Shown: positions 1-64,000 of the stretch, piece by piece
Position numbering within the stretch: the first letter of the stretch is position 1
Layout of the letters: the number at the start of each line of letters is the position of its first letter
From: Thermacetogenium phaeum DSM 12270
GTDB taxonomy: Bacteria > Bacillota > DSM-12270 > Thermacetogeniales > Thermacetogeniaceae
Length of the DNA: 64,000 bases
Direction of reading: 5' to 3'
Assembly: GCF_000305935.1 (NCBI RefSeq)
Contig: NC_018870.1
Coordinates: 2,403,001-2,467,000 of the forward strand
Notes under the pieces: generated by a model
What the model was told of the DNA's origin: nothing
Databases searched by the model: none
What the model saw: the letters and a program-made list of their open reading frames with translations, nothing else
Position numbers and translations under genes: made by a program

Positions 1-564
1 GCGCTCATAGGGCCGCTGTGCCCTCCGGTATTCCATCTCCGGATCGATATCCACAAGCCCCCGGGAGTGGCTGACCCGCGTCACCAGGCGCAGGAGAAAG
101 GGCACGTCATAGCGCTCGCTCAACTCAAAGGCCAACCTGGCAAAGTGGAGGCACTCCCGGCTGTCGCCCGGCTCCAGCATGGGAACCTTGGCATGCAGGG
201 CATACCACCTGTTGTCCTGTTCGTTTTGAGAGCTGTGCATCCCCGGGTCATCGGCAACGGCGATCACCAGGCCGCCGTTGACACCCATGTAGGCTATCGT
301 AAAGAGGGGGTCTGCGGCCACATTGAGACCAACGTGCTTCATGGTCACCAGGGCGCGCCAGCCGCTGACGCAGGCCCCGTACGCCTCTTCCAGGGCTACC
401 TTTTCATTGACCGTCCAGGCCACCTCGGGCCCCTTGATTTCCGCCAGGGCTTCCACGATCTCCGTGCTGGGAGTCCCCGGATAGCCGATTCCCAGGCCGA
501 CACCCGCCTCCCAGGCACCCCGGGCGACGGCTTCATTTCCCGATAAAATCACCTTCTGCTGCAA
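1..564 (-). CDS. iorA: Indolepyruvate ferredoxin oxidoreductase alpha subunit, N-terminal part (runs off window)
   Basis: The minus-strand frame is open from a TTG start (562-564) to the window edge, 188 codons. The start follows AAGGAGGG by about 10 bases. The product begins LQQKVILSGNEAVARGAW and includes GYPGTPSTEI and then VNEKVALEEA, the pyrimidine (Pyr) thiamine-diphosphate domain of IorA. IorA/IorB oxidatively decarboxylates aryl pyruvates from aromatic amino acids to aryl-CoA with ferredoxin as acceptor, in the cytoplasm. The C-terminal TPP and 4Fe-4S domains lie outside the window. The neighbouring PaaK-type ligase upstream is a common partner, since it interconverts arylacetate and aryl-CoA. 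The plus-strand frame here is only a shadow. Confidence 0.87.
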   Translation of the reverse strand, partial: MQQKVILSGNEAVARGAWEAGVGLGIGYPGTPSTEIVEALAEIKGPEVAWTVNEKVALEEAYGACVSGWRALVTMKHVGLNVAADPLFTIAYMGVNGGLVIAVADDPGMHSSQNEQDNRWYALHAKVPMLEPGDSRECLHFARLAFELSERYDVPFLLRLVTRVSHSRGLVDIDPEMEYRRAQRPYER

Positions 565-754
565 CTCACTACTTCCCTCCTTATTTCCTGCCTCATCAAT
601 AACCAATTCTCCATCGAAGAGGCGGAATCCTTTAACCCGCTTTGTGAATGTGCTCCCGCCTCTACCTTAAAGCTCCGCCCCCCGTAGCATTTGTTAAGTA
701 TGCTTTAACAGCGGCCGGCCAGGGTAACCGGTATCTTCCCCCTAAATGAATCAA

Positions 755-778
755 GACCCGGACTTACCCGTCCGGGTC
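755..778 (-). terminator. Hairpin downstream of the phenylacetate-CoA ligase gene
   Basis: A perfect 9-bp stem (GACCCGGAC / GTCCGGGTC) with a 6-base loop lies about 80 bases past the ligase stop and about 190 bases before iorA. The T-run on the minus strand is weak, so it may be a terminator or a processing/stability hairpin between the two genes. Confidence 0.5.
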
Positions 779-856
779 CTGAGAGGAAAACCAATCGTTT
801 TTCTTACCCTTCGCCCCCCTCGGGCACTTTAGAGAAGAAGGGTAACTCCCAAAGGA

Positions 857-2137
857 TCAGACCTCTCTCCGGTCGAAGACCCTCTTCGTCTTCTTCTCAC
901 TTCTGGGGAGGCTGCCGCAGGGAACGATCTCGACGTCGGCCTGGATCCCGATCACCCTCTTGATGTTCCTCCTGCAGGCTGCCGCCGTTTCTACCGGGTC
1001 CGCCCCCGGCTCCCCCTCCACCCGGATGAGGATGGCATCCTTCCCGTTCCGGCGGGAAAGAATCACCTGGTACTCGCTACTTGCTCCCGGGGTGAGTTTT
1101 AAGGCGTCATCAATCTGCCCGGGGAAGACCAGCACCCCTTTGACCTTGAAGGACTCGTCGCTGCGCCCCAGGATCCGGTCGATCATGGGGTAGGGGCTGC
1201 CGCAGGGGCAGGCCTCCGGGAGGATGCGGGTGATATCCCTGGTGCGGTAACGCACCAACGGCATCCCTTCTTTAGTCAGGGTAGTGATGACCAGTTCGCC
1301 TTCCCTACCGGGGGGGAGGACCTCCCCGGTATCCGGGTCGATGATCTCAAAGTAAAGGCAATCGCTCCAGTAGTGAATACCGGCGTGGCAGGGGCAGTCG
1401 ATGCCGATGCCGGGGCCGTAGATCTCGGTTAACCCGTAAATATCGAAGATATCGATGTTCAGGATGGATGAAATGCGCTGCCGCATCTTCTCCCCCCAGC
1501 GCTCCGAACCGAAGATGCCGATCCGCAGAGAGATGCGGTCCCTTAAACCCCTTTTGGCGATCTCCTCTGCCAGCAGGAGCCCGTAAGATGCCGTGCCGAT
1601 GATGACCGTGGACTTCAGGTCCACCATCATCTCCAGCTGCTTCTCGGTGTTCCCCGGCCCCATGGGAATGGCCATCGCCCCGAGCCTCTCCGTACCTGCC
1701 TGAAAGCCGATCCCGGCAGTCCAGAGCCCGTAGCCCGGGGTTATCTGAACGCGGTCGCGCCTTCCCACACCAGCATAGCGCAGACAGCGGGCCATCAACT
1801 CGGCAAAGGTATCCACATCATTTCTCGTATAGGGGATGATGATGGGCTTGCCGGTGGTACCTGATGAGGCGTGGATCCTGACGATCTCCTCCTCGTCGGC
1901 CGACCGCAGGTACTCGATGGGGTACTGACGCAGCTCCTGCTTCACCGTAAAGGGTACACGGGCAAAATCCTCCGGGGTGCGAATGTCCTCCGGCCTGATC
2001 CCCGCCGCCGACAGCTTATCCCTGTAAAAGCTGCTCTTGTCGTAGACGAGCTCCAGCACCTTCCGCAGGGCCGGAAACTGGGAGTTCTGGAGCTTCTCAA
2101 AATCGATCAGAGTACGTTCCGTTAGACTTTTGGCCAT
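857..2137 (-). CDS. paaK: Phenylacetate-CoA ligase family AMP-forming enzyme
   Basis: ANL-superfamily adenylate-forming ligase that activates phenylacetate or a related aryl acid with ATP and CoA. The phosphate-binding motif ASSGTTGKP lies near residue 90, followed by the family's GLTEIYGPG segment and a C-terminal domain with the R-x-D-E-S-F-K-V-K-G hinge. Length from ATG 2137 is 426 aa, normal for PaaK. An in-frame TTG at 2266 would add 43 residues, but that stretch contains a terminator-like hairpin, so I prefer 2137. The ribosome site before 2137 is weak, so the start is not settled. Neighbour iorA suggests interconversion of aryl acids and aryl-CoA. Exact substrate is not readable from sequence. 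Confidence 0.87.
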   Translation of the reverse strand: MAKSLTERTLIDFEKLQNSQFPALRKVLELVYDKSSFYRDKLSAAGIRPEDIRTPEDFARVPFTVKQELRQYPIEYLRSADEEEIVRIHASSGTTGKPIIIPYTRNDVDTFAELMARCLRYAGVGRRDRVQITPGYGLWTAGIGFQAGTERLGAMAIPMGPGNTEKQLEMMVDLKSTVIIGTASYGLLLAEEIAKRGLRDRISLRIGIFGSERWGEKMRQRISSILNIDIFDIYGLTEIYGPGIGIDCPCHAGIHYWSDCLYFEIIDPDTGEVLPPGREGELVITTLTKEGMPLVRYRTRDITRILPEACPCGSPYPMIDRILGRSDESFKVKGVLVFPGQIDDALKLTPGASSEYQVILSRRNGKDAILIRVEGEPGADPVETAAACRRNIKRVIGIQADVEIVPCGSLPRSEKKTKRVFDRREV

Positions 2138-2188
2138 CCTGACACCGGACCGAACTGCGGCCGGCCCGGGCACCTCCTCTCCCCTGAC

Positions 2189-2216
2189 AAAATAAAACCG
2201 GGCCTGCAAAGCCCGG
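2189..2216 (-). terminator. Intrinsic terminator/attenuator inside the paaK leader
   Basis: On the minus strand CCGGGC pairs with GCCCGG across a 7-base loop and is followed by TTTTATTTT. It lies between the promoter at 2309-2338 and ATG 2137, where an intrinsic terminator acts as an attenuator. An alternative hairpin (GCTGA...TCAGC) lies just upstream. No T-box consensus is visible. Confidence 0.55.
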
Positions 2217-2308
2217 CTCATCCGTCCGCTGAAACTCCACTCGAAGCTTTGCTCAGCTCTCCTCAACTGCTCTCCCCTCGTCTCAAGCTGCGCTGTTCAT
2301 TTTTTTCC

Positions 2309-2338
2309 TTTATAGCATGAACCAGGCTTTCCTGTCAA
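2309..2338 (-). promoter_or_regulatory. Sigma-A type promoter for paaK leader
   Basis: Minus strand TTGACA (2333-2338) and TATAAA (2309-2314) with 18-base spacing. Transcription would start about 165 bases upstream of ATG 2137 and run through the attenuator-like hairpin. The promoter sits just after the stop codon of the small gene at 2348-2560. Confidence 0.65.
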
Positions 2339-2347
2339 TGGGTTTCC

Positions 2348-2560
2348 CTACATGATCAGGTAATAACAGGATTCGACCTCCTCCTGCCCGGCTTTTGCCA
2401 GGCTTGCACGCAGCTGAGACAGCGTCTTGGAGTCGAATTGCTCCGGGTAGTAGCCGAGAACCCTGCGACAAACGGCCACGGTGGCCTGGGATTCCCCGTG
2501 TTCTCTCACAAAATCCACGATCCTGCCGATCATTTCGTTCCGGTTCATCTCCGCGTTCAT
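2348..2560 (-). CDS. Small hypothetical protein, 70 aa
   Basis: Starts MNAEMNRNEMIGRIVDFV and ends VESCYYLIM. An AAGGGGGT ribosome site lies 7 bases before ATG 2560, which supports a real gene. It is charged and predicted helical, with no signal peptide or membrane segment. The segment IVDFVREHG followed by a central helix could be a small DNA- or protein-binding fold, but I recognise no family. It precedes the paaK promoter on the same strand. Confidence 0.6.
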   Translation of the reverse strand: MNAEMNRNEMIGRIVDFVREHGESQATVAVCRRVLGYYPEQFDSKTLSQLRASLAKAGQEEVESCYYLIM

Positions 2561-2814
2561 AGCTGTACCCCCTTAAACTCTCTTATTTTGTGCTTATTTT
2601 GCGCGGGAAACCTCTTTCTTATCTGCCCCGGAGCAGCTCCGCCCCCTTAACGGCAACCGGCCTCTCAAAATCCCCTTCTATTACCGGAGTTCGACAGTAC
2701 CGAGGCATTCAGAGCGAAATTTTTGAAGAGCGATCCTTTAATATCAAGGGTTAGCGGGTTTGGGAGTGGAGAAAAAGCGAAAAATGCATAGGCACACGTT
2801 TTGTGTTATATCTC

Positions 2815-2844
2815 TTGTTGTATGGATGGTATGTGTGGTATAAT
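2815..2844 (+). promoter_or_regulatory. Transposase promoter of the IS1634-like element
   Basis: TTGTTG (2815-2820), 18-base spacer, TATAAT (2839-2844) with an extended -10 (TGG before TATAAT). The expected transcription start coincides with ATG 2851, so the mRNA may be leaderless. The same layout is present in the other two copies. Confidence 0.6.
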
Positions 2845-2850
2845 GTGGGC

Positions 2851-4503
2851 ATGTACATCCGAACCATCCAGCGCAAGAACAAAGACGGCTCCGTCGTCCG
2901 CTACATCCAGCTTGCCCATAATCAATGGGACCCCCAGGCCAGGTGCGCCAAGGCCAAAGTGCTCTTCAACTTCGGGCGTGAAGAGGAGGTCGACCGGGAG
3001 GCATTAAAGCGTCTAGTAAAGAGCATCAACCGGTTCCTGGGGCCCGGGGAGACCCTGCGTTATGAAGCGGAAACAGGTGCAGCACCCCTCAAATTTATCA
3101 CCAGCCGTCCACTGGGAGGAGCCTGGGTCCTGGACAGGCTCTGGGAAGAGCTGGGGATCAAAGGCGTACTTGAAACCCTGCTCAAGAAGCGGCAGTACAA
3201 GACCCCGGTAGAAAGAGCCATCTTTGCCATGGCAGCGAACCGCGCCCTTGATCCCATGTCCAAGCGCGGAGTGGAAGAATGGGTGAAAGAGGACGCCGTG
3301 ATCCCGGGCGTAGAGGAAATACCCCTGCAGCAGCTCTACCGGGCGATGGACTTTCTTCTGGAGAACGAAGCCGAACTGCAGAAGCAGGTTTATTACTCCG
3401 TGGCCAACCTGCTCAACCTGGAAGTAGACATCCTTTACTTCGACACCACCTCCACCTACTTTGAGATCGAGGACGAAGATGAGGATGGCGGACTGCGGCG
3501 CCGGGGGCACTCCAAGGACCACCGGCCGGATCTGCCGCAGGCCGTGATCGGCCTGGCCGTCACCAGGGACGGCATCCCGGTGCGCTGCTGGGTGTGGCCG
3601 GGCAACACCGCCGACATCTCTGTGGTCGAACAGGTAAAGAAGGACCTCATAGGCTGGAAGCTGGGCCGGGTCATCACCGTGCTGGACCGGGGGTTCAACT
3701 CCGAAGACAACCTGCGCTGCCTGCAGCGGGCGGGAGGTCACTACATAGCCGGGGAGAAGCTGCGCAGCGGCAAGGAAAATACCGTGCAAGCCTTAAAGCG
3801 GGGAGGCCGCTACCAGACGGTGCGGGACAACCTGGAAGTCAAGGAGATCGTCGTCGGAAACGGCGAGGCCAGGGAGCGCTACATCCTGGTGCGCAACCCC
3901 GAAGAGGCTGCCCGGGACAAAGCCAGGCGGGAAAAAATTATCAAGGAACTGGAGGAACAGCTTCCCCATATTAAGACACATGCCAAAGCAGTCTGCGAAC
4001 TCATGGCCCATCCGGTCTACGGCCGCTACCTGAAGCTGGACTCCCGCAGCCTGCCGAAGATCGACCGGGCCAAGATCAGGGAAGAAGAAAAACTCGACGG
4101 CAAATACCTGCTGCGCACCTCGGACGACACCCTCTCCGCCGAAGATGTCGCCCTGGGCTACAAACAGCTGCTGCTGGTGGAAGACGCCTTTCGTACCCTT
4201 AAGTCCCGGTTGGAGCTGCGCCCGGTCTACCACCGCCTGGAAGACCGCATCCGCTCCCATGTGCTCCTCTGCTGGCTGGCGCTCTTGCTGATCAGGATTG
4301 CCGAGAACAGAACGGGGCAAACCTGGTGCAGCCTCAGGGCCACCCTGCAGAGAATGCAGCTGGGAGAGTTCAGCGGAACAGCCGGTCAGGTACGGCAGCG
4401 GACCGAAACCACCCCTGCTCAGAAGCAGATATTCAAGGCGTTAGCCGTCAAAGAACCGCCACTTCTCTTCTCCATTAACCCCACAGCTAAGAAAAACGCC
4501 TAG
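2851..4503 (+). CDS. IS1634-family transposase (copy 1)
   Basis: 550-residue DDE transposase beginning MYIRTIQRKNKDGSVVRYIQ, the usual N terminus of IS1634-type transposases. Catalytic-region signatures include YFDTTSTYFE, VLDRGFNSEDN and a late VEDAFRTLKSRLELRPVYH (Y-x-E-type segment with RTLKS). The open frame extends 16 codons upstream, but that stretch overlaps the -35/-10 boxes, so ATG 2851 is preferred. Intact, and only a few codons from the two array copies, so the family looks recently active. Confidence 0.92.
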   Translation: MYIRTIQRKNKDGSVVRYIQLAHNQWDPQARCAKAKVLFNFGREEEVDREALKRLVKSINRFLGPGETLRYEAETGAAPLKFITSRPLGGAWVLDRLWEELGIKGVLETLLKKRQYKTPVERAIFAMAANRALDPMSKRGVEEWVKEDAVIPGVEEIPLQQLYRAMDFLLENEAELQKQVYYSVANLLNLEVDILYFDTTSTYFEIEDEDEDGGLRRRGHSKDHRPDLPQAVIGLAVTRDGIPVRCWVWPGNTADISVVEQVKKDLIGWKLGRVITVLDRGFNSEDNLRCLQRAGGHYIAGEKLRSGKENTVQALKRGGRYQTVRDNLEVKEIVVGNGEARERYILVRNPEEAARDKARREKIIKELEEQLPHIKTHAKAVCELMAHPVYGRYLKLDSRSLPKIDRAKIREEEKLDGKYLLRTSDDTLSAEDVALGYKQLLLVEDAFRTLKSRLELRPVYHRLEDRIRSHVLLCWLALLLIRIAENRTGQTWCSLRATLQRMQLGEFSGTAGQVRQRTETTPAQKQIFKALAVKEPPLLFSINPTAKKNA

Positions 4504-4617
4504 TAACACACCTTTAAAAACATATTCACTGAATTCTGTGTCCCATGCGGCTTCCGGCCTTCTGTTTGTCTATGGACTGTCGAACTCCGGATTAATTTTT
4601 CCTAGATTTTAAAGGTA

Positions 4618-4862
4618 TTGGCCCGGAAAATCGTTAAAGCCTGCACCGTAACGGGCTCCTGTTTCCTTTTGGAAACGGAGCGGTTGAGGCTGGTGGTGGA
4701 CTGCGGATTGTTCCAGGGGAACCGGGAACTGCGCCTCCCCAACTACCGCAACCCCCTGGTGCCGCTCAATACCATCGATCCGCAGAATGCGAGGATAAGG
4801 AACTGCAGGAGCTCGAGCTGGCCGTGCAAGAAAGGAAGGAGAGGATCACCCTGCCCCAATAG
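4618..4862 (+). pseudogene. Remnant of a beta-CASP/MBL-fold RNA hydrolase gene and a second fragment
   Basis: The frame from 4618 reads KACTVTGSCFLLETERL then VVDCGLFQGNRELRLPNY, the N-terminal strands of metallo-beta-lactamase/beta-CASP exonucleases. It breaks down after about 50 residues, before the HxHxDH metal motif. A different frame then gives a short helical tail (ECEDKELQELELAVQERKER) ending with a stop at 4860-4862. This looks like a deletion junction beside the IS copy. Not functional as written. Confidence 0.55.
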
Positions 4863-4921
4863 ACAAGGAACAAACGGGGGCTTTGATGCAGTGGACTTTG
4901 ATGCAGCGGAGAAGAATATAT

Positions 4922-4960
4922 AAGGTGATGGGGAGCTATGAAAGCTCCCCATCACCTTTT
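4922..4960. terminator. Bidirectional intrinsic terminator
   Basis: Perfect 16-bp stem (4922-4937 with 4943-4958) with a 5-base loop and TTTT on the plus side. The last codons and stop of the IPP isomerase gene lie inside the stem, so it can end transcription of that minus-strand operon and of the plus-strand remnant. Confidence 0.8.
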
Positions 4961-6072
4961 AAGCCGCCTCCGCCGGGGTTACCACCTGTCGCGGGATCCT
5001 CCCGCAGTCCCCTGTTGACAGGGATAACCCTGGTGCGGCTCAATTCCCGGATATTCCTGGCCCCGGCGCAGAACATCGCCACAACCAGTTCCCTTCTCAG
5101 CCGCTCAACGAGCGCAGCCAGTTCCTCGACTCCGGCCGCCGCAGCTCTCAAGAAAGGCAGTCCGATACCGGCCAGCGAGGCCCCCATGGCAATGGATTTG
5201 GCGATATCGATGCCGCTCCGGATGCCACCGCTGGCAATAACCGGAACCTGCACCAGGTGTCGGTTCTTCCTGTACTCATGGAGCAAATGGGCGGTCGGCA
5301 ATCCCCAGGAAACAAAGGCAGCGGCCAGTTGTTTCCCTTCTTCAGACTGCGCCCTGCGGGCCTCGATCAGCGGCCAGCAGGTTCCTCCCGATCCGGCAAT
5401 GTCAACAGCGTAAACACCAATCGCCGCCAGCTTCCGGGCAACCTCCGCGGAGATGCCGAAACCCACCTCTTTGACGATCACCGGCACGGACAGCGACTTG
5501 ACGACCTCCTCTATTTTGGGGAGAAGGTTTCCAAAATCCGTGTTCCCCTCCTGCTGCAGGCATTCGTGAAGGGGATTCAAATGGAGGACCAGGGCATCGG
5601 CTTCCAGCATGTCCACCGCTTTCTGGCAATGCCCGGCATTGAGGCCGTAGTTCAACTGAACCGCCCCGAGATTGGCGAGCAGAGGCACATCGGGAGCGGA
5701 TTTTCTGATGCCAAAATAATTCTCACAGGAGGCGTGTTCCAGAGCGATGCGCTGGGAGCCCACACTAAGGGCCAACTTCTTTTCCTGGGCGATCTCCGCC
5801 AGGGCCTTAACGATCGGAAAGGTATCCTCGGTGCCTCCGGTAATGGGAGAGATGAGCAGGGGCATGGAAATGGTTTTGTTGAGAAATACTCCCGAGGTGT
5901 CGATTTCCGAGAGGGCAATCTCCGGAAGGGCACAATGCTCAAGCTGAAAATCATCAAAACCGGAGCCTGGAAAGCGGTATTCTACGTCCTCTCGGAGAGC
6001 AATTTCTACATGCTGGCTTTTACGCCTGGCAATGATCTTTTCCACATCTTTTGAACCGTTCAAGGTCAACAC
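4936..6072 (-). CDS. fni: Type 2 isopentenyl-diphosphate delta-isomerase
   Basis: FMN- and NAD(P)H-dependent cytoplasmic enzyme that interconverts IPP and DMAPP. The protein begins with an R-R-K-x-Q-H-V-E-I-A segment (RRKSQHVEIAL) typical of Idi-2. It contains MPLLISPITGGT, LSVGSQRIAL, LANLGAVQL, VKEVGFGIS and a C-terminal phosphate-binding IASGGIRSGIDIAKSIAMGA. About 378 aa, slightly longer than usual because of a Gly/Pro-rich tail. Start is a GTG with no clear ribosome site, so the exact N terminus is uncertain. It lies 55 bases after the 2-oxoacid oxidoreductase genes and probably shares their transcript. Confidence 0.9.
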   Translation of the reverse strand: MLTLNGSKDVEKIIARRKSQHVEIALREDVEYRFPGSGFDDFQLEHCALPEIALSEIDTSGVFLNKTISMPLLISPITGGTEDTFPIVKALAEIAQEKKLALSVGSQRIALEHASCENYFGIRKSAPDVPLLANLGAVQLNYGLNAGHCQKAVDMLEADALVLHLNPLHECLQQEGNTDFGNLLPKIEEVVKSLSVPVIVKEVGFGISAEVARKLAAIGVYAVDIAGSGGTCWPLIEARRAQSEEGKQLAAAFVSWGLPTAHLLHEYRKNRHLVQVPVIASGGIRSGIDIAKSIAMGASLAGIGLPFLRAAAAGVEELAALVERLRRELVVAMFCAGARNIRELSRTRVIPVNRGLREDPATGGNPGGGGLKGDGELS

Positions 6073-6127
6073 CCCGGGAGAATTTTTTTAAAATCTCACG
6101 CCTCAGCGGCGTCTTCTGCGTCAAAAC

Positions 6128-6403
6128 TCAATCCCTTTTTAACCTCGTAATAGCAATCGCACAGTCGGGGCAGACCTGCTCACAGATGCGGCAGGCCTTA
6201 CAGAGTTCGGCAGTGGGAGCAACCGTCGGCGTCCCGTACACACCCAGGTTATGCGACCACTCCAGGGCGCGCTCAGGGCACTTTTCCCTGCAGAGGCCGC
6301 ACCCCTTACAGAGCCCCGCAAAGATGGTAAACAACGCCTTTCCCTTGCCTACTTCGGTGCTGAAAGCCTTATGCGAGTAGCCGGCCGCTGTCTGCTGCTC
6401 CAT
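6128..6403 (-). CDS. 2-oxoacid:ferredoxin oxidoreductase delta (ferredoxin) subunit
   Basis: 91-aa bacterial-type ferredoxin with two 4Fe-4S motifs: CKGCGLCREKCP (Cys 32, 35, 38, 42) and CKACRICEQVCP (Cys 68, 71, 74, 78). Carries electrons from the TPP site to soluble ferredoxin. Its start follows the gamma-subunit stop directly, so it is the last subunit gene of a four-gene operon read alpha-beta-gamma-delta. Confidence 0.9.
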   Translation of the reverse strand: MEQQTAAGYSHKAFSTEVGKGKALFTIFAGLCKGCGLCREKCPERALEWSHNLGVYGTPTVAPTAELCKACRICEQVCPDCAIAITRLKRD

Positions 6404-6976
6404 TTATTGCACCCCCATTTCCGCCACCATGGCGACACCCTTCTCCAGGGCGCGGAAGTTGAGCTCCCGGAGGTCGGGGTCTTTTTCGAACTTGTAACCG
6501 AGCCTGTTCTCGATGGCCTCTTTGGCCTTCTCCACCGTGGTTACTCCCGTTGCTCCGATGACGGCGCCCATGATCAGGACGTTAAACACCCGCGGGTGCA
6601 GTTCCTTGTTGGCGGTCTCCAGAGCGGGGATCACCAGGATCTTCCTGGCATTTTGGGGGAGGTCGTTCTCTACGCCTTGGATGCTGGAATCATAGACAAA
6701 GAGAGTCGAGGGGCCGGAATGCATCCTGATCCGGCGCACCGCCCGATCGCTGAGGGCGATGACGATATCCCCGGTCTTGAACTTGGGCGCACCGATCCTC
6801 TCATCTCCGATCTGGACATAGGCGATGGAGACGCCACCCCTCTGCTCGACTCCAAAGTTGGGGATATAGAGGATCTCTTTGCCTTCCAGAGCGGCGGCAT
6901 CCGTGAGGATCTGGGCTACCGACTGCACACCCTGACCGCCTTCCCCGGCAAGGACGATCTTGACTGTCTTACCCAT
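6404..6976 (-). CDS. 2-oxoacid:acceptor oxidoreductase gamma subunit
   Basis: 190 aa with the hallmark N-terminal GEGGQGVQSVAQIL (residues 12-25), the CoA-binding gamma domain of the POR/KOR family. The later FGVEQRGG and NVLIMGAVIGATGVTTVEKAKEAIE segments are also typical. It lies 3 bases after the beta subunit and abuts delta. Together the subunits would convert a 2-oxoacid plus CoA to acyl-CoA, CO2 and reduced ferredoxin. Substrate is not predictable from this subunit. Confidence 0.92.
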   Translation of the reverse strand: MGKTVKIVLAGEGGQGVQSVAQILTDAAALEGKEILYIPNFGVEQRGGVSIAYVQIGDERIGAPKFKTGDIVIALSDRAVRRIRMHSGPSTLFVYDSSIQGVENDLPQNARKILVIPALETANKELHPRVFNVLIMGAVIGATGVTTVEKAKEAIENRLGYKFEKDPDLRELNFRALEKGVAMVAEMGVQ

Positions 6977-6979
6977 CTC

Positions 6980-7759
6980 TTACTCCTCCCTCCCGCCGGT
7001 GACCCGGAATTCGCCGGTAGGGAAATACCGGGGCATGACGTTTTCCACGAAGTCCCAGGTCTTCTCAGCATTGGTGCGCCAGTTGGTGGGGCAGGTGGAG
7101 AGGGCCTCGACGAAGGAGAAACCTCTGCCGGTCATCTGGTTCACCAGGGCCTTCATGATGTATTTCTTCAGCTGGCGGAACCTGGCGATGGTCCCCCTGG
7201 CGACATACGCCCCCTCATGGGAAATGGCCGCCACCATCTCGGGGCCGAGCATCGGGTAGCCGGCATCCTTGATATCCCGCCCGTAGGGAGTGGTCTCCGT
7301 CTTCTGATCGGGCATGGTGGTAGGTGCCATCTGTCCACCGGTCATGGCGTAGACGGTGTTGTTGACCAGGATCACCGTTATCAGATCATTCCGGTTGGCG
7401 GCGTTGACCAGGTGCTGGGAACCGATGGCGTAGCCGCCTCCGTCCCCCATGTAGGCGATGGTGATAAGCTCCGGATTGGCCCGCTTGATCCCGACCATAA
7501 CGGGTGTTGTTCTCCCGTGATGGGTCTGGACGGTATCGACATTGAAAAAGTCCCAGGACAAAAGGGAGCATCCGATATCGCATCCAAACACCACCCGGTC
7601 CTGGATCCCCAGCTCGTCTATTGCCTCACCGAGCGCTTTGAGAACCAGCCCGTGGCCGCATCCGGGGCAGAACTTGTGGGGCTTGGATGCCCGGTTCCAG
7701 CTTTTAGGCATCTTAGGCTCTACGATCAGCTTCTCCGTTACCTGCACTCCTAGTCGCAC
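6980..7759 (-). CDS. 2-oxoacid:ferredoxin oxidoreductase beta subunit (TPP-binding)
   Basis: 259 aa with CPGCGHG (31-37), GCDIGCS and the TPP/Mg motif GDGGGYAIGSQHL starting near 105, followed by NNTVYAMTGGQMAPTT, all conserved in KorB/PorB-type subunits. The GTG start at 7759 overlaps the alpha-subunit end by 10 bases, and a second GTG 12 bases later is also possible. The overlap implies translational coupling. Confidence 0.92.
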   Translation of the reverse strand: MRLGVQVTEKLIVEPKMPKSWNRASKPHKFCPGCGHGLVLKALGEAIDELGIQDRVVFGCDIGCSLLSWDFFNVDTVQTHHGRTTPVMVGIKRANPELITIAYMGDGGGYAIGSQHLVNAANRNDLITVILVNNTVYAMTGGQMAPTTMPDQKTETTPYGRDIKDAGYPMLGPEMVAAISHEGAYVARGTIARFRQLKKYIMKALVNQMTGRGFSFVEALSTCPTNWRTNAEKTWDFVENVMPRYFPTGEFRVTGGREE

Positions 7760-8853
7760 TCCTTTCCGCTCAAGAGCACAACGGCAAGCTCGCCGATTTC
7801 CTCGGGAGTCAGGCCGACACCGGGCTTGAGCAGGGTCTTGATGGGCACATCCATGCCGTAGAGGTTATCCCGGACGATTTTCAGGAGCTGGCCGTAGGCA
7901 GATTCCACAACCAACAGCTGCTTCGCCTGGGCGGCCGCCTGACGCAGCTGCTCTTTAGGAAAAGGCCTTAAAGTAATCGGCCGGAAGTAGCCGATTTTCT
8001 TGCCCTCTGCAGCCATTTCTTGAACTGCCATGGCGGCGGAACGGAAGACAACGCCGTGGGCTATGACCAGCAGATCGGCACCGTCGGTATTAAAGGTGTC
8101 ATATTCCATTATCTCAGGAGCGGCTTTTTCATACTCCTCTATATCCCGTTCCAGGACCTCCAGCAGCTCCTCCTCGACGTTGTAGGTGTTGCGGAGATGG
8201 GCCGGGGGCCTGTCCACCCCGGGGGTCCCGGATCGGCCGAGAAAGGGTTCCGTAGGAACCATCTCTATGCCGCGGGCGACGGGATCGTAGATATACAACG
8301 ATTCCCTCATCTTGGCCTGGTAGCCGTCGGAAAGCACGAATGTGGGAAAACGGTACTTCCAGGCCGTGTTGAAGGCCTTAATCGTGTAGTCATAAAGCTC
8401 CTGGTGCGACGATGTTGAATAGACAACCCGCAGCCCCTCCCCGTTGCCGCCGTAGCAGGTGAGGGTAACCTCCTGCTGGGAGTAGATCACCGTAGCGGTG
8501 GATGGGCCACCGCGCTGCTGAATGACAACGACTGTAGGGATGCGCATGGCTTCCGCCATCGACATCGGTTCCTGCATCAGCACGTTCCCCGGCCCGGCGG
8601 TGGCGGTGAAGGCGCGCTTGCCCGAGAGCACACCGCCAATCGTGGTGAACCCGGCAGACAGCTCGTCCTCAGTCTGCAGAAACTTCCTCTTGTAGCGCGG
8701 GGCGAGCCTCGTCCAGTACTGCATGATCTCGTTTTGCGGGGTGATCGGGTAGCCGTACATGATCTCGGCTCCGGCGGCCAGGGCAGCCCAGGCCACCGCC
8801 TCGTTCCCGGTCATAAAGACCTTGCGCTCCCCTTCGACAGGTTTGGAATCCAT
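7750..8853 (-). CDS. 2-oxoacid:ferredoxin oxidoreductase alpha subunit
   Basis: 367 aa, first gene of the four-subunit operon. Contains the N-terminal MTGNEAVAWAALAAGAEIMY and YGYPITPQNEI (Pyr domain), TEDELSAG, and TATAGPGNVLMQEPMSMAEA, as in KorA/VorA. The start has an AGAGGTGG ribosome site. Alpha and beta together bind TPP. Such enzymes act on 2-oxoglutarate, branched-chain or aryl 2-oxoacids. The nearby iorA/paaK hint at aryl acids, but this is inference. A roughly 107-base gap separates it from ubiX upstream. Confidence 0.92.
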   Translation of the reverse strand: MDSKPVEGERKVFMTGNEAVAWAALAAGAEIMYGYPITPQNEIMQYWTRLAPRYKRKFLQTEDELSAGFTTIGGVLSGKRAFTATAGPGNVLMQEPMSMAEAMRIPTVVVIQQRGGPSTATVIYSQQEVTLTCYGGNGEGLRVVYSTSSHQELYDYTIKAFNTAWKYRFPTFVLSDGYQAKMRESLYIYDPVARGIEMVPTEPFLGRSGTPGVDRPPAHLRNTYNVEEELLEVLERDIEEYEKAAPEIMEYDTFNTDGADLLVIAHGVVFRSAAMAVQEMAAEGKKIGYFRPITLRPFPKEQLRQAAAQAKQLLVVESAYGQLLKIVRDNLYGMDVPIKTLLKPGVGLTPEEIGELAVVLLSGKECD

Positions 8854-8960
8854 AAAGAATCCACCTCTTTGTACTTGGAATAGAGAAGAACAACAAGGGT
8901 CAGATAGAGCTTTTTAATTCATGCAACCTGCACTCACTGCGGTGCTCCATCCGAAATCTA

Positions 8961-9557
8961 TCACAGTCCCTGTTCGGACTTGATTTCCACCAATTCACCC
9001 CAGCGCCGCGTGTAGTTGTTGGGTATCTCCAGAAGATCCAGAATCCTGCTTACGAGATGCATGACCAGATCATCAATGGTTTGCGGCCTGTTATAGAAAG
9101 CCGGCACCGGGGGAACAATGATCGCGCCGGCCCTGGTCAGCTTGAGCAGGTTCTCAAGATGGATCTCGTTCAACGGGGTCTCCCTGGCTACGAGGATAAG
9201 GCGGCGCCGCTCCTTCAAAATGACATCGGCAGCCCGGGCCACCAGGTTATCCGTATAGCCGTGCGCAACGGCGGCGACGGTTTTCATACTGCAGGGGACG
9301 ATCACCATTCCGGAAACAGGAAAGGAACCGCTTGCAATGCGTGCTCCGACATCCTCCACATCATAGCAGTAGTCGGCCATCTTCATAACCTGCTCCGGTT
9401 GATAAGGCGTTTCCAGGGATATCGTCTTCTCGGCCCAGCGGCTCATAACGAGATGGGTCTCCACCCCTTCGCTATCGCGCAGAGCCTCGAGCGTTCTGAT
9501 CCCGTAGATCGCTCCGGTAGCGCCGGTTATGGCAACGATCAACCTTTTTTTTGCCAT
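8961..9557 (-). CDS. ubiX: UbiX-family flavin prenyltransferase
   Basis: 198 aa. Makes prenylated FMN, the cofactor of UbiD decarboxylases, from FMNH2 and dimethylallyl phosphate. Flavin-binding TGATGAIYG (11-19), VPCSMKTVAAVAHGYTDNL and RETPLNEIHLENLLKL motifs are present, and length is normal. ATG follows AAGGAGAGG. A UbiD homologue lies 4.2 kb upstream in the same direction, so this gene most likely supplies its cofactor. The type 2 IPP isomerase nearby could in principle feed the dimethylallyl donor pool. Confidence 0.93.
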   Translation of the reverse strand: MAKKRLIVAITGATGAIYGIRTLEALRDSEGVETHLVMSRWAEKTISLETPYQPEQVMKMADYCYDVEDVGARIASGSFPVSGMVIVPCSMKTVAAVAHGYTDNLVARAADVILKERRRLILVARETPLNEIHLENLLKLTRAGAIIVPPVPAFYNRPQTIDDLVMHLVSRILDLLEIPNNYTRRWGELVEIKSEQGL

Positions 9558-9611
9558 CTCGCCTCTCCTTTTGAAAGTGATATCTTTTGCCCACCCATTG
9601 ATACCGGCATA

Positions 9612-10526
9612 CTATGATTTTGCCCCGGCACCATCCACCCTCTCCGGCAATTGCTCTTTCTTATTCTGAGAGGAAAGGACGATGCCGATGAGCACGAAAA
9701 AACACCCGATCAACTGATAATAGTGAATCTCTTCCCGGAGGAACAGAGCCGCGATAACCATGGCGAAAACAGGTATCAGGTTGTAGAAAATTGCGGCAAC
9801 GGCAACTCCGAGACGGTGGATCCCCGTGTACCACCAGATTAAAGCGATAACAGAAGCAAACAGTCCGAGATACAGCATCCCTGAAACCACAGGCCAGGTT
9901 AAAGCGGCAAAATTATAGTCCCTCAATTCCAGAGCAGCGGCAATCAGACAAAATGGCAGCGCCGCCAGCGTGCTGTAAGCAACGGTTTCCATCGGGCCTG
10001 TTGTTTGCATCACCTTTTTCCCGTAAACCGAAAAAAACGCCCAGATAACGGTATCCGCCAGGACGATCAGGTCTCCATTGTTGAACGACAGATTAACGAT
10101 GTTTGCCCAGGAGCCGTGACTGGCTATCAAAAAAATGCCGGCTAAGGATATCAAAGCTCCCAGATACTGTTGCATAGAAACCTTTTCGCTCAGCATAAGA
10201 ACGCCCATAAATATCGTCACAATCGGGCAAAAAGCATTGATAATTGTGGCATTAACGGCGCTGGTGTAGCGCAAACTGGTATAGATAAGGCTGTTGAACA
10301 AAAACACACCGGTTAAGCCTAAAATCAAAAACTGCACAAAACTACCTGCAGGAGGGAGCTTCCTGCGCCTGGACAGCAGCCAGCCGCCCAAAATTATGGA
10401 CGCCAGCAAGGCACGGCAGGCCATTATGGTAAACGGGGGTACGGATGCCGCCAGGGCCTTTCCGATAATAAAGTTTGTACTCCAGATAAGGGATACACCC
10501 AACAGCATGAGATAGGCACCAAGCAC
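9612..10526 (-). CDS. EamA/DMT-family membrane transporter
   Basis: 304 aa, about ten hydrophobic segments arranged as two EamA repeats, starting MLGAYLMLLGVSLIWSTNFIIGKALA. The second repeat begins near GDLIVLADTVIWAFFSVYGKKV. Ends with a short charged cytoplasmic tail. Family members move small metabolites or amino acids, often outward. Placed between the TRAP genes and ubiX, it may export a product of the local pathway, but the substrate cannot be read. Confidence 0.87.
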   Translation of the reverse strand: MLGAYLMLLGVSLIWSTNFIIGKALAASVPPFTIMACRALLASIILGGWLLSRRRKLPPAGSFVQFLILGLTGVFLFNSLIYTSLRYTSAVNATIINAFCPIVTIFMGVLMLSEKVSMQQYLGALISLAGIFLIASHGSWANIVNLSFNNGDLIVLADTVIWAFFSVYGKKVMQTTGPMETVAYSTLAALPFCLIAAALELRDYNFAALTWPVVSGMLYLGLFASVIALIWWYTGIHRLGVAVAAIFYNLIPVFAMVIAALFLREEIHYYQLIGCFFVLIGIVLSSQNKKEQLPERVDGAGAKS

Positions 10527-10727
10527 GAGTAGCTCCCCTTTACCTCTGTTATTAGTTAAGTTACTCAGCTAGTGAGAATTTACCATCTGCGCCCTCAAAA
10601 ACTCGAATCGACTTGGGCCTGGCTAGATCTCGCTGATCATGTACATCCAAAAGCCGGCGCCACGAGTGTACCCCCTAAAACAGATATTATTGTACCTCAA
10701 ATTCAAAGCAGGTTGCTAATAGCATCC

Positions 10728-11990
10728 CTACTGCACCATCGACATCTTCGGCAGCCAGAGGTACAGCTGCGGGAAGTATGTGATGATGATCAAGGCTATA
10801 ATAAACACGACAAAGAAGGGCGGGACCGCCCTGGCAATATCCTCCAAACGCCTCTTGAAAATACTTTGGATTACATACAAATTCAAGCCGAACGGCGGCG
10901 TGAACATACCGATGGCCAGGTTCACCGTAAAGACGATCCCGAGATGCAGGAGATCGATCCCCAGTGAAGCCGCTACCGGTGCCACGACAGGCGCCAGGAC
11001 CAGCACTGCCGACGTGGGATCGAAAAAGCAGCCGACGATTATCAAAATAACGTTCAGAAGCATCAGGAACATAAGCGGGCTCAGCCCGTTTAAGGCCTGC
11101 TTCAGCATCTCCGGCACCTGGGCCATCGCCAGCGCCTGGGAGAAGACCGTGCTGGCAGCTATCAGAATAAAGATCTGCCCGGTTAGTTTGGTTGTGTCCT
11201 TGATACATTCCTTTATCACAGGAGGTTTCAGCTCCTTGTAAAAGAGGAACGGCAGCAGGAAAGCGTAAACTGCCGAGACCGCTCCCGCCTCGGTCGGGGT
11301 AAATGCCCCTTTGTAGATCCCGCCCAGCACGATAACGGGGAGTATCAACACCGGCAGTCCCTTTAATGTCATTTTGGCAGCGTATTTGAGATCAAACTTG
11401 ACATCTTGACCTGCGGGCTTGCTCACAAACCAGATGTAACTGCACAGGCAGACGCCGATAATGATAGCGGGCACCACCCCGGCCAGAAACAGGGCTCCGA
11501 TGGAGGCATTGGTTGCCGTCGCGAACAGGATCATATTAATGCTCGGCGGCATGACGATGGCCAGGGCGCCTGCAGAGGCGAACATACCAAGCGCGAACTT
11601 TTCGCTGTTGCTCTTCGAAACAACAGGAAACATAACCCTTCCTATAGTACCCGCAGCCGCCGGAGCCGAACCGGACATGGCACCGAAAAGCTCGTTGGCA
11701 AGAATGGCGGCGATCGGAATCCCGCCCCTTACCTTAACCAGCCAGGGCGTAAAACTCTTCACCAGCCTGTCCGCAAAAGAACTCTTTTCCATGAAGGACC
11801 CGGCCAACAGGAAAAAGGGGACCGCCGTCAAAGTGAACTTGGCGACACCGTCGTACAGCCCTGTGATGACCATATCGATCGGGATCTGCTGCACTATCAG
11901 CAGGATGTACAGCCCGGCTCCCAGAAGACCGACATAAATGGGCAGGCCCATAACAATGCAGATTATGAGGATGGCTATACCCCAGAACAT
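10728..11990 (-). CDS. dctM: TRAP transporter large permease, DctM type
   Basis: 420-aa polytopic membrane protein with the DctM signatures GLPIYVGLLGAGLYILLI at the N terminus and AGALAIVMPPSINMILFA, LPVIVLGGIYKGAFTPTEAGAVSAVY and FDPTSAVLVLAPVVAPVA later. It forms the sodium- or proton-coupled channel of a tripartite carboxylate importer. Starts inside the end of dctQ (16-base overlap). Last gene of the TRAP set, and an intergenic space of about 200 bases with nothing recognisable follows. Confidence 0.94.
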   Translation of the reverse strand: MFWGIAILIICIVMGLPIYVGLLGAGLYILLIVQQIPIDMVITGLYDGVAKFTLTAVPFFLLAGSFMEKSSFADRLVKSFTPWLVKVRGGIPIAAILANELFGAMSGSAPAAAGTIGRVMFPVVSKSNSEKFALGMFASAGALAIVMPPSINMILFATATNASIGALFLAGVVPAIIIGVCLCSYIWFVSKPAGQDVKFDLKYAAKMTLKGLPVLILPVIVLGGIYKGAFTPTEAGAVSAVYAFLLPFLFYKELKPPVIKECIKDTTKLTGQIFILIAASTVFSQALAMAQVPEMLKQALNGLSPLMFLMLLNVILIIVGCFFDPTSAVLVLAPVVAPVAASLGIDLLHLGIVFTVNLAIGMFTPPFGLNLYVIQSIFKRRLEDIARAVPPFFVVFIIALIIITYFPQLYLWLPKMSMVQ

Positions 11991-12532
11991 GTGCCCTCAT
12001 CCTCCTTCATCCCGACGACCTCCGCTGCAGGGGCATCAGTGATGGGATGCACCAGTCTCGCCATTATCATGCAGGCGAGCGCCAGAGGGATGACCAGGTA
12101 GGCGATCCACAAGGGGAAACCGATCGCTTGGGTGGTCATATTTAATTCCCCGTTGCGCATCACGATGACCATTCCGGCGTAGAGGAGATACCCGCTCAGA
12201 AAAACGGTTACCGCACACCTCAACACGTCAACGGCACGTCTGACCTTTTCCCCCAATGCCCGGTATAGGGCGGTCATCGCCAGCTGTTCATTGTCATTTT
12301 CCAGCAGCCCCTGGGAGAGATAGACCATCCAGACCAGGGCCAAAACGCTGACCTCTTCCCCCCAGACGAAAGGCCTGCTGAAGACATAGCGGGCGACAAC
12401 ATTAATAAAAGCGCTTGCGGTACATACCAGCAGTAAGACGCCAGAAATGCTATCCAGGCATGTTAATATCCTTCGGAGATGCTTTCGCAGCTGGACCACA
12501 GATTTCTTCGCTCCTTTAAAGTAAATTGCCAT
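11975..12532 (-). CDS. dctQ: TRAP transporter small permease, DctQ type
   Basis: 185 aa, four hydrophobic segments. Family features RYVFSRPFVWGEEVSVLALVWMVYLSQG and a C-terminal GFPLWIAYLVIPLALACMI are visible. The annotated ATG lacks a good ribosome site. A GTG 33 bases inside the gene follows AAAGGAG and could be the true start. Partner of DctM, with which it overlaps. Confidence 0.9.
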   Translation of the reverse strand: MAIYFKGAKKSVVQLRKHLRRILTCLDSISGVLLLVCTASAFINVVARYVFSRPFVWGEEVSVLALVWMVYLSQGLLENDNEQLAMTALYRALGEKVRRAVDVLRCAVTVFLSGYLLYAGMVIVMRNGELNMTTQAIGFPLWIAYLVIPLALACMIMARLVHPITDAPAAEVVGMKEDEGTCSGV

Positions 12533-12545
12533 CCGCTGACTGCCT

Positions 12546-12580
12546 GCGGGGTGGCCGGCTTTGGAGACCGGCCACCCCGC
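12546..12580 (-). promoter_or_regulatory. Intercistronic hairpin between dctP and dctQ
   Basis: Perfect 13-bp GC-rich stem (12546-12558 with 12568-12580) and 9-base loop without a T-run. In periplasmic-binding-protein operons such hairpins usually protect the binding-protein mRNA and lower permease expression. That role is inferred here. Confidence 0.65.
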
Positions 12581-12588
12581 GGCTGAAA

Positions 12589-13632
12589 TTAACTACCTAT
12601 CGCTTTCTTGAGACTCTCATAGATCGGTTTGGCGTCCGGGTTATCCTTCAAAAACGTCTCGTGGACCACCTTGCTTGCTTCTTCAAGCTGGGCTCTCAGC
12701 TGGGGAGAGGCTTCGATTACCTGCACTCCTGCCGCCTTCATATCATCGAGGGCTTTCTGCTGCAGCTCCCTGGCAAACTTCTCAGCATTGGGCTGGATTT
12801 CCTTGGCGCTCTCCAGGATGATCTCCCTTAAGTCGGAGGGAAGCCCTTCAAGCCACTTCTTGTTCATCATAAATATTGTAACCTCGGCACCTTTCGGTTC
12901 GTAAAAGATGTATTTGGCCACTTCGTAGTATTTCCCCATCCAGAAGAACTGTGGAGCGCTTTCCAATCCGTCAATAGCTCCCTGCTGCAGTGCCGTGTAC
13001 AATTCCGGCACATCCATCGGAACCCCGGTACCACCCCAGCTGTTGATTTCATCGATCAGCACCTTTGCTCCCATGATGCGGACCTTTTTCCCTTTAAACG
13101 AATCCATGCTGTCGACGGGGAATTTCAGGAGTAAAACGCGGTCACCGTAGGAGTAAAAACTGGCGGCCACCAGACCGCGTTCCTCCAGGTAACTGCGCAA
13201 ATCATCGCCTGCCGGCCCGTTGAGCATTTCCGTCGCCGTCCAGACGTCGGGGAAAAAGTAGGGCAGGTCGACGACAGTCAAAACATCACAAAAGCCTCCC
13301 AGGAAAGCCGTGGGTTCCAACAGACCGTGAATGGTCCCGGCCTGCAGCCCCTGCAGCATCTGGGCGTTGCTTCCCAACTGACAAGACGGGTAAAGCTGCA
13401 CCTCTATCCTGCCGTTGCTCTTCTTCTCAACAACTTCCTTGAATAGTTCCATCTCGTGAGTTTGCGGATCATTGGTCGTCGGAGTGGCAACCCTCATTAC
13501 AACCTTTTTACCGCCGTCATTCGTTCCGCCTTTTGACTCGTTCTGACCCTGACTGCAACCGCCGAGAAAAACAACTACGGCAAAGATCAACAGGACAGGA
13601 AAGACGAACCAGGTAAACACCTTTTTCGGCAC
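12589..13632 (-). CDS. dctP: TRAP transporter substrate-binding lipoprotein, DctP type
   Basis: 347 aa. The N-terminal hydrophobic signal ends in the lipobox LGGC (Cys 26), so it is an extracytoplasmic lipoprotein. The mature part shows the DctP fold: VVMRVATPTTNDPQTHEMEL, then GRIEVQLYPSCQLGSNAQM and the conserved FKGKKVRIMGAKVLIDEI segment with the carboxylate-binding Arg. The PELYTALQQGAIDGLESAP segment is also family-typical. GTG start with GGGGG upstream. It determines which acid the TRAP system imports. Its place beside ubiD suggests an unsaturated, hydroxylated or cyclic carboxylate. Confidence 0.94.
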   Translation of the reverse strand: MPKKVFTWFVFPVLLIFAVVVFLGGCSQGQNESKGGTNDGGKKVVMRVATPTTNDPQTHEMELFKEVVEKKSNGRIEVQLYPSCQLGSNAQMLQGLQAGTIHGLLEPTAFLGGFCDVLTVVDLPYFFPDVWTATEMLNGPAGDDLRSYLEERGLVAASFYSYGDRVLLLKFPVDSMDSFKGKKVRIMGAKVLIDEINSWGGTGVPMDVPELYTALQQGAIDGLESAPQFFWMGKYYEVAKYIFYEPKGAEVTIFMMNKKWLEGLPSDLREIILESAKEIQPNAEKFARELQQKALDDMKAAGVQVIEASPQLRAQLEEASKVVHETFLKDNPDAKPIYESLKKAIGS

Positions 13633-13792
13633 TGGGTTAACCCCCTTCTTTTTTTATTTTTATAAAATGCTTTACCTGTTGGCAGGCAACTCTTGCACCC
13701 CTATCCCACTCAGTGCTCCTATTGCAGCCCCCCTATAAAAGGGGAGGGAAGCAGCGGCCAAAGGTCGCTCTTCCCGGGTTGAACGGCTCTTA

Positions 13793-15136
13793 TTACAGAT
13801 ACTGCGACAGATCCAGATCCTTTGCTCCGGGCACATTGACGGTTTCCGGCCACCCCTCGAGCGGCTTGGTGGCGTCGATGCCGATCTTGGTCACCAGCAG
13901 CTCATTGGTGCAGGTCGGGTCGAGAGCATTGGTCTTGGCGTTCGGGATGACGAAGACGTTGCCCTGCGGTCTTAAACGGGTGCTTAGCGCCAGCAGCACG
14001 GCGGAATCATTGAAGATGTCCACATCATCGTCGACAACCACACACAACTTAATGAACGGATCGGCGCCGATAGCTGCGGCGATAGCGTTCTTGGCTTCCC
14101 CTTCATGCCGCTTCTTGATGCTGATATAGCAGGTGAAACGGCAGCAGCCGGACGGAGGCATATAAACATCCTTCACCGTTGGGCAGGCGGCCCGGACGGT
14201 CCGGTAGATGGTGCTCAACCGCGGCGTCCCACCGAGGAGTTGGTGATCGATGTGGCCGGAGAAAACATCCAGGTAGATCGGGTTCTTGCGCATGGTTATG
14301 GCAGTGATCCTGATAAACGGGTTTTCCCTGACCTTGCCGTAAACGGTGGTGTATTCCCCGAAGGGCCCGTCCATCGCCGTATCTCCCGGGTAGATCATTC
14401 CCTCGAGAACAATCTCGGCATCCGCCGGAACCTCTAAATCAACGGTCTTGCATTTTACCAGGCGCAGCGGCTCCTGCATATAACCGCCCATAATGGTGTA
14501 CTCGTCCACACCGTACGGCACAAAACTGAGCGCTCCCATGTAGACAAGGGGGTGATGGCCTATGGTTATGGCCACAGGCTCCGGCTCTCCCCTGTCCATG
14601 TACTTGTCGAAGATCAGGCGTCCATGACCGGTCTCAGCCAGGTGAATGCCGATCTGGTTTTTACCCTGCAGCATATGCCTGTAAATACCCACGTTGCGGA
14701 TACCCGTCTCCGGGTCCTTGCCAACCAGCATACCGGCGGTGATGTACGGCCCGGCGTCCTTTTCGTTATGGGTGAACAGCGGCAGTTTGGTCAAATCGAC
14801 CTGATCCCCGGTCCAGACGACTTCCTGCACAGGGGCATCTTCAACCATTACCGGCTCCAGGGGATTGGCTTCCCTTTCCCGCAGCACCCTGTTCAGGTCT
14901 TCCCCTGTCGTGCCGAAGGCCATGGCAATGCGCTCACGGTCCGCAAAAAGGTTGCTGACCACGGGGATATCTGAATCCTTAACTTTTTCGAATAAAACTG
15001 CAGGATACTTCCGCTGCTCCTCCAGCTTCTGGAGCACACCGGTAGCCTCGAACTTCGGAGCGACCTCTTTTTTCACCCTGACCAGATGCTCACTATTATT
15101 TTCCAGTGACTTCAAAAATGACCTGAGATCGTACAT
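13793..15136 (-). CDS. UbiD-family (de)carboxylase
   Basis: 447 aa, prenylated-FMN-dependent decarboxylase. The catalytic segment DGPFGEYTTVYG (about 256-267) gives acidic residues Asp256 and Glu261, and Arg153 in IRNVGIYRH matches the UbiD R-(E/D)-E triad. ATG follows AAGGAGG. Neighbours are a TRAP binding protein downstream and a PreA-like oxidoreductase upstream, and UbiX is in the same region. UbiD relatives act on aromatic, heteroaromatic or alpha,beta-unsaturated acids. An archaeal branch decarboxylates trans-anhydromevalonate phosphate. Function here is likely catabolic, with unknown substrate. Confidence 0.9.
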   Translation of the reverse strand: MYDLRSFLKSLENNSEHLVRVKKEVAPKFEATGVLQKLEEQRKYPAVLFEKVKDSDIPVVSNLFADRERIAMAFGTTGEDLNRVLREREANPLEPVMVEDAPVQEVVWTGDQVDLTKLPLFTHNEKDAGPYITAGMLVGKDPETGIRNVGIYRHMLQGKNQIGIHLAETGHGRLIFDKYMDRGEPEPVAITIGHHPLVYMGALSFVPYGVDEYTIMGGYMQEPLRLVKCKTVDLEVPADAEIVLEGMIYPGDTAMDGPFGEYTTVYGKVRENPFIRITAITMRKNPIYLDVFSGHIDHQLLGGTPRLSTIYRTVRAACPTVKDVYMPPSGCCRFTCYISIKKRHEGEAKNAIAAAIGADPFIKLCVVVDDDVDIFNDSAVLLALSTRLRPQGNVFVIPNAKTNALDPTCTNELLVTKIGIDATKPLEGWPETVNVPGAKDLDLSQYL

Positions 15137-15205
15137 CCATTAATCCTCCTTATATAATTGGTACTACCCTAACTAATATTGGGTTGCACGACATTAACAG
15201 TTTAA

Positions 15206-16399
15206 CTATTTGCCCTTGCTCATGGAGACGGCGTTCTGCGGGCAGACTTCCATGCACATTCCGCAGCCATCGCATACCTCGGGGTTGACTATCGCTCCCG
15301 CTTTCGTCAGCTTGATGGCAGCATAGAAGCAGCTCCTGATGCAGGTACCGCATTTGTTGCACTTCTTGAAGTCTACTACCGCATGTACCCCTTCCGGCTC
15401 CCTCTCGATGTCTCTCGTCTTCAGTATGTTCGGCAGCGCCACCCCCCGAATCTCGTCCAGCGAGCTGTAGCCCTTGCTGTCCAGCCAGGCGTTGATGTTC
15501 TCTACCCACTTCTTGCTGATGTTGTAACCCTGCAGCATGATCCCCGCACCAGACTGCACCAGACTGGCCCCTACCATTGTGTAGCGGATGATGTCCTGCC
15601 AGTCCCATACTCCCAATCCGGCTATGATCGGAATGTTCAGCCTCCTCGCCGCCTGGCTCACTATCTTCAGCCCGTAGCCGATGAGGTAGGGCCCTCCCCA
15701 GCCTCCCATGGCTCCGGGACCAATCGGCCTGGCCGTCTCAATGTCAATCATGATCCCCGATAAGCGGGCCGAAAGATTGACCGCCATCGCTCCCGCTTTC
15801 TCCACTTCTTCCGCTATCGCTACCGGATCCGCTGCCTGCGGCGAAATCTTCACGCTGAACGGTTTCTTCAGTATCCCGGCACACAGTTTGGTGATCTCAG
15901 GACAGAGTTCTACCGCCCCAGCTCCCATCTTCACTCCCATGTCCGCCGCAAAGGGGCAGGAGACGTTCAGTTCTACCCAGTCCGCTTTGGTCTCATTGAC
16001 CATCTTGCACATGGCCTCCCATTCGTCCATGGTCGCACCCGATAGGCTGGCCATGATTACCCCTTCGTCTCCTACCATGTCCTTCGCTTTGTTGATGTCG
16101 TCCATGTACTCTTCGTACCCATAGTGCGAGCACTCTTCCAGCGAGTGCAGGGTGAAGGCGTGCGGCAGTTCGTTCGGATACCCCGGGTAATCTTTGTAGT
16201 CAAACAGTTTGAACCGCGGCCGCGGAAATTTCCGCCCCAGTTTACCACTCTCGCCAAACAGCGACTTCGCTATGGCTCCCGCCGCACCTCCGTCAATACC
16301 CCTCTTCATCCCATACCTGTCCATCGTCGGTGTCGCCGATGCCAATATCACCGGATTCTTAAACTTTACTCCCGCTACTTCTACACTCAGATCCGCCAT
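15206..16399 (-). CDS. PreA-like FMN/4Fe-4S oxidoreductase (dihydroorotate/dihydropyrimidine dehydrogenase type), copy 1
   Basis: 397 aa. TIM-barrel domain with VKFKNPVILASATPTMDRYG, WVELNVSCPF (FMN/substrate loop) and a phosphate-binding IPIIAGLGVWDWQDIIRYTMVGASLVQSGAG. A C-terminal ferredoxin domain carries CNKCGTCIRSC and CDGCGMCMEVC. Likely exchanges electrons between ferredoxin/NAD partners and an unsaturated substrate. Nearly identical to the gene at 23165-24358: I find three base differences, one changing the last residue Lys to Arg. First gene of the transcription unit preA1-ubiD-dctPQM, with operator-like palindrome upstream. It is not a housekeeping PyrD by context. Confidence 0.87.
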   Translation of the reverse strand: MADLSVEVAGVKFKNPVILASATPTMDRYGMKRGIDGGAAGAIAKSLFGESGKLGRKFPRPRFKLFDYKDYPGYPNELPHAFTLHSLEECSHYGYEEYMDDINKAKDMVGDEGVIMASLSGATMDEWEAMCKMVNETKADWVELNVSCPFAADMGVKMGAGAVELCPEITKLCAGILKKPFSVKISPQAADPVAIAEEVEKAGAMAVNLSARLSGIMIDIETARPIGPGAMGGWGGPYLIGYGLKIVSQAARRLNIPIIAGLGVWDWQDIIRYTMVGASLVQSGAGIMLQGYNISKKWVENINAWLDSKGYSSLDEIRGVALPNILKTRDIEREPEGVHAVVDFKKCNKCGTCIRSCFYAAIKLTKAGAIVNPEVCDGCGMCMEVCPQNAVSMSKGK

Positions 16400-16571
16400 G
16401 TCTCTTCCTCCTTATTAAAAATCTAAACTTAAAATTGGATAGCTTTGTAATAAGAACTCATCCCTCCGACGACCCTTTGCTCTCCTGCTACCACCTCCAC
16501 AGCTGAATTTATCTGCAGGGGTACGACAATAATACAGCAGTTATACTATGTATATACTGCCAACATACCCC

Positions 16572-16581
16572 TTGTATACAA
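16572..16581. promoter_or_regulatory. GntR-type operator palindrome upstream of preA copy 1
   Basis: Perfect palindrome TTGTATACAA, the half-site arrangement used by FadR/FCD-subfamily GntR regulators such as MatR. It lies 24 bases past the gntR stop and 173 bases before preA1, in the only sizeable gap that can hold the promoter of preA1-ubiD-dctPQM. Confidence 0.6.
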
Positions 16582-16604
16582 TTGGAAGTAAAAAATCCTG
16601 CCCC

Positions 16605-17258
16605 CTAGCGGAATACCTCCGACGTCTTTCTACACACCTCAATTGTGCTCTCCTTAACATTCCTAAGGTGCTGCCTCAACAGCCGCTCGGCCTCTTCGAG
16701 ATCACGCATCTTGAGAGCAGCTACAATTTCTAGGTGCTCCTGCTTGGACTGCTGGAGCCTGTGCGGTTTCATGGCGGCGATATGGCGCAGCCTTTCCATT
16801 TGGGAATTAAGGTTATTGAGAATTTGAGCCAGGCGGCGGTTGCCTCCGTGCTTGACGATCAGGTCATGCAGTCTGCGATCGCTGTCGTAAAACTTTTCAT
16901 TGGAACTATCGTACTCTAATGAACGCAACAGGATCTCTATTTCATATAGCTCCTCGTCGGTAATATCGTTGATCGCCGTCTTCAACGCCAGGACTTCCAG
17001 CGTCTCCCGCAGCGCAAAGATCTCCTCCAGGTCCTGTGTGGTAATTTCCTCAACAAAAGTACCCCGCAGCGGAATGTGCCGGACCAATCCCTCCGCCTCC
17101 AACTGCTTCAGGGCCTCCCGTACGGGAGTCCTGCTGATCCCCAGTACATTGGAGATCTCCTGTTCGGCTATCGCCACCCCCGGTGGCAACTTGTTGGTAA
17201 CGATGGCGTTGTACAGGTATTCATAAGCCTTCTGCTGCCGAGTATCTCTAACAACCAT
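16605..17258 (-). CDS. GntR-family transcriptional regulator, FCD domain
   Basis: 217 aa. N-terminal winged helix with LPPGVAIAEQEISNVLGISRTPVREALKQLEAEGLV (about 24-59) and LRGTFVEE. The C-terminal all-helical FCD ligand domain contains FALRETLEVLALKTA, a metal-binding DSDRRLHDLIVKHGGN and QEHLEIVAALK. FCD regulators usually sense an organic acid from the pathway they control. Placed between aconitase-X genes and preA1 in the same direction, with TTGTATACAA-like sites in front of both preA genes, it is the probable local repressor. Confidence 0.93.
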   Translation of the reverse strand: MVVRDTRQQKAYEYLYNAIVTNKLPPGVAIAEQEISNVLGISRTPVREALKQLEAEGLVRHIPLRGTFVEEITTQDLEEIFALRETLEVLALKTAINDITDEELYEIEILLRSLEYDSSNEKFYDSDRRLHDLIVKHGGNRRLAQILNNLNSQMERLRHIAAMKPHRLQQSKQEHLEIVAALKMRDLEEAERLLRQHLRNVKESTIEVCRKTSEVFR

Positions 17259-17287
17259 CCTCTTTCACCTGCGCTTGTGACGTAATG

Positions 17288-17304
17288 ACAAGCCTTAAGC
17301 TTGT
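17288..17304. promoter_or_regulatory. Inverted repeat upstream of gntR
   Basis: ACAAGC-N5-GCTTGT about 30 bases before the gntR start, inside a 274-base AT-rich gap after the aconitase X small subunit. Could be an autoregulatory operator. It does not match the TTGTATACAA sites. Nothing else is recognisable in the gap. Confidence 0.35.
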
Positions 17305-17532
17305 TACTGCCGAGTAGGCATAACTCATGAAAAATTGTTAATAAGTGATTATCATTTAATGATTTACATCGTTTTTTATTAATTTCCTGCTCAGCAAACT
17401 CACTTTTAACCCATATTGAGCTCCCCCCAACAGGCTGTTACATCCGGCCGGTCGCCATCTCAAGCGTCATTTTCCAATTGCCACAAGCTTACCGCTACCC
17501 GGCAACCTGGCCCAACAAATAGCTTTATTGCC

Positions 17533-17940
17533 TCATTTCTCTCTGATAACCTTCACAATACCCCTTTCTCCGTCAATTATCAGGTGGTCTCCGGTCTCTA
17601 TTTCTGCGATGTTGATGCGATCGACCATCGGCAAATCGGCAACTATAGCCCCGATCACCACGACCGAATCAGCTTCGGCATTAACGATACCTGTAGGACC
17701 AACCCCGTTTCTGACAAGGTCATAGAGCATATAGGAACCGCCTGTGGAACCCTTCGCCGACGGAAAGACCAGGATCTTCCCTTTCAGGCACTGCCCCTCA
17801 ATTTCATGGCCTCTCTCAATCACATAACCGGTTTTGGGGTTGATACTGCCCATGAAGGAGATGGGATCTCTGGTCACCAGCGCTTCACCTTCGGCTGTGC
17901 CTTCAACGATTTTACGACCTGTCAAGACCTTTGTGATCAT
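17533..17940 (-). CDS. Aconitase X, small (swivel) subunit
   Basis: 135 aa, DUF126/AcnX swivelling domain: MITKVLTGRKIVEGTAEGEA, PISFMGSINPKTGYVIERGHEI, the serine-rich KGSTGGSYMLYDL loop and a C-terminal GDHLIIDGERGIV. Start overlaps the large-subunit stop by 4 bases (ATGA), so the two are coupled. Separate small and large subunits are usual in archaeal-type phosphomevalonate dehydratase, while many bacterial hydroxyproline dehydratases are fused. Here the reaction is presumably a dehydration of a hydroxy acid. Confidence 0.9.
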   Translation of the reverse strand: MITKVLTGRKIVEGTAEGEALVTRDPISFMGSINPKTGYVIERGHEIEGQCLKGKILVFPSAKGSTGGSYMLYDLVRNGVGPTGIVNAEADSVVVIGAIVADLPMVDRINIAEIETGDHLIIDGERGIVKVIREK

Positions 17941-19157
17941 GCCTTACCACTCCAGTATCCCTTAATCGCCGCATCAACACACTCTTCGATCTCCAGAAGC
18001 CCCGTCTTCAAGTTCCAAAGCCCCGGAGCGTAATGGGCAAGCTTTCCAGAATTCGTCAGCAGCTTCTTATAGCCTTTGGTGCTCGTCGGCGCCAGCACCG
18101 GACAGGTATCGCAAATAATTCTCGCTCCGGCTTTTTCAATTATCTCCGTCAACCCCATTTTGTCTGCCAGGACCTTGGTCTGCCTGGCCGTACAAACCCA
18201 GAACTCCGCCTTCACTTTTTTCCCCTCAAGGAGCCGGGCCACCTTACCGATTTCCACTATCGAACAGTGAGGGCAACCGATAACCACAAAGTCCACATCA
18301 CCGTTAATGGTGAATTTTTCAACGACTTCTCGATATTCCTTGCGCCCGAATATAATGGGCTCCTGCTTCCCGATAACCGCATCCGCAGTCGGTGCTTCCG
18401 GTGTGACTCCCACTATGTGATAAAGGGCTACTGCACCAGATGAAGCGATGGCTGCACTCAAGGCCTTGAGGTTTTCCAACGTGGGTCGCCATTTGATCCC
18501 CTCAAAGACGGGAACATCCCTTCCCGCTATCCGGCCGGCAAAGTAACCGAGAACAGCATAATCTTTGTCAGTTTTCAACTCCATGTCAACCCTGATCAGG
18601 TATTTCCCTTTGCGGTTTTCTTCGAGATGAAAACCGTACTCCGGGACCCTTCCCGTTACGGCAGCCGCCAGTGCGCTGGGGCCACCCTCTCTGTTGGTGC
18701 GCGCCCCGACTACCGAGTTGACATAAGCTACCGCAGAGGATTCACCCCAGGCAATGTGCTCTCCCATGGCCGGAATGTTGCCCGTCAAGTATGGGGCACA
18801 GGTATAGGTAGCTATTGCTCCCATTTTCTGGTAGGCGTCAAGCAGTTCGATCTGTTTTAGGGCAAAGCACCGCGGAAAGTGATACTCCAGTTCTTCCCAG
18901 CGCTCAGAATCGATCCCGATGGTGTTGAGGGTCACCGGGATCGTGAAGCGCCCCTCCCTGCTGGCATCCTTCACAAAGTTCAAACCAGCATCTCCCGCGA
19001 CCCGGTAGGATACGCCGGGAGAATGGACATTCTTGATCTTCAGCATTCTTTCGGCGCCGTAGATCTCACCCAGAGCTACCAGTATCTTCAGGGATTTCCG
19101 AACTACCTCGCCGTACTCACCGTCAAGCATCCTCTTCTCTTCGTCGGTTAACTGCAT
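17937..19157 (-). CDS. Aconitase X, large catalytic subunit
   Basis: 406 aa from ATG 19157 (AGGGGAGC ribosome site); the upstream 18 in-frame codons are unlikely to be translated. AcnX features: MQLTDEEKRMLDGEYGE, SPGVSYRVAGDAGL, GESSAVAYVNSVVGARTNREGGPSAL, VVIGCPHCSIVEIGKVA and ICDTCPVLAP, which includes candidate Fe-S ligand cysteines. Known AcnX activities are cis-3-hydroxy-L-proline dehydratase and mevalonate-5-phosphate dehydratase. The TRAP/aldolase context suggests catabolism of an imported hydroxy acid, but the phosphomevalonate activity cannot be excluded from sequence. Confidence 0.9.
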   Translation of the reverse strand: MQLTDEEKRMLDGEYGEVVRKSLKILVALGEIYGAERMLKIKNVHSPGVSYRVAGDAGLNFVKDASREGRFTIPVTLNTIGIDSERWEELEYHFPRCFALKQIELLDAYQKMGAIATYTCAPYLTGNIPAMGEHIAWGESSAVAYVNSVVGARTNREGGPSALAAAVTGRVPEYGFHLEENRKGKYLIRVDMELKTDKDYAVLGYFAGRIAGRDVPVFEGIKWRPTLENLKALSAAIASSGAVALYHIVGVTPEAPTADAVIGKQEPIIFGRKEYREVVEKFTINGDVDFVVIGCPHCSIVEIGKVARLLEGKKVKAEFWVCTARQTKVLADKMGLTEIIEKAGARIICDTCPVLAPTSTKGYKKLLTNSGKLAHYAPGLWNLKTGLLEIEECVDAAIKGYWSGKA

Positions 19158-19279
19158 CTTTGCTCCCCTTTGACCTGTTCTTATATGCCGCGTCTGACAG
19201 ATTAGTGGCAATGACTAAATACGATTTTCGATTACTGTGCAACTCTTCTTGCTATTAGCTCACACATTTGTAGCTGACA

Positions 19280-19954
19280 TTATTTGCGGCGTGTTTGTAA
19301 ATTGTGGTACCCTACCCGGGATCGCGCCTCACGCAGCGTAGCCCCGTTTTTTACTTCCCGGACAATAATCTCTTCTTTTTCGGCTATCTCCCTGGCTACA
19401 TCCAATACTTCAGCGGCTTTCTCCTGGGGTATAACCACAACTCCGGTGTCGTCGCCGAGCATGATATCTCCGGGTTTGACCAGCACTCCGGAAATCGCCA
19501 CCGGCACATTAACAGCATCTACCTGAACCCGGTCCTTGCCGGTCACCATATAAAAGCCCTTGGTAAAGATAGGATAACGCAGCTCACGAATACCGCTTAT
19601 ATCCCTGCAGACCCCGTCGATAACCGTACCGGCGACCCCTTTGCGGGATGCGGTCAGCGACATCAGGTCACCCCAAACGGTGCAGTATTCCCGTCCGGCG
19701 TTGTCAATCACGACAACCTGCCCCGGCTCGACGTCATCCAGGAAGTCCCCCACAGTTCCCTTAACCACGCCGCAGGGAACGTAATGCACTGTAAAGGCCG
19801 GCCCGCACATGGTGACACCGGGAACAATCGGCTTAATACCCAATAAACCTCCGCTAATTCCCAATCTGTCAAGAGCATCGGAAACGCTGGTCGTATCCAG
19901 TTCTTTGAAAGCCTTAATGAGATCCGGATCCGTTTTTCCGACACTTGCAGCCAT
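19280..19954 (-). CDS. RraA-like / HMG aldolase-like protein 1
   Basis: 224 aa, 4-hydroxy-4-methyl-2-oxoglutarate aldolase/RraA fold. SVSDALDRLGI at the N terminus, VVVIDNAG, and the signature VWGDLMSLTASRKGVAGTVIDGVCRD, in which the Arg-Asp pair binds substrate and metal, followed by PGDIMLGDDTGVVVIPQE. Family members cleave 2-oxo-4-hydroxy acids to pyruvate or decarboxylate oxaloacetate. First (3'-most) of three tandem paralogues, 33 bases after the next one. Confidence 0.88.
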   Translation of the reverse strand: MAASVGKTDPDLIKAFKELDTTSVSDALDRLGISGGLLGIKPIVPGVTMCGPAFTVHYVPCGVVKGTVGDFLDDVEPGQVVVIDNAGREYCTVWGDLMSLTASRKGVAGTVIDGVCRDISGIRELRYPIFTKGFYMVTGKDRVQVDAVNVPVAISGVLVKPGDIMLGDDTGVVVIPQEKAAEVLDVAREIAEKEEIIVREVKNGATLREARSRVGYHNLQTRRK

Positions 19955-19987
19955 TAGACTCCCTCCTTTAAAAAGTTTTGAAAGAAG

Positions 19988-20638
19988 TTATTTAGAGCTT
20001 TTCATCTGCAGCAGCTTGTCGAACCCGTATATCTCCAGAGTGGTCTTTCCCTGGCGGAGCAGTTCCCTTACCTTCTCCTCCCTGGCAGCTATCCCCCTGG
20101 CCCGCTCCAAAACCTCCCCGGCCTTCTCCCGGGGCACGACAACCACGCCGTCGCGATCCCCTACGACAATGTCACCTGGTCTGACGACAACCCCTCCGCA
20201 CTGGATCACTTCGTTGATGGTGCCCACGCTCTCCTTGACCGTACCTCCTGGATTAAAGGCCCGACAGAAGAGAGGCAACCCCAGCTCTTCAATATCGCCG
20301 GAATCACGGCAGGCGCCGTCGATAACCACACCGGCAAGCCCTCTCTCCTGGCAGGCGATGGCCATGATTTCCCCGAACGGCCCCGCCCCGACGTAGGCAT
20401 GGGCATCGATCACCAGAACCGATCCCGGCTCCGCCTCATAAATTGCCTTGTGTATCGTCAGGTTATCTCCGGGCTGACAGCGCACGGTCACCGCAGGGCC
20501 GGCCATTTTGGTTTTGGGATCAATCGGTTTGATCGCTGGGTCCATGTTTCCGCTCTTACCGTTGGCATCACAGACATTACCCGTCGGCAGCTTCATAAAA
20601 CTCTGGATATCTTCCCGACTCAACGACATTCTCAACAC
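19988..20638 (-). CDS. RraA-like / HMG aldolase-like protein 2
   Basis: 216 aa; ATG at codon 4 (20629) may be the real start. Signature PFGEIMAIACQERGLAGVVIDGACRDSGDI and PGDIVVGDRDGVVVVPRE. The N terminus (NVCDANGKSGNMDPAI) departs from the VADALD pattern of its neighbours, so substrate may differ. This suggests three diverged enzymes or a hetero-oligomer, not simple gene dosage. Confidence 0.86.
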   Translation of the reverse strand: MLRMSLSREDIQSFMKLPTGNVCDANGKSGNMDPAIKPIDPKTKMAGPAVTVRCQPGDNLTIHKAIYEAEPGSVLVIDAHAYVGAGPFGEIMAIACQERGLAGVVIDGACRDSGDIEELGLPLFCRAFNPGGTVKESVGTINEVIQCGGVVVRPGDIVVGDRDGVVVVPREKAGEVLERARGIAAREEKVRELLRQGKTTLEIYGFDKLLQMKSSK

Positions 20639-20672
20639 TTCCTTGGCCGTTATTGCTTGAAAGTAACCTTCT

Positions 20673-21344
20673 CTATTTCAGCATTTTTTCATAGTTATAC
20701 TTGGTGTCTACTTCCAGCATAGAACGCCCGGCACGGATCTCGGCGATCATGCTCTCCTCTTTTTCGAAGAGTTCTTCGGCCTTCTCCACCACTTCGTCGA
20801 GCCTCTCCTGGGGTATGATGACGACCCCGCTGCGGTCGGCGATAACCACATCTCCCGGACGGACCTGAACACCGCCGAACTGGATCAGAACGTTGGTGGC
20901 CTCCTCCATGATCCTTCCTCTGGCCGTAGCCACAACCGAGCCCCGAGCGTAAACCGGGAACTTGATTGCGACGTAATCATCGACATCACGGCAGGCGCCG
21001 TCGATCACCACTCCGGAAACGCCCTTCATCTGGGCACCGTTTGCCAGGATTCCCCCCCAGCACGAAGTATCCAGACGCCCTCCGTTGTCGACTACGATGA
21101 CATCCCCCGGCTCTGCGGCCTCAATGGCCTTCACCCCCAGGTGATGCTTGCTCTTGGTCAACCCGGCGGCCGTAAGCTTTACGGTAACCGCTTTTCCCAC
21201 GATTTTGGACGCACCCTCCCAGATCGGCCGAATTCCGTAGGTGGCCCCTTTAAGCCCGAGGGCATCGAGCGCATCCGCAACATTGGTTGTCGACAGCCTT
21301 TCGAGACGTTGGCGATACCGCTCATCCAACGGCAATCTAATCAT
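20673..21344 (-). CDS. RraA-like / HMG aldolase-like protein 3
   Basis: 223 aa. STTNVADALDALGLKGATYG, VVVDNGGRLDTSCWGGILANGAQMKGVSGVVIDGACRDVDDY and PGDVVIADRSGVVIIPQE. The middle segment has CWGGILANGA where paralogue 1 has VWGDLMSLTA, so the Asp is replaced by Gly near the metal site. Gene is 34 bases upstream of paralogue 2 and 128 bases downstream of the flavoprotein gene, in one probable operon. Confidence 0.86.
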   Translation of the reverse strand: MIRLPLDERYRQRLERLSTTNVADALDALGLKGATYGIRPIWEGASKIVGKAVTVKLTAAGLTKSKHHLGVKAIEAAEPGDVIVVDNGGRLDTSCWGGILANGAQMKGVSGVVIDGACRDVDDYVAIKFPVYARGSVVATARGRIMEEATNVLIQFGGVQVRPGDVVIADRSGVVIIPQERLDEVVEKAEELFEKEESMIAEIRAGRSMLEVDTKYNYEKMLK

Positions 21345-21472
21345 CTCCCGTGATCATATTTCTCATCGGCTTTGGGCATGTCTCAAAGGTTCATCCTGCC
21401 CGGGGCAGTCCCCTCATACAAAGCTCCATGCCCATTAAGATTATATGTTAATGTGTTTAGGGGGGGGCTTTG

Positions 21473-23131
21473 TTAAAGCTTCTCCGTCTTCACTACCAGC
21501 TCACCGTCTGGGCCCCGATAAACAACCAGCCTTTTGACCCAATCACTGCCGGTAGCCGGAAAATCCTCCCGGTAATGCGTGCCCCGGCTCTCTTCTCTGG
21601 CTAACGCCGCCGAAGCCAGGATCTCGCCCACCAGGAGACGGTTAATCAGCATCTGGCTCTGCGCCTGTCGTTTTTGGGCGTCGATAAATTCTAAAACCTT
21701 TTTCAGACCTTGAGCCCTGCGCACTACGGTCAGTTCCCGATAATAGAGATATGCGCTTTTTTCTAGAATTGCTTCCTCACCGGCCTGAGGGGACACTCCC
21801 TCGATCTTCACAGGCAATCCCTTTGGCGCATGCCGGCAGGTGCCCTTCTCTTTGAAGCACAAGGCTGCTTCCGCGGCCTTTCTTCCCGCCCGGTAGCCGA
21901 ACACCTGGGTGTCGATCAGGTTGTTCCCTCCGGGGCGGTCCGAGCCGTGGACTCCGCCGGTAACTTCACCCGCCGCATAGAGCCCTTCTACACCTGTGAA
22001 GCCGTCGGCATCGATCAAGACTCCACCATTGAAGTTCTGCACGACCAGGCCGAGTTCAATCGTTTCTCGGGCCAGATCGACCCCGGCATTCTTCAGGAAC
22101 TCATAGGTGATGGGAGCCTTTACCCTTAAGACCTCCTCTCCCGCATGGGTCACATCAAAAATTATCCCGTCATCTGGCGTCCCCCGACCCTCCAAGATCT
22201 CTTTAAATATCGCTATATCCAGGTACATGGCGATCGTCCGCACCGAAAAGGGATAGGACATTGCCTTGGCGTCGACTACTTCCCCGACATCGACGCCTGT
22301 GGGACAGTAACGCCCCAAAAACTCTTCACCCAGTGCGTTTGTGAGTTTCGGCCGGAGACGCCACATATGGCTGTGGATAATGAACTTTATCCTCGGCTTC
22401 ACCACGGCAGGCCCGATCTGGAAAAACTCCATATTAACCAGCCGCGCCCCTGCCCGGTAGGCCATCGCCCATCCGTCACCTTCAACTGTCGGCGGGTTCA
22501 CATTCTTTCTAAAGGCCCTTCCGGCCCCACCGGTAGCCAGCACCACCGCTCCTGCAGATACATGGAGCGGCTCCTCGCCGACCAAACCTACAGCCCCGCA
22601 GACGCGACCGTTGTCGTCTTGAACCAGATCCAGGATGCGGGCGTTTTCCAGAACGTTGACGCCGATTGCGGCATTGGCCTTTTTAAGGACGGCGACGATT
22701 TCCCGTCCGGTAGAACCGCCACAGGTTAAGGACCTCGCCTTGGTGCAACCGGATAACTTCCTCTGCACCGGCCGTCCGTCCCGGCTGTCAAATTGCAGGC
22801 CGAGGGCCATTAATTCTTCGATCCTGGCACACGCCTCTTCGGCAATGACCCTGCAAAGCACGGGATCGCTTAAGCCCCCGCCGGTTTCCAGCATATCCTG
22901 GAGATAGACTTCGGGGCTGTCCCCGTCACCCATGTAATTAAAGGGGGCGTTGATCCCTAAGCTCTCCGAAGCAATCAGATTGGTACTTCCACTCAGCCCA
23001 TACTTGCCGGCCACGACAAGGGTTACGTTCAGCTCCGGGTGCCTTCGCTTCGCTTCATAGGCGGCGCGGCTTCCCGCCGCTCCGCCCCCGATTACCAAAA
23101 CATCACACTTCAACTCAACCATGCTTTTCAC
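21473..23131 (-). CDS. FAD-dependent fumarate-reductase/aspartate-oxidase-like flavoprotein
   Basis: 552 aa. N-terminal dinucleotide-binding VLVIGGGAAGSRAAYEAKRR (about 11-31), then KYGLSGSTNLIASESLG, GAVVLATGGAG, and the C-terminal FAD motif YAAGEVTGGVHGSDRPGGN. Resembles the catalytic subunit of SdhA/FrdA/AprA enzymes but is cytoplasmic, with no signal peptide. It sits 33 bases downstream of preA copy 2, whose Fe-S domain could be its electron partner. Likely oxidises or reduces a C-C bond in the local carboxylate pathway. Substrate unknown. Confidence 0.88.
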   Translation of the reverse strand: MKSMVELKCDVLVIGGGAAGSRAAYEAKRRHPELNVTLVVAGKYGLSGSTNLIASESLGINAPFNYMGDGDSPEVYLQDMLETGGGLSDPVLCRVIAEEACARIEELMALGLQFDSRDGRPVQRKLSGCTKARSLTCGGSTGREIVAVLKKANAAIGVNVLENARILDLVQDDNGRVCGAVGLVGEEPLHVSAGAVVLATGGAGRAFRKNVNPPTVEGDGWAMAYRAGARLVNMEFFQIGPAVVKPRIKFIIHSHMWRLRPKLTNALGEEFLGRYCPTGVDVGEVVDAKAMSYPFSVRTIAMYLDIAIFKEILEGRGTPDDGIIFDVTHAGEEVLRVKAPITYEFLKNAGVDLARETIELGLVVQNFNGGVLIDADGFTGVEGLYAAGEVTGGVHGSDRPGGNNLIDTQVFGYRAGRKAAEAALCFKEKGTCRHAPKGLPVKIEGVSPQAGEEAILEKSAYLYYRELTVVRRAQGLKKVLEFIDAQKRQAQSQMLINRLLVGEILASAALAREESRGTHYREDFPATGSDWVKRLVVYRGPDGELVVKTEKL

Positions 23132-23164
23132 CCAGCTTCTCGTTTTTCCGGCCGCTTATCTGCC

Positions 23165-24358
23165 TTATCTGCCCTTGCTCATGGAGACGGCGTTCTGCGG
23201 GCAGACTTCCATGCACATTCCGCAGCCATCGCATACCTCGGGGTTGACTATCGCTCCCGCTTTCGTCAGCTTGATGGCAGCGTAGAAGCAGCTCCTGATG
23301 CAGGTACCGCATTTGTTGCACTTCTTGAAGTCTACTACCGCATGTACCCCTTCCGGCTCCCTCTCGATGTCTCTCGTCTTCAGTATGTTCGGCAGCGCCA
23401 CCCCCCGAATCTCGTCCAGCGAGCTGTAGCCCTTGCTGTCCAGCCAGGCGTTGATGTTCTCTACCCACTTCTTGCTGATGTTGTAACCCTGCAGCATGAT
23501 CCCCGCACCAGACTGCACCAGACTGGCCCCTACCATTGTGTAGCGGATGATGTCCTGCCAGTCCCATACTCCCAATCCGGCTATGATCGGAATGTTCAGC
23601 CTCCTCGCCGCCTGGCTCACTATCTTCAGCCCGTAGCCGATGAGGTAGGGCCCTCCCCAGCCTCCCATGGCTCCGGGACCAATCGGCCTGGCCGTCTCAA
23701 TGTCAATCATGATCCCCGATAAGCGGGCCGAAAGATTGACCGCCATCGCTCCCGCTTTCTCCACTTCTTCCGCTATCGCTACCGGATCCGCTGCCTGCGG
23801 CGAAATCTTCACGCTGAACGGTTTCTTCAGTATCCCGGCACACAGTTTGGTGATCTCAGGACAGAGTTCTACCGCCCCAGCTCCCATCTTCACTCCCATG
23901 TCCGCCGCAAAGGGGCAGGAGACGTTCAGTTCTACCCAGTCCGCTTTGGTCTCATTGACCATCTTGCACATGGCCTCCCATTCGTCCATGGTCGCACCCG
24001 ATAGGCTGGCCATGATTACCCCTTCGTCTCCTACCATGTCCTTCGCTTTGTTGATGTCGTCCATGTACTCTTCGTACCCATAGTGCGAGCACTCTTCCAG
24101 CGAGTGCAGGGTGAAGGCGTGCGGCAGTTCGTTCGGATACCCCGGGTAATCTTTGTAGTCAAACAGTTTGAACCGCGGCCGCGGAAATTTCCGCCCCAGT
24201 TTACCACTCTCGCCAAACAGCGACTTCGCTATGGCTCCCGCCGCACCTCCGTCAATACCCCTCTTCATCCCATACCTGTCCATCGTCGGAGTCGCCGATG
24301 CCAATATCACCGGATTCTTAAACTTTACTCCCGCTACTTCTACACTCAGATCCGCCAT
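23165..24358 (-). CDS. PreA-like FMN/4Fe-4S oxidoreductase, copy 2
   Basis: Second copy of the gene at 15206-16399, 397 aa, differing at the C-terminal residue (Arg for Lys) and at two silent positions that I can see. Identity extends through the ribosome site (AGGAGGAAGAGAC) and stops immediately outside it on both sides, so the duplicated block is about 1.2 kb. It is the first gene of preA2-flavoprotein-rraA3-rraA2-rraA1-acnX. Gene conversion or very recent duplication would explain the identity. Confidence 0.87.
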   Translation of the reverse strand: MADLSVEVAGVKFKNPVILASATPTMDRYGMKRGIDGGAAGAIAKSLFGESGKLGRKFPRPRFKLFDYKDYPGYPNELPHAFTLHSLEECSHYGYEEYMDDINKAKDMVGDEGVIMASLSGATMDEWEAMCKMVNETKADWVELNVSCPFAADMGVKMGAGAVELCPEITKLCAGILKKPFSVKISPQAADPVAIAEEVEKAGAMAVNLSARLSGIMIDIETARPIGPGAMGGWGGPYLIGYGLKIVSQAARRLNIPIIAGLGVWDWQDIIRYTMVGASLVQSGAGIMLQGYNISKKWVENINAWLDSKGYSSLDEIRGVALPNILKTRDIEREPEGVHAVVDFKKCNKCGTCIRSCFYAAIKLTKAGAIVNPEVCDGCGMCMEVCPQNAVSMSKGR

Positions 24359-24561
24359 GTCTCTTCCTCCTTAGAGATTATTCACAGGATGATGCTGATG
24401 ACGTTGATGGATGACGTTAATGAGATCTTGGAACAAACCTTTTTGCCGCTTGAGTACTGCTCCCCCCCGGCCCCAATCACTTCAAGAGGCTTCAAATGAA
24501 AACGGATGCTCGCGGATGAAAATAATCGATAGCTCCTGCTTTATACCCATCTCATACTTTG

Positions 24562-24592
24562 ATTATACTTCTGGTATACAATTTCGTGTAAA
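24562..24592 (-). promoter_or_regulatory. Promoter and operator of the preA2-rraA-acnX operon
   Basis: Minus strand: TTACAC-like -35 (about 24586-24591), TATAAT -10 (24562-24567), with TTGTATACCA (24572-24581) between them. The palindrome has one mismatch to TTGTATACAA seen before preA1. Binding here would block RNA polymerase, the expected layout for a GntR repressor. Confidence 0.55.
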
Positions 24593-24838
24593 AAATAAAG
24601 TTTCATCTCTCGAGCCTGATATCAATTGGATCTTGTTCGCTTAAGTCCTAGGGGGAACTCTCCTCTCCAAAAGCCGACTACCTACCGCACCCATACATTT
24701 AACCTGTTTCGCCGACAAGATCCGGATCTCCTGCCGGATCCCGAAAAATTTTTTAGAGAATTTTTTAGCGTAATTCTCTCATCCGCCCTTCCGGGCAACC
24801 CCTGTCAAAATCATAAAATCCAGGCTTCGATTGATTCG

Positions 24839-24848
24839 TTGTATACAC
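24839..24848. promoter_or_regulatory. Additional TTGTATACAA-like site
   Basis: TTGTATACAC followed by TGTGTATGC, about 260 bases upstream of the promoter at 24562-24592. Could be an auxiliary operator for the same GntR protein. The rest of 24359-24925 holds no gene I can support, only AT-rich DNA and a small AGAGAATT/AATTCTCT hairpin. Confidence 0.35.
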
Positions 24849-24925
24849 TGTGTATGCTTTTGATATATTCCATTCGCCGCCGAAAATAAAACTCCTCCCT
24901 CCCTTCAAAAAATTTTTTAAATTTA

Positions 24926-24952
24926 TTAGCACTCGAGCGGTAAGAGTGCTAA
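24926..24952. promoter_or_regulatory. CIRCE element (HrcA operator), orphan
   Basis: Perfect consensus TTAGCACTC-N9-GAGTGCTAA. HrcA binds CIRCE in front of groESL, hrcA-grpE-dnaK or hsp20. On the minus strand the element overlaps TTAGCA/TAATAA promoter boxes and is followed by a strong GGGAGGGAGGAG ribosome site and an ATG, but the frame ends after 20 codons. No chaperone gene is present on either side. Confidence 0.85.
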
Positions 24953-24971
24953 GAGCATTGCTAAGGACATA

Positions 24972-25013
24972 AGGAAAGAAATAATAACCGGCCTGCCGCC
25001 GGAACGGCAGGCC
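24972..25013 (-). terminator. Intrinsic terminator of a truncated gene
   Basis: GGCCTGCCG (24990-24998) pairs with CGGCAGGCC (25005-25013), followed on the minus strand by GGTTATTATTTCTTT. It closes the gene remnant at 25089-25235. Confidence 0.6.
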
Positions 25014-25088
25014 GCATCTGAGGCTGCGTCAAGCCGGGCGCTGCCGGCTCTAAAGCCCTTCCCCCTGGCCTTATTACCGTCCGCGCCT

Positions 25089-25235
25089 TCAGTCCTCCAG
25101 GATCCTGCCGTCGGTGCTGAGGGCAACCAACGCGGTACCATAGTTCCCTTTGGGTGCAGCTTGTCCCACCTTCGGAAGGAGGAAAGGCGAGAAGAAGCTT
25201 TCACAAGGATAAGAATTCGCAGTGCAGCCGGGGTT
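25089..25235 (-). pseudogene. Possible 3' remnant of an unidentified gene
   Basis: Minus strand frame reads VGQAAPKGNYGTALVALSTD and ends GRILED before TGA 25089-25091, which looks protein-like. Upstream it meets an in-frame TAG near 25236 with no start codon, so the 5' part is gone. Family not recognised. It lies between the MNT/HEPN promoter and the orphan CIRCE. Confidence 0.3.
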
Positions 25236-25319
25236 ACCCTATCCCTGATAAAATATGGTATGATGGTATCGGGAAACGGCGGCCGCACTTACCTTACGCC
25301 GGCATCCGGAGGGGAAAGA

Positions 25320-25811
25320 GTGTACCTGGAGCGCTTCCAAGAAATCCTCAAAGAACTGCAGAAGGCCGTAGAGGAGGTCTACGGCCAGCGGCTGGTAACC
25401 CTGGCCGTTTTCGGCTCCGTGGGGCGCAATACGCCGCGCCCGGATTCAGACATCGATCTGTTGATCGTAGCGGACGACCTCCCCCCCGGCCGGATCAGGC
25501 GGGTAAGAGAGTTCGAACTGGTAGAGGAAAAACTGCAGCCGCTGCTGGAAAGAATGCGGCAAAAAGGAATCGAAACATCCCTCTCCCCCCTGATCAAGGA
25601 GCCTGGAGATGTCCTGAAAGGAAGCCTGATTTTTCTGGACATGCTGGACGACGCCCGTATTCTTTACGACAAAAACTCCTTCTTCCGAAACTATCTAATC
25701 GAACTGAGGAAAAGGCTCGACGAACTGGGAGCCAAAAAGGTATACAGGGGTGGTGCCTGGTACTGGGTGCTGAAAGAAAAATACAAGCCCGGTGAGGAGT
25801 TCGAAATATGA
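25320..25811 (+). CDS. Nucleotidyltransferase-domain protein (MNT partner)
   Basis: 163 aa from GTG 25320, chosen because GGAGGGG lies 5 bases upstream and the first family residues follow at once (VYLERFQEILKEL). Contains the nucleotidyltransferase motif GSVGRNTPRPDSDIDLLIV with the catalytic DxD. A TATGAT -10 precedes it. Overlaps the HEPN gene by 4 bases (ATGA). In MNT-HEPN modules the nucleotidyltransferase modifies or neutralises its HEPN partner. That role is inferred from pairing. Confidence 0.87.
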   Translation: MYLERFQEILKELQKAVEEVYGQRLVTLAVFGSVGRNTPRPDSDIDLLIVADDLPPGRIRRVREFELVEEKLQPLLERMRQKGIETSLSPLIKEPGDVLKGSLIFLDMLDDARILYDKNSFFRNYLIELRKRLDELGAKKVYRGGAWYWVLKEKYKPGEEFEI

Positions 25812-26218
25812 CCAACAAAACCCTGGCCCAAAGCTATCTTCTGAAAGCAAGAAAAAGATTCAAGGTGCTCTCGGTGCTCCTAGAAGAGGATGCCTATTCG
25901 GACGTGGTGCGGGAAGCCCAGGAACTGGTAGAACTGGCCCTCAAGGGTATCTTGCGGCAGATCGGCGTCGAACCACCAAAACAGCATGATGTCGGAAGGC
26001 TGATCGTGGACTTCCGCTCCCGGCTACCCCAAGAGGTGGCCGCTAAGGCAAACAGGCTGGCGGAAATCTCCAAGTGGCTGCGTAAGGAGCGGGAGTTTTC
26101 CTTTTACGGGGATGTCGACTTCATTCCCACGGAAGAGTACACGCTGGAAGACGCCGAGCGGGCCATCGAAGACGCTGGGTTCGTTCTGGAAATGGCGATG
26201 AAGGTAATAACAGATTAA
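25808..26218 (+). CDS. HEPN-domain protein
   Basis: 136-aa all-helical HEPN domain, beginning with YLLKARKRFKVLSVLLEEDA then ELVELALKGILRQIGVEPPKQHDVGRLI. The R-(4-6)-H ribonuclease motif of HEPN toxins is not obvious (Arg to His spacing is nine here), so catalytic activity is doubtful. Translationally coupled to the nucleotidyltransferase gene. Together they form a toxin-antitoxin-like or stress module. Confidence 0.82.
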   Translation: MTNKTLAQSYLLKARKRFKVLSVLLEEDAYSDVVREAQELVELALKGILRQIGVEPPKQHDVGRLIVDFRSRLPQEVAAKANRLAEISKWLRKEREFSFYGDVDFIPTEEYTLEDAERAIEDAGFVLEMAMKVITD

Positions 26219-26331
26219 ACATCCACCCCTGGAATCTCCCCCCTACCTCATTCCGAGGAGTATTACGAAGAGGCAAATAGAGTATCTGGGAAACTTCTAC
26301 CGGTTTGTGCTTGAGCTCCTGAAATCGGGGT

Positions 26332-26357
26332 AGGGCGATGCTGTGACCCATCGCCCT
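26332..26357. terminator. Hairpin between convergent genes
   Basis: Perfect 9-bp stem AGGGCGATG / CATCGCCCT with an 8-base loop, between the HEPN gene and the convergent cytochrome gene. AT-rich sequence follows on both sides, so a shared terminator is likely. Confidence 0.6.
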
Positions 26358-26371
26358 TAATATCCTAATTT

Positions 26372-26941
26372 TTAGTTATTTTTCACCTCGTCCGTTACCC
26401 AGCTATCATCTAGATCATCTATCCAATCAAAAAAATGGCACTCTGCGCACATCACCTGGGACTGCTGATGCATGTTGTGGCACAAGTTACACTCTTGTTC
26501 CCCCAAATGTGAGTCATGAGGGTTTGATTCTTCAAAATCGGTTGCATCCTTAACGCTCTCCATATCATCATGGCATTTAAGACAAAACTCTTGCGAAAAT
26601 TCACGCTTTTCCAGCGGTGTTTGATAATTCCCGGTTATATATTTGATCCCTTCCTCAAGCTGCGTTGACAGAGATGGCTCATGGCAGTCGTGGCACTCTA
26701 GCCCCTCCTCAGCGTGTTTGTTGACCAGAAGATTGCTGTCATTCCAGGAGTCGTAATAAGACATGATATGGCATGTAGCGCAGAAGGCTGGATGATCACC
26801 GGCTTTCATCATATAAATACCTCCACCTGCCCCAACGAGTATCACCAGCAGAGCTATTGCAAAAATCAGCCTTCTGTTAAAGATTCTTACGCGAAAACTT
26901 TGCCTCTCTCCATCGTTTTTTTTCACCGGAAACCCTCCCAA
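26372..26941 (-). CDS. NapC/NirT-type membrane-anchored pentahaem c cytochrome
   Basis: 189 aa. One N-terminal membrane anchor (LIFAIALLVILVGAGGGIYM), then five CxxCH haem sites: CATCH, CHDCH, CLKCH, CNLCH and CAECH. Family members oxidise membrane quinol and pass electrons to an extracytoplasmic reductase. The Tat-exported flavoprotein 1.5 kb upstream on the same strand is the natural partner. NapC proteins usually have four haems and this one has five CxxCH. Confidence 0.88.
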   Translation of the reverse strand: MGGFPVKKNDGERQSFRVRIFNRRLIFAIALLVILVGAGGGIYMMKAGDHPAFCATCHIMSYYDSWNDSNLLVNKHAEEGLECHDCHEPSLSTQLEEGIKYITGNYQTPLEKREFSQEFCLKCHDDMESVKDATDFEESNPHDSHLGEQECNLCHNMHQQSQVMCAECHFFDWIDDLDDSWVTDEVKNN

Positions 26942-26977
26942 TTCGTGCGTTCTCTTATCTGCTGTAGATAGGTTGCT

Positions 26978-28258
26978 TTATTGCTTTTTATCGCTGTCTT
27001 CTTTAATTCCAAAACCGGTCATGTTAAGTACATCCCACACTTTAATAGCTACATACAGATTAACCCGGGTCTCCATTGTGGAAAAATCTACTCCCAGTAA
27101 CTCTTCTACCTTTTTTACACGATAATCCAGTGTGTTCACATGGATACATAAATGATCTGCAGTGCACTTCCAGTTTATATTATTATCCAGCAAGTGCCTT
27201 AAAGTATCCAATAGTTGGGTATTATTGGCTTGATCATAGTCCAATAGTTTACCCAAAGTATTTATTGTGTAAGATCTCAATAAATTAACATCAGCAGAAA
27301 AAATACAGGTAAATACACCCATTTCAGCAAACTGTTGAACAAATTTTTTCTTTCCCATCAGTCTTGCTAAAGCCATGGCAATACGTGCCTCATTAAAACT
27401 CTTGTGAAGCTCATTTAATATATAGGTCTGTCCGAAAGCAATAGAGATATCTTGTTCAAATATCCTGCTGACTATATCCCTGAATTTATAGCTATTCTGT
27501 ATAATCTGATTGACCCACTCTGGGTCGACCTCCAGGGTATCTTTCTTATAACTGACCGGAAAAATGGCTATCATAGAATCATTCCAGAACAGTGGGATGA
27601 TTTCCAGGCCAATTCTCTTAAGATGATGGGCGGTGTAGGAGCTAAGCAATTCCCAGTCAACCTTACTGTTGGCTTGATCAGCTTTCATAATGGCAGCCAT
27701 ATAAGGCTTATCAAGTTGGAGTTCCTGTTGGATCAATTTAAGGTAGTCCCTGATATTAAACTGGCTCTTAAAAAATAAATACTCTACTAATTCCTGCTTA
27801 AATCTCGTCTGGCTCTGTCTAAGCTTTTCCAGATTATAAAAATAGTATTTAACAGCTAACTTGGATTTATCATCTATATCAGCTATCGTCTGCGCCACCA
27901 TTGATCTGGGAAGATTTTCGATAACTATATAGGCAGTACCCCGGGTCTCTCCGATGCGCAGGTAGAGATTTCTCTTATCGGCATCATAGTAATACTCCTG
28001 ATCTTTCATTCCCCTTGGGAGTTCTATAAACAGATCATCAAGCCGTAATGGACTGCCCGGCTCATCTGGATAGTGAATTCTTCCAATAGCATCGGTAAAC
28101 ACCACCGGATATTTAATGGTCTTTCCCAAATGAGCAGCTATAAAAGAAAGCCCTTCTTCTAACATTCCATTCAATAAATAATAAACATCGGACGGTGCTT
28201 TTTTCTGCATAGGAGCCCACACTCCCTTAGATTTATCTTCATCATTTCTTTCGTCCAA
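26978..28258 (-). CDS. PucR/CdaR-type transcriptional regulator
   Basis: 426 aa. The central region (KLAVKYYFYNLEKLRQSQ and following) resembles PucR-like regulators. The C-terminal helix-turn-helix reads LLDTLRHLLDNNINWKCTADHLCIHVNTLDYRVKKVEELLGVDF. The N-terminal part is an uncharacterised sensory region. Lies between the cytochrome and flavoprotein genes on the same strand, 36 bases before the cytochrome gene, so it probably controls this respiratory module in response to its acceptor. Confidence 0.82.
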   Translation of the reverse strand: MDERNDEDKSKGVWAPMQKKAPSDVYYLLNGMLEEGLSFIAAHLGKTIKYPVVFTDAIGRIHYPDEPGSPLRLDDLFIELPRGMKDQEYYYDADKRNLYLRIGETRGTAYIVIENLPRSMVAQTIADIDDKSKLAVKYYFYNLEKLRQSQTRFKQELVEYLFFKSQFNIRDYLKLIQQELQLDKPYMAAIMKADQANSKVDWELLSSYTAHHLKRIGLEIIPLFWNDSMIAIFPVSYKKDTLEVDPEWVNQIIQNSYKFRDIVSRIFEQDISIAFGQTYILNELHKSFNEARIAMALARLMGKKKFVQQFAEMGVFTCIFSADVNLLRSYTINTLGKLLDYDQANNTQLLDTLRHLLDNNINWKCTADHLCIHVNTLDYRVKKVEELLGVDFSTMETRVNLYVAIKVWDVLNMTGFGIKEDSDKKQ

Positions 28259-28430
28259 AGCGGCAGGAAAATTTATATCCTTATTTATTCAAGCTGGCCA
28301 TTAGAGGCTTATTGCTGTCTATCAGTCACCTATCTTCCAGAAAGATTGTTAGACGGTCTCTAGAGGGTCATAACCAAACTTAGGGAGCCCAAATGGCTGA
28401 GCTCCCATGCTCTGGATATTATTGCCTATA

Positions 28431-30095
28431 CTAACCATTTTGCATAACACTCATGCCGGCGAGCCGTCCAAAAGTCAGGGCTCTGCCATGGCTGATTCCA
28501 CAAACATTAATGGGGTAATCATAGAAGAAGAAATTACCCGAGGTGTTACCTGCCGCATACAGGCCGGGGATAACCTTATTCTCCTTGTCCAGCACCTGCA
28601 ACTTTTCGTTGACCTTCAGCCCTCCCAAAGTAACTAGCAAACACACCGCCAGCTTGGCTGCATAGAATGGAGCTTTCTCTAGAGTCGTTAGACACTCAGG
28701 GCGTTTGCCGAAATCCAGGTCCTTCCCCAGCTTTGCCAGCTCGTTGTACCTTGCCACGGTGGCCTTGAAGGTCTCAACAGGTACCTCCATCTTCTGTGCC
28801 AGCTCATCAATCGTATTAGCACTTTTGATAATGCCTTTTTTAATGAGATCGTCAATTTCCTTGGGATCGTGGAGCGGCGGCTTCATCTCCTTGCATACAA
28901 TATAGCCAAATCGGTCGACTTCTTCTGGCCACTTCGCATCCCACACAACCCATTTCATGCATCCAGGTTGTCTGAGCATACTATTTGAAACATAACCATA
29001 AGGAAGGTCTTCATTGGCAAACCGTTCACCAAGGATATTAATCCCCAACCAGGGCTGACGGGTAAGGGGTACCGGCTTATAGCCGGGTGGCATTCCATCC
29101 AATCCCTGGTCAAAATACATGGGAGCATGCGGACCTTCATCCATAGCCGCGCCAACCCAGAGGCCCATCTTGTGACCATCACCGGTATTGTTCTTGCTCG
29201 GATAAGTAATGCCGTAAATGTTCTCTGAGGAGGGTATATAGGTTTTTAACATTTCCGGGTCGTTAGCATAATCACCGGTACAGAGAATAACGCCTTTGCT
29301 AGCATTGAACTTGATATAGCCAGAGTCATTTTTTGCAATAACGCCGGTGACCCGGCCCTCACCTTTACGAATAAGCTGCACTGCCGGTGTCTTAAACCGT
29401 AGATCTACACCCAGATCTTTAATAGCACTCTCCAAAATATATCTCAGAGCATGTTGAGTGAGAAAATGCAGCTTCGGTTCCTGTGCCATAGCTTCTTCAT
29501 TGGGAATAAACTCGCATGCAACTGTAGGGTAGTATTTGAAGTACGTTCCATTGATGACCTGTCTTTCTAACGCAACAGGTTTGGCCTCGATGCCGTACTT
29601 CTTACCCATATCTACTATCCAATCCATAGTTTCACCGCTATGATCCGCCCAAAGTGAAACCACACGCTGGTCAGCCTTATACCCTCCCCAGCGCATAACT
29701 TCATTAATTATCTCATCGCGGTTTATATTAATTCCGCTTTGCCGCTGAATCCGACTGCCAATTGCGCCATATTCCATCCCCCGGAAACCTGTGCAATTGC
29801 CCTTTTCCAGAAGCACAACTTTGGCTCCACCTTCGGCAGCGGCAATGGCAGCACATAAACCGGCCATGCCGGCCCCGCATACCACTACATCTGTTGTTAC
29901 GGTTTCTTTGATCTCGCTGTCAGCTATAGGTGCCGGTGGTTTCATAAAACTCGGCTTTGCTTCTTCACCCGATATCTGAGATGACTGCGAGCCTTCCTCT
30001 GATCGGCCACACCCCGCTAATATGCCTGCACATGCCAACCCTGCTGATCCCAGGGTTGCCCCTTTAATAAAGGTACGGCGTGTAATTTTTCCCAT
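28431..30095 (-). CDS. Tat-exported FAD-dependent reductase (flavocytochrome c / fumarate-reductase-like)
   Basis: 554 aa from ATG 30095 (AAGGAGA ribosome site). The N terminus has a twin-arginine signal (TRRTFIKGATLGSAG) ending in ILAGC, so the protein is exported folded and probably lipid-anchored at Cys 29. FAD domain: VVCGAGMAGLCAAIAAAEGG, GVILCTGDYANDPEM, and C-terminal GLYAAGNTSGNFFFYDYPIN. No haem motifs of its own. With the NapC-type cytochrome it would make a quinol-to-flavin respiratory chain reducing an unsaturated acid such as a fumarate, urocanate or acrylate analogue. Substrate unknown. Confidence 0.88.
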   Translation of the reverse strand: MGKITRRTFIKGATLGSAGLACAGILAGCGRSEEGSQSSQISGEEAKPSFMKPPAPIADSEIKETVTTDVVVCGAGMAGLCAAIAAAEGGAKVVLLEKGNCTGFRGMEYGAIGSRIQRQSGININRDEIINEVMRWGGYKADQRVVSLWADHSGETMDWIVDMGKKYGIEAKPVALERQVINGTYFKYYPTVACEFIPNEEAMAQEPKLHFLTQHALRYILESAIKDLGVDLRFKTPAVQLIRKGEGRVTGVIAKNDSGYIKFNASKGVILCTGDYANDPEMLKTYIPSSENIYGITYPSKNNTGDGHKMGLWVGAAMDEGPHAPMYFDQGLDGMPPGYKPVPLTRQPWLGINILGERFANEDLPYGYVSNSMLRQPGCMKWVVWDAKWPEEVDRFGYIVCKEMKPPLHDPKEIDDLIKKGIIKSANTIDELAQKMEVPVETFKATVARYNELAKLGKDLDFGKRPECLTTLEKAPFYAAKLAVCLLVTLGGLKVNEKLQVLDKENKVIPGLYAAGNTSGNFFFYDYPINVCGISHGRALTFGRLAGMSVMQNG

Positions 30096-30561
30096 GATCT
30101 GTGTCTCCTTTCTCTCATTACAAATTAAAAGCAAATACAGCCGTAAAATCCAACCGACCTTAAACACTATATTGGAGCCACAATCCATCCCCCCAACATC
30201 TTTATTGGCTCTATCATGTGGAACATTTAGCCATTTTATGGCTTTCGCAACAACCAGCTACAACAATAGCTATAATAATAAAGAGTAATAGAGAATTATA
30301 TCAAACTTTTCGACATCCTTTGTGTTTTTACCCGAAAATAAAGCTTATTTACTTATGAATATCGCCAAAGTATAATTGGCGTATGACATCTTCACAAAAG
30401 ACCGGATAATTTAAAAGGTCATCGTCCCTCTGGTAGCCATACTCAACCTCCTGCTAGGACTTTTTAGACAAGAAATTTGAGCTAACCGAGAAAAATTACC
30501 TCTTGCCGAATATTTGTCTTAATAACCGGGCATCCTTTCCTTTGAAAGGAGGCATGCTACC
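30096..30561. other. Intergenic region without recognisable gene
   Basis: 466 AT-rich bases between the divergent Tat flavoprotein and DUF378 genes. It must contain the promoters of both, but I see no unambiguous -35/-10 pair, riboswitch or repeat. Confidence 0.5.
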
Positions 30562-30783
30562 GTGAATGTAGGCACCGTAGACAGAATAGCACTTGTATTA
30601 GTTATTATTGGAGCAATTAACTGGTTACTGATTGGATTGGCAAGATTCAATTTAGTAGGAGCGATCTTCGGAGGGGATTTATCGGCATTCAGCAGGTTCA
30701 TCTATGTACTGGTGGGGCTCTCGGGACTTTGGCTGATCAAATTATTCGTGACCCCACGAGAAATGGTAAATAATAAATCTTAA
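30562..30783 (+). CDS. DUF378-family small membrane protein
   Basis: 73 aa from GTG 30562, preceded by AAAGGAGG at 9 bases. Two hydrophobic segments, the first with the family signature LVIIGAINWLLIGL and FNLVGAIFGG, the second SRFIYVLVGLSGLWLIKLF. Short, monocistronic, followed by a terminator. Function unknown across the family. Confidence 0.87.
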   Translation: MNVGTVDRIALVLVIIGAINWLLIGLARFNLVGAIFGGDLSAFSRFIYVLVGLSGLWLIKLFVTPREMVNNKS

Positions 30784-30812
30784 CCCGGAAAAACAATCTC
30801 TGGCCAACTAAA

Positions 30813-30843
30813 ATGGCAAGGGCGATTAACTTGCCCTTGCCAT
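30813..30843 (+). terminator. Terminator of the DUF378 gene
   Basis: Perfect 11-bp stem ATGGCAAGGGC (30813-30823) / GCCCTTGCCAT (30833-30843), followed by TCTCTTTTCTC. Confidence 0.75.
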
Positions 30844-30855
30844 TCTCTTTTCTCA

Positions 30856-30901
30856 TGGCGTCCCAGGAGGGATTCGAACCCCCGACCGACGGATTAGAAG
30901 A
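30856..30901 (-). other. 3' fragment of a tRNA-Arg(TCT) gene, probable attachment-site scar
   Basis: Minus strand reads CTTCTAATCCG (anticodon loop with TCT and 3' stem), then a complete T arm with GGTTCGAATCC, the 3' acceptor strand and CCA. The D arm and 5' acceptor strand are missing: upstream sequence is unrelated and cannot pair. Such 3' halves are typically left by tRNA-targeting integrases at one end of an island. The element side would be at higher coordinates. No integrase gene is visible in the window. Confidence 0.7.
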
Positions 30902-31149
30902 CCCTTTTCGGGTATTCAGGCTTCTTCGATACATCTTGAAACCCTTGATATTATAGGATTTTTCATTAAGAAGCAATGACTTTATCCATAACTTTTTAAG
31001 ACTTTGGGTAACAATATTCCCCGGGGCCTTATGGGACAGAGTTACATGAGATATTATTCTTTAGGTAATACTAAAGCCAACCCAGCTAGGCTGGTTAAAT
31101 AAAACATCCATTGGAATCCCGGAGGCTGTTTTTCTCTTTATATTACGGA

Positions 31150-31449
31150 TCAATCCTCACGCTTATCATCACGAGAAGGAATCTCCACGCTACAAATATT
31201 TTTAATGGGAATTATGATTTTTTCTACAAATTCAATATCAATTGGACCCTTATCCCCAAAGGTTATGACCTTGATATCCTTTTCATCCCCATCTAGAATG
31301 ATTACATGTCTGTCAATATGCTCCAATTTGCCCTTGACTGCCTTTTTACAGCATTCCCCACAGAAAAATTCCACATTTACTTTCTTTTTGTGGAAATTAT
31401 CTGTTAAGACACTAGAAAAAGCCTCAAAGGCATCCATCACGTCAGACAT
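31150..31449 (-). CDS. Hypothetical protein, 99 aa, with Cys-rich segment
   Basis: ATG 31449 follows AGGGAGGCGATTAA, a good ribosome site. Sequence begins MSDVMDAFEAFSSVLTDNFH and contains FFCGECCKKAVKGKLEHIDRHVIILDG, which resembles a small beta-barrel (LSm-like or spore-coat-type) fold. Acidic C terminus. Three clustered cysteines could bind metal. I do not recognise the family. It abuts the IS21 remnant upstream. Confidence 0.6.
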   Translation of the reverse strand: MSDVMDAFEAFSSVLTDNFHKKKVNVEFFCGECCKKAVKGKLEHIDRHVIILDGDEKDIKVITFGDKGPIDIEFVEKIIIPIKNICSVEIPSRDDKRED

Positions 31450-32200
31450 TTAATCGCCTCCCTAAAAAGTTTTCCTTTAAATATATGATGATTAAACCAG
31501 GATTATTACCGACCGATAGAAGATTATGGCAAGAATAAATTGTTAACATCGGGTCTTCAAATAGTTCCGTCCAGCGGGAAAATTCAAGGTTTGTGCTGAT
31601 GATGCTTGCGCTCTCCGTCCGCTCCGCAATGAGCTTGAATAGTAACTCTGAGTGTCTGCGGTTGAAAGTAATGTATGAGAGGTCATCAACGATTAAAAGA
31701 GCCGCTTTGTTGATCCCCTGCTCGATGCGGCGCAGTTGGTATTTATCCTGGGCTTCGGCCAACTCCGGTGCCAGAGCCGGGGCTGTAATAAGCAGACCCG
31801 GTGGCCATCCCTGCAGACAGCAACACCTAAACCGATAGATAGATGCGTTTTGCCTGTACTGGGGTTGCCAACCATAATGACGTTTTGAGTAGCGATTCCG
31901 GTCAAAACGGACGGTGGAAAAAGGGTCAACATCCAGGATCTCCACATCGGCATAAGCCATCTGATATTTGGGGAGCACCGTAAGGGCTTGTTGTTCCACT
32001 GCGAAGGCCTCACCAACTGTCTGGCTGCGGTCACAGATCCGGTGCTCCTCGTAAATTCTGGCATGCTGTTAAAGGGATGTTGCTTAATTCTTCCCAGCTT
32101 TCAACCCGGGGCACAGGGGGCAGAAAACTACGCCTCACCCATCCAATAAGATTTTCTACTAACCCTTTCTCGTGGCCGGCACCGGCATTGCAAAACTCGC
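31442..32200 (-). pseudogene. Degraded IS21-family element (istA C terminus fused to istB pieces)
   Basis: Minus-strand frames give IstA C-terminal text (GHEKGLVENLIGWVRRSFLP, then VEQQALTVLPKYQ and VDPFSTVRFDRNRYS). This joins directly to IstB sequence: Walker A VIMVGNPSTGKTHLSIGLG in one frame, Walker B LLIVDDLSYI and the sensor ISTNLEFSRWTELFEDP in another. The istA end and istB start are deleted and there are frameshifts, so the element is dead. Confidence 0.75.
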
Positions 32201-32280
32201 AAGCGTTACCGGGCCATAAAGGGGTGGACTACCGTAGACGGTGTGGCTGTGTGGGAACACCAAGAAGCAATGTAGCTGGC

Positions 32281-32760
32281 CGACTGACGCGGTGCGCGGG
32301 TGGCGGAGTTAGACACAGGCTTCTACATAGACGCAATCTGGTTCAAAAATTTTGTGAACGTCTATTGGATCCCGCCGGGCAAGCGCGTGACGGTGGTCAA
32401 GATATGGCAGCGTTCTGAGGGAAACAAAGACAAAATGGTGCTGTGGAAAGAGAGTTTCACTTCGTGAGGGGGTCTGAGGAAAACCGAGCTTCGCACTTTC
32501 AGGTTAGAATCGGCCCAACCTATTCTCACGAAAGATGGTGATTGGGGCAAGCCTTCACCGGCCCGCCCCGCGGATGATGGTTGAGAGAGCGCTGTTAGAA
32601 GAGAGAGAACAAGAAGGAGAGAACAAAACCCTCGTGCTGAGCGAAAGAAGTCGCCGAGTTCCGCGGCCTTGTCAAACAGGCCCGCTGGGTCTGGCCCTAC
32701 CACGACAGGGTCCAGACTGAGTGGGCGATTGAGCCGCTCCCTACGCTTTTTAGAAAAGCG
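32281..32760 (+). pseudogene. Two short coding remnants of unknown origin
   Basis: Frame 32300-32467 encodes VAELDTGFYIDAIWFKNFVN and ends LWKESFTS. Frame 32641-32753 encodes AKEVAEFRGLVKQARWVWPY and ends EPLPTLF. Both look like protein but lack usable starts and are interrupted by stops or frame changes. Families not recognised. The surrounding 32.2-32.8 kb has no intact gene. Confidence 0.35.
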
Positions 32761-32783
32761 GTTCTTCTAAAAGCCTGAAGAGG

Positions 32784-32807
32784 CCGGGCGGTTTCGCCGG
32801 TTTTTTT
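32784..32807 (+). terminator. Terminator-like hairpin with T-run
   Basis: Small GC stem (GGCG/CGCC core within CCGG...CCGG) followed by seven Ts. It ends any transcript from the remnants and faces the convergent mazF gene. Confidence 0.5.
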
Positions 32808-32818
32808 GGCACACACAG

Positions 32819-33163
32819 CTACAAGCCCACGAGTATCCGCACCCTATCTTCCACCAGTATCATCGCTTCGGCAGAGACCCTGCCAAGTTTGGCTACCAGC
32901 TTCTCAGTTGAGACCGAACGGATGTCCTCGCACTTTACGAAGCTTGTTGCCTTTACGCCCCCCTCAGGGGGATCCACCTTCACGTGAAGCGGTATACCTT
33001 TGTCTTTTGAGGTCATCGGCAAAACGATCACAAGTCCTGCTGGCCCTGTGTTGAAGGCATCTACCGAGATCACCAGGGCCGGACGCTTCCCGGCCTGTTC
33101 GTGCCCGCGGACAGGGTCCAGGTCCACCAGCCAGACTTCGCCGCGCAGCGGGGAGGCCATCAC
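32819..33163 (-). CDS. MazF/PemK-type mRNA interferase toxin
   Basis: 114 aa. Begins SPLRGEVWLVDLDPVRGHEQAGKRPALVISVDAFN, the diagnostic N-terminal strand pair of MazF. It continues with VIVLPMTSKDKGIPLHVKV, TSFVKCEDIRSVSTEKLVAKLG and a C-terminal helix. These toxins cleave mRNA at short sequences. Start overlaps the antitoxin stop by 4 bases (ATGA). Confidence 0.9.
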   Translation of the reverse strand: MMASPLRGEVWLVDLDPVRGHEQAGKRPALVISVDAFNTGPAGLVIVLPMTSKDKGIPLHVKVDPPEGGVKATSFVKCEDIRSVSTEKLVAKLGRVSAEAMILVEDRVRILVGL

Positions 33164-33408
33164 TCGCTGCCCTCCAGGCCGTCAGCCAGGGGCGCCTCCC
33201 ACTCCCTGCGCTCGGCGACCTCTTCATCCCACTTTTCCGGATCGCTCCTCAAGGCCGCATAAGCCTTGTTGGCCCTCTCAAGCAGCCACTGGCGGCGGTA
33301 CGCTTCCACAGCCCGCTCCAGCACGCCCTGCATCGTTTCCCCCGTCTGCTCCGCGATCTCCTTCAGTGCCTTCCACGCCCTGTTGCTGACTCGCACGGTG
33401 GACGGCAC
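33160..33408 (-). CDS. Ribbon-helix-helix antitoxin partner of MazF
   Basis: 82 aa from GTG 33408 with AGGAGGGA upstream. STVRVSNRAWKALKEIAEQTGETMQGVLERAVEAY is a MetJ/Arc ribbon-helix-helix. The acidic Trp-rich C terminus (DPEKWDEEVAERREWEAPL) is the likely toxin-binding tail. A TTGACT-N18-TATGCT promoter lies about 33440-33475, and the protein probably represses it. Confidence 0.85.
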   Translation of the reverse strand: MPSTVRVSNRAWKALKEIAEQTGETMQGVLERAVEAYRRQWLLERANKAYAALRSDPEKWDEEVAERREWEAPLADGLEGSE

Positions 33409-33551
33409 GGCCTATCCCTCCTTAGACAGCATTGTTTCCATTTTAGCATACCTTTTTGTGTACATTTTAGTCAACTAAAGTTCTCTTCGGGACGACCTCT
33501 GGAAGCCGTTGGTATTGCACACGCCCATACGTCAAAGATCTCCGACAGAAA

Positions 33552-33800
33552 GTGTTTTTGTCCGATGTAGTCGAAAAGCCGACCGGAGGCAGCTTCCCTT
33601 CCGACCTGAAGCTGGGCACCACTACCTGGTGCCCCTACTGCGGCGGGGTTAAAGGGTTTGTCTGGGACACGGATGCTTTTACCTCTAGGTACCCCAACTG
33701 CGGCGTTTCAACGGAGGACTCCTATGTCTGCGTCTGCAGCTCTGGTCCGGTGAAGGGGGGCAGGGCCAGCACAAGGGTCTCTGCTTCGACGCCGCCGTGA
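33552..33800 (+). CDS. Hypothetical zinc-ribbon-like protein, possibly truncated
   Basis: GTG-initiated frame of 82 codons. The core TTTWCPYCGGVKGFVWDTDA with a later RYPNCGVSTEDSYVC provides two Cys pairs and a plausible zinc ribbon. The open frame continues upstream of the GTG without a start (VKDLRQ...), and the C-terminal 20 residues look like read-through, so this could be a gene fragment. Family not recognised. Confidence 0.4.
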   Translation: MFLSDVVEKPTGGSFPSDLKLGTTTWCPYCGGVKGFVWDTDAFTSRYPNCGVSTEDSYVCVCSSGPVKGGRASTRVSASTPP

Positions 33801-33902
33801 GGGGCTCCAGCAAGCGTCCGGCGCGGACCCTAAAGCCGAAGCAGCCGGGACCAGAACCGGGACCGGACGCTTCCGTCCCCCAGGAAGAAAGCGCCTGGAT
33901 CG

Positions 33903-34226
33903 GTGTATTGTCAGAAGCAATACGGAGGCCTAAAATGGAAGCGGGTGCAGTTGGCGAAAGCAAAGCGTTTCGAGTGGGATTCCCGCAACGTAAACCACAT
34001 TGCCAGGCACAATGTGAAACCGGAGGAAGTTGAAGAGGTCTTCCTCAGCAGGCCTTTGATCCGCAAGGCTCGGTCAGGCTTGAAGGTGGCGATGGGGCGG
34101 ACAGATGCGGGGCACTACCTTTTCGTTGTTTTTGCCTTGAAGTCTAGCGATGTGATCCGTGTGATCACTGCGAGGGATATGAGCACCTCTGAAAGGCGTT
34201 ATTACCGGAGGGAGAGAGGTGAATGA
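33903..34226 (+). CDS. brnT: BrnT-family toxin
   Basis: 107 aa in the longest frame; an internal start near VQLAKAKRFEWD would give the usual length of about 90. Diagnostic FEWDSRNVNHIARHNVKPEEVEEVF near the N terminus, then MGRTDAGHYLFVVFALKSSDVIRVITARDMSTSERRYYRR, matching BrnT (a RelE-fold ribonuclease). No convincing ribosome site fits any one start. Overlaps the antitoxin gene by 4 bases. Confidence 0.86.
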   Translation: MYCQKQYGGLKWKRVQLAKAKRFEWDSRNVNHIARHNVKPEEVEEVFLSRPLIRKARSGLKVAMGRTDAGHYLFVVFALKSSDVIRVITARDMSTSERRYYRRERGE

Positions 34227-34552
34227 AGCGCATGGCCAAGAAGAAAGAATTACCGGAGTTTAAAGGTGACGAAATACCGGAGTTCGCCAGCGAGGAAGAA
34301 GCCGCCGAGTTTTTTGACAGGCACAGCTTTGCGGAGGCTATGGAGCGGGGTGTGCTGGCGCCCGATGACCCTGCAGAGCCCGACCCGGAGCTTGCCGCCA
34401 CGTCCAAAACAAAGCGCGTAACCCTGCGTTTGCGGGTGTCCCAGATAGAGGCGGCCAAGGAAATCGCCAAAAGGAAGGACATCCCCTACCAGACCCTGCT
34501 GCGATCCTGGATAGCAGAAGGGATACGCAGGGAGATGGAGGGCAAGGGATAA
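34223..34552 (+). CDS. brnA: BrnA/CopG-family antitoxin
   Basis: 109 aa. The N-terminal half has EIPEFASEEEAAEFFDRHSF, the toxin-binding region of BrnA. The C-terminal half is a ribbon-helix-helix with VTLRLRVSQIEAAKEIAKRKDIPYQTLLRSWIAEGIRRE. Order toxin-antitoxin is usual for BrnTA, which autoregulates. Followed by an intrinsic terminator. Confidence 0.88.
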   Translation: MKRMAKKKELPEFKGDEIPEFASEEEAAEFFDRHSFAEAMERGVLAPDDPAEPDPELAATSKTKRVTLRLRVSQIEAAKEIAKRKDIPYQTLLRSWIAEGIRREMEGKG

Positions 34553-34580
34553 GGAACGAGAAACCCCGGAAACTGAGGCA

Positions 34581-34612
34581 AGCCCCGGCTTTGAAGCCGG
34601 GCTTTCTTCTTT
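34581..34612 (+). terminator. Terminator of brnTA
   Basis: AGCCCCGGCTTTGAAGCCGGGCT-type hairpin followed by TTCTTCTTTT. The group II intron remnant begins a few bases after it. Confidence 0.8.
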
Positions 34613-34615
34613 TAC

Positions 34616-35000
34616 ATGCCCAGCATGGGCGAAGGCTTACAGGTGAAAGTCCCGAACGACGAAGGTGGCAGTAGTCGTTAGCTTAAGGCAAAGGTGTCCG
34701 TTGTGAGGCGGAATCCGATTGGTGTGCCGGCGGCAAACCTCCGGCCCCAACGAACAGGAACCGGCAAGCAAGCTAGCAGCAGTTGGATGAGCACGAGTAG
34801 AGGGGCAACCCTGCGGAGGCGGTACCGACCTGATGGAGAAGGTGTTAGAGCGGAGCAACATGCTCCGAGCCTTGCGCCGGGTAAAGAGCAACAAAGGAGC
34901 GGATGGTGTAGACGGTATGGAGATAAAATCCCTTCGACCATACCTCAAGGAACACTGGCCGAAAATAAAGGAAGAGTTGCTCAAGGGAACCTACAAGCTA
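34616..35000 (+). mobile_element. Truncated group II intron with reverse transcriptase N terminus
   Basis: The 5' segment (from about 34616, GCCCAGCATGGGC) through GTCCGTTGTGAGGCGGAAT and CCTCCGGCCCCAACGAACAG matches bacterial group II intron domain I. Frame 34833-34999 then encodes the start of an LtrA-type reverse transcriptase (VLERSNMLRALRRVKSNKGA, then KIKEELLKGTYK). It is cut off by the IS3 element at about 35003. The 3' half, catalytic RT domain and domains V/VI are absent. Confidence 0.75.
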
Positions 35001-35070
35001 TTTAGCCCCCTAACGAGATTGAACAGTTAGACCACAATCTGTTACAGTTAAGTAAGGGGGTATGATTTAG

Positions 35071-35394
35071 TTGAACAGAAAACAATATTCACCAGAGATG
35101 AAAATGCAGATCGTGAAAGAAACCCTGGAAACAGGCAATGCCTCGATCGTGGCCAGAAGACATGATATTGCACCCAGCCTGGTCGCCCGCTGGGCTAGGT
35201 GCTATAAAAGATACGGCACATTTTACCCGCAAAAGGAGGTACCAGGAACAAACGGCTCCTGTATTCCTCCTGATTACAAGAAGATAACAAAGGAGAATGA
35301 GCAACTAAAGAAACTGCTGGGCGAAAAAGACCTGGAAATCGCCATTCTTCGTGATTTGTTAAAAAAAACGAACCTACCCTTCCCGATAAAATAG
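35071..35394 (+). CDS. IS3-family OrfA (helix-turn-helix)
   Basis: 107 aa from TTG 35071. MNRKQYSPEMKMQIVKETLE and IVARRHDIAPSLVARWARCY form the HTH. The C-terminal leucine zipper (ENEQLKKLLGEKDLEIAILRDLLK) is typical of IS3 OrfA, which is normally joined to OrfB by frameshifting. Confidence 0.87.
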   Translation: MNRKQYSPEMKMQIVKETLETGNASIVARRHDIAPSLVARWARCYKRYGTFYPQKEVPGTNGSCIPPDYKKITKENEQLKKLLGEKDLEIAILRDLLKKTNLPFPIK

Positions 35395-35396
35395 CC

Positions 35397-36100
35397 GTGG
35401 CGCAAAAATGGATCTCTTTGGGATATAAAGTCTCCCTGGTTTTGCGGATTATCGGGATCAGCCGCTCCACGTATTACCCTAATTTAAAGCGCCAACCCAA
35501 ACCCAGGATCTTTGCCGGCGGCCGGCCTAAATCCCATTATACCTTCACCAGCGATAACAAGGTGGTGAGCAACGAACAGGTCAAAGAATGGTTGTGCGAA
35601 TTAATTACTGCCGAAGGGTTTGCCTATGGATACTTAAAATTAACCCACTGCCTGCGCCGAAAGTTTCATCTGATCATTAACAAGAAAAAGGTGTACCGGC
35701 TTTGCAAGGAACTGGATATCTTAAGGCCGCAGCGGAAAATAAAGCGCAAACACCCCCGCCGGCTGGCCAGGAACCGGGTCATTACGGCTTCCAACCAGCT
35801 CTGGGAAGCCGATCTTAAATACGGCTACATTGCCGGGGAAGATAGATTCTTTTTCATCATGCCGATCATTGACGTTTTTGACCGTTGCATTGTAGCTTAC
35901 CATATCGGTTTGTCCTGTGAAGCGAAGGATGCTCGCGTCATGAGTTTACCAGCTATGCCGAAGCGTATGCAACGGTTGTCGACTTCATCCACTTTTACAA
36001 CGAAACCCGGATTCATTCAGCAACTAAATACTTACCACCGCTGGAATGCTATCAACTGCTGAAAAACAACCAGGTAGAGTTAAAACCAGTAAAAGTGTAA
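35397..36100 (+). pseudogene. IS3-family OrfB with internal deletion and frameshift
   Basis: The HTH_21 and rve integrase start are intact (LITAEGFAYGYLKLTHCLRR, NQLWEADLKYGYIAGEDRFF with the first catalytic Asp). After IGLSCEAKDA the frame jumps: the true C terminus (HEFTSYAEAYATVVDFIHFY, then NETRIHSA) continues in another frame to a stop near 36098. The middle of the DDE domain is deleted, so it is inactive. Confidence 0.8.
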
Positions 36101-36390
36101 CATGTTCTTTGGTGGGCCCTGGAGGTCTTTGGGCGGCGCCGTCAGGGAAGCCTTGACGGCCGGGGACCCCGCATAAAATGTGTTTTCCGACGGGGCGTGC
36201 ACACCTTGCCTACATGTTCCCCGGAGCCACCCCGTCGGTAGTTCCTGGCCTACCACCTGCGGGGTGGCAGTCGAGGCCACCGCCTTCCGATTAACCGATT
36301 AAACAATTCAACGATACTTTATGAAATAGTTAGCAACAAAGACTAATTGTCCAATTTTAGGGGGTCAAGCCGCATCTGCTTCGATTACGG

Positions 36391-37133
36391 GTTTCAATTC
36401 CTCATAGGTACGCTGAGAACGCATTGGCTTTCATCTCCCCCTCGGCATGCCCGGCGTTTCAATTCCTCATAGGTACGCTGAGAACCAGGTTTGGCGGTTA
36501 TTTGTTCCTGAACGACTCCACGTTTCAATTCCTCATAGGTACGCTGAGAACAGGTAGAGGGGTTGAAGGGAGTTCTCCCCCTGGCCGCGTTTCAATTCCT
36601 CATAGGTACGCTGAGAACGTCAGATAAAAATTCAGCCCGCTAAGGAGGTGTCGGTTTCAATTCCTCATAGGTACGCTGAGAACTTTCCGTTAGCGTCATA
36701 TACTATCGCCCCCTTTGTAAGTTTCAATTCCTCATAGGTACGCTGAGAACGCCGCGGTTGGCGCAGTATACGGGGAAGAAGTTGAGTTTCAATTCCTCAT
36801 AGGTACGCTGAGAACCCCCTTTACCTCTCCTTCATCATCCTTTATTGCCTGTTTCAATTCCTCATAGGTACGCTGAGAACTTGATGCTGTTACTGCGGCA
36901 ATAACCGTAGGTGCGGGTTTCAATTCCTCATAGGTACGCTGAGAACCTGCTTTCTCCCTCTTTTTTTCTAACTCTAATGCCGGTTTCAATTCCTCATAGG
37001 TACGCTGAGAACTACCATGGGACAAATTCCCTGGGATAATCTGCCTTGGGTTTCAATTCCTCATAGGTACGCTGATAACGCTCTGGATGCTTGGAAGAAA
37101 TGCAAGGAACGGAATAGTTTCAATTCCTCATAG
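36391..37133 (-). CRISPR. Array segment A (leader-distal, 12 repeats)
   Basis: Oldest end. The first spacer-like stub of 23 bases (36368-36390) adjoins the IS3 element. One repeat (about 37050) ends GATAAC. The last repeat is cut after GTTTCAATTCCTCATAG by the IS110 insertion at 37134. Confidence 0.93.
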
Positions 37134-37367
37134 ACAATCATGTCACCTCCGGTGACACCAACAGAGGATGAAAATAGGTGCTAGTCGAATAAAACCTTCA
37201 GCGGCTGGTAACGAGGTCGAAATACCTTGGTGCTTTGAGCCCGATACTTAGACGGACCCCAGCGGCCTGGTGCACCACTGATTGTTGCTCCCATCTGGGA
37301 AGCACGCAGGGCAGATTGCTCATTCAAAGGCCACTGCACCAGCCCTGACTATCCAAAGCCGCTAAAG
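37134..37367 (+). ncRNA. Predicted bridge-RNA region of IS110 copy A (3' side interrupted)
   Basis: Same sequence as the first 234 bases of copy B (see 45161-45405). The nested element enters 9 bases before the transposase ribosome site, so the RNA-like fold is intact but separated from the transposase gene by 1.9 kb. Confidence 0.6.
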
Positions 37368-39262
37368 CCTTACGGTAATATGTCAAGATCCAAGGACCAA
37401 AATTTCTAAGAAATTTTTCTAAAAAAGCGCATACCAAACCAAGCTTGTTTCCAGAGGTAAATGGAAAAAAGCAACATAAATGGTTCATCGGTTGAGAGAC
37501 AATAGTCAGGTGGTGATATGCATGCTGCTCCACGCACTGTAGCGTCTTATCCGTTGTGGTCTTTCGGGATAAACCCTACTGGACGGTCGATACGGTATTA
37601 TGAAGCTGTTGCTATTAGCAGAAGAGCCACCCGACAGACTAAACCTAAACCACCTTTCTCTGCCCCTGGGGCACGTATAGTTGGTTGCTGCGTAGCAGAG
37701 CATCAACCACCCGCACGAGTTTACGTGCGGTCAGAACCAAAGCACGGCGATGGTGGTGAGTGGAACTCTCTTTAAACTTACGGGCATAGAACTCGGCAAA
37801 CCTGGGGTCCCATTTACGCACGCTGTCGGCGGCCATCACAAAGTAATAGCGCAGGTACACGTTGCCGGTTTTCGTAAGCGGCGTGTCATCGGCTTCAAAC
37901 TCGCCTGACTGGTGTTTCCGCCAGGTGAGGCCGGCAAACTTGGCGACTGCCTTCTCGTTGTCGAACCGGTGGATGTCGCCGATCTCGGCGATTATTCCGG
38001 CGGTACAGACAGGCCCCATGCCCGGCATCGACTGCAGAGTGTTCGGAAAGTGTGACAGTTCTTTCTCAATCGCCCTGTCAATACTCTTGACCTGCTGTTC
38101 CAGGGTGCAGATGGTCTGCAAACTGGTGGCCAGGATCAGGTTCACCGGCTCCAGGAGGCTTCCGTGCAGCCTGTAAGCGCAGGCTGCGGCATGCTTTAAG
38201 GCCTTGGCCGTAGCTTCGGGGTTGGAGAAATGACTCTTCCCCTTCTCCATCAGGAAGTCAATTAACTCATCAAGCGGTCGTGCCGCAATCTCTTCCGGAG
38301 AAAGGAACTCGGTCAGGATCGCCTCCGAGGTGGCCCCGAAGATGTCGCTCAGCACCTTGTCCTGGCAGATGGTATTGAACTTCAGGAACAGGTTGGTCAG
38401 GAAGTAGTTCTTCTCCCGAGTGATGGTCTGGATCAGGTGGTAACGGAACCTGGTCAGCCGCTGGAGGGGCAGGTAGCGGAAGTCCACCTGGCAGCTCTCG
38501 GGCAGCCGTCCGAACCTGAGCCGGTCGGCGATCACCAGGCAGTCGAACCAGTCATCCTTTGGAATATCGACGTACTGTTTTCTGAAGTTGGCGATCACCT
38601 TGGGATTGAAGACGTACACCTGGGGGTGAAAGGAAGCCAGCAAAGGCTCACCAGCCAGGCGCATCTGCAGGTGCCAGCCATAGACAGAGGTGGACTCCAT
38701 GCCGATCCGCAGGGAATCAACTTCGTTGGCGCCGCAGATCTCCACCAGGTACTTAACAAAGGACTCGGCTCCCGGATCGTCGTTCTTGTAACGCATACGC
38801 TTGGCGATCTCCTCGCCCTCTGCGTCGAACATCCGGGCCTTGAAATCTTTCATGCTGACATCGATACCGACAAACAGTTTCATCAGTTTCACCCCCTCCC
38901 AGGGAGGAATTGTGCAAGATTATGCGGGGTCCCAGGCACCATAACCGGTCAACAGCCTCGCCGGAAACAACGCTTTCCTGTCAGGACCTTATTCTATCCA
39001 ACCTGCTACCATTGGACAGGATCTTGACAAGTTGCGCAACTTACGTGTCAGGGGTACAGGTTATGGGCTGGGGGTCAGGCTTTCTAAGAGGTCGGACCTC
39101 AAGGAGGACAACACCTACCCAGAACATAATCTCACGACTACATTTTGCCTGGAACACCGCCAAAAGTGAATACCCAATTTCCAGTTGTCAAGGAGCATTT
39201 TTGATCCAAGCCGGGCTTCTTTTAAGGGCTGGATCAATTGGTGTTACAAAAACTATCTTACG
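37368..39262 (-). mobile_element. Second, different IS110-family element nested in copy A
   Basis: 1,895 bp inserted between GCTAAAG and AGGAGGATC of copy A; the uninterrupted sequence is in copy B at about 45392. AG is present on both sides (37366-37367 and 39263-39264), again an IS110-type dinucleotide core (CT on the element strand). It has a 380-base 5' leader that could encode its own bridge RNA. Confidence 0.85.
37645..38883 (-). CDS. IS110-family transposase of the nested element
   Basis: 412 aa from ATG 38883 (GGGAGGGGGTG upstream); an in-frame GTG three codons earlier is possible. N-terminal RuvC-like DEDD domain (KLFVGIDVSMKDFKARMFD, later GMESTSVYGWHLQMRL). The C-terminal Tnp20 domain has SMPGMGPVCTAGIIAEIGDI, AKFAGLTWRKHQSGEF and the serine-containing TKTGNVYLRYYFVMAADSVR. 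Intact. Sequence only distantly related to the host element's transposase. Confidence 0.9.
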   Translation of the reverse strand: MKLFVGIDVSMKDFKARMFDAEGEEIAKRMRYKNDDPGAESFVKYLVEICGANEVDSLRIGMESTSVYGWHLQMRLAGEPLLASFHPQVYVFNPKVIANFRKQYVDIPKDDWFDCLVIADRLRFGRLPESCQVDFRYLPLQRLTRFRYHLIQTITREKNYFLTNLFLKFNTICQDKVLSDIFGATSEAILTEFLSPEEIAARPLDELIDFLMEKGKSHFSNPEATAKALKHAAACAYRLHGSLLEPVNLILATSLQTICTLEQQVKSIDRAIEKELSHFPNTLQSMPGMGPVCTAGIIAEIGDIHRFDNEKAVAKFAGLTWRKHQSGEFEADDTPLTKTGNVYLRYYFVMAADSVRKWDPRFAEFYARKFKESSTHHHRRALVLTARKLVRVVDALLRSNQLYVPQGQRKVV

Positions 39263-39275
39263 AGGAGGATCTTTG

Positions 39276-40490
39276 ATGGATGTCGTGTTCCCGTACTGTT
39301 GTGGTTTGGACGTTCACAAAAACTCTGTCGTTGCCTGCGTTATTACGCCAGATGAAAAGGAAATAAGAACATTTGGTACCATGACCAGAGATCTTTTAAA
39401 CCTGGCTGACTGGCTTACCAGCAAAGGCTGTACACATGTGGCCATGGAAAGTACCGGGGTTTATTGGAAGCCGATCTATAATATCCTTGAACAGTATCAG
39501 CTGGAACTCCTGGTCGTCAACGCCAAGCATATTAAAGCCGTTCCAGGTCGCAAAACCGATGTCAAAGATGCCGAATGGATTGCAGACCTCTTGCGCCACG
39601 GTCTTTTGAAAGGAAGCTACATTCCTGACAGAGAACAGCGGGAATTAAGGGAACTGGTCGGTTACCGCAAAAGCCTCGTCGAAGAACGTGCCAGGGAAGT
39701 TAACCGTATCCAAAAAACGCTGGAAGGCGCCGGGATTAAACTGTCATCAGTGGCAACAGATGTTGTCGGCGTCTCCGGCAGGGCGATGATCGAAGGTATC
39801 ATTTCCGGTATCGATGATCCCGCTGTTCTCGCAGACTTTGCACAAAAGAAATTAAAGAAAAAGAAAGAGCAACTGGAGCAAGCCCTGTTTGGATTGGTGG
39901 GAAAACACCAGCGATTGCTTTTAGCAGCCCAACTGCGCCATATCGATTATCTTGATCAGGAAATTGCACGCCTTGATCAACAGATCGAGGAGCGGATGCG
40001 CCCTTTTGAGGCAGAGCTGGCTCTTTTGGATACTATTCCAGGAGTTGGGAGAAGAACCTCTCAAGTTATTTTAGCCTGTATAGGTGCAGATATGTCACGA
40101 TTTCCATCCGCAGCTCACCTGTCTTCATGGGCAGGGGTGGCCCCCGGCAATAATGAAAGCGCCGGTAAACGCAAGAGCGGTAAAACAACCAAAGGTAATA
40201 CGCTGTTACACACTACCTTGATCCAGGCTGCCAGGGCTGCCTCCCGCACTAAAAACACCTACCTTTCCGCTCTGTATCACCGTGTTGCTGCCAGAAGAGG
40301 CGCTAACAGGGCTGCTGTTGCTGTTGCTCATTCTATTTTGGTCAGCGTTTATTACATGTTGATTAGAAGAGTGCCTTATCATGATCTCGGCGGTGACTAT
40401 TTTGAGAAAAGAAATTCTAAAGCGGTTGTCAATCGTGCTGTTAAGCAATTAGAACAATTGGGTTATCGTGTGAGCATCGAGGTTGCATAA
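39276..40490 (+). CDS. IS110-family transposase (copy A)
   Basis: 404 aa from ATG 39276 (AGGAGGATCTTTG). RuvC-like DEDD part starts [20 protein letters not shown], then [17 protein letters not shown] and [17 protein letters not shown]. The C-terminal domain contains [41 protein letters not shown] and [16 protein letters not shown]. Same product as at 45406. The frame is open further upstream into the nested element, but the ribosome site fixes the start. Confidence 0.92.
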
Positions 40491-40588
40491 TCGAGCTCTT
40501 AGTTTTATTCGTTTTTAAGTCTCATTATCCCTTTAATGCCTAGGGTCTGCTTGATTATTGCCTTTTTTGTGAAGCTAATTTTCAGGGC

Positions 40589-42992
40589 AGGTACGCTGAG
40601 AACATAATATTCCTTGTATGCATAAACCACGCCGTCAGGAGTTTCAATTCCTCATAGGTACGCTGAGAACTCTGCACATTGGGGGCATAAAGCGACGCCC
40701 CCAAAACCGTTTCAATTCCTCATAGGTACGCTGAGAACTTCTGTGTCGAAGTCAGTTCCCCTGAGCAGTCCCTGGTTTCAATTCCTCATAGGTACGCTGA
40801 GAACGGAAAGAAAAACATGAGAAGGTTAAGATGCAAAAGTGTTTCAATTCCTCATAGGTACGCTGAGAACTCGAAACGTCGCACGAATCTGTCGCTATCC
40901 TTAGAAGTTTCAATTCCTCATAGGTACGCTGAGAACGCATAAATATCCGAGGTGGTGCTTGCCCGCTCATGGCCGTTTCAATTCCTCATAGGTACTCTGA
41001 GAACAATGCTGGCAAGGTCGTTCTCGCCTGGGCTATGCAGTGTTTCAATTCCTCATAGGTACGCTGAGAACTGAGTTGATAGAACAAATAAAGAGTATGT
41101 ATGGGAAGGGTTTCAATTCCTCATAGGTACGCTGAGAACTATGCCAGTTTAGGCGAAACGGTATATCACAGATAGTTTCAATTCCTCATAGGTACGCTGA
41201 GAACATTTATCATCTTATTGCGGAATGCAATTATGGCACAAGTTTCAATTCCTCATAGGTACGCTGAGAACGGTTGTAATGAGAGCCGGGGAATTGAGGC
41301 ACCGGGGTTTCAATTCCTCATAGGTACGCTGAGAACCCATCCCCCCCGCGCGGAAGGCGAAGCCGCTGCGTTGGTTTCAATTCCTCATAGGTACGCTGAG
41401 AACATTGCCCTGGCGCTGAAGCTGAGCGTGAAAGATGGAGAGTTTCAATTCCTCATAGGTACGCTGAGAACCCGTAGGGATGTGGCTCGGCAGATACAAG
41501 AACACTCGTTTCAATTCCTCATAGGTACGCTGAGAACTTCAATTTGGCGATTGGGAGTTTTGGGATGATGAAGAGTTTCAATTCCTCATAGGTACGCTGA
41601 GAACCCCCTAAAACTCTATTCAACGTAGTGAGCAAACCTGTTTCAATTCCTCATAGGTACGCTGAGAACGGTGCACACTGCCACTGTAATCGTTGGCATT
41701 GTTGGTTTCAATTCCTCATAGGTACGCTGAGAACGCGGTGTACGAGCGTCATCTCTTTGTTAGCCTGGGTTTCAATTCCTCATAGGTACGCTGAGAACCA
41801 AGTTTTTCTCCCGCTTCACCAGCTGGCCGCCCAGGGTTTCAATTCCTCATAGGTACGCTGAGAACCCCCAGCTTTTGGTCGGGCACGAATGCTTGACCAT
41901 GTTTCAATTCCTCATAGGTACGCTGAGAACGTGCGGACTTCCTCACCATTAACCGTATCCCAGCTCGCGTGTTTCAATTCCTCATAGGTACGCTGAGAAC
42001 TTTCAAGAATCTCCATTGCCGCCGCTATGTCGGTGGAGGTTTCAATTCCTCATAGGTACGCTGAGAACGCGGTTTTTGCTTCATTATATACGCATTTTGG
42101 CCGGGGTTTCAATTCCTCATAGGTACGCTGAGAACGCGGTGTACGAGCGTCATCTCTTTGTTAGCCTGGGTTTCAATTCCTCATAGGTACGCTGAGAACG
42201 ACTGGAAGAGGGGGAGCCTAAACAGGCTCTCCCTTAGTTTCAATTCCTCATAGGTACGCTGAGAACGACTGGAAGAGGGGGAGCCTAAACAGGCTCTCCC
42301 TTAGTTTCAATTCCTCATAGGTACGCTGAGAACGCGAATAATAATCATGGAACTTACCTCTTTGCTTCAGTTTCAATTCCTCATAGGTACGCTGAGAACC
42401 TATACCGGTCGCAATAGCCTTAGCAGCCTTGTCCTGCGTTTCAATTCCTCATAGGTACGCTGAAAACGGATACCTGGTCACCGGCGCCGGCAGTTTCTTT
42501 CCTAGAGTTTCAATTCCTCATAGGTACGCTGAAAACAGGAATATCCCGTGTTGCGTCTCCGCCGATGTAAATGGTTTCAATTCCTCATAGGTACGCTGAA
42601 AACGCAAATGCTTGAAAGGATTTTTCCGGTGGTGCGTGTTTCAATTCCTCATAGGTACGCTGAAAACGGTGAGAATACTTCGCTACCTACACCAACAAGG
42701 TATCGTTTCAATTCCTCATAGGTACGCTGAAAACCCGTCAGGATAAAGATACAAATTACCGCTTGTTATCCTGAGTTTCAATTCCTCATAGGTACGCTGA
42801 AAACGTCAGGATGTATGGAACAATGCACAAGCAGTATATGTGTTTCAATTCCTCATAGGTACGCTGAAAACGATAGTTTCCTCGGGGAGTGCCTTCCCGC
42901 AATGCGGGGTTTCAATTCCTCATAGGTACGCTGAAAACTTCTCGGCTGGCAGGCTGATTTAGAGGAGGTGTTCTAAGTTTCAATTCCTCATA
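40589..42992 (-). CRISPR. Array segment B (36 repeats, includes repeat-variant switch)
   Basis: Starts with the second half of the split repeat. Repeats to about 42,400 end GAGAAC, and from the repeat at 42438 onward end GAAAAC. Spacer 41735-41768 recurs exactly at 42136-42169. Spacer 42200-42236 is repeated in the next unit (42267-42303) and contains GGGAGCCT/AGGCTCTCCC, a hairpin-like target. One repeat near 40975 has a G-to-T change. Confidence 0.95.
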
Positions 42993-44899
42993 CCGGAGTT
43001 CGACAGTCCATAGACAAACAGAAGGCCGGAAGCCGCATGGGACACAGAATTCAGTGAATATGTTTTTAAAGGTGTGTTACTAGGCGTTTTTCTTAGCTGT
43101 GGGGTTAATGGAGAAGAGAAGTGGCGGTTCTTTGACGGCTAACGCCTTGAATATCTGCTTCTGAGCAGGGGTGGTTTCGGTCCGCTGCCGTACCTGACCG
43201 GCTGTTCCGCTGAACTCTCCCAGCTGCATTCTCTGCAGGGTGGCCCTGAGGCTGCACCAGGTTTGCCCCGTTCTGTTCTCGGCAATCCTGATCAGCAAGA
43301 GCGCCAGCCAGCAGAGGAGCACATGGGAGCGGATGCGGTCTTCCAGGCGGTGGTAGACCGGGCGCAGCTCCAACCGGGACTTAAGGGTACGAAAGGCGTC
43401 TTCCACCAGCAGCAGCTGTTTGTAGCCCAGGGCGACATCTTCGGCGGAGAGGGTGTCGTCCGAGGTGCGCAGCAGGTATTTGCCGTCGAGTTTTTCTTCT
43501 TCCCTGATCTTGGCCCGGTCGATCTTCGGCAGGCTGCGGGAGTCCAGCTTCAGGTAGCGGCCGTAGACCGGATGGGCCATGAGTTCGCAGACTGCTTTGG
43601 CATGTGTCTTAATATGGGGAAGCTGTTCCTCCAGTTCCTTGATAATTTTTTCCCGCCTGGCTTTGTCCCGGGCAGCCTCTTCGGGGTTGCGCACCAGGAT
43701 GTAGCGCTCCCTGGCCTCGCCGTTTCCGACGACGATCTCCTTGACTTCCAGGTTGTCCCGCACCGTCTGGTAGCGGCCTCCCCGCTTTAAGGCTTGCACG
43801 GTATTTTCCTTGCCGCTGCGCAGCTTCTCCCCGGCTATGTAGTGACCTCCCGCCCGCTGCAGGCAGCGCAGGTTGTCTTCGGAGTTGAACCCCCGGTCCA
43901 GCACGGTGATGACCCGGCCCAGCTTCCAGCCTATGAGGTCCTTCTTTACCTGTTCGACCACAGAGATGTCGGCGGTGTTGCCCGGCCACACCCAGCAGCG
44001 CACCGGGATGCCGTCCCTGGTGACGGCCAGGCCGATCACGGCCTGCGGCAGATCCGGCCGGTGGTCCTTGGAGTGCCCCCGGCGCCGCAGTCCGCCATCC
44101 TCATCTTCGTCCTCGATCTCAAAGTAGGTGGAGGTGGTGTCGAAGTAAAGGATGTCTACTTCCAGGTTGAGCAGGTTGGCCACGGAGTAATAAACCTGCT
44201 TCTGCAGTTCGGCTTCGTTCTCCAGAAGAAAGTCCATCGCCCGGTAGAGCTGCTGCAGGGGTATTTCCTCTACGCCCGGGATCACGGCGTCCTCTTTCAC
44301 CCATTCTTCCACTCCGCGCTTGGACATGGGATCAAGGGCGCGGTTCGCTGCCATGGCAAAGATGGCTCTTTCTACCGGGGTCTTGTACTGCCGCTTCTTG
44401 AGCAGGGTTTCAAGTACGCCTTTGATCCCCAGCTCTTCCCAGAGCCTGTCCAGGACCCAGGCTCCTCCCAGTGGACGGCTGGTGATAAATTTGAGGGGTG
44501 CTGCACCTGTTTCCGCTTCATAACGCAGGGTCTCCCCGGGCCCCAGGAACCGGTTGATGCTCTTTACTAGACGCTTTAATGCCTCCCGGTCGACCTCCTC
44601 TTCACGCCCGAAGTTGAAGAGCACTTTGGCCTTGGCGCACCTGGCCTGGGGGTCCCATTGATTATGGGCAAGCTGGATGTAGCGGACGACGGAGCCGTCT
44701 TTGTTCTTGCGCTGGATGGTTCGGATGTACATGTCTACATTATACCACATGTACCATCCATACAACAAGAGATATAACACAAAACGTGTGCCTATGCATT
44801 TTTCGCTTTTTCTCCACTCCCAAACCCGCTAACCCTTGATATTAAAGGATCGCTCTTCAAAAATTTCGCTCTGAATGCCTCGTTAGTGTCGAACTCCGG
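42993..44899 (-). mobile_element. IS1634-like element copy 2, inserted in a CRISPR repeat
   Basis: 1,907 bp with CCGGAGTTCGACA termini. TCATA, bases 12-16 of the CRISPR repeat, is duplicated (42988-42992 and 44900-44904). Transposase is oriented with the array transcript. Confidence 0.94.
43080..44732 (-). CDS. IS1634-family transposase (copy 2)
   Basis: 550 aa from ATG 44732, same protein as copy 1 from the MYIR start; the upstream promoter region carries small base changes (WYMWYNVD versus WYVWYNVG in the non-coding lead-in frame). All DDE-domain segments are intact. Its promoter points leftward along the CRISPR array, so it could produce antisense-free crRNA read-through from inside the array. 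Confidence 0.92.
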   Translation of the reverse strand: MYIRTIQRKNKDGSVVRYIQLAHNQWDPQARCAKAKVLFNFGREEEVDREALKRLVKSINRFLGPGETLRYEAETGAAPLKFITSRPLGGAWVLDRLWEELGIKGVLETLLKKRQYKTPVERAIFAMAANRALDPMSKRGVEEWVKEDAVIPGVEEIPLQQLYRAMDFLLENEAELQKQVYYSVANLLNLEVDILYFDTTSTYFEIEDEDEDGGLRRRGHSKDHRPDLPQAVIGLAVTRDGIPVRCWVWPGNTADISVVEQVKKDLIGWKLGRVITVLDRGFNSEDNLRCLQRAGGHYIAGEKLRSGKENTVQALKRGGRYQTVRDNLEVKEIVVGNGEARERYILVRNPEEAARDKARREKIIKELEEQLPHIKTHAKAVCELMAHPVYGRYLKLDSRSLPKIDRAKIREEEKLDGKYLLRTSDDTLSAEDVALGYKQLLLVEDAFRTLKSRLELRPVYHRLEDRIRSHVLLCWLALLLIRIAENRTGQTWCSLRATLQRMQLGEFSGTAGQVRQRTETTPAQKQIFKALAVKEPPLLFSINPTAKKNA

Positions 44900-45160
44900 T
44901 CATAGGTACGCTGAAAACCGGTAGATAGTGCCGACGAGGCTCTTGTTTCAATTCCTCATAGGTACGCTGAAAACCGATATTGTTCAAACTTTGCATTCAT
45001 TTCGTTCCTGTTTCAATTCCTCATAGGTACGCTGAAAACCCATGTACTTCATAATATCATCGAAGAACGTTTCTTTGTTTCAATTCCTCATAGGTACGCT
45101 GAAAACGAAATATACCATGCGGGGGTGTTTCAGTTCCGGTTCAGTTTCAATTCCTCATAG
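44900..45160 (-). CRISPR. Array segment C (4 repeats)
   Basis: Short stretch between the IS1634-like element and IS110 copy B, with GAAAAC-type repeats. The first is the 3' part of a split repeat and the last is cut after CATAG. Confidence 0.93.
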
Positions 45161-45405
45161 ACAATCATGTCACCTCCGGTGACACCAACAGAGGATGAAA
45201 ATAGGTGCTAGTCGAATAAAACCTTCAGCGGCTGGTAACGAGGTCGAAATACCTTGGTGCTTTGAGCCCGATACTTAGACGGACCCCAGCGGCCTGGTGC
45301 ACCACTGATTGTTGCTCCCATCTGGGAAGCACGCAGGGCAGATTGCTCATTCAAAGGCCACTGCACCAGCCCTGACTATCCAAAGCCGCTAAAGGAGGAT
45401 CTTTG
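45161..45405 (+). ncRNA. Predicted IS110 bridge RNA
   Basis: The leader folds into at least one convincing stem-loop. CTGGTGCA (45294-45301) pairs with TGCACCAG (45362-45369), and an apical GCTCCCA/TGGGAAGC hairpin (45314-45330) separates two internal-loop strands. One strand carries GATTGT (45307-45312), the reverse complement of the element's left end ACAATC. The other carries CAGGGCAGA (45334-45342), identical to the right end plus AG core plus first base of the left end. This is the expected donor-loop layout. Upstream, TTCAGCG (45224-45230) is complementary to the repeat's right half (CGCTGAA), a candidate target guide. The left target guide is not resolved. Confidence 0.65.
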
Positions 45406-46620
45406 ATGGATGTCGTGTTCCCGTACTGTTGTGGTTTGGACGTTCACAAAAACTCTGTCGTTGCCTGCGTTATTACGCCAGATGAAAAGGAAATAAGAAC
45501 ATTTGGTACCATGACCAGAGATCTTTTAAACCTGGCTGACTGGCTTACCAGCAAAGGCTGTACACATGTGGCCATGGAAAGTACCGGGGTTTATTGGAAG
45601 CCGATCTATAATATCCTTGAACAGTATCAGCTGGAACTCCTGGTCGTCAACGCCAAGCATATTAAAGCCGTTCCAGGTCGCAAAACCGATGTCAAAGATG
45701 CCGAATGGATTGCAGACCTCTTGCGCCACGGTCTTTTGAAAGGAAGCTACATTCCTGACAGAGAACAGCGGGAATTAAGGGAACTGGTCGGTTACCGCAA
45801 AAGCCTCGTCGAAGAACGTGCCAGGGAAGTTAACCGTATCCAAAAAACGCTGGAAGGCGCCGGGATTAAACTGTCATCAGTGGCAACAGATGTTGTCGGC
45901 GTCTCCGGCAGGGCGATGATCGAAGGTATCATTTCCGGTATCGATGATCCCGCTGTTCTCGCAGACTTTGCACAAAAGAAATTAAAGAAAAAGAAAGAGC
46001 AACTGGAGCAAGCCCTGTTTGGATTGGTGGGAAAACACCAGCGATTGCTTTTAGCAGCCCAACTGCGCCATATCGATTATCTTGATCAGGAAATTGCACG
46101 CCTTGATCAACAGATCGAGGAGCGGATGCGCCCTTTTGAGGCAGAGCTGGCTCTTTTGGATACTATTCCAGGAGTTGGGAGAAGAACCTCTCAAGTTATT
46201 TTAGCCTGTATAGGTGCAGATATGTCACGATTTCCATCCGCAGCTCACCTGTCTTCATGGGCAGGGGTGGCCCCCGGCAATAATGAAAGCGCCGGTAAAC
46301 GCAAGAGCGGTAAAACAACCAAAGGTAATACGCTGTTACACACTACCTTGATCCAGGCTGCCAGGGCTGCCTCCCGCACTAAAAACACCTACCTTTCCGC
46401 TCTGTATCACCGTGTTGCTGCCAGAAGAGGCGCTAACAGGGCTGCTGTTGCTGTTGCTCATTCTATTTTGGTCAGCGTTTATTACATGTTGATTAGAAGA
46501 GTGCCTTATCATGATCTCGGCGGTGACTATTTTGAGAAAAGAAATTCTAAAGCGGTTGTCAATCGTGCTGTTAAGCAATTAGAACAATTGGGTTATCGTG
46601 TGAGCATCGAGGTTGCATAA
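45406..46620 (+). CDS. IS110-family transposase (copy B)
   Basis: 404 aa from ATG 45406, ribosome site AGGAGGATCTTTG. Identical in sequence to the copy A product: RuvC-like DEDD domain at the N terminus, a long coiled-coil ([18 protein letters not shown]), and the C-terminal Tnp20 domain with the conserved serine region [14 protein letters not shown]. It would act as an RNA-guided recombinase with the leader RNA. The only uninterrupted copy in the window, so the likely source of activity for the mini-elements. Confidence 0.93.
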
Positions 46621-46718
46621 TCGAGCTCTTAGTTTTATTCGTTTTTAAGTCTCATTATCCCTTTAATGCCTAGGGTCTGCTTGATTATTGCCTTTTTTGT
46701 GAAGCTAATTTTCAGGGC

Positions 46719-48089
46719 AGGTACGCTGAAAACTAAAACTCGTATTCCTTCCCAGTCTTTTTCTTTGGGCAGTTTCAATTCCTCATAGGTACGCTGAAAA
46801 CACGGAACCACTCCTGCCAATATGCTTCTTTTTCGTTTCGTTTCAATTCCTCATAGGTACGCTGAAAACAGAGCAAAGCAATATCCGGGGGCGTCACATG
46901 CTTACAGTTTCAATTCCTCATAGGTACGCTGAAAACCCCGCTTTCGGAGCTACCGGACGAACCGGCGGGATTCGTTTCAATTCCTCATAGGTACGCTGAA
47001 AACCCGAAACTGTATAGGAGAGAAGTGCGGGTGTTTCGAGTTTCAATTCCTCATAGGTACGCTGAAAACTCCGGGAAAGAAACGAAGTAATTACTCCCCT
47101 TACCGTTTCAATTCCTCATAGGTACGCTGAAAACGAGGAAGCTACCGTTTCGTGTCGTATTATGATTTATTGGTTTCAATTCCTCATAGGTACGCTGAAA
47201 ACGCATGCCCCGGTAAGTATTATCCGCTGCAGGAGATGTTTCAATTCCTCATAGGTACGCTGAAAACAAAAAGGGAGGAATGCGAAATGAGGAAGAACGT
47301 CGCGTTTCAATTCCTCATAGGTACGCTGAAAACGACAAGCACACATTCTTTGCTGTTCTTGAAGAGATGGTTTCAATTCCTCATAGGTACGCTGAAAACA
47401 ACCAGATTTGGAAGAGGGTGTTGTCCTATCAAAGGTTTCAATTCCTCATAGGTACGCTGAAAACTCCCCGGCCGGCCGGTGCCTGCCGCAAGGATGACGG
47501 TTTCAATTCCTCATAGGTACGCTGAAAACTGGAACGACGCAGGCCCGTACTGGCGGATTTCGTAGTTTCAATTCCTCATAGGTACGCTGAAAACAGGAGA
47601 ATTTTCCTTTGTTTCCCTTGCCCCTGTTCTGTTTCAATTCCTCATAGGTACGCTGAAAACTGGACTACCAAATTTAAATAAGCCATTGCGAGAGAGCAGT
47701 TTCAATTCCTCATAGGTACGCTGAAAACAAGAAAGCTCTTGCTACGTTGCATGGAGGCGTTTCGTTTCAATTCCTCATAGGTACGCTGAAAACCTCACTG
47801 CGGCGCGATCCGGCGTTATGAGCGGAGGAGTTTCAATTCCTCATAGGTACGCTGAAAACCTTCCTAATGAACCATCCCAATAAACTCACCGTCAAGGTTT
47901 CAATTCCTCATAGGTACGCTGAAAACGGAGAGTTTGCTGCTGATATATCGATTGATCTTCATGTTTCAATTCCTCATAGGTACGCTGAAAACCCCGGACA
48001 ATACCCTCATGATACCGTCCTCGGTTCTTCGTTTCAATTCCTCATAGGTACGCTGAAAACATCGCCTCCTTAGATTGAATCCTCTCGTC
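46719..48089 (-). CRISPR. Array segment D (20 repeats)
   Basis: GAAAAC-type repeats. The last spacer (from 48061) is interrupted at 48090 by IS66. Spacer 47334-47369 recurs in different lengths at 51061-51097 and 53436-53470. Confidence 0.95.
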
Positions 48090-48149
48090 GTAAGCGTAAA
48101 ATAACCCCCACCTTGTGTTTGAGGTGGGGGCTTAAGCATTCCAATTAAT

Positions 48150-49157
48150 TCACCGGCAGGTAGGGGGTAAGGTTTCGGACCAGGGGAGGAGCCGGTCCAA
48201 CGCCTCTTCATCCTGGGGGTCCAGGTTGGGAAGTTTTTCGAAGAGGTAAGTGAGATAGTGGAAGGGGTTTAACCCATTCTCCTTGGCCGTTTCTATGATA
48301 CTGTAGACAATAGCGCTGGCCCTCGCACCCCGAGGGGTGTTGGCAAATAGCCAGTTCTTGCGGCCAATAACAAAGGGTTTTATAGAACGCTCGCTGCGGT
48401 TGTTATCAATTTCCAAACGCCCGTCTTGTAAAAAGGCCGTTAGCTTATCCCATTGGCCCAGGCAATAGTAAACCGCCTGCCCAAAGGTACTTTTGGGCAA
48501 CACTTTCGCTTTCTGCTTCTTCAGCCATGCCAAAAAGTCCTCCAGCACGGGCCGGCTGCGCCCCTGCCGTATTTGATATCGTTCCTCCGGGGTTTTGTCT
48601 TTAAGCTCGCGCTCTATGGCAAAAAGCCTGTTGCAGAACTCCAGCCCCTCCCGGGCAGCCACTGCTTTGTTTCTTTTATCTTGCGGCAGGGCTTTTAAAG
48701 CTTCGTCAAACTTGCGCCGGGCATGGGCCCAGCAGCCCACCAGGGTGACCCCGGAAAGTCCATTGTAGCCGTCATAGCCGTCAACATGCAAATAGCCCTT
48801 AAAACCTGCCAGGAACCGGCGGGGGTGTTTGCCGGCCCGGGTGGTCTGGTAGTCGTAAAGGATAATCGGGGGACCGTCCCACCCGCTACGGTAAAGCCAG
48901 AGGAATGATTTGGTGGTAGGCTCCCTTCCCGGTTCATGAAGTACCTGTAATGTGGTTTCGTCGGCATGGAGAATGTCTCTTTTGAGGAGGTGTTCATGAA
49001 GACGGTCGTAAATAAGGGTTAAGTAGGTGTTAGCTCCATGAAGCACCCAGTTGGCCATGGTCTGCCGGGAAAGGTCTATCCCCAAACTTTTAAACTGCTG
49101 CTCCTGGCGGTAGAGGGGCAATCCTGCCCCGTATTTCTGGGTCATAATGTAGGCCAT
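48150..49157 (-). pseudogene. IS66 TnpC transposase, C-terminal part (after frameshift)
   Basis: Encodes the DDE catalytic domain: [65 protein letters not shown], and [20 protein letters not shown] with the catalytic Glu. The reading frame is shifted relative to the N-terminal part at about 49,165 (PGS then SLMAYIM), so a full-length TnpC is not made unless by frameshifting. Confidence 0.85.
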
Positions 49158-49705
49158 GAGGGAGGACTTCCCGGAAGTACAGGAGCAAGCATAGGCGCCG
49201 TGATAACAGGAGTGGTTATTTCTTCTTTCTCGCAGCGGCGGCAGGAATAGACGTAGCGCACGTGCTTAACCACTTTCACCTGGGCCGGGATGATTTTGAG
49301 CTCTTGCCGCACCTCAGTGCTCATTTCATGTAAAGGGCCACCGCAGCACGGGCAGACCCGCTCCTCTTCGGGCAGACGGTGCTCTACTATTTCTACCGGC
49401 AGTTTTTCCAGGTTCATCTCCCGGCGGGTACGTGTTTTGCGGCGCTGGTAGGTGATGGTCTCCAAATCCGGCTCCGCTTCCTCCGGCCGGGCTTCCGCTT
49501 CCGCTTCGTTAAAAAGTAAAAGCTGCTCTTTTAGAGGTTCAGTCCGCTCGCTGGAAGAACCGAATTGCCGTTTCTTACTTAAACGGAACTGCTCCATAAA
49601 CCAGTTTAATTTAGCGGTCAGTTCGGCGTTTTGTTGTTCCAGCTGGACACATCGCTCTCGCAGCTCTTCTATAGTCATGGTGGCGATAGATTGGGAAGTG
49701 TTCAT
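49142..49705 (-). pseudogene. IS66 TnpC transposase, N-terminal part (before frameshift)
   Basis: 187 aa with the N-terminal coiled coil ([20 protein letters not shown]), the [16 protein letters not shown] segment and a zinc-binding CPCCGG plus CRRCE pair. Ends out of frame with [14 protein letters not shown] where IS66 proteins continue into the catalytic domain. A single-base indel explains it. Confidence 0.85.
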
Positions 49706-49788
49706 GCTTTAAGGATTCGACGAATCGTGTCGAATTCCTCTAAAATCAACAACAGACAAAAAAATATTTCTTTCTAAGGCGATTTCTT

Positions 49789-50145
49789 TTACAAGATGGT
49801 GCGCGCTTTTACTTCGGGATGAGCTTTAGGCTGTTTTAAGGGGAGGCCGTCAAGCAGCCAGCGCAGCTCCCGGCGGCTGATGGTGATGGTTGAAGAAGTG
49901 GTATCTTGAGGCCATATGAATTTGCCCTTCTCCAGCCGGCGGTAATAAAGCCAAAACCCGTTGTGCTCCCAGTGGAGGATCTTCAGTTTGTCCCTCTTAC
50001 GGTTGCAGAAGACAAAGAGGCAAGAAGAAAAAGGGTCTAATTCGAAGCCTTCCTTGACCAGTACCGCCAGGCCGTCAATAGATTTGCGCAGGTCTGTTGC
50101 TCCGCAGGCGAGGTAAACCCGGTCGATACCAGCTTCGTTTAGCAT
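49789..50145 (-). CDS. tnpB: IS66 accessory protein TnpB
   Basis: 118 aa, family signature AGIDRVYLACGATDLRKSIDGLAVLV and FCNRKRDKLKILHWEHNGFWLYYRRLEKG. Needed for IS66 transposition but of unknown biochemistry. Overlaps the end of tnpA by 7 bases. Confidence 0.92.
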   Translation of the reverse strand: MLNEAGIDRVYLACGATDLRKSIDGLAVLVKEGFELDPFSSCLFVFCNRKRDKLKILHWEHNGFWLYYRRLEKGKFIWPQDTTSSTITISRRELRWLLDGLPLKQPKAHPEVKARTIL

Positions 50146-50459
50146 AACGCCATCAGCACCTGAACTACCTTGGTGAGTAAGGCCGGGTCAAAGCCGGGTC
50201 TTACCTCGATGCTGGCCGGTCCTATTTTGACCAGTAGGGCCTGTTCTAGGGAATCTTCCTCGCTTATTTCTACCGACAGCCACCGGTTGGAAATCTCCGG
50301 AGGAGCCGGGGTCTGGTTCTTAAACTTCCGCAGCCAGTACCATAACTGCCTGGGGTTAATGCCTTCGTGGGAGGCGCACCATTCTTTAACGCTTTGCCCG
50401 CTTTCCCTGTATTCGGCTATGCGAGCTTCCCAAAGTTTTTGTAATTCGGCTCTGGTCAT
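50139..50459 (-). CDS. tnpA: IS66 accessory protein TnpA
   Basis: 106 aa. N-terminal helix-turn-helix-like segment LQKLWEARIAEYRESGQSVKEWCASHEGINPRQLWYWLRKF, then a variable tail ending VRPGFDPALLTKVVQVLMALC. First gene of the IS66 operon. Confidence 0.9.
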   Translation of the reverse strand: MTRAELQKLWEARIAEYRESGQSVKEWCASHEGINPRQLWYWLRKFKNQTPAPPEISNRWLSVEISEEDSLEQALLVKIGPASIEVRPGFDPALLTKVVQVLMALC

Positions 50460-50548
50460 AAGGGGAAATCCTCCTCAGTTCGTTTTCTGAGGAAGATTAT
50501 CCCTTAATCTCGAGCACTGTGCCAAGGTGGGTTGTATTTGACGCTTAC

Positions 50549-52390
50549 CTCTCGTCATCTGCAGTTTCAATTCCTCATAGGTACGCTGAAAACTTTGACC
50601 ACCACCTCATCCTTAGCAAATGCTAACGGAGTTTCAATTCCTCATAGGTACGCTGAAAACGCTCTTCAAGCGGAATCCCATCATCATTCACAACATGTTT
50701 CAATTCCTCATAGGTACGCTGAAAACGATGCATCTGAAGCACTTAAATACGCGGAGAAGCTCAAGTTTCAATTCCTCATAGGTACGCTGAAAACGGAGCC
50801 TGCCGGCGGAGTAAAATAGGCTTGCCCGAGTTTCAATTCCTCATAGGTACGCTGAAAACAATGAAAGGAGGAGGAAGTAAGGTGTTCATGGTCGTGTTTC
50901 AATTCCTCATAGGTACGCTGAAAACTCCTCCTCCTTTCATTCAAATTCCAGCGTAATCCTGGTTTCAATTCCTCATAGGTACGCTGAAAACTCAAAGTAC
51001 ATCACGAAGGAGTTAGGTCTATATATACCAGTTTCAATTCCTCATAGGTACGCTGAAAACCGACAAGCACACATTCTTTGCTGTTCTTGAAGAGATGGTT
51101 TCAATTCCTCATAGGTACGCTGAAAACTTCATCAGCACTCCTTTCATTTCTTTTTCGGATGTCGTTTCAATTCCTCATAGGTACGCTGAAAACGTTAACC
51201 AAGGAAATGCAGTAGCTGAGCAGTCTCCAGTTTCAATTCCTCATAGGTACGCTGAAAACAGTTGAAGGCGATGCGCGGTCGGATGTGGAGCTTTAGTTTC
51301 AATTCCTCATAGGTACGCTGAAAACAAAGGAGATTGATGACCTCTACCTTGAGAATCCTGCGTTTCAATTCCTCATAGGTACGCTGAAAACGGAATCCTT
51401 TACGGATGGGGCTGCGGTGATTACGGAGTTTCAATTCCTCATAGGTACGCTGAAAACCAGTTTCGCCGGGATAAATATTCGCCGCCCATGCCGGTTTCAA
51501 TTCCTCATAGGTACGCTGAAAACACCAGTGCGTCCAACTCTCTGCCGGCTTCCAGTTTGTGTTTCAATTCCTCATAGGTACGCTGAAAACCGTTGTAAGG
51601 TTTAACGAGTTCTTTACGTTTTTCTTCGTTTCAATTCCTCATAGGTACGCTGAAAACTCAGTACCATCTGCATTATATGTCGTAAAAGTATAAGTTTCAA
51701 TTCCTCATAGGTACGCTGAAAACGGAAGAGATGCAATCCCTCCCGAAAGTGTAAGCTGAGTTTCAATTCCTCATAGGTACGCTGAAAACTCAGAAAACTA
51801 CCATCTGACCACCAGACAGGTCTTACACTAGGTTTCAATTCCTCATAGGTACGCTGAAAACCAGCAACTGACATTTCAAGACCTCCTTAAACTTAATTGT
51901 TTCAATTCCTCATAGGTACGCTGAAAACAATGATTACGGGAACAGATTCCTCGGTGGTTACTATGGTTTCAATTCCTCATAGGTACGCTGAAAACTGGCG
52001 TATCGTGCCGCCGTGCCCCGAGAATCGCTCACGCGTTTCAATTCCTCATAGGTACGCTGAAAACGAAAGGAGTGCTGATGAATCGTGACTGCTCGTGAGT
52101 TCTGTTTCAATTCCTCATAGGTACGCTGAAAACTTATGCGTCCCGATGCTGAGTATGAAGTTATCGAAGTAGTTTCAATTCCTCATAGGTACGCTGAAAA
52201 CCCGGGCCGGTAAAGCGGATTCTCCTGGATCTGGTGGGGTGTTTCAATTCCTCATAGGTACGCTGAAAACTTCTCCCTCCTGCTTTTATGAGTTTTTTAG
52301 CGTTTCGTTTCAATTCCTCATAGGTACGCTGAAAACACATTTTCAATTTTATGTAGATTGAAATATCGTTCTGGTTTCAATTCCTCATAG
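50549..52390 (-). CRISPR. Array segment E (28 repeats)
   Basis: Begins with the second half of the IS66-split spacer. Contains spacers near 50860 and 50926 that overlap each other on opposite strands (AATGAAAGGAGGAGGA). It also holds one member each of the related pairs at 50727/57399 and 51127/52064. Ends with a repeat cut after CATAG by a mini-element. Confidence 0.95.
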
Positions 52391-52690
52391 ACCACCATGC
52401 CGCCAGCGGCGGCACCATCAGAGAATGAAAATACCCGGGGTCTGCCGGCGAGCGACCTATGGAAGGCCGGGTAACAGGACAGGCGAAGCGAGGATGACAG
52501 GCCGGAATGCGAGCTTAAGAGTTTCAACGGAATGGATTTGCTGCGTGGCCAAACGCTGCGATTGGCAGAAGCAGTTTGTAACATGTTACGCAGCATCCCA
52601 GGGCTGTCCCAAAGCGAGCCGTCGTCCTGTCCGGCCTGGAATCGGGAGTCGAGCGGTAGACCGGCAGGGTATGCAATCTATTTTCAGGGC
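52391..52690 (+). mobile_element. 300-bp gene-less mini-element, copy 1, in a CRISPR repeat
   Basis: Starts ACCACCATGCCGCC and ends ATTTTCAGGGC before AG-GTACGCTGAAAAC: the same repeat position, orientation and right end as the IS110 copies. The left end matches IS110 in spaced blocks (AC-A-CATG...GGCACCA-CAGAG-ATGAAAATA). An internal block GGCCGGGTAACAGG resembles GGCTGGTAACGAGG of the IS110 leader. No credible gene. A strong stem GCTGCGT/ACGCAGC with an inner GCCAA/TTGGC hairpin suggests a structured RNA. It contains ACCTATG, equal to repeat sequence across the core. Confidence 0.85.
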
Positions 52691-55143
52691 AGGTACGCTG
52701 AAAACCGGTGTGTGATTGTATGAAAGATGACGATGACCAGGGCGTTTCAATTCCTCATAGGTACGCTGAAAACATGTGCCGGAGGTGTGCCCGAACTGCG
52801 CAGATATCCGTTTCAATTCCTCATAGGTACGCTGAAAACCCCGGTAGTAGACGGTAGGAACCCGATGGAAGTGGGTTTCAATTCCTCATAGGTACGCTGA
52901 AAACTTTGACTTTCTTTGACTTTTTAGTTTGCCGTCGCCAGTTTCAATTCCTCATAGGTACGCTGAAAACCTTTTTAGTTTGCCGTCGCCATAATAATCC
53001 TAGTAATCGTTTCAATTCCTCATAGGTACGCTGAAAACCAGAAACTGGGTGAAATTGTGTTGGCGGACATATACAGTTTCAATTCCTCATAGGTACGCTG
53101 AAAACCCAGAGATGCACTTTCACTTTTGAGGTGTCCAAAGGGTTTCAATTCCTCATAGGTACGCTGAAAACGAGATACTTTGACGTTGTGGATATGTTGG
53201 AATGGCCGTTTCAATTCCTCATAGGTACGCTGAAAACCATGCTTAGGATGCAGAGAGGGGATAAAAATGACATGTTTCAATTCCTCATAGGTACGCTGAA
53301 AACGGGGTAATTCTTCCTTTCTCTGCCAAGTCGATTAAGTTTCAATTCCTCATAGGTACGCTGAAAACGCACGCTTTACGGCACGCCCACCCTGACCGCG
53401 CCCCAGTTTCAATTCCTCATAGGTACGCTGAAAACACAAGCACACATTCTTTGCTGTTCTTGAAGAGATGGTTTCAATTCCTCATAGGTACGCTGAAAAC
53501 GCCGACTAAGGCTGCGGCTGCGGCTGCGGCTCCTGCGTTTCAATTCCTCATAGGTACGCTGAAAACTGTGGAGTAAGGGGGGATATTGTGATAGCACTTT
53601 TTAGTTTCAATTCCTCATAGGTACGCTGAAAACAGAGCAAGGGCTTCTATCTCTTCCGTACGGGTTTCCTTGTTTCAATTCCTCATAGGTACGCTGAAAA
53701 CGCGGGACTTCTATCCAGTCGATTCCCTGCTCGGTGTTTCAATTCCTCATAGGTACGCTGAAAACCCTCTTTCCTGTCTCCCAGTTATCTGGGAAACAGG
53801 GTTTCAATTCCTCATAGGTACGCTGAAAACACAGATAAGGAGTTAAGAGACTTAATTGCCGAAGTTGTTTCAATTCCTCATAGGTACGCTGAAAACCGGA
53901 ATCTGCTGAACCTAATTTGATGGAGTTGTACGGGTTTCAATTCCTCATAGGTACGCTGAAAACAAAAGAAATTCAAGCTCTACCATTGCGACGCACCTCG
54001 TTTCAATTCCTCATAGGTACGCTGAAAACGGAAGGAGAACTCGAGAAGGGACTTGCTCTTCTCGGGGTTTCAATTCCTCATAGGTACGCTGAAAACTATT
54101 ACATGGGAATTAGAAGAACGGGAAGGTTCTTAGTTTCAATTCCTCATAGGTACGCTGAAAACGAAGTACAGGGTGATTGCGGAATTTGTCGATTTGGAAG
54201 GTTTCAATTCCTCATAGGTACGCTGAAAACCATCTATTATAAGTAAACAATATCCTTCTTTTCCTAGTTTCAATTCCTCATAGGTACGCTGAAAACTTAG
54301 CGTGATCGAGGGCATGATGAAGCTCCTCGAAGGTTTCAATTCCTCATAGGTACGCTGAAAACAGAGAGGAAAGTGGCATATTCTCGTCCTATCGCGCCAG
54401 TTTCAATTCCTCATAGGTACGCTGAAAACCAAGAATAGAAAGTCCCTTCTCGAGATCCCCTTCCGTTTCAATTCCTCATAGGTACGCTGAAAACTTCTGT
54501 TTTGCATTTTTTGGCACACTTTTGTTGAAGTTTCAATTCCTCATAGGTACGCTGAAAACTCCATCAGGCGTGATGAGCGCAATGACGGTGCTTGCGTTTC
54601 AATTCCTCATAGGTACGCTGAAAACGGTATTATCATATTACCTGCCCCGCGGTCGGCGCTCTGTTTCAATTCCTCATAGGTACGCTGAAAACTCTGTTCA
54701 AGGTCTTTTAAAGCCGCATCGCTAAAACGTTTCAATTCCTCATAGGTACGCTGAAAACGAAGAAGTTTCCACTAAAGTTAGGAAAAAAGTCCTAGTTTCA
54801 ATTCCTCATAGGTACGCTGAAAACGGTAGAGGTGAAGAAGCACCCGGCGAGCAGAGCCCAGTTTCAATTCCTCATAGGTACGCTGAAAACCGGCATCGGA
54901 ATTTTAACTGGATACGAGGGGGTTGAGTTTCAATTCCTCATAGGTACGCTGAAAACAAGAGAAAAATCGGGATGATTATGGGGCTTGTATATTGTTTCAA
55001 TTCCTCATAGGTACGCTGAAAACAGAAAGATGGTGAATTCATACTCAATACCGTCCCGGAGTTTCAATTCCTCATAGGTACGCTGAAAACGCATGGACTG
55101 TGAGCGGATGTACGTGCTCTGGGAGTAGTTTCAATTCCTCATA
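52691..55143 (-). CRISPR. Array segment F (37 repeats)
   Basis: GAAAAC-type repeats. Neighbouring spacers near 52905 and 52971 overlap by about 20 bases (CTTTTTAGTTTGCCGTCGCC), so they come from adjacent positions of one target. The spacer near 53501 is a GCTGCG repeat. The spacer near 53765 is nearly palindromic. Ends with a repeat cut by the third IS1634-like copy. Confidence 0.95.
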
Positions 55144-57050
55144 CCGGAGTTCGACACTAACGAGGCATTCAGAGCGAAATTTTTGAAGAGCGATCCTTTA
55201 ATATCAAGGGTTAGCGGGTTTGGGAGTGGAGAAAAAGCGAAAAATGCATAGGCACACGTTTTGTGTTATATCTCTTGTTGTATGGATGGTACATGTGGTA
55301 TAATGTAGACATGTACATCCGAACCATCCAGCGCAAGAACAAAGACGGCTCCGTCGTCCGCTACATCCAGCTTGCCCATAATCAATGGGACCCCCAGGCC
55401 AGGTGCGCCAAGGCCAAAGTGCTCTTCAACTTCGGGCGTGAAGAGGAGGTCGACCGGGAGGCATTAAAGCGTCTAGTAAAGAGCATCAACCGGTTCCTGG
55501 GGCCCGGGGAGACCCTGCGTTATGAAGCGGAAACAGGTGCAGCACCCCTCAAATTTATCACCAGCCGTCCACTGGGAGGAGCCTGGGTCCTGGACAGGCT
55601 CTGGGAAGAGCTGGGGATCAAAGGCGTACTTGAAACCCTGCTCAAGAAGCGGCAGTACAAGACCCCGGTAGAAAGAGCCATCTTTGCCATGGCAGCGAAC
55701 CGCGCCCTTGATCCCATGTCCAAGCGCGGAGTGGAAGAATGGGTGAAAGAGGACGCCGTGATCCCGGGCGTAGAGGAAATACCCCTGCAGCAGCTCTACC
55801 GGGCGATGGACTTTCTTCTGGAGAACGAAGCCGAACTGCAGAAGCAGGTTTATTACTCCGTGGCCAACCTGCTCAACCTGGAAGTAGACATCCTTTACTT
55901 CGACACCACCTCCACCTACTTTGAGATCGAGGACGAAGATGAGGATGGCGGACTGCGGCGCCGGGGGCACTCCAAGGACCACCGGCCGGATCTGCCGCAG
56001 GCCGTGATCGGCCTGGCCGTCACCAGGGACGGCATCCCGGTGCGCTGCTGGGTGTGGCCGGGCAACACCGCCGACATCTCTGTGGTCGAACAGGTAAAGA
56101 AGGACCTCATAGGCTGGAAGCTGGGCCGGGTCATCACCGTGCTGGACCGGGGGTTCAACTCCGAAGACAACCTGCGCTGCCTGCAGCGGGCGGGAGGTCA
56201 CTACATAGCCGGGGAGAAGCTGCGCAGCGGCAAGGAAAATACCGTGCAAGCCTTAAAGCGGGGAGGCCGCTACCAGACGGTGCGGGACAACCTGGAAGTC
56301 AAGGAGATCGTCGTCGGAAACGGCGAGGCCAGGGAGCGCTACATCCTGGTGCGCAACCCCGAAGAGGCTGCCCGGGACAAAGCCAGGCGGGAAAAAATTA
56401 TCAAGGAACTGGAGGAACAGCTTCCCCATATTAAGACACATGCCAAAGCAGTCTGCGAACTCATGGCCCATCCGGTCTACGGCCGCTACCTGAAGCTGGA
56501 CTCCCGCAGCCTGCCGAAGATCGACCGGGCCAAGATCAGGGAAGAAGAAAAACTCGACGGCAAATACCTGCTGCGCACCTCGGACGACACCCTCTCCGCC
56601 GAAGATGTCGCCCTGGGCTACAAACAGCTGCTGCTGGTGGAAGACGCCTTTCGTACCCTTAAGTCCCGGTTGGAGCTGCGCCCGGTCTACCACCGCCTGG
56701 AAGACCGCATCCGCTCCCATGTGCTCCTCTGCTGGCTGGCGCTCTTGCTGATCAGGATTGCCGAGAACAGAACGGGGCAAACCTGGTGCAGCCTCAGGGC
56801 CACCCTGCAGAGAATGCAGCTGGGAGAGTTCAGCGGAACAGCCGGTCAGGTACGGCAGCGGACCGAAACCACCCCTGCTCAGAAGCAGATATTCAAGGCG
56901 TTAGCCGTCAAAGAACCGCCACTTCTCTTCTCCATTAACCCCACAGCTAAGAAAAACGCCTAGTAACACACCTTTAAAAACATATTCACTGAATTCTGTG
57001 TCCCATGCGGCTTCCGGCCTTCTGTTTGTCTATGGACTGTCGAACTCCGG
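55144..57050 (+). mobile_element. IS1634-like element copy 3, inserted in a CRISPR repeat
   Basis: 1,907 bp; the same TCATA duplication (55139-55143 and 57051-57055) at the same repeat position as copy 2 but in the opposite orientation. Its transposase opposes the array transcript. Confidence 0.94.
55311..56963 (+). CDS. IS1634-family transposase (copy 3)
   Basis: 550 aa from ATG 55311, the same protein as copy 2. Extended -10 TATAAT immediately upstream puts the predicted transcription start at the ATG. Intact DDE transposase. Transcription from this copy runs into array segment G as antisense to pre-crRNA. Confidence 0.92.
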   Translation: MYIRTIQRKNKDGSVVRYIQLAHNQWDPQARCAKAKVLFNFGREEEVDREALKRLVKSINRFLGPGETLRYEAETGAAPLKFITSRPLGGAWVLDRLWEELGIKGVLETLLKKRQYKTPVERAIFAMAANRALDPMSKRGVEEWVKEDAVIPGVEEIPLQQLYRAMDFLLENEAELQKQVYYSVANLLNLEVDILYFDTTSTYFEIEDEDEDGGLRRRGHSKDHRPDLPQAVIGLAVTRDGIPVRCWVWPGNTADISVVEQVKKDLIGWKLGRVITVLDRGFNSEDNLRCLQRAGGHYIAGEKLRSGKENTVQALKRGGRYQTVRDNLEVKEIVVGNGEARERYILVRNPEEAARDKARREKIIKELEEQLPHIKTHAKAVCELMAHPVYGRYLKLDSRSLPKIDRAKIREEEKLDGKYLLRTSDDTLSAEDVALGYKQLLLVEDAFRTLKSRLELRPVYHRLEDRIRSHVLLCWLALLLIRIAENRTGQTWCSLRATLQRMQLGEFSGTAGQVRQRTETTPAQKQIFKALAVKEPPLLFSINPTAKKNA

Positions 57051-60000
57051 TCATAGGTACGCTGAAAACGCCGAGAAAATGTTCTCGGTGGCCTGGGATT
57101 ACGCTGTTTCAATTCCTCATAGGTACGCTGAAAACGATGCCCTCCTTTCTTGCGATTGAACGGCAAGAAGTGGTTTCAATTCCTCATAGGTACGCTGAAA
57201 ACGGGGGTGTTTCCAGCCGTAATTGATAATCCAAAGTGTTTCAATTCCTCATAGGTACGCTGAAAACAATCAAAGCATGTCGCCCGAGGCTCATTGACGA
57301 GGGTTTCAATTCCTCATAGGTACGCTGAAAACTTTCTGGGCACTTTCGGATGTCCAGAAGTACCCGAAGTTTCAATTCCTCATAGGTACGCTGAAAACTG
57401 CATCTGAAGCACTTAAATACGCGAAGAAGCTCAAGTTTCAATTCCTCATAGGTACGCTGAAAACGTAATTACTCCCCTTACCCAGATAGCACCCAAGCAT
57501 CGGTTTCAATTCCTCATAGGTACGCTGAAAACGTGCACTGATGGTCGTTTCTGCCTGGCCTGTTTTCACGTTTCAATTCCTCATAGGTACGCTGAAAACA
57601 CGCAAAAAACGTTTGTCCTCTTACTGATGTAGAATGTTTCAATTCCTCATAGGTACGCTGAAAACTCTCCGAATGCCCGGCTAAAAAGCGGAAGGCTTCT
57701 GTTTCAATTCCTCATAGGTACGCTGAAAACCGAAGCATGGTAAACATGATAACGACCATCATAGAGTTTCAATTCCTCATAGGTACGCTGAAAACTTTCG
57801 TTCCCCCCTTTGTTTGTTTCCTGTTTCCATTGTAGTTTCAATTCCTCATAGGTACGCTGAAAACCTCCTCTCTCACTTCTTTCGTCTTGGTGTCAAATCG
57901 TTTCAATTCCTCATAGGTACGCTGAAAACTGCGGGAGCGCCTGGACTACTACGAGGACTACTCAGGTTTCAATTCCTCATAGGTACGCTGAAAACGGTTC
58001 GGCGGGGCGTGGGATGCATACGGGGACGAGGAGTTTCAATTCCTCATAGGTACGCTGAAAACCTTGAAGAAGCCTTTTACGTGGTAGTTCATAAGATGGT
58101 TTCAATTCCTCATAGGTACGCTGAAAACAGGGGTATTATGTTGCAGTTCCGGAATTGCACCCGTGTTTCAATTCCTCATAGGTACGCTGAAAACGCAACC
58201 GAACGCCTTACCAGTTGTTGGAGATTGATGAGTTTCAATTCCTCATAGGTACGCTGAAAACCAAAGAAGAACTGACCAAGATGGTGGCTGATGCGGTGTT
58301 TCAATTCCTCATAGGTACGCTGAAAACGAAGAAACGCGAGCGGACGATTTGGCCTATAAAGAAAGTTTCAATTCCTCATAGGTACGCTGAAAACTCAAAA
58401 GGTTGCGGGCCGAGCGGGAGGCCGCGGCCGAAGTTTCAATTCCTCATAGGTACGCTGAAAACTGAAAGAGCGGGTAGCAAAAGAATATATGGAATCAGTT
58501 TCAATTCCTCATAGGTACGCTGAAAACCGGGTCTGGAAATTCCATCCTCAAGAGTTCGGATTGGTTTCAATTCCTCATAGGTACGCTGAAAACGGCAGTA
58601 TAAAGAAAAGCGTTTGCCTGTCTATTGTGGGTTTCAATTCCTCATAGGTACGCTGAAAACTAAGAACGCGATAGGTTGAAAGCGGAGTTACAAACATGTT
58701 TCAATTCCTCATAGGTACGCTGAAAACGGAACGGATTGTGCTTTCTACAATCTGTTTGATATCCCGGGTTTCAATTCCTCATAGGTACGCTGAAAACGAC
58801 CGGGATTCTGGTTGCTTACGGCGTTGGATCCGCGTTTCAATTCCTCATAGGTACGCTGAAAACTATCGAGAGATGTACCTGCGGCGGCATCCCTTATGCG
58901 GTTTCAATTCCTCATAGGTACGCTGAAAACCCAATGTTGGGCACCGAAATGGTAAGCTCTGTGCCATGGTTTCAATTCCTCATAGGTACGCTGAAAACGA
59001 TACGTTACCGTCCCCTTCGTCCTTCTTGGCACTTTCGTTTCAATTCCTCATAGGTACGCTGAAAACCAGGCCTGGTTAATTTATGCTGAACACTTCGGTG
59101 GTCGGTTTCAATTCCTCATAGGTACGCTGAAAACTCCTGTAGCCTTTACTGCGGGTCTTCGTTCAATGCCGTTTCAATTCCTCATAGGTACGCTGAAAAC
59201 GCATTCCGCCCCAGCCGCCGGCGATCTGGGTACTGGTTTGTTTCAATTCCTCATAGGTACGCTGAAAACCTGACCACGATGAACGGTTTCTCCGCATCCG
59301 GCCTTAGTTTCAATTCCTCATAGGTACGCTGAAAACATTTTCCACTCTTCATCGAACTCTTTCTCGTGGATGGTTTCAATTCCTCATAGGTACGCTGAAA
59401 ACGGGCAAGTTCTGCGGCAACGGGAGCAAGGGCATCGGTTTCAATTCCTCATAGGTACGCTGAAAACGCAGCTTTAGCACCTTCAATTGTTGTAGCAACT
59501 TCTGGTTTCAATTCCTCATAGGTACGCTGAAAACGTGGATAAAGTCCTTCTCCGGGGCGAGAAGGAAGAAGTTTCAATTCCTCATAGGTACGCTGAAAAC
59601 AAAAATTCCTCTTTTTCCTGGATCGTCGGGTTCATTTGTTTCAATTCCTCATAGGTACGCTGAAAACAAACGTGTTGATTCGGCAAGATATTCAAGTTCT
59701 TTATTTTGTTTCAATTCCTCATAGGTACGCTGAAAACCGGCGATGTAAACGACGACTACGGTTACAGTTATGTGTTTCAATTCCTCATAGGTACGCTGAA
59801 AACCACGGGATATTCCGGCAACCCTGGCTGGAATACCGATGTTTCAATTCCTCATAGGTACGCTGAAAACGCTGCCGTAAGCCAGGTTGTGTTCGGCCCG
59901 GATCTGTTGTTTCAATTCCTCATAGGTACGCTGAAAACACTGCTCTTCCCAAAGGCTTAGCCCCCAGGTAGCAGTGTTTCAATTCCTCATAGGTACGCTG

Positions 60001-60456
60001 AAAACTGCGAGCCCCTCAGTCCAGAGCCCATGCCTCCGGAGTTTCAATTCCTCATAGGTACGCTGAAAACCGAGCCGGCAGACGAACGGACACTGCGATA
60101 TATGAAGGTTTCAATTCCTCATAGGTACGCTGAAAACATCACACAGATTACCGAGTTTTTGCCTGAGTTCTTGGTTTCAATTCCTCATAGGTACGCTGAA
60201 AACGGCTCACCTTGAGATTTCTGCCGCCCCTGAGTCCTAGTTTCAATTCCTCATAGGTACGCTGAAAACAAAAACTATATGATGCACTATGCCGGGGCAC
60301 TTCAAGTTTCAATTCCTCATAGGTACGCTGAAAACTGAAACCTGGCGTCAGGTTGTCATCGGCCCAAAGGGGTTTCAATTCCTCATAGGTACGCTGAAAA
60401 CCGGACCGCTTCAACCCCAGGCAGGAGGTTTTTGACCTGGTTTCAATTCCTCATAG
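57051..60456 (-). CRISPR. Array segment G (51 repeats)
   Basis: Longest uninterrupted run, GAAAAC-type repeats. The spacer at 57399-57434 is a one-base variant of the spacer at 50727 (CGAAGAAG versus CGGAGAAG). The spacer near 57464 overlaps the target of the one near 47069. Ends with a repeat cut by mini-element copy 2. Confidence 0.95.
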
Positions 60457-60756
60457 ACCACCATGCCGCCAGCGGCGGCACCATCAGAGAATGAAAATAC
60501 CCGGGGTCTGCCGGCGAGCGACCTATGGAAGGCCGGGTAACAGGACAGGCGAAGCGAGGATGACAGGCCGGAATGCGAGCTTAAGAGTTTCAACGGAATG
60601 GATTTGCTGCGTGGCCAAACGCTGCGATTGGCAGAAGCAGTTTGTAACATGTTACGCAGCATCCCAGGGCTGTCCCAAAGCGAGCCGTCGTCCTGTCCGG
60701 CCTGGAATCGGGAGTCGAGCGGTAGACCGGCAGGGTATGCAATCTATTTTCAGGGC
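60457..60756 (+). mobile_element. 300-bp gene-less mini-element, copy 2, in a CRISPR repeat
   Basis: Appears identical to the element at 52391-52690 over its whole length, with the same junctions (CATAG on the left, AG-GTACGCTGAAAAC on the right) and orientation. Flanking spacers differ, so this is a second insertion event, not an array duplication. It lies only 11 repeats from the leader, in one of the youngest parts of the array. Confidence 0.85.
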
Positions 60757-61503
60757 AGGTACGCTGAAAACGACTGGCAGAGATTCGGGATGTCGTGAGG
60801 CAGTATCGTTTCAATTCCTCATAGGTACGCTGAAAACCCTGCAACCTAACACAGTCACAGACTGCCCAAGCATGTTTCAATTCCTCATAGGTACGCTGAA
60901 AACTCTAGAGGGAGGTGTGTATTATTATACTTTTACGACATAGTTTCAATTCCTCATAGGTACGCTGAAAACGGCAAATGTGTTGAATTGGTTGATAGAG
61001 CAGTTTGCGTTTCAATTCCTCATAGGTACGCTGAAAACTTGAAGTGAAAACCCCAGGCGGTAAACTGTCAAAATATGTTTCAATTCCTCATAGGTACGCT
61101 GAAAACGTTCAAGCTCATCACCACACAATTGCCGTATATCTTGTTTCAATTCCTCATAGGTACGCTGAAAACTTTTCATTATCGAAAAAGCAGAGAGCGT
61201 TGAAGAGAGTTTCAATTCCTCATAGGTACGCTGAAAACTTCTCCATTCCTATTCCAGCCTTTCCATGTACTTACGTTTCAATTCCTCATAGGTACGCTGA
61301 AAACAACGAAGCCGCAAACTGCATCCGCATCCCCTACTCGCGTTTCAATTCCTCATAGGTACGCTGAAAACTGGAAAATTACGGAAGGAGGAACAAAGTA
61401 TGTTCAGTTTCAATTCCTCATAGGTACGCTGAAAACGAGGGAGAATGCCGCATGGTCGGGTCGAGTTCCGCGGGTTTCAATTCCTCATAGGTACGCTGAA
61501 AAC
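60757..61503 (-). CRISPR. Array segment H (leader-proximal, 11 repeats)
   Basis: Youngest spacers. The first repeat after the leader is 61474-61503, of GAAAAC type and with no mutation. Confidence 0.95.
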
Positions 61504-61856
61504 CCGTCACGATCCGCCAAAAATGCCCCCTCATGGATTTTTACCCGTTGAGGGGTTTTTGTTGGATTTAAGGGCTTTCTGGCTTCATTACGGACTTTTT
61601 GCTGTCGTCGATCCCCGGTAGTTTTTACGCTACTCGGGGTCGACGACAGCACAAAAGGCCATTTTTCTTTTTCTGATTCCCCCTCTATCTTTTTCACTTT
61701 TTCAAGGTTGTCAGTACAAACCAGCATATAGACATTGTCGAATCTCAGTAAAAGTCTCTTTGGGAACACCCGAATCAATTCGGGGCGTTGTATCATGCCG
61801 TCTCAGTCAGTTTATCTATCATAGTAGTGCTTTTCATTTAATGTGCAGAAGCTGCG
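61504..61856 (-). promoter_or_regulatory. CRISPR leader
   Basis: 353 bases between the cas6 stop and the first repeat, on the transcription-proximal side. AT-rich with a long imperfect hairpin (61601-61650). A 103-codon minus frame crosses it and enters the first repeat, but it has no ribosome site or recognisable domain, so I do not call it a gene. Confidence 0.75.
61601..61650 (-). repeat. Inverted repeat in the CRISPR leader
   Basis: Arms GCTGTCGTCGA...CCCCG...TAG (61601-61621) and CTA...CGGGG...TCGACGACAGC (61630-61650): 11 perfect outer pairs plus an inner stem, loop of 8. About 100 bases upstream of the first repeat. There is no T-run, so it is more likely a protein or RNA structure signal than a terminator. 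Confidence 0.7.
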
Positions 61857-62594
61857 TCATATAATTTCAACCATACCAAAGCCCTGGGAGTTCTTCGCTC
61901 CGATTCCGGCATCATAGGCGATGTTGAGCAACTCAGGGGTCCCCCTCAGGAGATACTGCCCAAGCCATCCCTTTACAACGTAATCTTTATAATAGACGGT
62001 CTTGAGATCTGTATTCCGCACCCGATACGGCTCTATTGTGAAGTATGCCTCCTTGTCATCAACTCCCAGCAGTGCGCCCTTTTTTATGATATTATTTCTT
62101 ATTTGATCGGAGAACTCCTTCTCTTCCGGGTGATAGTAATAAGTCTTCTTTCTCCCGTCTGCCGACATTAGTGTCGAGTAAACGGTGATCGGTGAAATAG
62201 CCCTAACCTTTACCCGGCCGGAGCTGAAATCCGGGTTTCTTGCAATTGCCACCGATTCCACTACTAAAGGGCTGCCGCCGATATCGATCTGAGGAGTACG
62301 CAGCAGCGAGTTGGCCAGGCACTCCAAAAAGTTGTTATTGGGGCTGCCTATTTTTATCCTCACCGGTGAGTTAAAAGATATCATCCCGTTGATGATTTTA
62401 ACACCGCTTCCCTCAATTCTGGAAAAAACAAACAGGCGAAACACCCTACCGGCGGAAACAAACCCCCTGTCGTGCAGTTCCGGCAGATGTTCTCTGACTC
62501 GCTGATAAATCATCCCCTGGACGGCCTTGTTATATTGCAGCGGAAGGGTTATCCTTTCGTTCTCGGTTGCCCTGAATTCTACGATCAACCTCAT
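61857..62594 (-). CDS. cas6: CRISPR-associated endoribonuclease Cas6
   Basis: 245 aa. RAMP fold with the C-terminal glycine-rich loop GIGAKNSQGFGMVEI typical of Cas6 of type I-A/B and III systems. The N terminus starts RLIVEFRATENERITLPLQYN. Cas6 cuts pre-crRNA in the repeat to leave the 8-nt ATTGAAAC handle. ATG preceded by AGAGGGATCGAGA. 13 bases after cas2, and last gene before the leader. The catalytic His is not obvious to me (candidates near the N-terminal HLPELHDRG). Confidence 0.9.
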   Translation of the reverse strand: MRLIVEFRATENERITLPLQYNKAVQGMIYQRVREHLPELHDRGFVSAGRVFRLFVFSRIEGSGVKIINGMISFNSPVRIKIGSPNNNFLECLANSLLRTPQIDIGGSPLVVESVAIARNPDFSSGRVKVRAISPITVYSTLMSADGRKKTYYYHPEEKEFSDQIRNNIIKKGALLGVDDKEAYFTIEPYRVRNTDLKTVYYKDYVVKGWLGQYLLRGTPELLNIAYDAGIGAKNSQGFGMVEII

Positions 62595-62607
62595 TCTCGA
62601 TCCCTCT

Positions 62608-62880
62608 TTAAAATATTGTCTCCTCGCCGCCTTTGAGCACCCCGAAGCACTGCCGCTCAGAGTATTTTGTGGTTCTGAAAGTGTAAAAAATCAGGGAGTC
62701 TTCTTTCAGATCAATTATTTCGAGCAGCTCTTCTTTAAGCCTTCTGAAGTTCGCTTCTGAGATCTCCCCTTCGAGCACCGAGTTCTGGACCCAGTAAAGG
62801 TATTTTCTGCTCACCTTGAGCACCTTGGCCACCCTTTTTTCGTTAACGTCATAAACTTCAATCACAAACATCTCTACCAC
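62608..62880 (-). CDS. cas2: CRISPR adaptation protein Cas2
   Basis: 90 aa from GTG 62880. Ferredoxin-like fold beginning MFVIEVYDVNEKRVAKVLKV and continuing with KYLYWVQNSVLEGEIS and LKEDSLIFYTFRTTKY, a standard Cas2. Bridges two Cas1 dimers in the spacer integration complex. Overlaps the cas1 end by 7 bases, so translationally coupled. Confidence 0.94.
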   Translation of the reverse strand: MVEMFVIEVYDVNEKRVAKVLKVSRKYLYWVQNSVLEGEISEANFRRLKEELLEIIDLKEDSLIFYTFRTTKYSERQCFGVLKGGEETIF

Positions 62881-63866
62881 CTGGCAACGAACGGTTGGTA
62901 GTCTGCCTCACCCATAAGGTGCTTTTCCAGTTTGTAAAGCTCCATTCTGATCAGCCGCCGATAAGAAACCTGGCGGCCCAGCTCCCTGTGCTTGATAGTG
63001 CTCATCATTCTCTGCTCGAAATTCTGAATGAAAAGGGTGCGGCCGCTTCGGCTCAGCACTACCCCATCGAGCTTCTTCTCAAAATGGCTTTTTTTCAGCA
63101 TCTGCTTACCCGTCAAGTAGAATATCAGCCTGTCTACCAAAATCGGTTTGAAGATTTCCGCCACATCCAGGTTTAAGGAAAAACGCCGGAAGTTGGAGGT
63201 GTGGAGGTAGCCGATCCGGGGATCCAGGTGGGTACGGTAGATCTCCGATAAGGTAGTGGTATAAAGCAGTGTGTTGCCGAAACTGATCAGAGCATTGAGC
63301 CGGTTTTTCGGCGGCCGCTTGCTCCGCACCTCGAAGACGTAATCCGGGTTGTCGATAATCAGATCAAAGGTGCCGTAATAAGCATCACGGATGTTCCCTT
63401 CATAGGCCATCAATTCATCAACGGAGGAAGCTGAGTCGATCTCTCCCATCAATTTTTCTATTCTCTCAAAAGCACTGCCCACCTCTTTCCCCCTGTTCCG
63501 GTAATACATCAATACCTGGCGGATATTTTTGACTGCTCCGGTGACAAAGGCTCGGGCCAGACAGATGCGCAGCTCAGGATTGATGTAGTGCTCTGCTTGC
63601 TTCACCGTCATATACCCGGAATTGAAGTGCTCCCTGGGGTAAAAGCTCCCCATGTAATAGTCGTAATGGTTGTAGTAGTGAAGGATGATCTCTTTTTCGC
63701 TGAGGAACTCCAGCAGCCTTTTATTAAGGTCAACTTCTCCAAAGACATGGATCTCTCCGATATCTTCAACGGGAAGAAAACGCTTGCCCTCATCCGTGAT
63801 CAAGCAGATGGTATTGTTCTCCCGCCTTAGCTCCCCACTGTTCAATAGATAGATCGACTTGCGCAC
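62874..63866 (-). CDS. cas1: CRISPR adaptation integrase Cas1
   Basis: 330 aa from GTG 63866 (AGGAGGAG upstream). Matches Cas1 of type I-B: YLLNSGELRRENNTICLITD, LPVEDIGEIHVFGEVDLNKR, LALISFGN-like segment NALISFGNTLLYTTTLSEIY with the metal-binding Glu region, then HTSNFRRFSLNLDVAEIFKPILVDRLI. Catalyses integration of new spacers at the leader end. Intact, in keeping with a large array with repeated acquisitions from related targets. Confidence 0.95.
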   Translation of the reverse strand: MRKSIYLLNSGELRRENNTICLITDEGKRFLPVEDIGEIHVFGEVDLNKRLLEFLSEKEIILHYYNHYDYYMGSFYPREHFNSGYMTVKQAEHYINPELRICLARAFVTGAVKNIRQVLMYYRNRGKEVGSAFERIEKLMGEIDSASSVDELMAYEGNIRDAYYGTFDLIIDNPDYVFEVRSKRPPKNRLNALISFGNTLLYTTTLSEIYRTHLDPRIGYLHTSNFRRFSLNLDVAEIFKPILVDRLIFYLTGKQMLKKSHFEKKLDGVVLSRSGRTLFIQNFEQRMMSTIKHRELGRQVSYRRLIRMELYKLEKHLMGEADYQPFVARW

Positions 63867-63877
63867 GGCTTCTCCTC

Positions 63878-64000
63878 CTAAGCCCAGCAGAATTCAGCAT
63901 AGGCACAGGGGCGGCACCAGCGGGTTCTAACCGCAGGCGGGGGCACCGGAGAGTCGATAATCCTCCTGATTTCCCCGATTATTCTCTCGATTTCAACAAG
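63878..64000 (-). CDS. cas4: Cas4-family exonuclease, C-terminal end (runs off window)
   Basis: Minus strand is open from the window edge to TAG 63878-63880. The last residues are VRTRWCRPCAYAEFCWA, the C-terminal cysteine motif that binds the Cas4 4Fe-4S cluster. Ends 11 bases before cas1. Cas4 trims prespacers and selects PAMs. The rest of the gene and any effector genes lie beyond 64000. Confidence 0.8.
   Translation of the reverse strand, partial: LVEIERIIGEIRRIIDSPVPPPAVRTRWCRPCAYAEFCWA

Follow-up and report, generated by a model that had tools for sequence, protein, structure and literature searches.

Which reaction sequence is encoded by a minus-strand locus of Thermacetogenium phaeum (genome, 2,939,057 bp) that brings together a TRAP importer, a UbiD decarboxylase, a two-subunit AcnX, three RraA-like proteins, a flavoprotein and PreA-like oxidoreductases, and do all of these genes belong to it? 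In a preliminary description of the 64,000-nucleotide window analysed here, the whole set was read as one catabolic pathway. The genes that it named are all present as intact open reading frames on the minus strand, with strong family matches (positions 10728–24358, Table 1), although some details of the layout had to be revised. UbiX is encoded on the same strand as described, but outside that interval, with EamA and KorABC-type genes; the single GntR regulator exists, but sits mid-locus and not at its head; and the two PreA reading frames are both real, but represent one duplicated gene, differing at 4 of 1194 bases within a near-exact 1.2-kb repeat (15206–16414 and 23165–24373). Several family names of neighbouring genes, in this and in related loci, were assigned by eye.

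Table 1. Features of the T. phaeum locus and its flank (window positions).
Feature	Position	Strand	Evidence
KorC-KorB-KorA 2-oxoacid:ferredoxin oxidoreductase	6404..8853	-	PorC_KorC above cut-off; alpha, beta below cut-offs
UbiX flavin prenyltransferase	8961..9557	-	NF004685 269 bits, above cut-off
EamA/DMT-type permease	9612..10526	-	ORF and sequence; family assigned by eye
TRAP large permease DctM	10728..11990	-	TIGR00786 371 bits
TRAP small permease DctQ	11975..12532	-	ORF; overlaps DctM; DctQ partner in L057
TRAP solute-binding protein DctP	12589..13632	-	TIGR00787 above cut-off; nearest solved structure 4nn3
UbiD prFMN decarboxylase	13793..15136	-	Pfam UbiD N/Rift/C; 6h6v 328 bits; motifs
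PreA copy 1	15206..16399	-	99.66% DNA identity to copy 2
GntR-family regulator	16605..17258	-	ORF and sequence; family assigned by eye
AcnX small (swivel) subunit, core	17533..17940	-	PF01989 110 bits; 7cnr_B
AcnX large subunit, type II, core	17937..19157	-	PF04412 516 bits; 7cnr 333 bits
RraA1, core, D-x20-RD motif	19280..19954	-	Pfam, motif/residue check, clade placement
RraA2, core, HMG/CHA-aldolase-like, E-x20-RD	19988..20638	-	NF006731 188 bits (cut-off 179); 3NOJ 37% identity
RraA3, core, RraA-fold class II aldolase-like, G-x20-RD	20673..21344	-	Pfam RraA-like; motif, residues; own clade
SdhA/FrdA/NadB-type FAD flavoprotein	21473..23131	-	Pfam FAD_binding_2; nearest solved SdhA and NadB
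PreA-like FMN/2x[4Fe-4S] oxidoreductase, copy 2	23165..24358	-	Pfam DHO_dh + Fer4 (on near-identical copy)

A five-gene core with interchangeable neighbours

Gene content, core linkage and residue conservation can be read directly from the DNA and its translations. The earlier claim of a conserved catabolic locus was to fall if these genes proved not to be conserved together; in our neighbourhood survey, RraA genes adjoin AcnX in 19 of 19 loci of the clade, mostly all three of them, and importers, dehydratase, decarboxylase and aldolases are linked, upholding that claim. Of 398 genomes of the phylum, five carry RraA3 orthologues (at least 59% identity), and the best AcnX hits fall in precisely these five, an overlap with a probability of about 1 in 8e10 by our own arithmetic if the two were independent. 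PreA orthologues (at least 76%) were found in three genomes, all within those five; PreA orthologues in related loci share 65–91% identity. The large AcnX subunit is the sole close copy in the T. phaeum genome, and a scan of viral contigs for RraA3 gave no match.

The locus consists of a five-gene core, RraA3-RraA2-RraA1-AcnX large-AcnX small, and interchangeable parts. Only AcnX and the three RraA genes are near-constant, with UbiD, PreA, the flavoprotein and TRAP being swapped for other enzymes and importers elsewhere: T. phaeum carries PreA, flavoprotein and UbiD, and other loci carry homoaconitase- and homoisocitrate-dehydrogenase-like genes, MmgE/PrpD or another PreA-like protein. On a plasmid of a soil Cupriavidus strain, the core is accompanied only by TctC and a lactonase-like gene, indicating that it can exist without PreA, UbiD or the FAD protein. 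Since the accessories vary among the surveyed loci, the survey ruled out one fixed pathway built from the full set. The variable periphery would also suit a chance neighbourhood of independent catabolic genes; however, the exact co-occurrence of AcnX and RraA3 over 398 genomes and the near-constancy of the core in Bacillota, Synergistota, Spirochaetota, Acidobacteriota and a betaproteobacterial plasmid refute this for the core, and we regard it as scarcely credible.

As the preliminary description had supposed, we found no established pathway using the whole set in the published literature; papers on AcnX, UbiD, RraA and anaerobic 4-oxalomesaconate contained no account of the cluster that we could find, nor did we find the locus discussed in the T. 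phaeum papers examined.

The AcnX of the core has its own active-site signature

The AcnX subunits are encoded by separate, adjacent, overlapping genes, with the large subunit starting at a conserved ATG at 19157 and not at a TTG at 19211, as judged by alignment. One close parallel is archaeal phosphomevalonate dehydratase (AcnX type IIb, TkAcnX, 7cnr/7cns), with which it shares the two-subunit form, the catalytic and Fe-S residues, and UbiD and UbiX encoded alongside. The large subunit keeps Cys110, Cys283 and Cys342 (Fe-S), Glu129, Ser130, Ser131, Lys361, Tyr365 and Asn79 in a residue table against TkAcnX, and the small subunit keeps Ser62 and Thr63 in an alignment with 7cnr_B, the roles of these active-site residues being taken from PMC8184944. 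In contrast to TkAcnX, every RraA-linked AcnX has Val in place of the phosphate ligand Asn53, and Ala47 is Pro, giving a Pro47/Val53 signature of the large subunit, while Val64 of the small subunit is Gly in 15 of 15. Lacking Asn53 and falling in a clade separate from the archaeal one, the T. phaeum protein was not assigned to type IIb.

These observations bear on a reading in which T. phaeum would run a bacterial version of the archaeal-type modified mevalonate route, with AcnX dehydrating phosphomevalonate, UbiD decarboxylating anhydromevalonate phosphate and a type 2 IPP isomerase nearby. AcnX, UbiD and UbiX do correspond to the archaeal pair, UbiD adjoins AcnX in archaeal loci, AcnX is ~39–49% identical to archaeal AcnX, and a true IDI-2 lies at 4936–6072. 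However, besides the lost phosphate ligand and the separate clade, the UbiD carries the HmfF-type motif GPFGEY, whereas GPFxD and an MGMPREP-like motif are found in nearly all UbiDs encoded next to AcnX in archaea; no HMG-CoA reductase was found in the genome, where Dxr is present and isoprenoids are made via MEP and not mevalonate; and the three RraA genes tied to AcnX, a further difference from the archaeal system, are left without explanation. On the active-site residues, the UbiD motif, the missing HMG-CoA reductase and the presence of Dxr, we rejected the mevalonate shunt as highly improbable.

Other AcnX proteins are cis-3-hydroxyproline dehydratases, and the T. phaeum enzyme shares the common AcnX fold and beta-hydroxy-acid recognition with 7cnp. 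However, it scores only 320.8 bits where the equivalog cut-off is 700. The type I/IIa landmarks, mapped onto T. phaeum via TkAcnX residue equivalences, are absent (Thr72 to Gly, Asp203 to Pro, Trp35 to Met, Ile206 to Ser), so that a hydroxyproline activity was rejected. Types IIc–IIf, for which no landmark residue fits, are listed with unknown function in papers of 2021 and 2023. A wider form of this reading is amino- or imino-acid catabolism of a hydroxyproline- or hydroxyglutamate-like kind, in which AcnX would act on a hydroxy amino acid or 2-oxo acid and RraA would cleave a 4-hydroxy-2-oxo acid. The core is indeed linked to GltS and an aminotransferase in two loci (L053, L061) and to an HcnB/DAO amino-acid-dehydrogenase-like set in another (L065), which could mean an amino-acid substrate and was counted against the polycarboxylate model below; but the hydroxyproline landmarks are lost and the T. 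phaeum locus has no aminotransferase, GltS or amino-acid dehydrogenase, making this reading quite improbable.

RraA2 retains nearly all catalytic residues of a CHA aldolase

RraA2 keeps N71, H75, D/E102, R123, D124, T145, K147 and E199 of CHA aldolase, comprising the catalytic, metal and carboxylate-binding residues (PMC5065237), and passes the NF006731 cut-off. The exception is Arg195, whose equivalent is Ile in T. phaeum and Arg in 2 of 15 orthologues; in the P. putida aldolase, R195A causes only moderate impairment (PMC5065237). The aldol cleavage to pyruvate-type products that had been suggested for this locus is favoured by these residues. Unlike the HMG/CHA aldolase system, there are three co-inherited paralogues, the partner hydratase is AcnX and not of the GalB/LigJ type, and the locus has no oxygenase. 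RraA1 and RraA3 retain the metal and pyruvate-enolate residues and lack the Asn71/Lys147 carboxylate-binding pair (Lys71 and Arg147 in T. phaeum), an observation that we counted against the polycarboxylate model.

Accessory enzymes and importers

UbiD domains, the Arg and two Glu of the active-site motifs and the presence of UbiX place the decarboxylase in the UbiD family. Furan-2,5-dicarboxylate decarboxylase HmfF (6h6v) is its nearest relative among solved structures, and it has the HmfF-like GPFGEY and LLGG-xx-R motifs when compared with archaeal UbiDs; in contrast to the HmfF system, we recognised no further gene of a furan pathway here. PreA carries the catalytic NVSCP motif and has DHODH/DPD as nearest solved structures, and it scores below the NCBIfam equivalog cut-off for PreA (204.8 against 335 bits). 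In the flavoprotein, other residues take the place of both substrate-binding histidines of NadB, in T. phaeum as well as in six orthologues, which was counted against the model; the equivalent of Arg386 is kept. The solved relative nearest to DctP, 4nn3, presumably has orotate as its ligand. Homologues of GntR are present in many related loci, and Kor genes also occur in L053.

An alternative reading is degradation of a planar (hetero)aromatic acid, which would be imported by TRAP, decarboxylated by UbiD, reduced in its ring by PreA and the flavoprotein, and opened before reaching AcnX and RraA. The relationship of UbiD to HmfF and of PreA to the pyrimidine/orotate-reducing family is consistent with this, as are creatininase-type (L051) and isochorismatase-type (L052, L055, L063) hydrolases in related loci and the place of CHA as an intermediate in the aerobic breakdown of gallate and protocatechuate (PMC5065237). 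On the other hand, we recognised no ring-opening hydrolase in T. phaeum at this locus, UbiD and the flavoprotein are missing from many core loci, which have tricarboxylate- or glutamate-type importers instead, and T. phaeum did not grow on syringate in a published test; we consider an aromatic substrate rather unlikely.

Importers linked to the core across loci belong to polycarboxylate-type families (TctC, SLC13, GltS, TRAP/TAXI). Together with the linked enzymes, they lean towards an acyclic polycarboxylate and away from a cyclic substrate, one of the two options first envisaged. The homoaconitase- and homoisocitrate-dehydrogenase-like enzymes of other loci, as well as the oxaloacetate-decarboxylase-like genes adjoining the core in L058 and an OadA-like gene in L063, were counted in favour of a polycarboxylate.

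A tentative polycarboxylate pathway

We tentatively prefer, at a little under even probability, a model built on these sequence comparisons in which AcnX would hydrate or dehydrate a citrate-like 4-hydroxy-2-oxo polycarboxylate, RraA2 would split the product and the accessory modules would feed this core. By chemical reasoning, the carboxyl-CH2-C(OH) unit of mevalonate-5-phosphate, to which AcnX binds, is also present in CHA. We infer the step order and exact substrate, as well as the roles of RraA1/RraA3, the FAD protein, PreA and Kor, as follows. In T. phaeum, TRAP would import an acid, which the PreA/flavoprotein pair (redox at C=C) and UbiD/UbiX (decarboxylation) would convert to the core intermediate. 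The AcnX heterodimer, an Fe-S enzyme, would reversibly add or remove water on a tertiary beta-hydroxy acid, with a second carboxylate at the place of the phosphate in mevalonate-5-phosphate, and RraA2 would carry out retro-aldol cleavage of the 4-hydroxy-2-oxo polycarboxylate to pyruvate and a second oxo-acid. RraA1 and RraA3 would probably act on related oxo-acids, by cleavage or decarboxylation, or else make up a mixed aldolase, and KorABC, likely acting downstream as a presumed pathway member, may oxidise a 2-oxo-acid. An AcnX hydration step followed immediately by cleavage through RraA suits the core better than the order of dehydration, redox step, decarboxylation and cleavage proposed previously.

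To our knowledge, the 4-oxalomesaconate/CHA node is known only from aerobic gallate/protocatechuate degradation. That the AcnX-RraA core is a widespread O2-independent lower pathway through this node, with exchangeable upstream modules and AcnX having a third activity as a citrate-like oxo-acid hydratase, is a bolder and, in our estimate, unlikely proposal.

Sequence signature and near-constant linkage to three RraA paralogues define a bacterial AcnX branch, and for an orphan AcnX they yield a testable two-step prediction, a hydro-lyase followed by a retro-aldolase, an initial clue to the function of a family branch that hitherto had none. If true, acetogens, gut Clostridia, termite-gut spirochaetes and Synergistota would share a further conserved way of using polycarboxylates anaerobically.

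A conserved, accessory cluster around AcnX and RraA

The locus comprises 18 genes running in one direction in a Thermacetogenium phaeum genome of one contig (2,939,057 bp, the published size; PMC3551663), of which the window covers positions 2403001-2467000. All genes named in the preliminary description, which read TRAP, UbiD, the two-subunit aconitase X (AcnX), three RraA, two PreA and a flavoprotein as a joint catabolic locus (10728-24358), were confirmed, with UbiX lying just beyond that span. Its conservation was checked by a neighbourhood survey of AcnX homologues, drawn from 398 phylum genomes and from GTDB species genomes, and the linkage held: RraA genes of the same lineages adjoin AcnX in all 19 loci (L051-L067, L089 and L117) whose AcnX belongs to the clade nearest that of the window, usually as a five-gene core, RraA3-RraA2-RraA1-AcnX large-AcnX small, with fewer genes in a few short or contig-edge loci. 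Hosts include Moorella stamsii, Desulfosporosinus, Clostridium, Dysosmobacter and Anaeroglobus among the Bacillota and, beyond them, Synergistota, Spirochaetota and one Acidobacteriales MAG. RraA3 (at least 59% identity) occurs in 5/398 phylum genomes, the same five that hold the best AcnX matches, and PreA (at least 76% identity) in three of these. Since just one other of 20 host-family genomes carries RraA3, the T. phaeum locus is accessory and has probably moved horizontally.

Features of the locus, its surroundings and related loci (window positions unless a species is named)
Feature	Positions	Strand	Remarks
Locus, first half, in transcription order	from 24.4 kb	minus	PreA, flavoprotein, RraA3, RraA2, RraA1, AcnX large, AcnX small, GntR, PreA
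Locus, second half	down to 6.4 kb	minus	UbiD, DctP, DctQ, DctM, EamA, UbiX, KorA, KorB, KorC
PreA repeats	15206-16414; 23165-24373	minus	99.66% identity; 4/1194 bases differ between the gene copies
PreA copies, Moorella stamsii (L051)	1-1122; 6126-7322		99.64% identical
Cupriavidus necator plasmid cluster (L145)	13980-20053		single run: AcnX, three RraA-like genes, TctC, lactonase-like protein
Type 2 isopentenyl-diphosphate isomerase (IDI-2)	4936-6072		beside the locus
Nucleotidyltransferase-like and HEPN-like ORFs	25161-26218		overlapping; resemble an MNT/HEPN toxin-antitoxin pair by eye
Multihaem cytochrome-like protein, regulator-like ORF, fumarate-reductase-like flavoprotein with Tat-like signal	26372-30188		assigned by eye; possibly a separate periplasmic reductase
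CRISPR arrays	42438-61172 and beyond		CRISPR-DR2 gives nearly all of 192 Rfam matches listed for the window; broken up by several transposase-like ORFs
566-aa transposase-like ORF	2803-4503; 43080-44780; 55263-56963		three near-identical copies
Cas1-like and Cas6-like ORFs	61857-63866		families assigned by eye

A constant core with exchangeable modules

Type-1 loci (n=8: the window, L051, L052, L054, L056, L057, L059 and L117) all combine the core with the flavoprotein; PreA is found in every one except L056, where the stretch begins at the flavoprotein, UbiD in 6/8, and the importer is TRAP, TAXI-TRAP or SSF. In type-2 loci (n=7: L058, L062, L063, L064, L066, L067 and L089), the flavoprotein, PreA and UbiD give way to varying subsets of homoaconitase-like LeuC/LeuD, a homoisocitrate/isopropylmalate-dehydrogenase-like enzyme, MmgE/PrpD and a second PreA-like family, several with Liv or Tct importers. 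The minimal Cupriavidus necator cluster indicates that the core can stand alone.

Each of T. phaeum and Moorella stamsii carries a near-identical PreA pair with only ~79% identity across species, which points to either homogenisation by gene conversion or recent duplication in each lineage. In L051, the stretch after the first PreA copy resembles a relic of the flavoprotein start.

Residues of AcnX and the RraA trio

RraA-linked AcnX forms a group apart from the archaeal phosphomevalonate dehydratases; one further sequence, L116, on a short contig with no RraA, falls within it. Compared with the archaeal enzyme TkAcnX (7cnr), all three Fe-S cysteines and catalytic Glu129, Ser130, Ser131, Lys361, Tyr365, Ser62(S) and Thr63(S) (S, small subunit) are retained, whereas Val takes the place of the phosphate ligand Asn53 in every core AcnX, almost all have Pro at position 47, Gly replaces Val64(S) in 15/15, and the hydroxyproline landmark residues are absent by residue comparison. 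Addition or removal of water at a beta-hydroxy acid should therefore be kept and, judging from these residues, the substrate is different. Backbone oxyanion residues Gly48-Ser50 persist (position 49 varies), which would suit a carboxylate where phosphate would sit. Another bacterial clade (L072, L090, L094), with a Ser53 signature and the small-subunit gene preceding the large, groups with the archaeal side; no RraA was found at these loci.

A mevalonate reading was refuted by AcnX and UbiD residues and genome content: the T. phaeum genome has Dxr and no HMG-CoA reductase. Its UbiD is HmfF-like, unlike those of archaeal AcnX loci, and the two histidines that bind the substrate in NadB are missing from its flavoprotein. 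The substrate may be aromatic or heteroaromatic.

The three RraA are distinct, co-inherited lineages, all with Arg123, Asp124 and Glu199 (pyruvate-enolate and metal sites) of HMG/CHA aldolase (CHA, 4-carboxy-4-hydroxy-2-oxoadipate). RraA2, above the NCBI CHA-aldolase cut-off, further retains His75, Thr145, and Asn71 and Lys147, the proposed binders of CHA's extra carboxylate (PMC5065237), but has Ile for Arg195. RraA1 and RraA3 diverge at the substrate end, with Asp102 replaced by Gly in RraA3.

Proposed function

On chemical grounds, CHA shares with mevalonate-5-phosphate the carboxyl-CH2-C(OH) unit bound by AcnX, and has an oxalyl arm where the latter has its phosphate arm. In the simplest two-step core, AcnX would thus act as a 4-oxalomesaconate hydratase/CHA dehydratase and RraA2 would then work as the CHA aldolase, yielding pyruvate and oxaloacetate. 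In T. phaeum, PreA, the flavoprotein and UbiD would supply the steps before this core. Nearby oxaloacetate-decarboxylase-like genes (L058) and Kor genes fit these products. GltS and an aminotransferase accompany the core in L053 and L061 (L053 also has Kor and SucC), and the substrate may instead be amino-acid-derived.

The cluster is real, conserved, catabolic and uncharacterised, a well-supported new combination of known families. It offers a concrete lead on a function-orphan AcnX branch, for which the aerobe Cupriavidus necator is a possible genetics host.

What the first reader, a model, noticed from the sequence alone, without database searches (positions are those of the whole stretch)
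52391..60756. Two identical 300-bp gene-less elements occupying the same CRISPR-repeat site: possible RNA-only IS110 derivatives
Elements at 52391-52690 and 60457-60756 have no ORF, share the IS110 right end (TTTTCAGGGC-AG), a block-wise similar left end and an internal GGCYGG-GTAAC-AGG-like block, and sit at the identical repeat position in the same orientation. They contain long stems. Inference: non-autonomous elements that are essentially a mobile guide RNA with two ends, moved in trans by the intact IS110 transposase. Gene-less IS110 derivatives that parasitise CRISPR arrays are not something I know to be described.
Basis: partly seen in the sequence, partly recalled or inferred. Interest (0 to 1): 0.93.

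Follow-up and report, generated by a model that had tools for sequence, protein, structure and literature searches.

The report
Gene-less IS110 hitchhikers in CRISPR array
The two 300-base inserts are gene-less relatives of a jumping gene (IS110) that are probably moved by that jumping gene's own enzyme and guide RNA; about 60 such inserts are scattered over this genome, two in its CRISPR memory bank, and they carry a folded RNA of unknown role rather than a guide of their own.

Summary
In detail: two identical 300-bp inserts split the same CRISPR repeat at the same base and in the same orientation, with AG at each junction, as do two copies of a full IS110 element. The reading as CRISPR-parasitic "mobile guide RNAs" holds only in part. 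The family has about 26 near-full copies genome-wide; only these two lie in this array. A second gene-less family with the same ends has 35 matches; its interior is the Rfam RNA TwoAYGGAY. Relatives carry 72-141-nt end-only versions, too short for a bridge RNA. In 20 autonomous relatives the bridge RNA's guides covary with insertion site and right end (0 of 100,000 shuffles). The resident IS110's donor guide (CAGGGCAG) equals the right end of both inserts; none of 43 gene-less copies carries such a guide for itself. Best explanation: non-autonomous IS110 elements mobilised in trans. CRISPR repeats are recurrent targets of this clade, and relatives' guides fit the repeat well; the resident guide fits poorly. 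IS110 and MITE insertions in CRISPR repeats were reported in 2016; the donor-guide link and RNA cargo appear new.

The parts
52391..52690 (+). gene-less IS110-type element, copy A (AG core at 52389-52390 and again at 52691-52692)
60457..60756 (+). gene-less IS110-type element, copy B, identical; 11 intact repeats from the cas-side end of the array
52391..52433 (+). left end with terminal hairpin (TGCCGCC..GGCGGCA, 52398-52414), shared with IS110 relatives
52438..52665 (+). interior hairpin RNA, TwoAYGGAY-like basal module (cargo; not a bridge RNA)
52681..52690 (+). right end TTTTCAGGGC (+AG); CAGGGCAG equals donor guide of the resident IS110
45161..46718 (+). autonomous IS110 element in the same repeat position
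45409..46620 (+). IS110 transposase (PF01548 + PF02371)
45227..45392 (+). predicted bridge RNA of the IS110
45246..45254 (+). right target guide region (GAAATACCT, pairs AG-GTATTTC)
45271..45278 (+). left target guide ATACTTAG
45334..45341 (+). left donor guide CAGGGCAG
37134..40588 (+). second IS110 copy in the same repeat position, itself interrupted by a different IS110-family element (transposase 37645-38892, minus)
36391..61503 (-). CRISPR array, 192 intact repeats (RF01315 CRISPR-DR2), next to cas6, cas2, cas1 at 61857-63866; minus strand inferred from the repeat's ATTGAAAC end

Best explanation
The two inserts are non-autonomous members of an IS110 clade. They keep only what the recombinase and bridge RNA read on the donor: the left-end hairpin region (~45 nt) and the right end (TTTTCAGGGC-AG). 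A resident IS110 (45161-46718) supplies recombinase and bridge RNA in trans: its donor loop reads CAGGGC-AG, the right end of both inserts, and the complex joins the insert to an AG-centred target. CRISPR repeats are struck repeatedly because target guides of this clade can read N-AG-GTA-type sites, in relatives close matches to the repeat (CTYATAG-GTARG), and because the array offers about 196 copies of a non-essential site. The interior is passenger: a conserved hairpin of the TwoAYGGAY type, not a bridge RNA. Shown: ends, guide covariation, copy families, co-location. Inferred: movement in trans, and which element moved them.
For: About 26 near-full copies plus a ~205-nt internal-deletion subfamily in the genome, with different flanks and the same ends. 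Guides identified by covariation in autonomous relatives: left target guide vs own target 79/120 matches against 41.7 expected, left donor guide vs own right end 93/102 against 72.0, 0 of 100,000 shuffles each; a column scan finds the same register and a right target guide. The resident donor guide is identical to the right end of 11 of 43 gene-less copies, both CRISPR copies included, and within one mismatch of 27. End-only elements of 72-141 nt, several at more than one site. CRISPR insertion at the same base in G055 (all four IS copies), G131, Thermoanaerobacter wiegelii and T. thermocopriae. Experimentally, bridge RNA can act in trans on a 22-bp donor (PMC11208160), and noncoding RNA plus transposase in trans moves cargo between IS ends (PMC11187229).
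Against: The resident IS110's target guide fits this genome's repeat poorly: 2/6 left and 3/4 right positions beside the core; 4.9% of other AG sites in the window do as well. Many gene-less copies have right ends (CATGACAG, CATGGCAG) that no autonomous element found in this genome reads exactly. No movement or RNA was measured. Spread of the two identical copies by recombination between repeats is not excluded, though all four flanking spacers differ.
Confidence: 0.78

Rival explanations
1. One reading: the insert is a mobile guide RNA; its interior is a reduced bridge RNA that guides its own insertion into CRISPR repeats.
For: Stable, conserved fold with compensatory changes; same repeat position twice.
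Against: No copy carries an exact 8-mer of its own right end or own target inside (0 of 43); interior nearly constant while targets vary; end-only relatives and deletion derivatives are mobile; most copies lie outside CRISPR arrays.
Confidence: 0.07
2. The second CRISPR copy arose by recombination or gene conversion between repeats, not by transposition.
For: 100% identity of copies A and B; repeats are identical and tandem.
Against: All four flanking spacers differ; homology available is only 17 + 13 bp; full IS110 copies occupy the same base and do so in other genomes.
Confidence: 0.12
3. CRISPR insertion is incidental: loose AG-centred targeting, seen in the array only because it is long and dispensable.
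For: Only 2 of about 26 copies are in the array; the resident guide fits the repeat weakly; another array of about 100 repeats has regular spacing and no insert.
Against: Same base and orientation in four of four; in G055 all four IS copies lie in CRISPR repeats, and guides of relatives match the repeat.
Confidence: 0.3

Closest known systems
IS110 family insertion sequences with bridge RNA / seekRNA (IS621, ISEc21; PMC11208160, PMC11187229)
   Same: Left-end noncoding bridge RNA with target and donor loops, dinucleotide core, DEDD recombinase in the autonomous partner; donor ends suffice in trans.
   Different: The inserts lack recombinase and bridge RNA; in this clade the right target guide lies 5' of the left target guide in the RNA. 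I did not verify the order in IS621 from the text.
IS110 and MITE insertions in CRISPR repeats of Thermoanaerobacter (PMC4852346, 2016)
   Same: IS110 copies, an IS1634 copy and a MITE splitting CRISPR direct repeats.
   Different: That paper predates bridge RNAs; in the passages I read it gives no mechanism and does not tie the MITE to IS110.
MITEs
   Same: Short, gene-less, multi-copy, moved by a relative's enzyme.
   Different: The ends here are not terminal inverted repeats, and only the two-base AG core is repeated at the junctions.
TwoAYGGAY RNA (RF01731; PMC2864571)
   Same: Second gene-less family matches over the full model, three copies above the gathering score; the finding's family shares the basal AYGGA module.
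   Different: The finding's own 300-nt family reaches no Rfam match to it.

Membership tests
IS110 family (autonomous partner, 45161-46718) | DEDD transposase domain PF01548 plus PF02371 | tested here: met
   132.7 and 81.1 bits, over cut-offs
IS110 family (autonomous partner, 45161-46718) | bridge RNA whose guides match target and donor | tested here: met
   for the clade; for this copy the donor guide matches 8/8, the target guide weakly
IS110-derived non-autonomous element (the two inserts) | same ends and core dinucleotide as the autonomous partner | tested here: met
IS110-derived non-autonomous element (the two inserts) | several copies at unrelated sites | tested here: met
IS110-derived non-autonomous element (the two inserts) | moved in trans by the partner | not testable with these tools
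   inferred from donor-guide match
Bridge RNA (interior of the inserts) | loops matching own donor and target | tested here: not met
   exact 8-mers, 0 of 43 for both
TwoAYGGAY RNA RF01731 (interior of the 300-nt family) | score above gathering threshold | tested here: not met
   only the second gene-less family meets it

The most novel reading that the evidence does not exclude
A two-tier parasitism of CRISPR memory: an IS110 lineage whose bridge RNA is programmed to the host's CRISPR repeats, exploited by gene-less elements that carry a TwoAYGGAY-type RNA which actively helps them (for example by competing with or modifying bridge-RNA loading) rather than riding as ballast.
Probability: 0.15. 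Interest if true: 0.87.

Novelty: new variant of a known kind. Interest (0 to 1): 0.62.

Why it matters
It gives natural examples of what was shown only with engineered plasmids: IS110 donors reduced to their two ends and probably served by another element's bridge RNA. It suggests an RNA-guided mechanism for the 2016 observation that IS110 splits CRISPR repeats, with guides in relatives that nearly spell the repeat. It also gives a mobile-element context to the orphan Rfam family TwoAYGGAY. All three are testable with existing bridge-RNA assays.

Tried and rejected
Decayed transposase: rejected, no transposase remnant and about 26 similar copies. Shared GGCYGG-GTAAC-AGG block as bridge-RNA core: rejected, not kept in the other autonomous elements. 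Self-guiding interior: own right-end and target 8-mers absent in 43 copies. Known RNA for the 300-nt interior: no Rfam match. Segmental duplication of the array: flanking spacers differ. TwoAYGGAY as an IS110-specific RNA: rejected, found in 51 of 398 Bacillota genomes, mostly in long hairpins without IS110 ends in the loci read. A right donor guide was looked for by covariation and not found.

Full report
Observation. The two 300-base stretches are identical and split the same CRISPR repeat at the same base, AG being present at both junctions. The array has 192 intact repeats and lies beside cas6, cas2 and cas1. Two full copies of an IS110 element split the same repeat at the same base; one is interrupted by a different IS110-family element. 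Copy B lies 11 intact repeats from the cas-side end, so it is probably young (inference). The genome is a single contig of 2,939,057 bases; I recall this as Thermacetogenium phaeum DSM 12270, not tested.

Copies elsewhere. The 300-nt family has about 26 near-full copies at 84-100% identity and a set with one internal deletion (~205 nt, at least six copies, same breakpoints). Their flanks differ; nearly all show an AG core, often ...GGC-AG. Only the two copies in the window sit in this CRISPR array. Some copies sit at the right end of another gene-less element, giving tandems. One related genus carries many 84-86% copies.

A second family. The tandem partners led to a second gene-less family with the same ends, 35 matches in the genome. 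Its interior is the Rfam family TwoAYGGAY, RF01731: 16 matches, three above the gathering score. The 300-nt family does not match Rfam but shares the basal module GAGCGACC-TAYGGARG ... CYGGARTC-GGGAGYGAGC (read). Its fold has 32 pairs, 97.8% of cells paired and 10 pairs with two-sided changes over 34 sequences; that support comes mostly from three divergent homologues, two of them alike, so few independent events. In loci of the related genus the RNA lies in the opposite orientation to the ends, and close relatives of the interior occur where I saw no IS110 ends. The RNA is therefore cargo separable from the ends.

Smaller relatives. In other genomes, elements of 72-141 nt consist of the left-end hairpin and the right end with little between, some at more than one site or in tandem. 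There is no room for a bridge RNA of the usual size.

Bridge RNA of the autonomous partner. In the 5' noncoding region of relatives I located the guides by motif and tested them. Over 20 elements the left target guide matches the element's own left flank at 79 of 120 positions (41.7 expected), and over the 17 with both parts the left donor guide matches the own right end at 93 of 102 (72.0 expected); no shuffle of 100,000 reached either. Elements are related, so the shuffle count is not an exact probability. A scan of all columns recovered the same register plus a right target guide. The resident IS110 has donor guide CAGGGCAG, the right end of both inserts, of 11 of 43 gene-less copies exactly and of 27 within one mismatch. 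No gene-less copy carries its own right-end or own target 8-mer inside (0 of 43), against 9 exact and 8 one- or two-mismatch donor matches in 17 autonomous elements. The positive control gave only 7 of 19 because right ends were found automatically there.

CRISPR targeting. An exact-pattern scan of one genome per species found the left end joined to a CRISPR-type repeat in Thermoanaerobacter wiegelii (two places), T. thermocopriae, Desulforamulus putei (decayed) and three metagenome bins at contig ends; the remaining three hits are unrelated. In G055 all four copies, two of them truncated, lie in CRISPR repeats, as does the one copy in G131. Guides there nearly spell the repeat: CTTATAG/GTAAG or CTCATAG/GTAGG against CTYATAG-GTARG. 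The resident IS110 of the window is the exception: 2/6 and 3/4, as good as 4.9% of other AG sites in the window. Why it sits in the array twice is not fully explained.

Prior work. IS110, IS1634 and a MITE in CRISPR repeats of Thermoanaerobacter were reported in 2016 (PMC4852346). Thermus CRISPR repeats were reported as matching the end of IS1000, an IS110 member (PMC6352166). Action of bridge RNA or seekRNA in trans on end-only donors was shown experimentally (PMC11208160, PMC11187229). I found no paper joining bridge-RNA guides to CRISPR repeats, or TwoAYGGAY RNA to IS110 ends, in the open library held here; subscription journals are mostly not covered.

Verdict. Non-autonomous IS110 elements, probably moved in trans by a resident element whose donor guide fits their end, with a TwoAYGGAY-type RNA as cargo. 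Not mobile guide RNAs, and not dedicated to CRISPR arrays.

Noticed in passing
window 42970-44905 and 55146-57055 (transposase ORFs 43080-44780 minus, 55263-56963 plus): Two copies of a DDE transposase element (PF01609; IS1634-like by comparison with PMC4852346) split CRISPR repeats at ...CTCATA|CATAG..., next to the IS110 site, in opposite orientations with CATA at both junctions. A third copy of its gene lies at 2803-4503.
   Followed up: partly
Rfam RF01731 in G000 and 50 other Bacillota genomes (L226-L254): TwoAYGGAY RNAs are multi-copy and often sit inside long inverted repeats whose sequence differs from genome to genome, as if the RNA were the head of a palindromic mobile element.
   Followed up: partly
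window 15206-16399 and 23165-24358: Two nearly identical 397-aa genes (dihydropyrimidine/dihydroorotate dehydrogenase-like with ferredoxin motif, by eye) in direct repeat about 8 kb apart.
   Followed up: no
window 47330, 51060, 53436; 50727 and 57399; 47086 and 57465: The same or nearly the same spacer appears several times in the array with slightly different trimming, suggesting repeated acquisition from one protospacer.
   Followed up: no
G000 2204621-2211209: A second array of about 100 repeats (CTCATAGGTAGG type) has regular spacing and no IS110-type insert.
   Followed up: partly
bridge RNAs of this IS110 clade (alignment): The right target guide lies 5' of the left target guide; whether this differs from IS621 was not checked against its published structure.
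   Followed up: partly
IS copy at G000 1245342-1246901 (L063): Third IS110 copy outside CRISPR: left junction AG, right junction TG, as if inserted at a target with a mismatched core.
   Followed up: no
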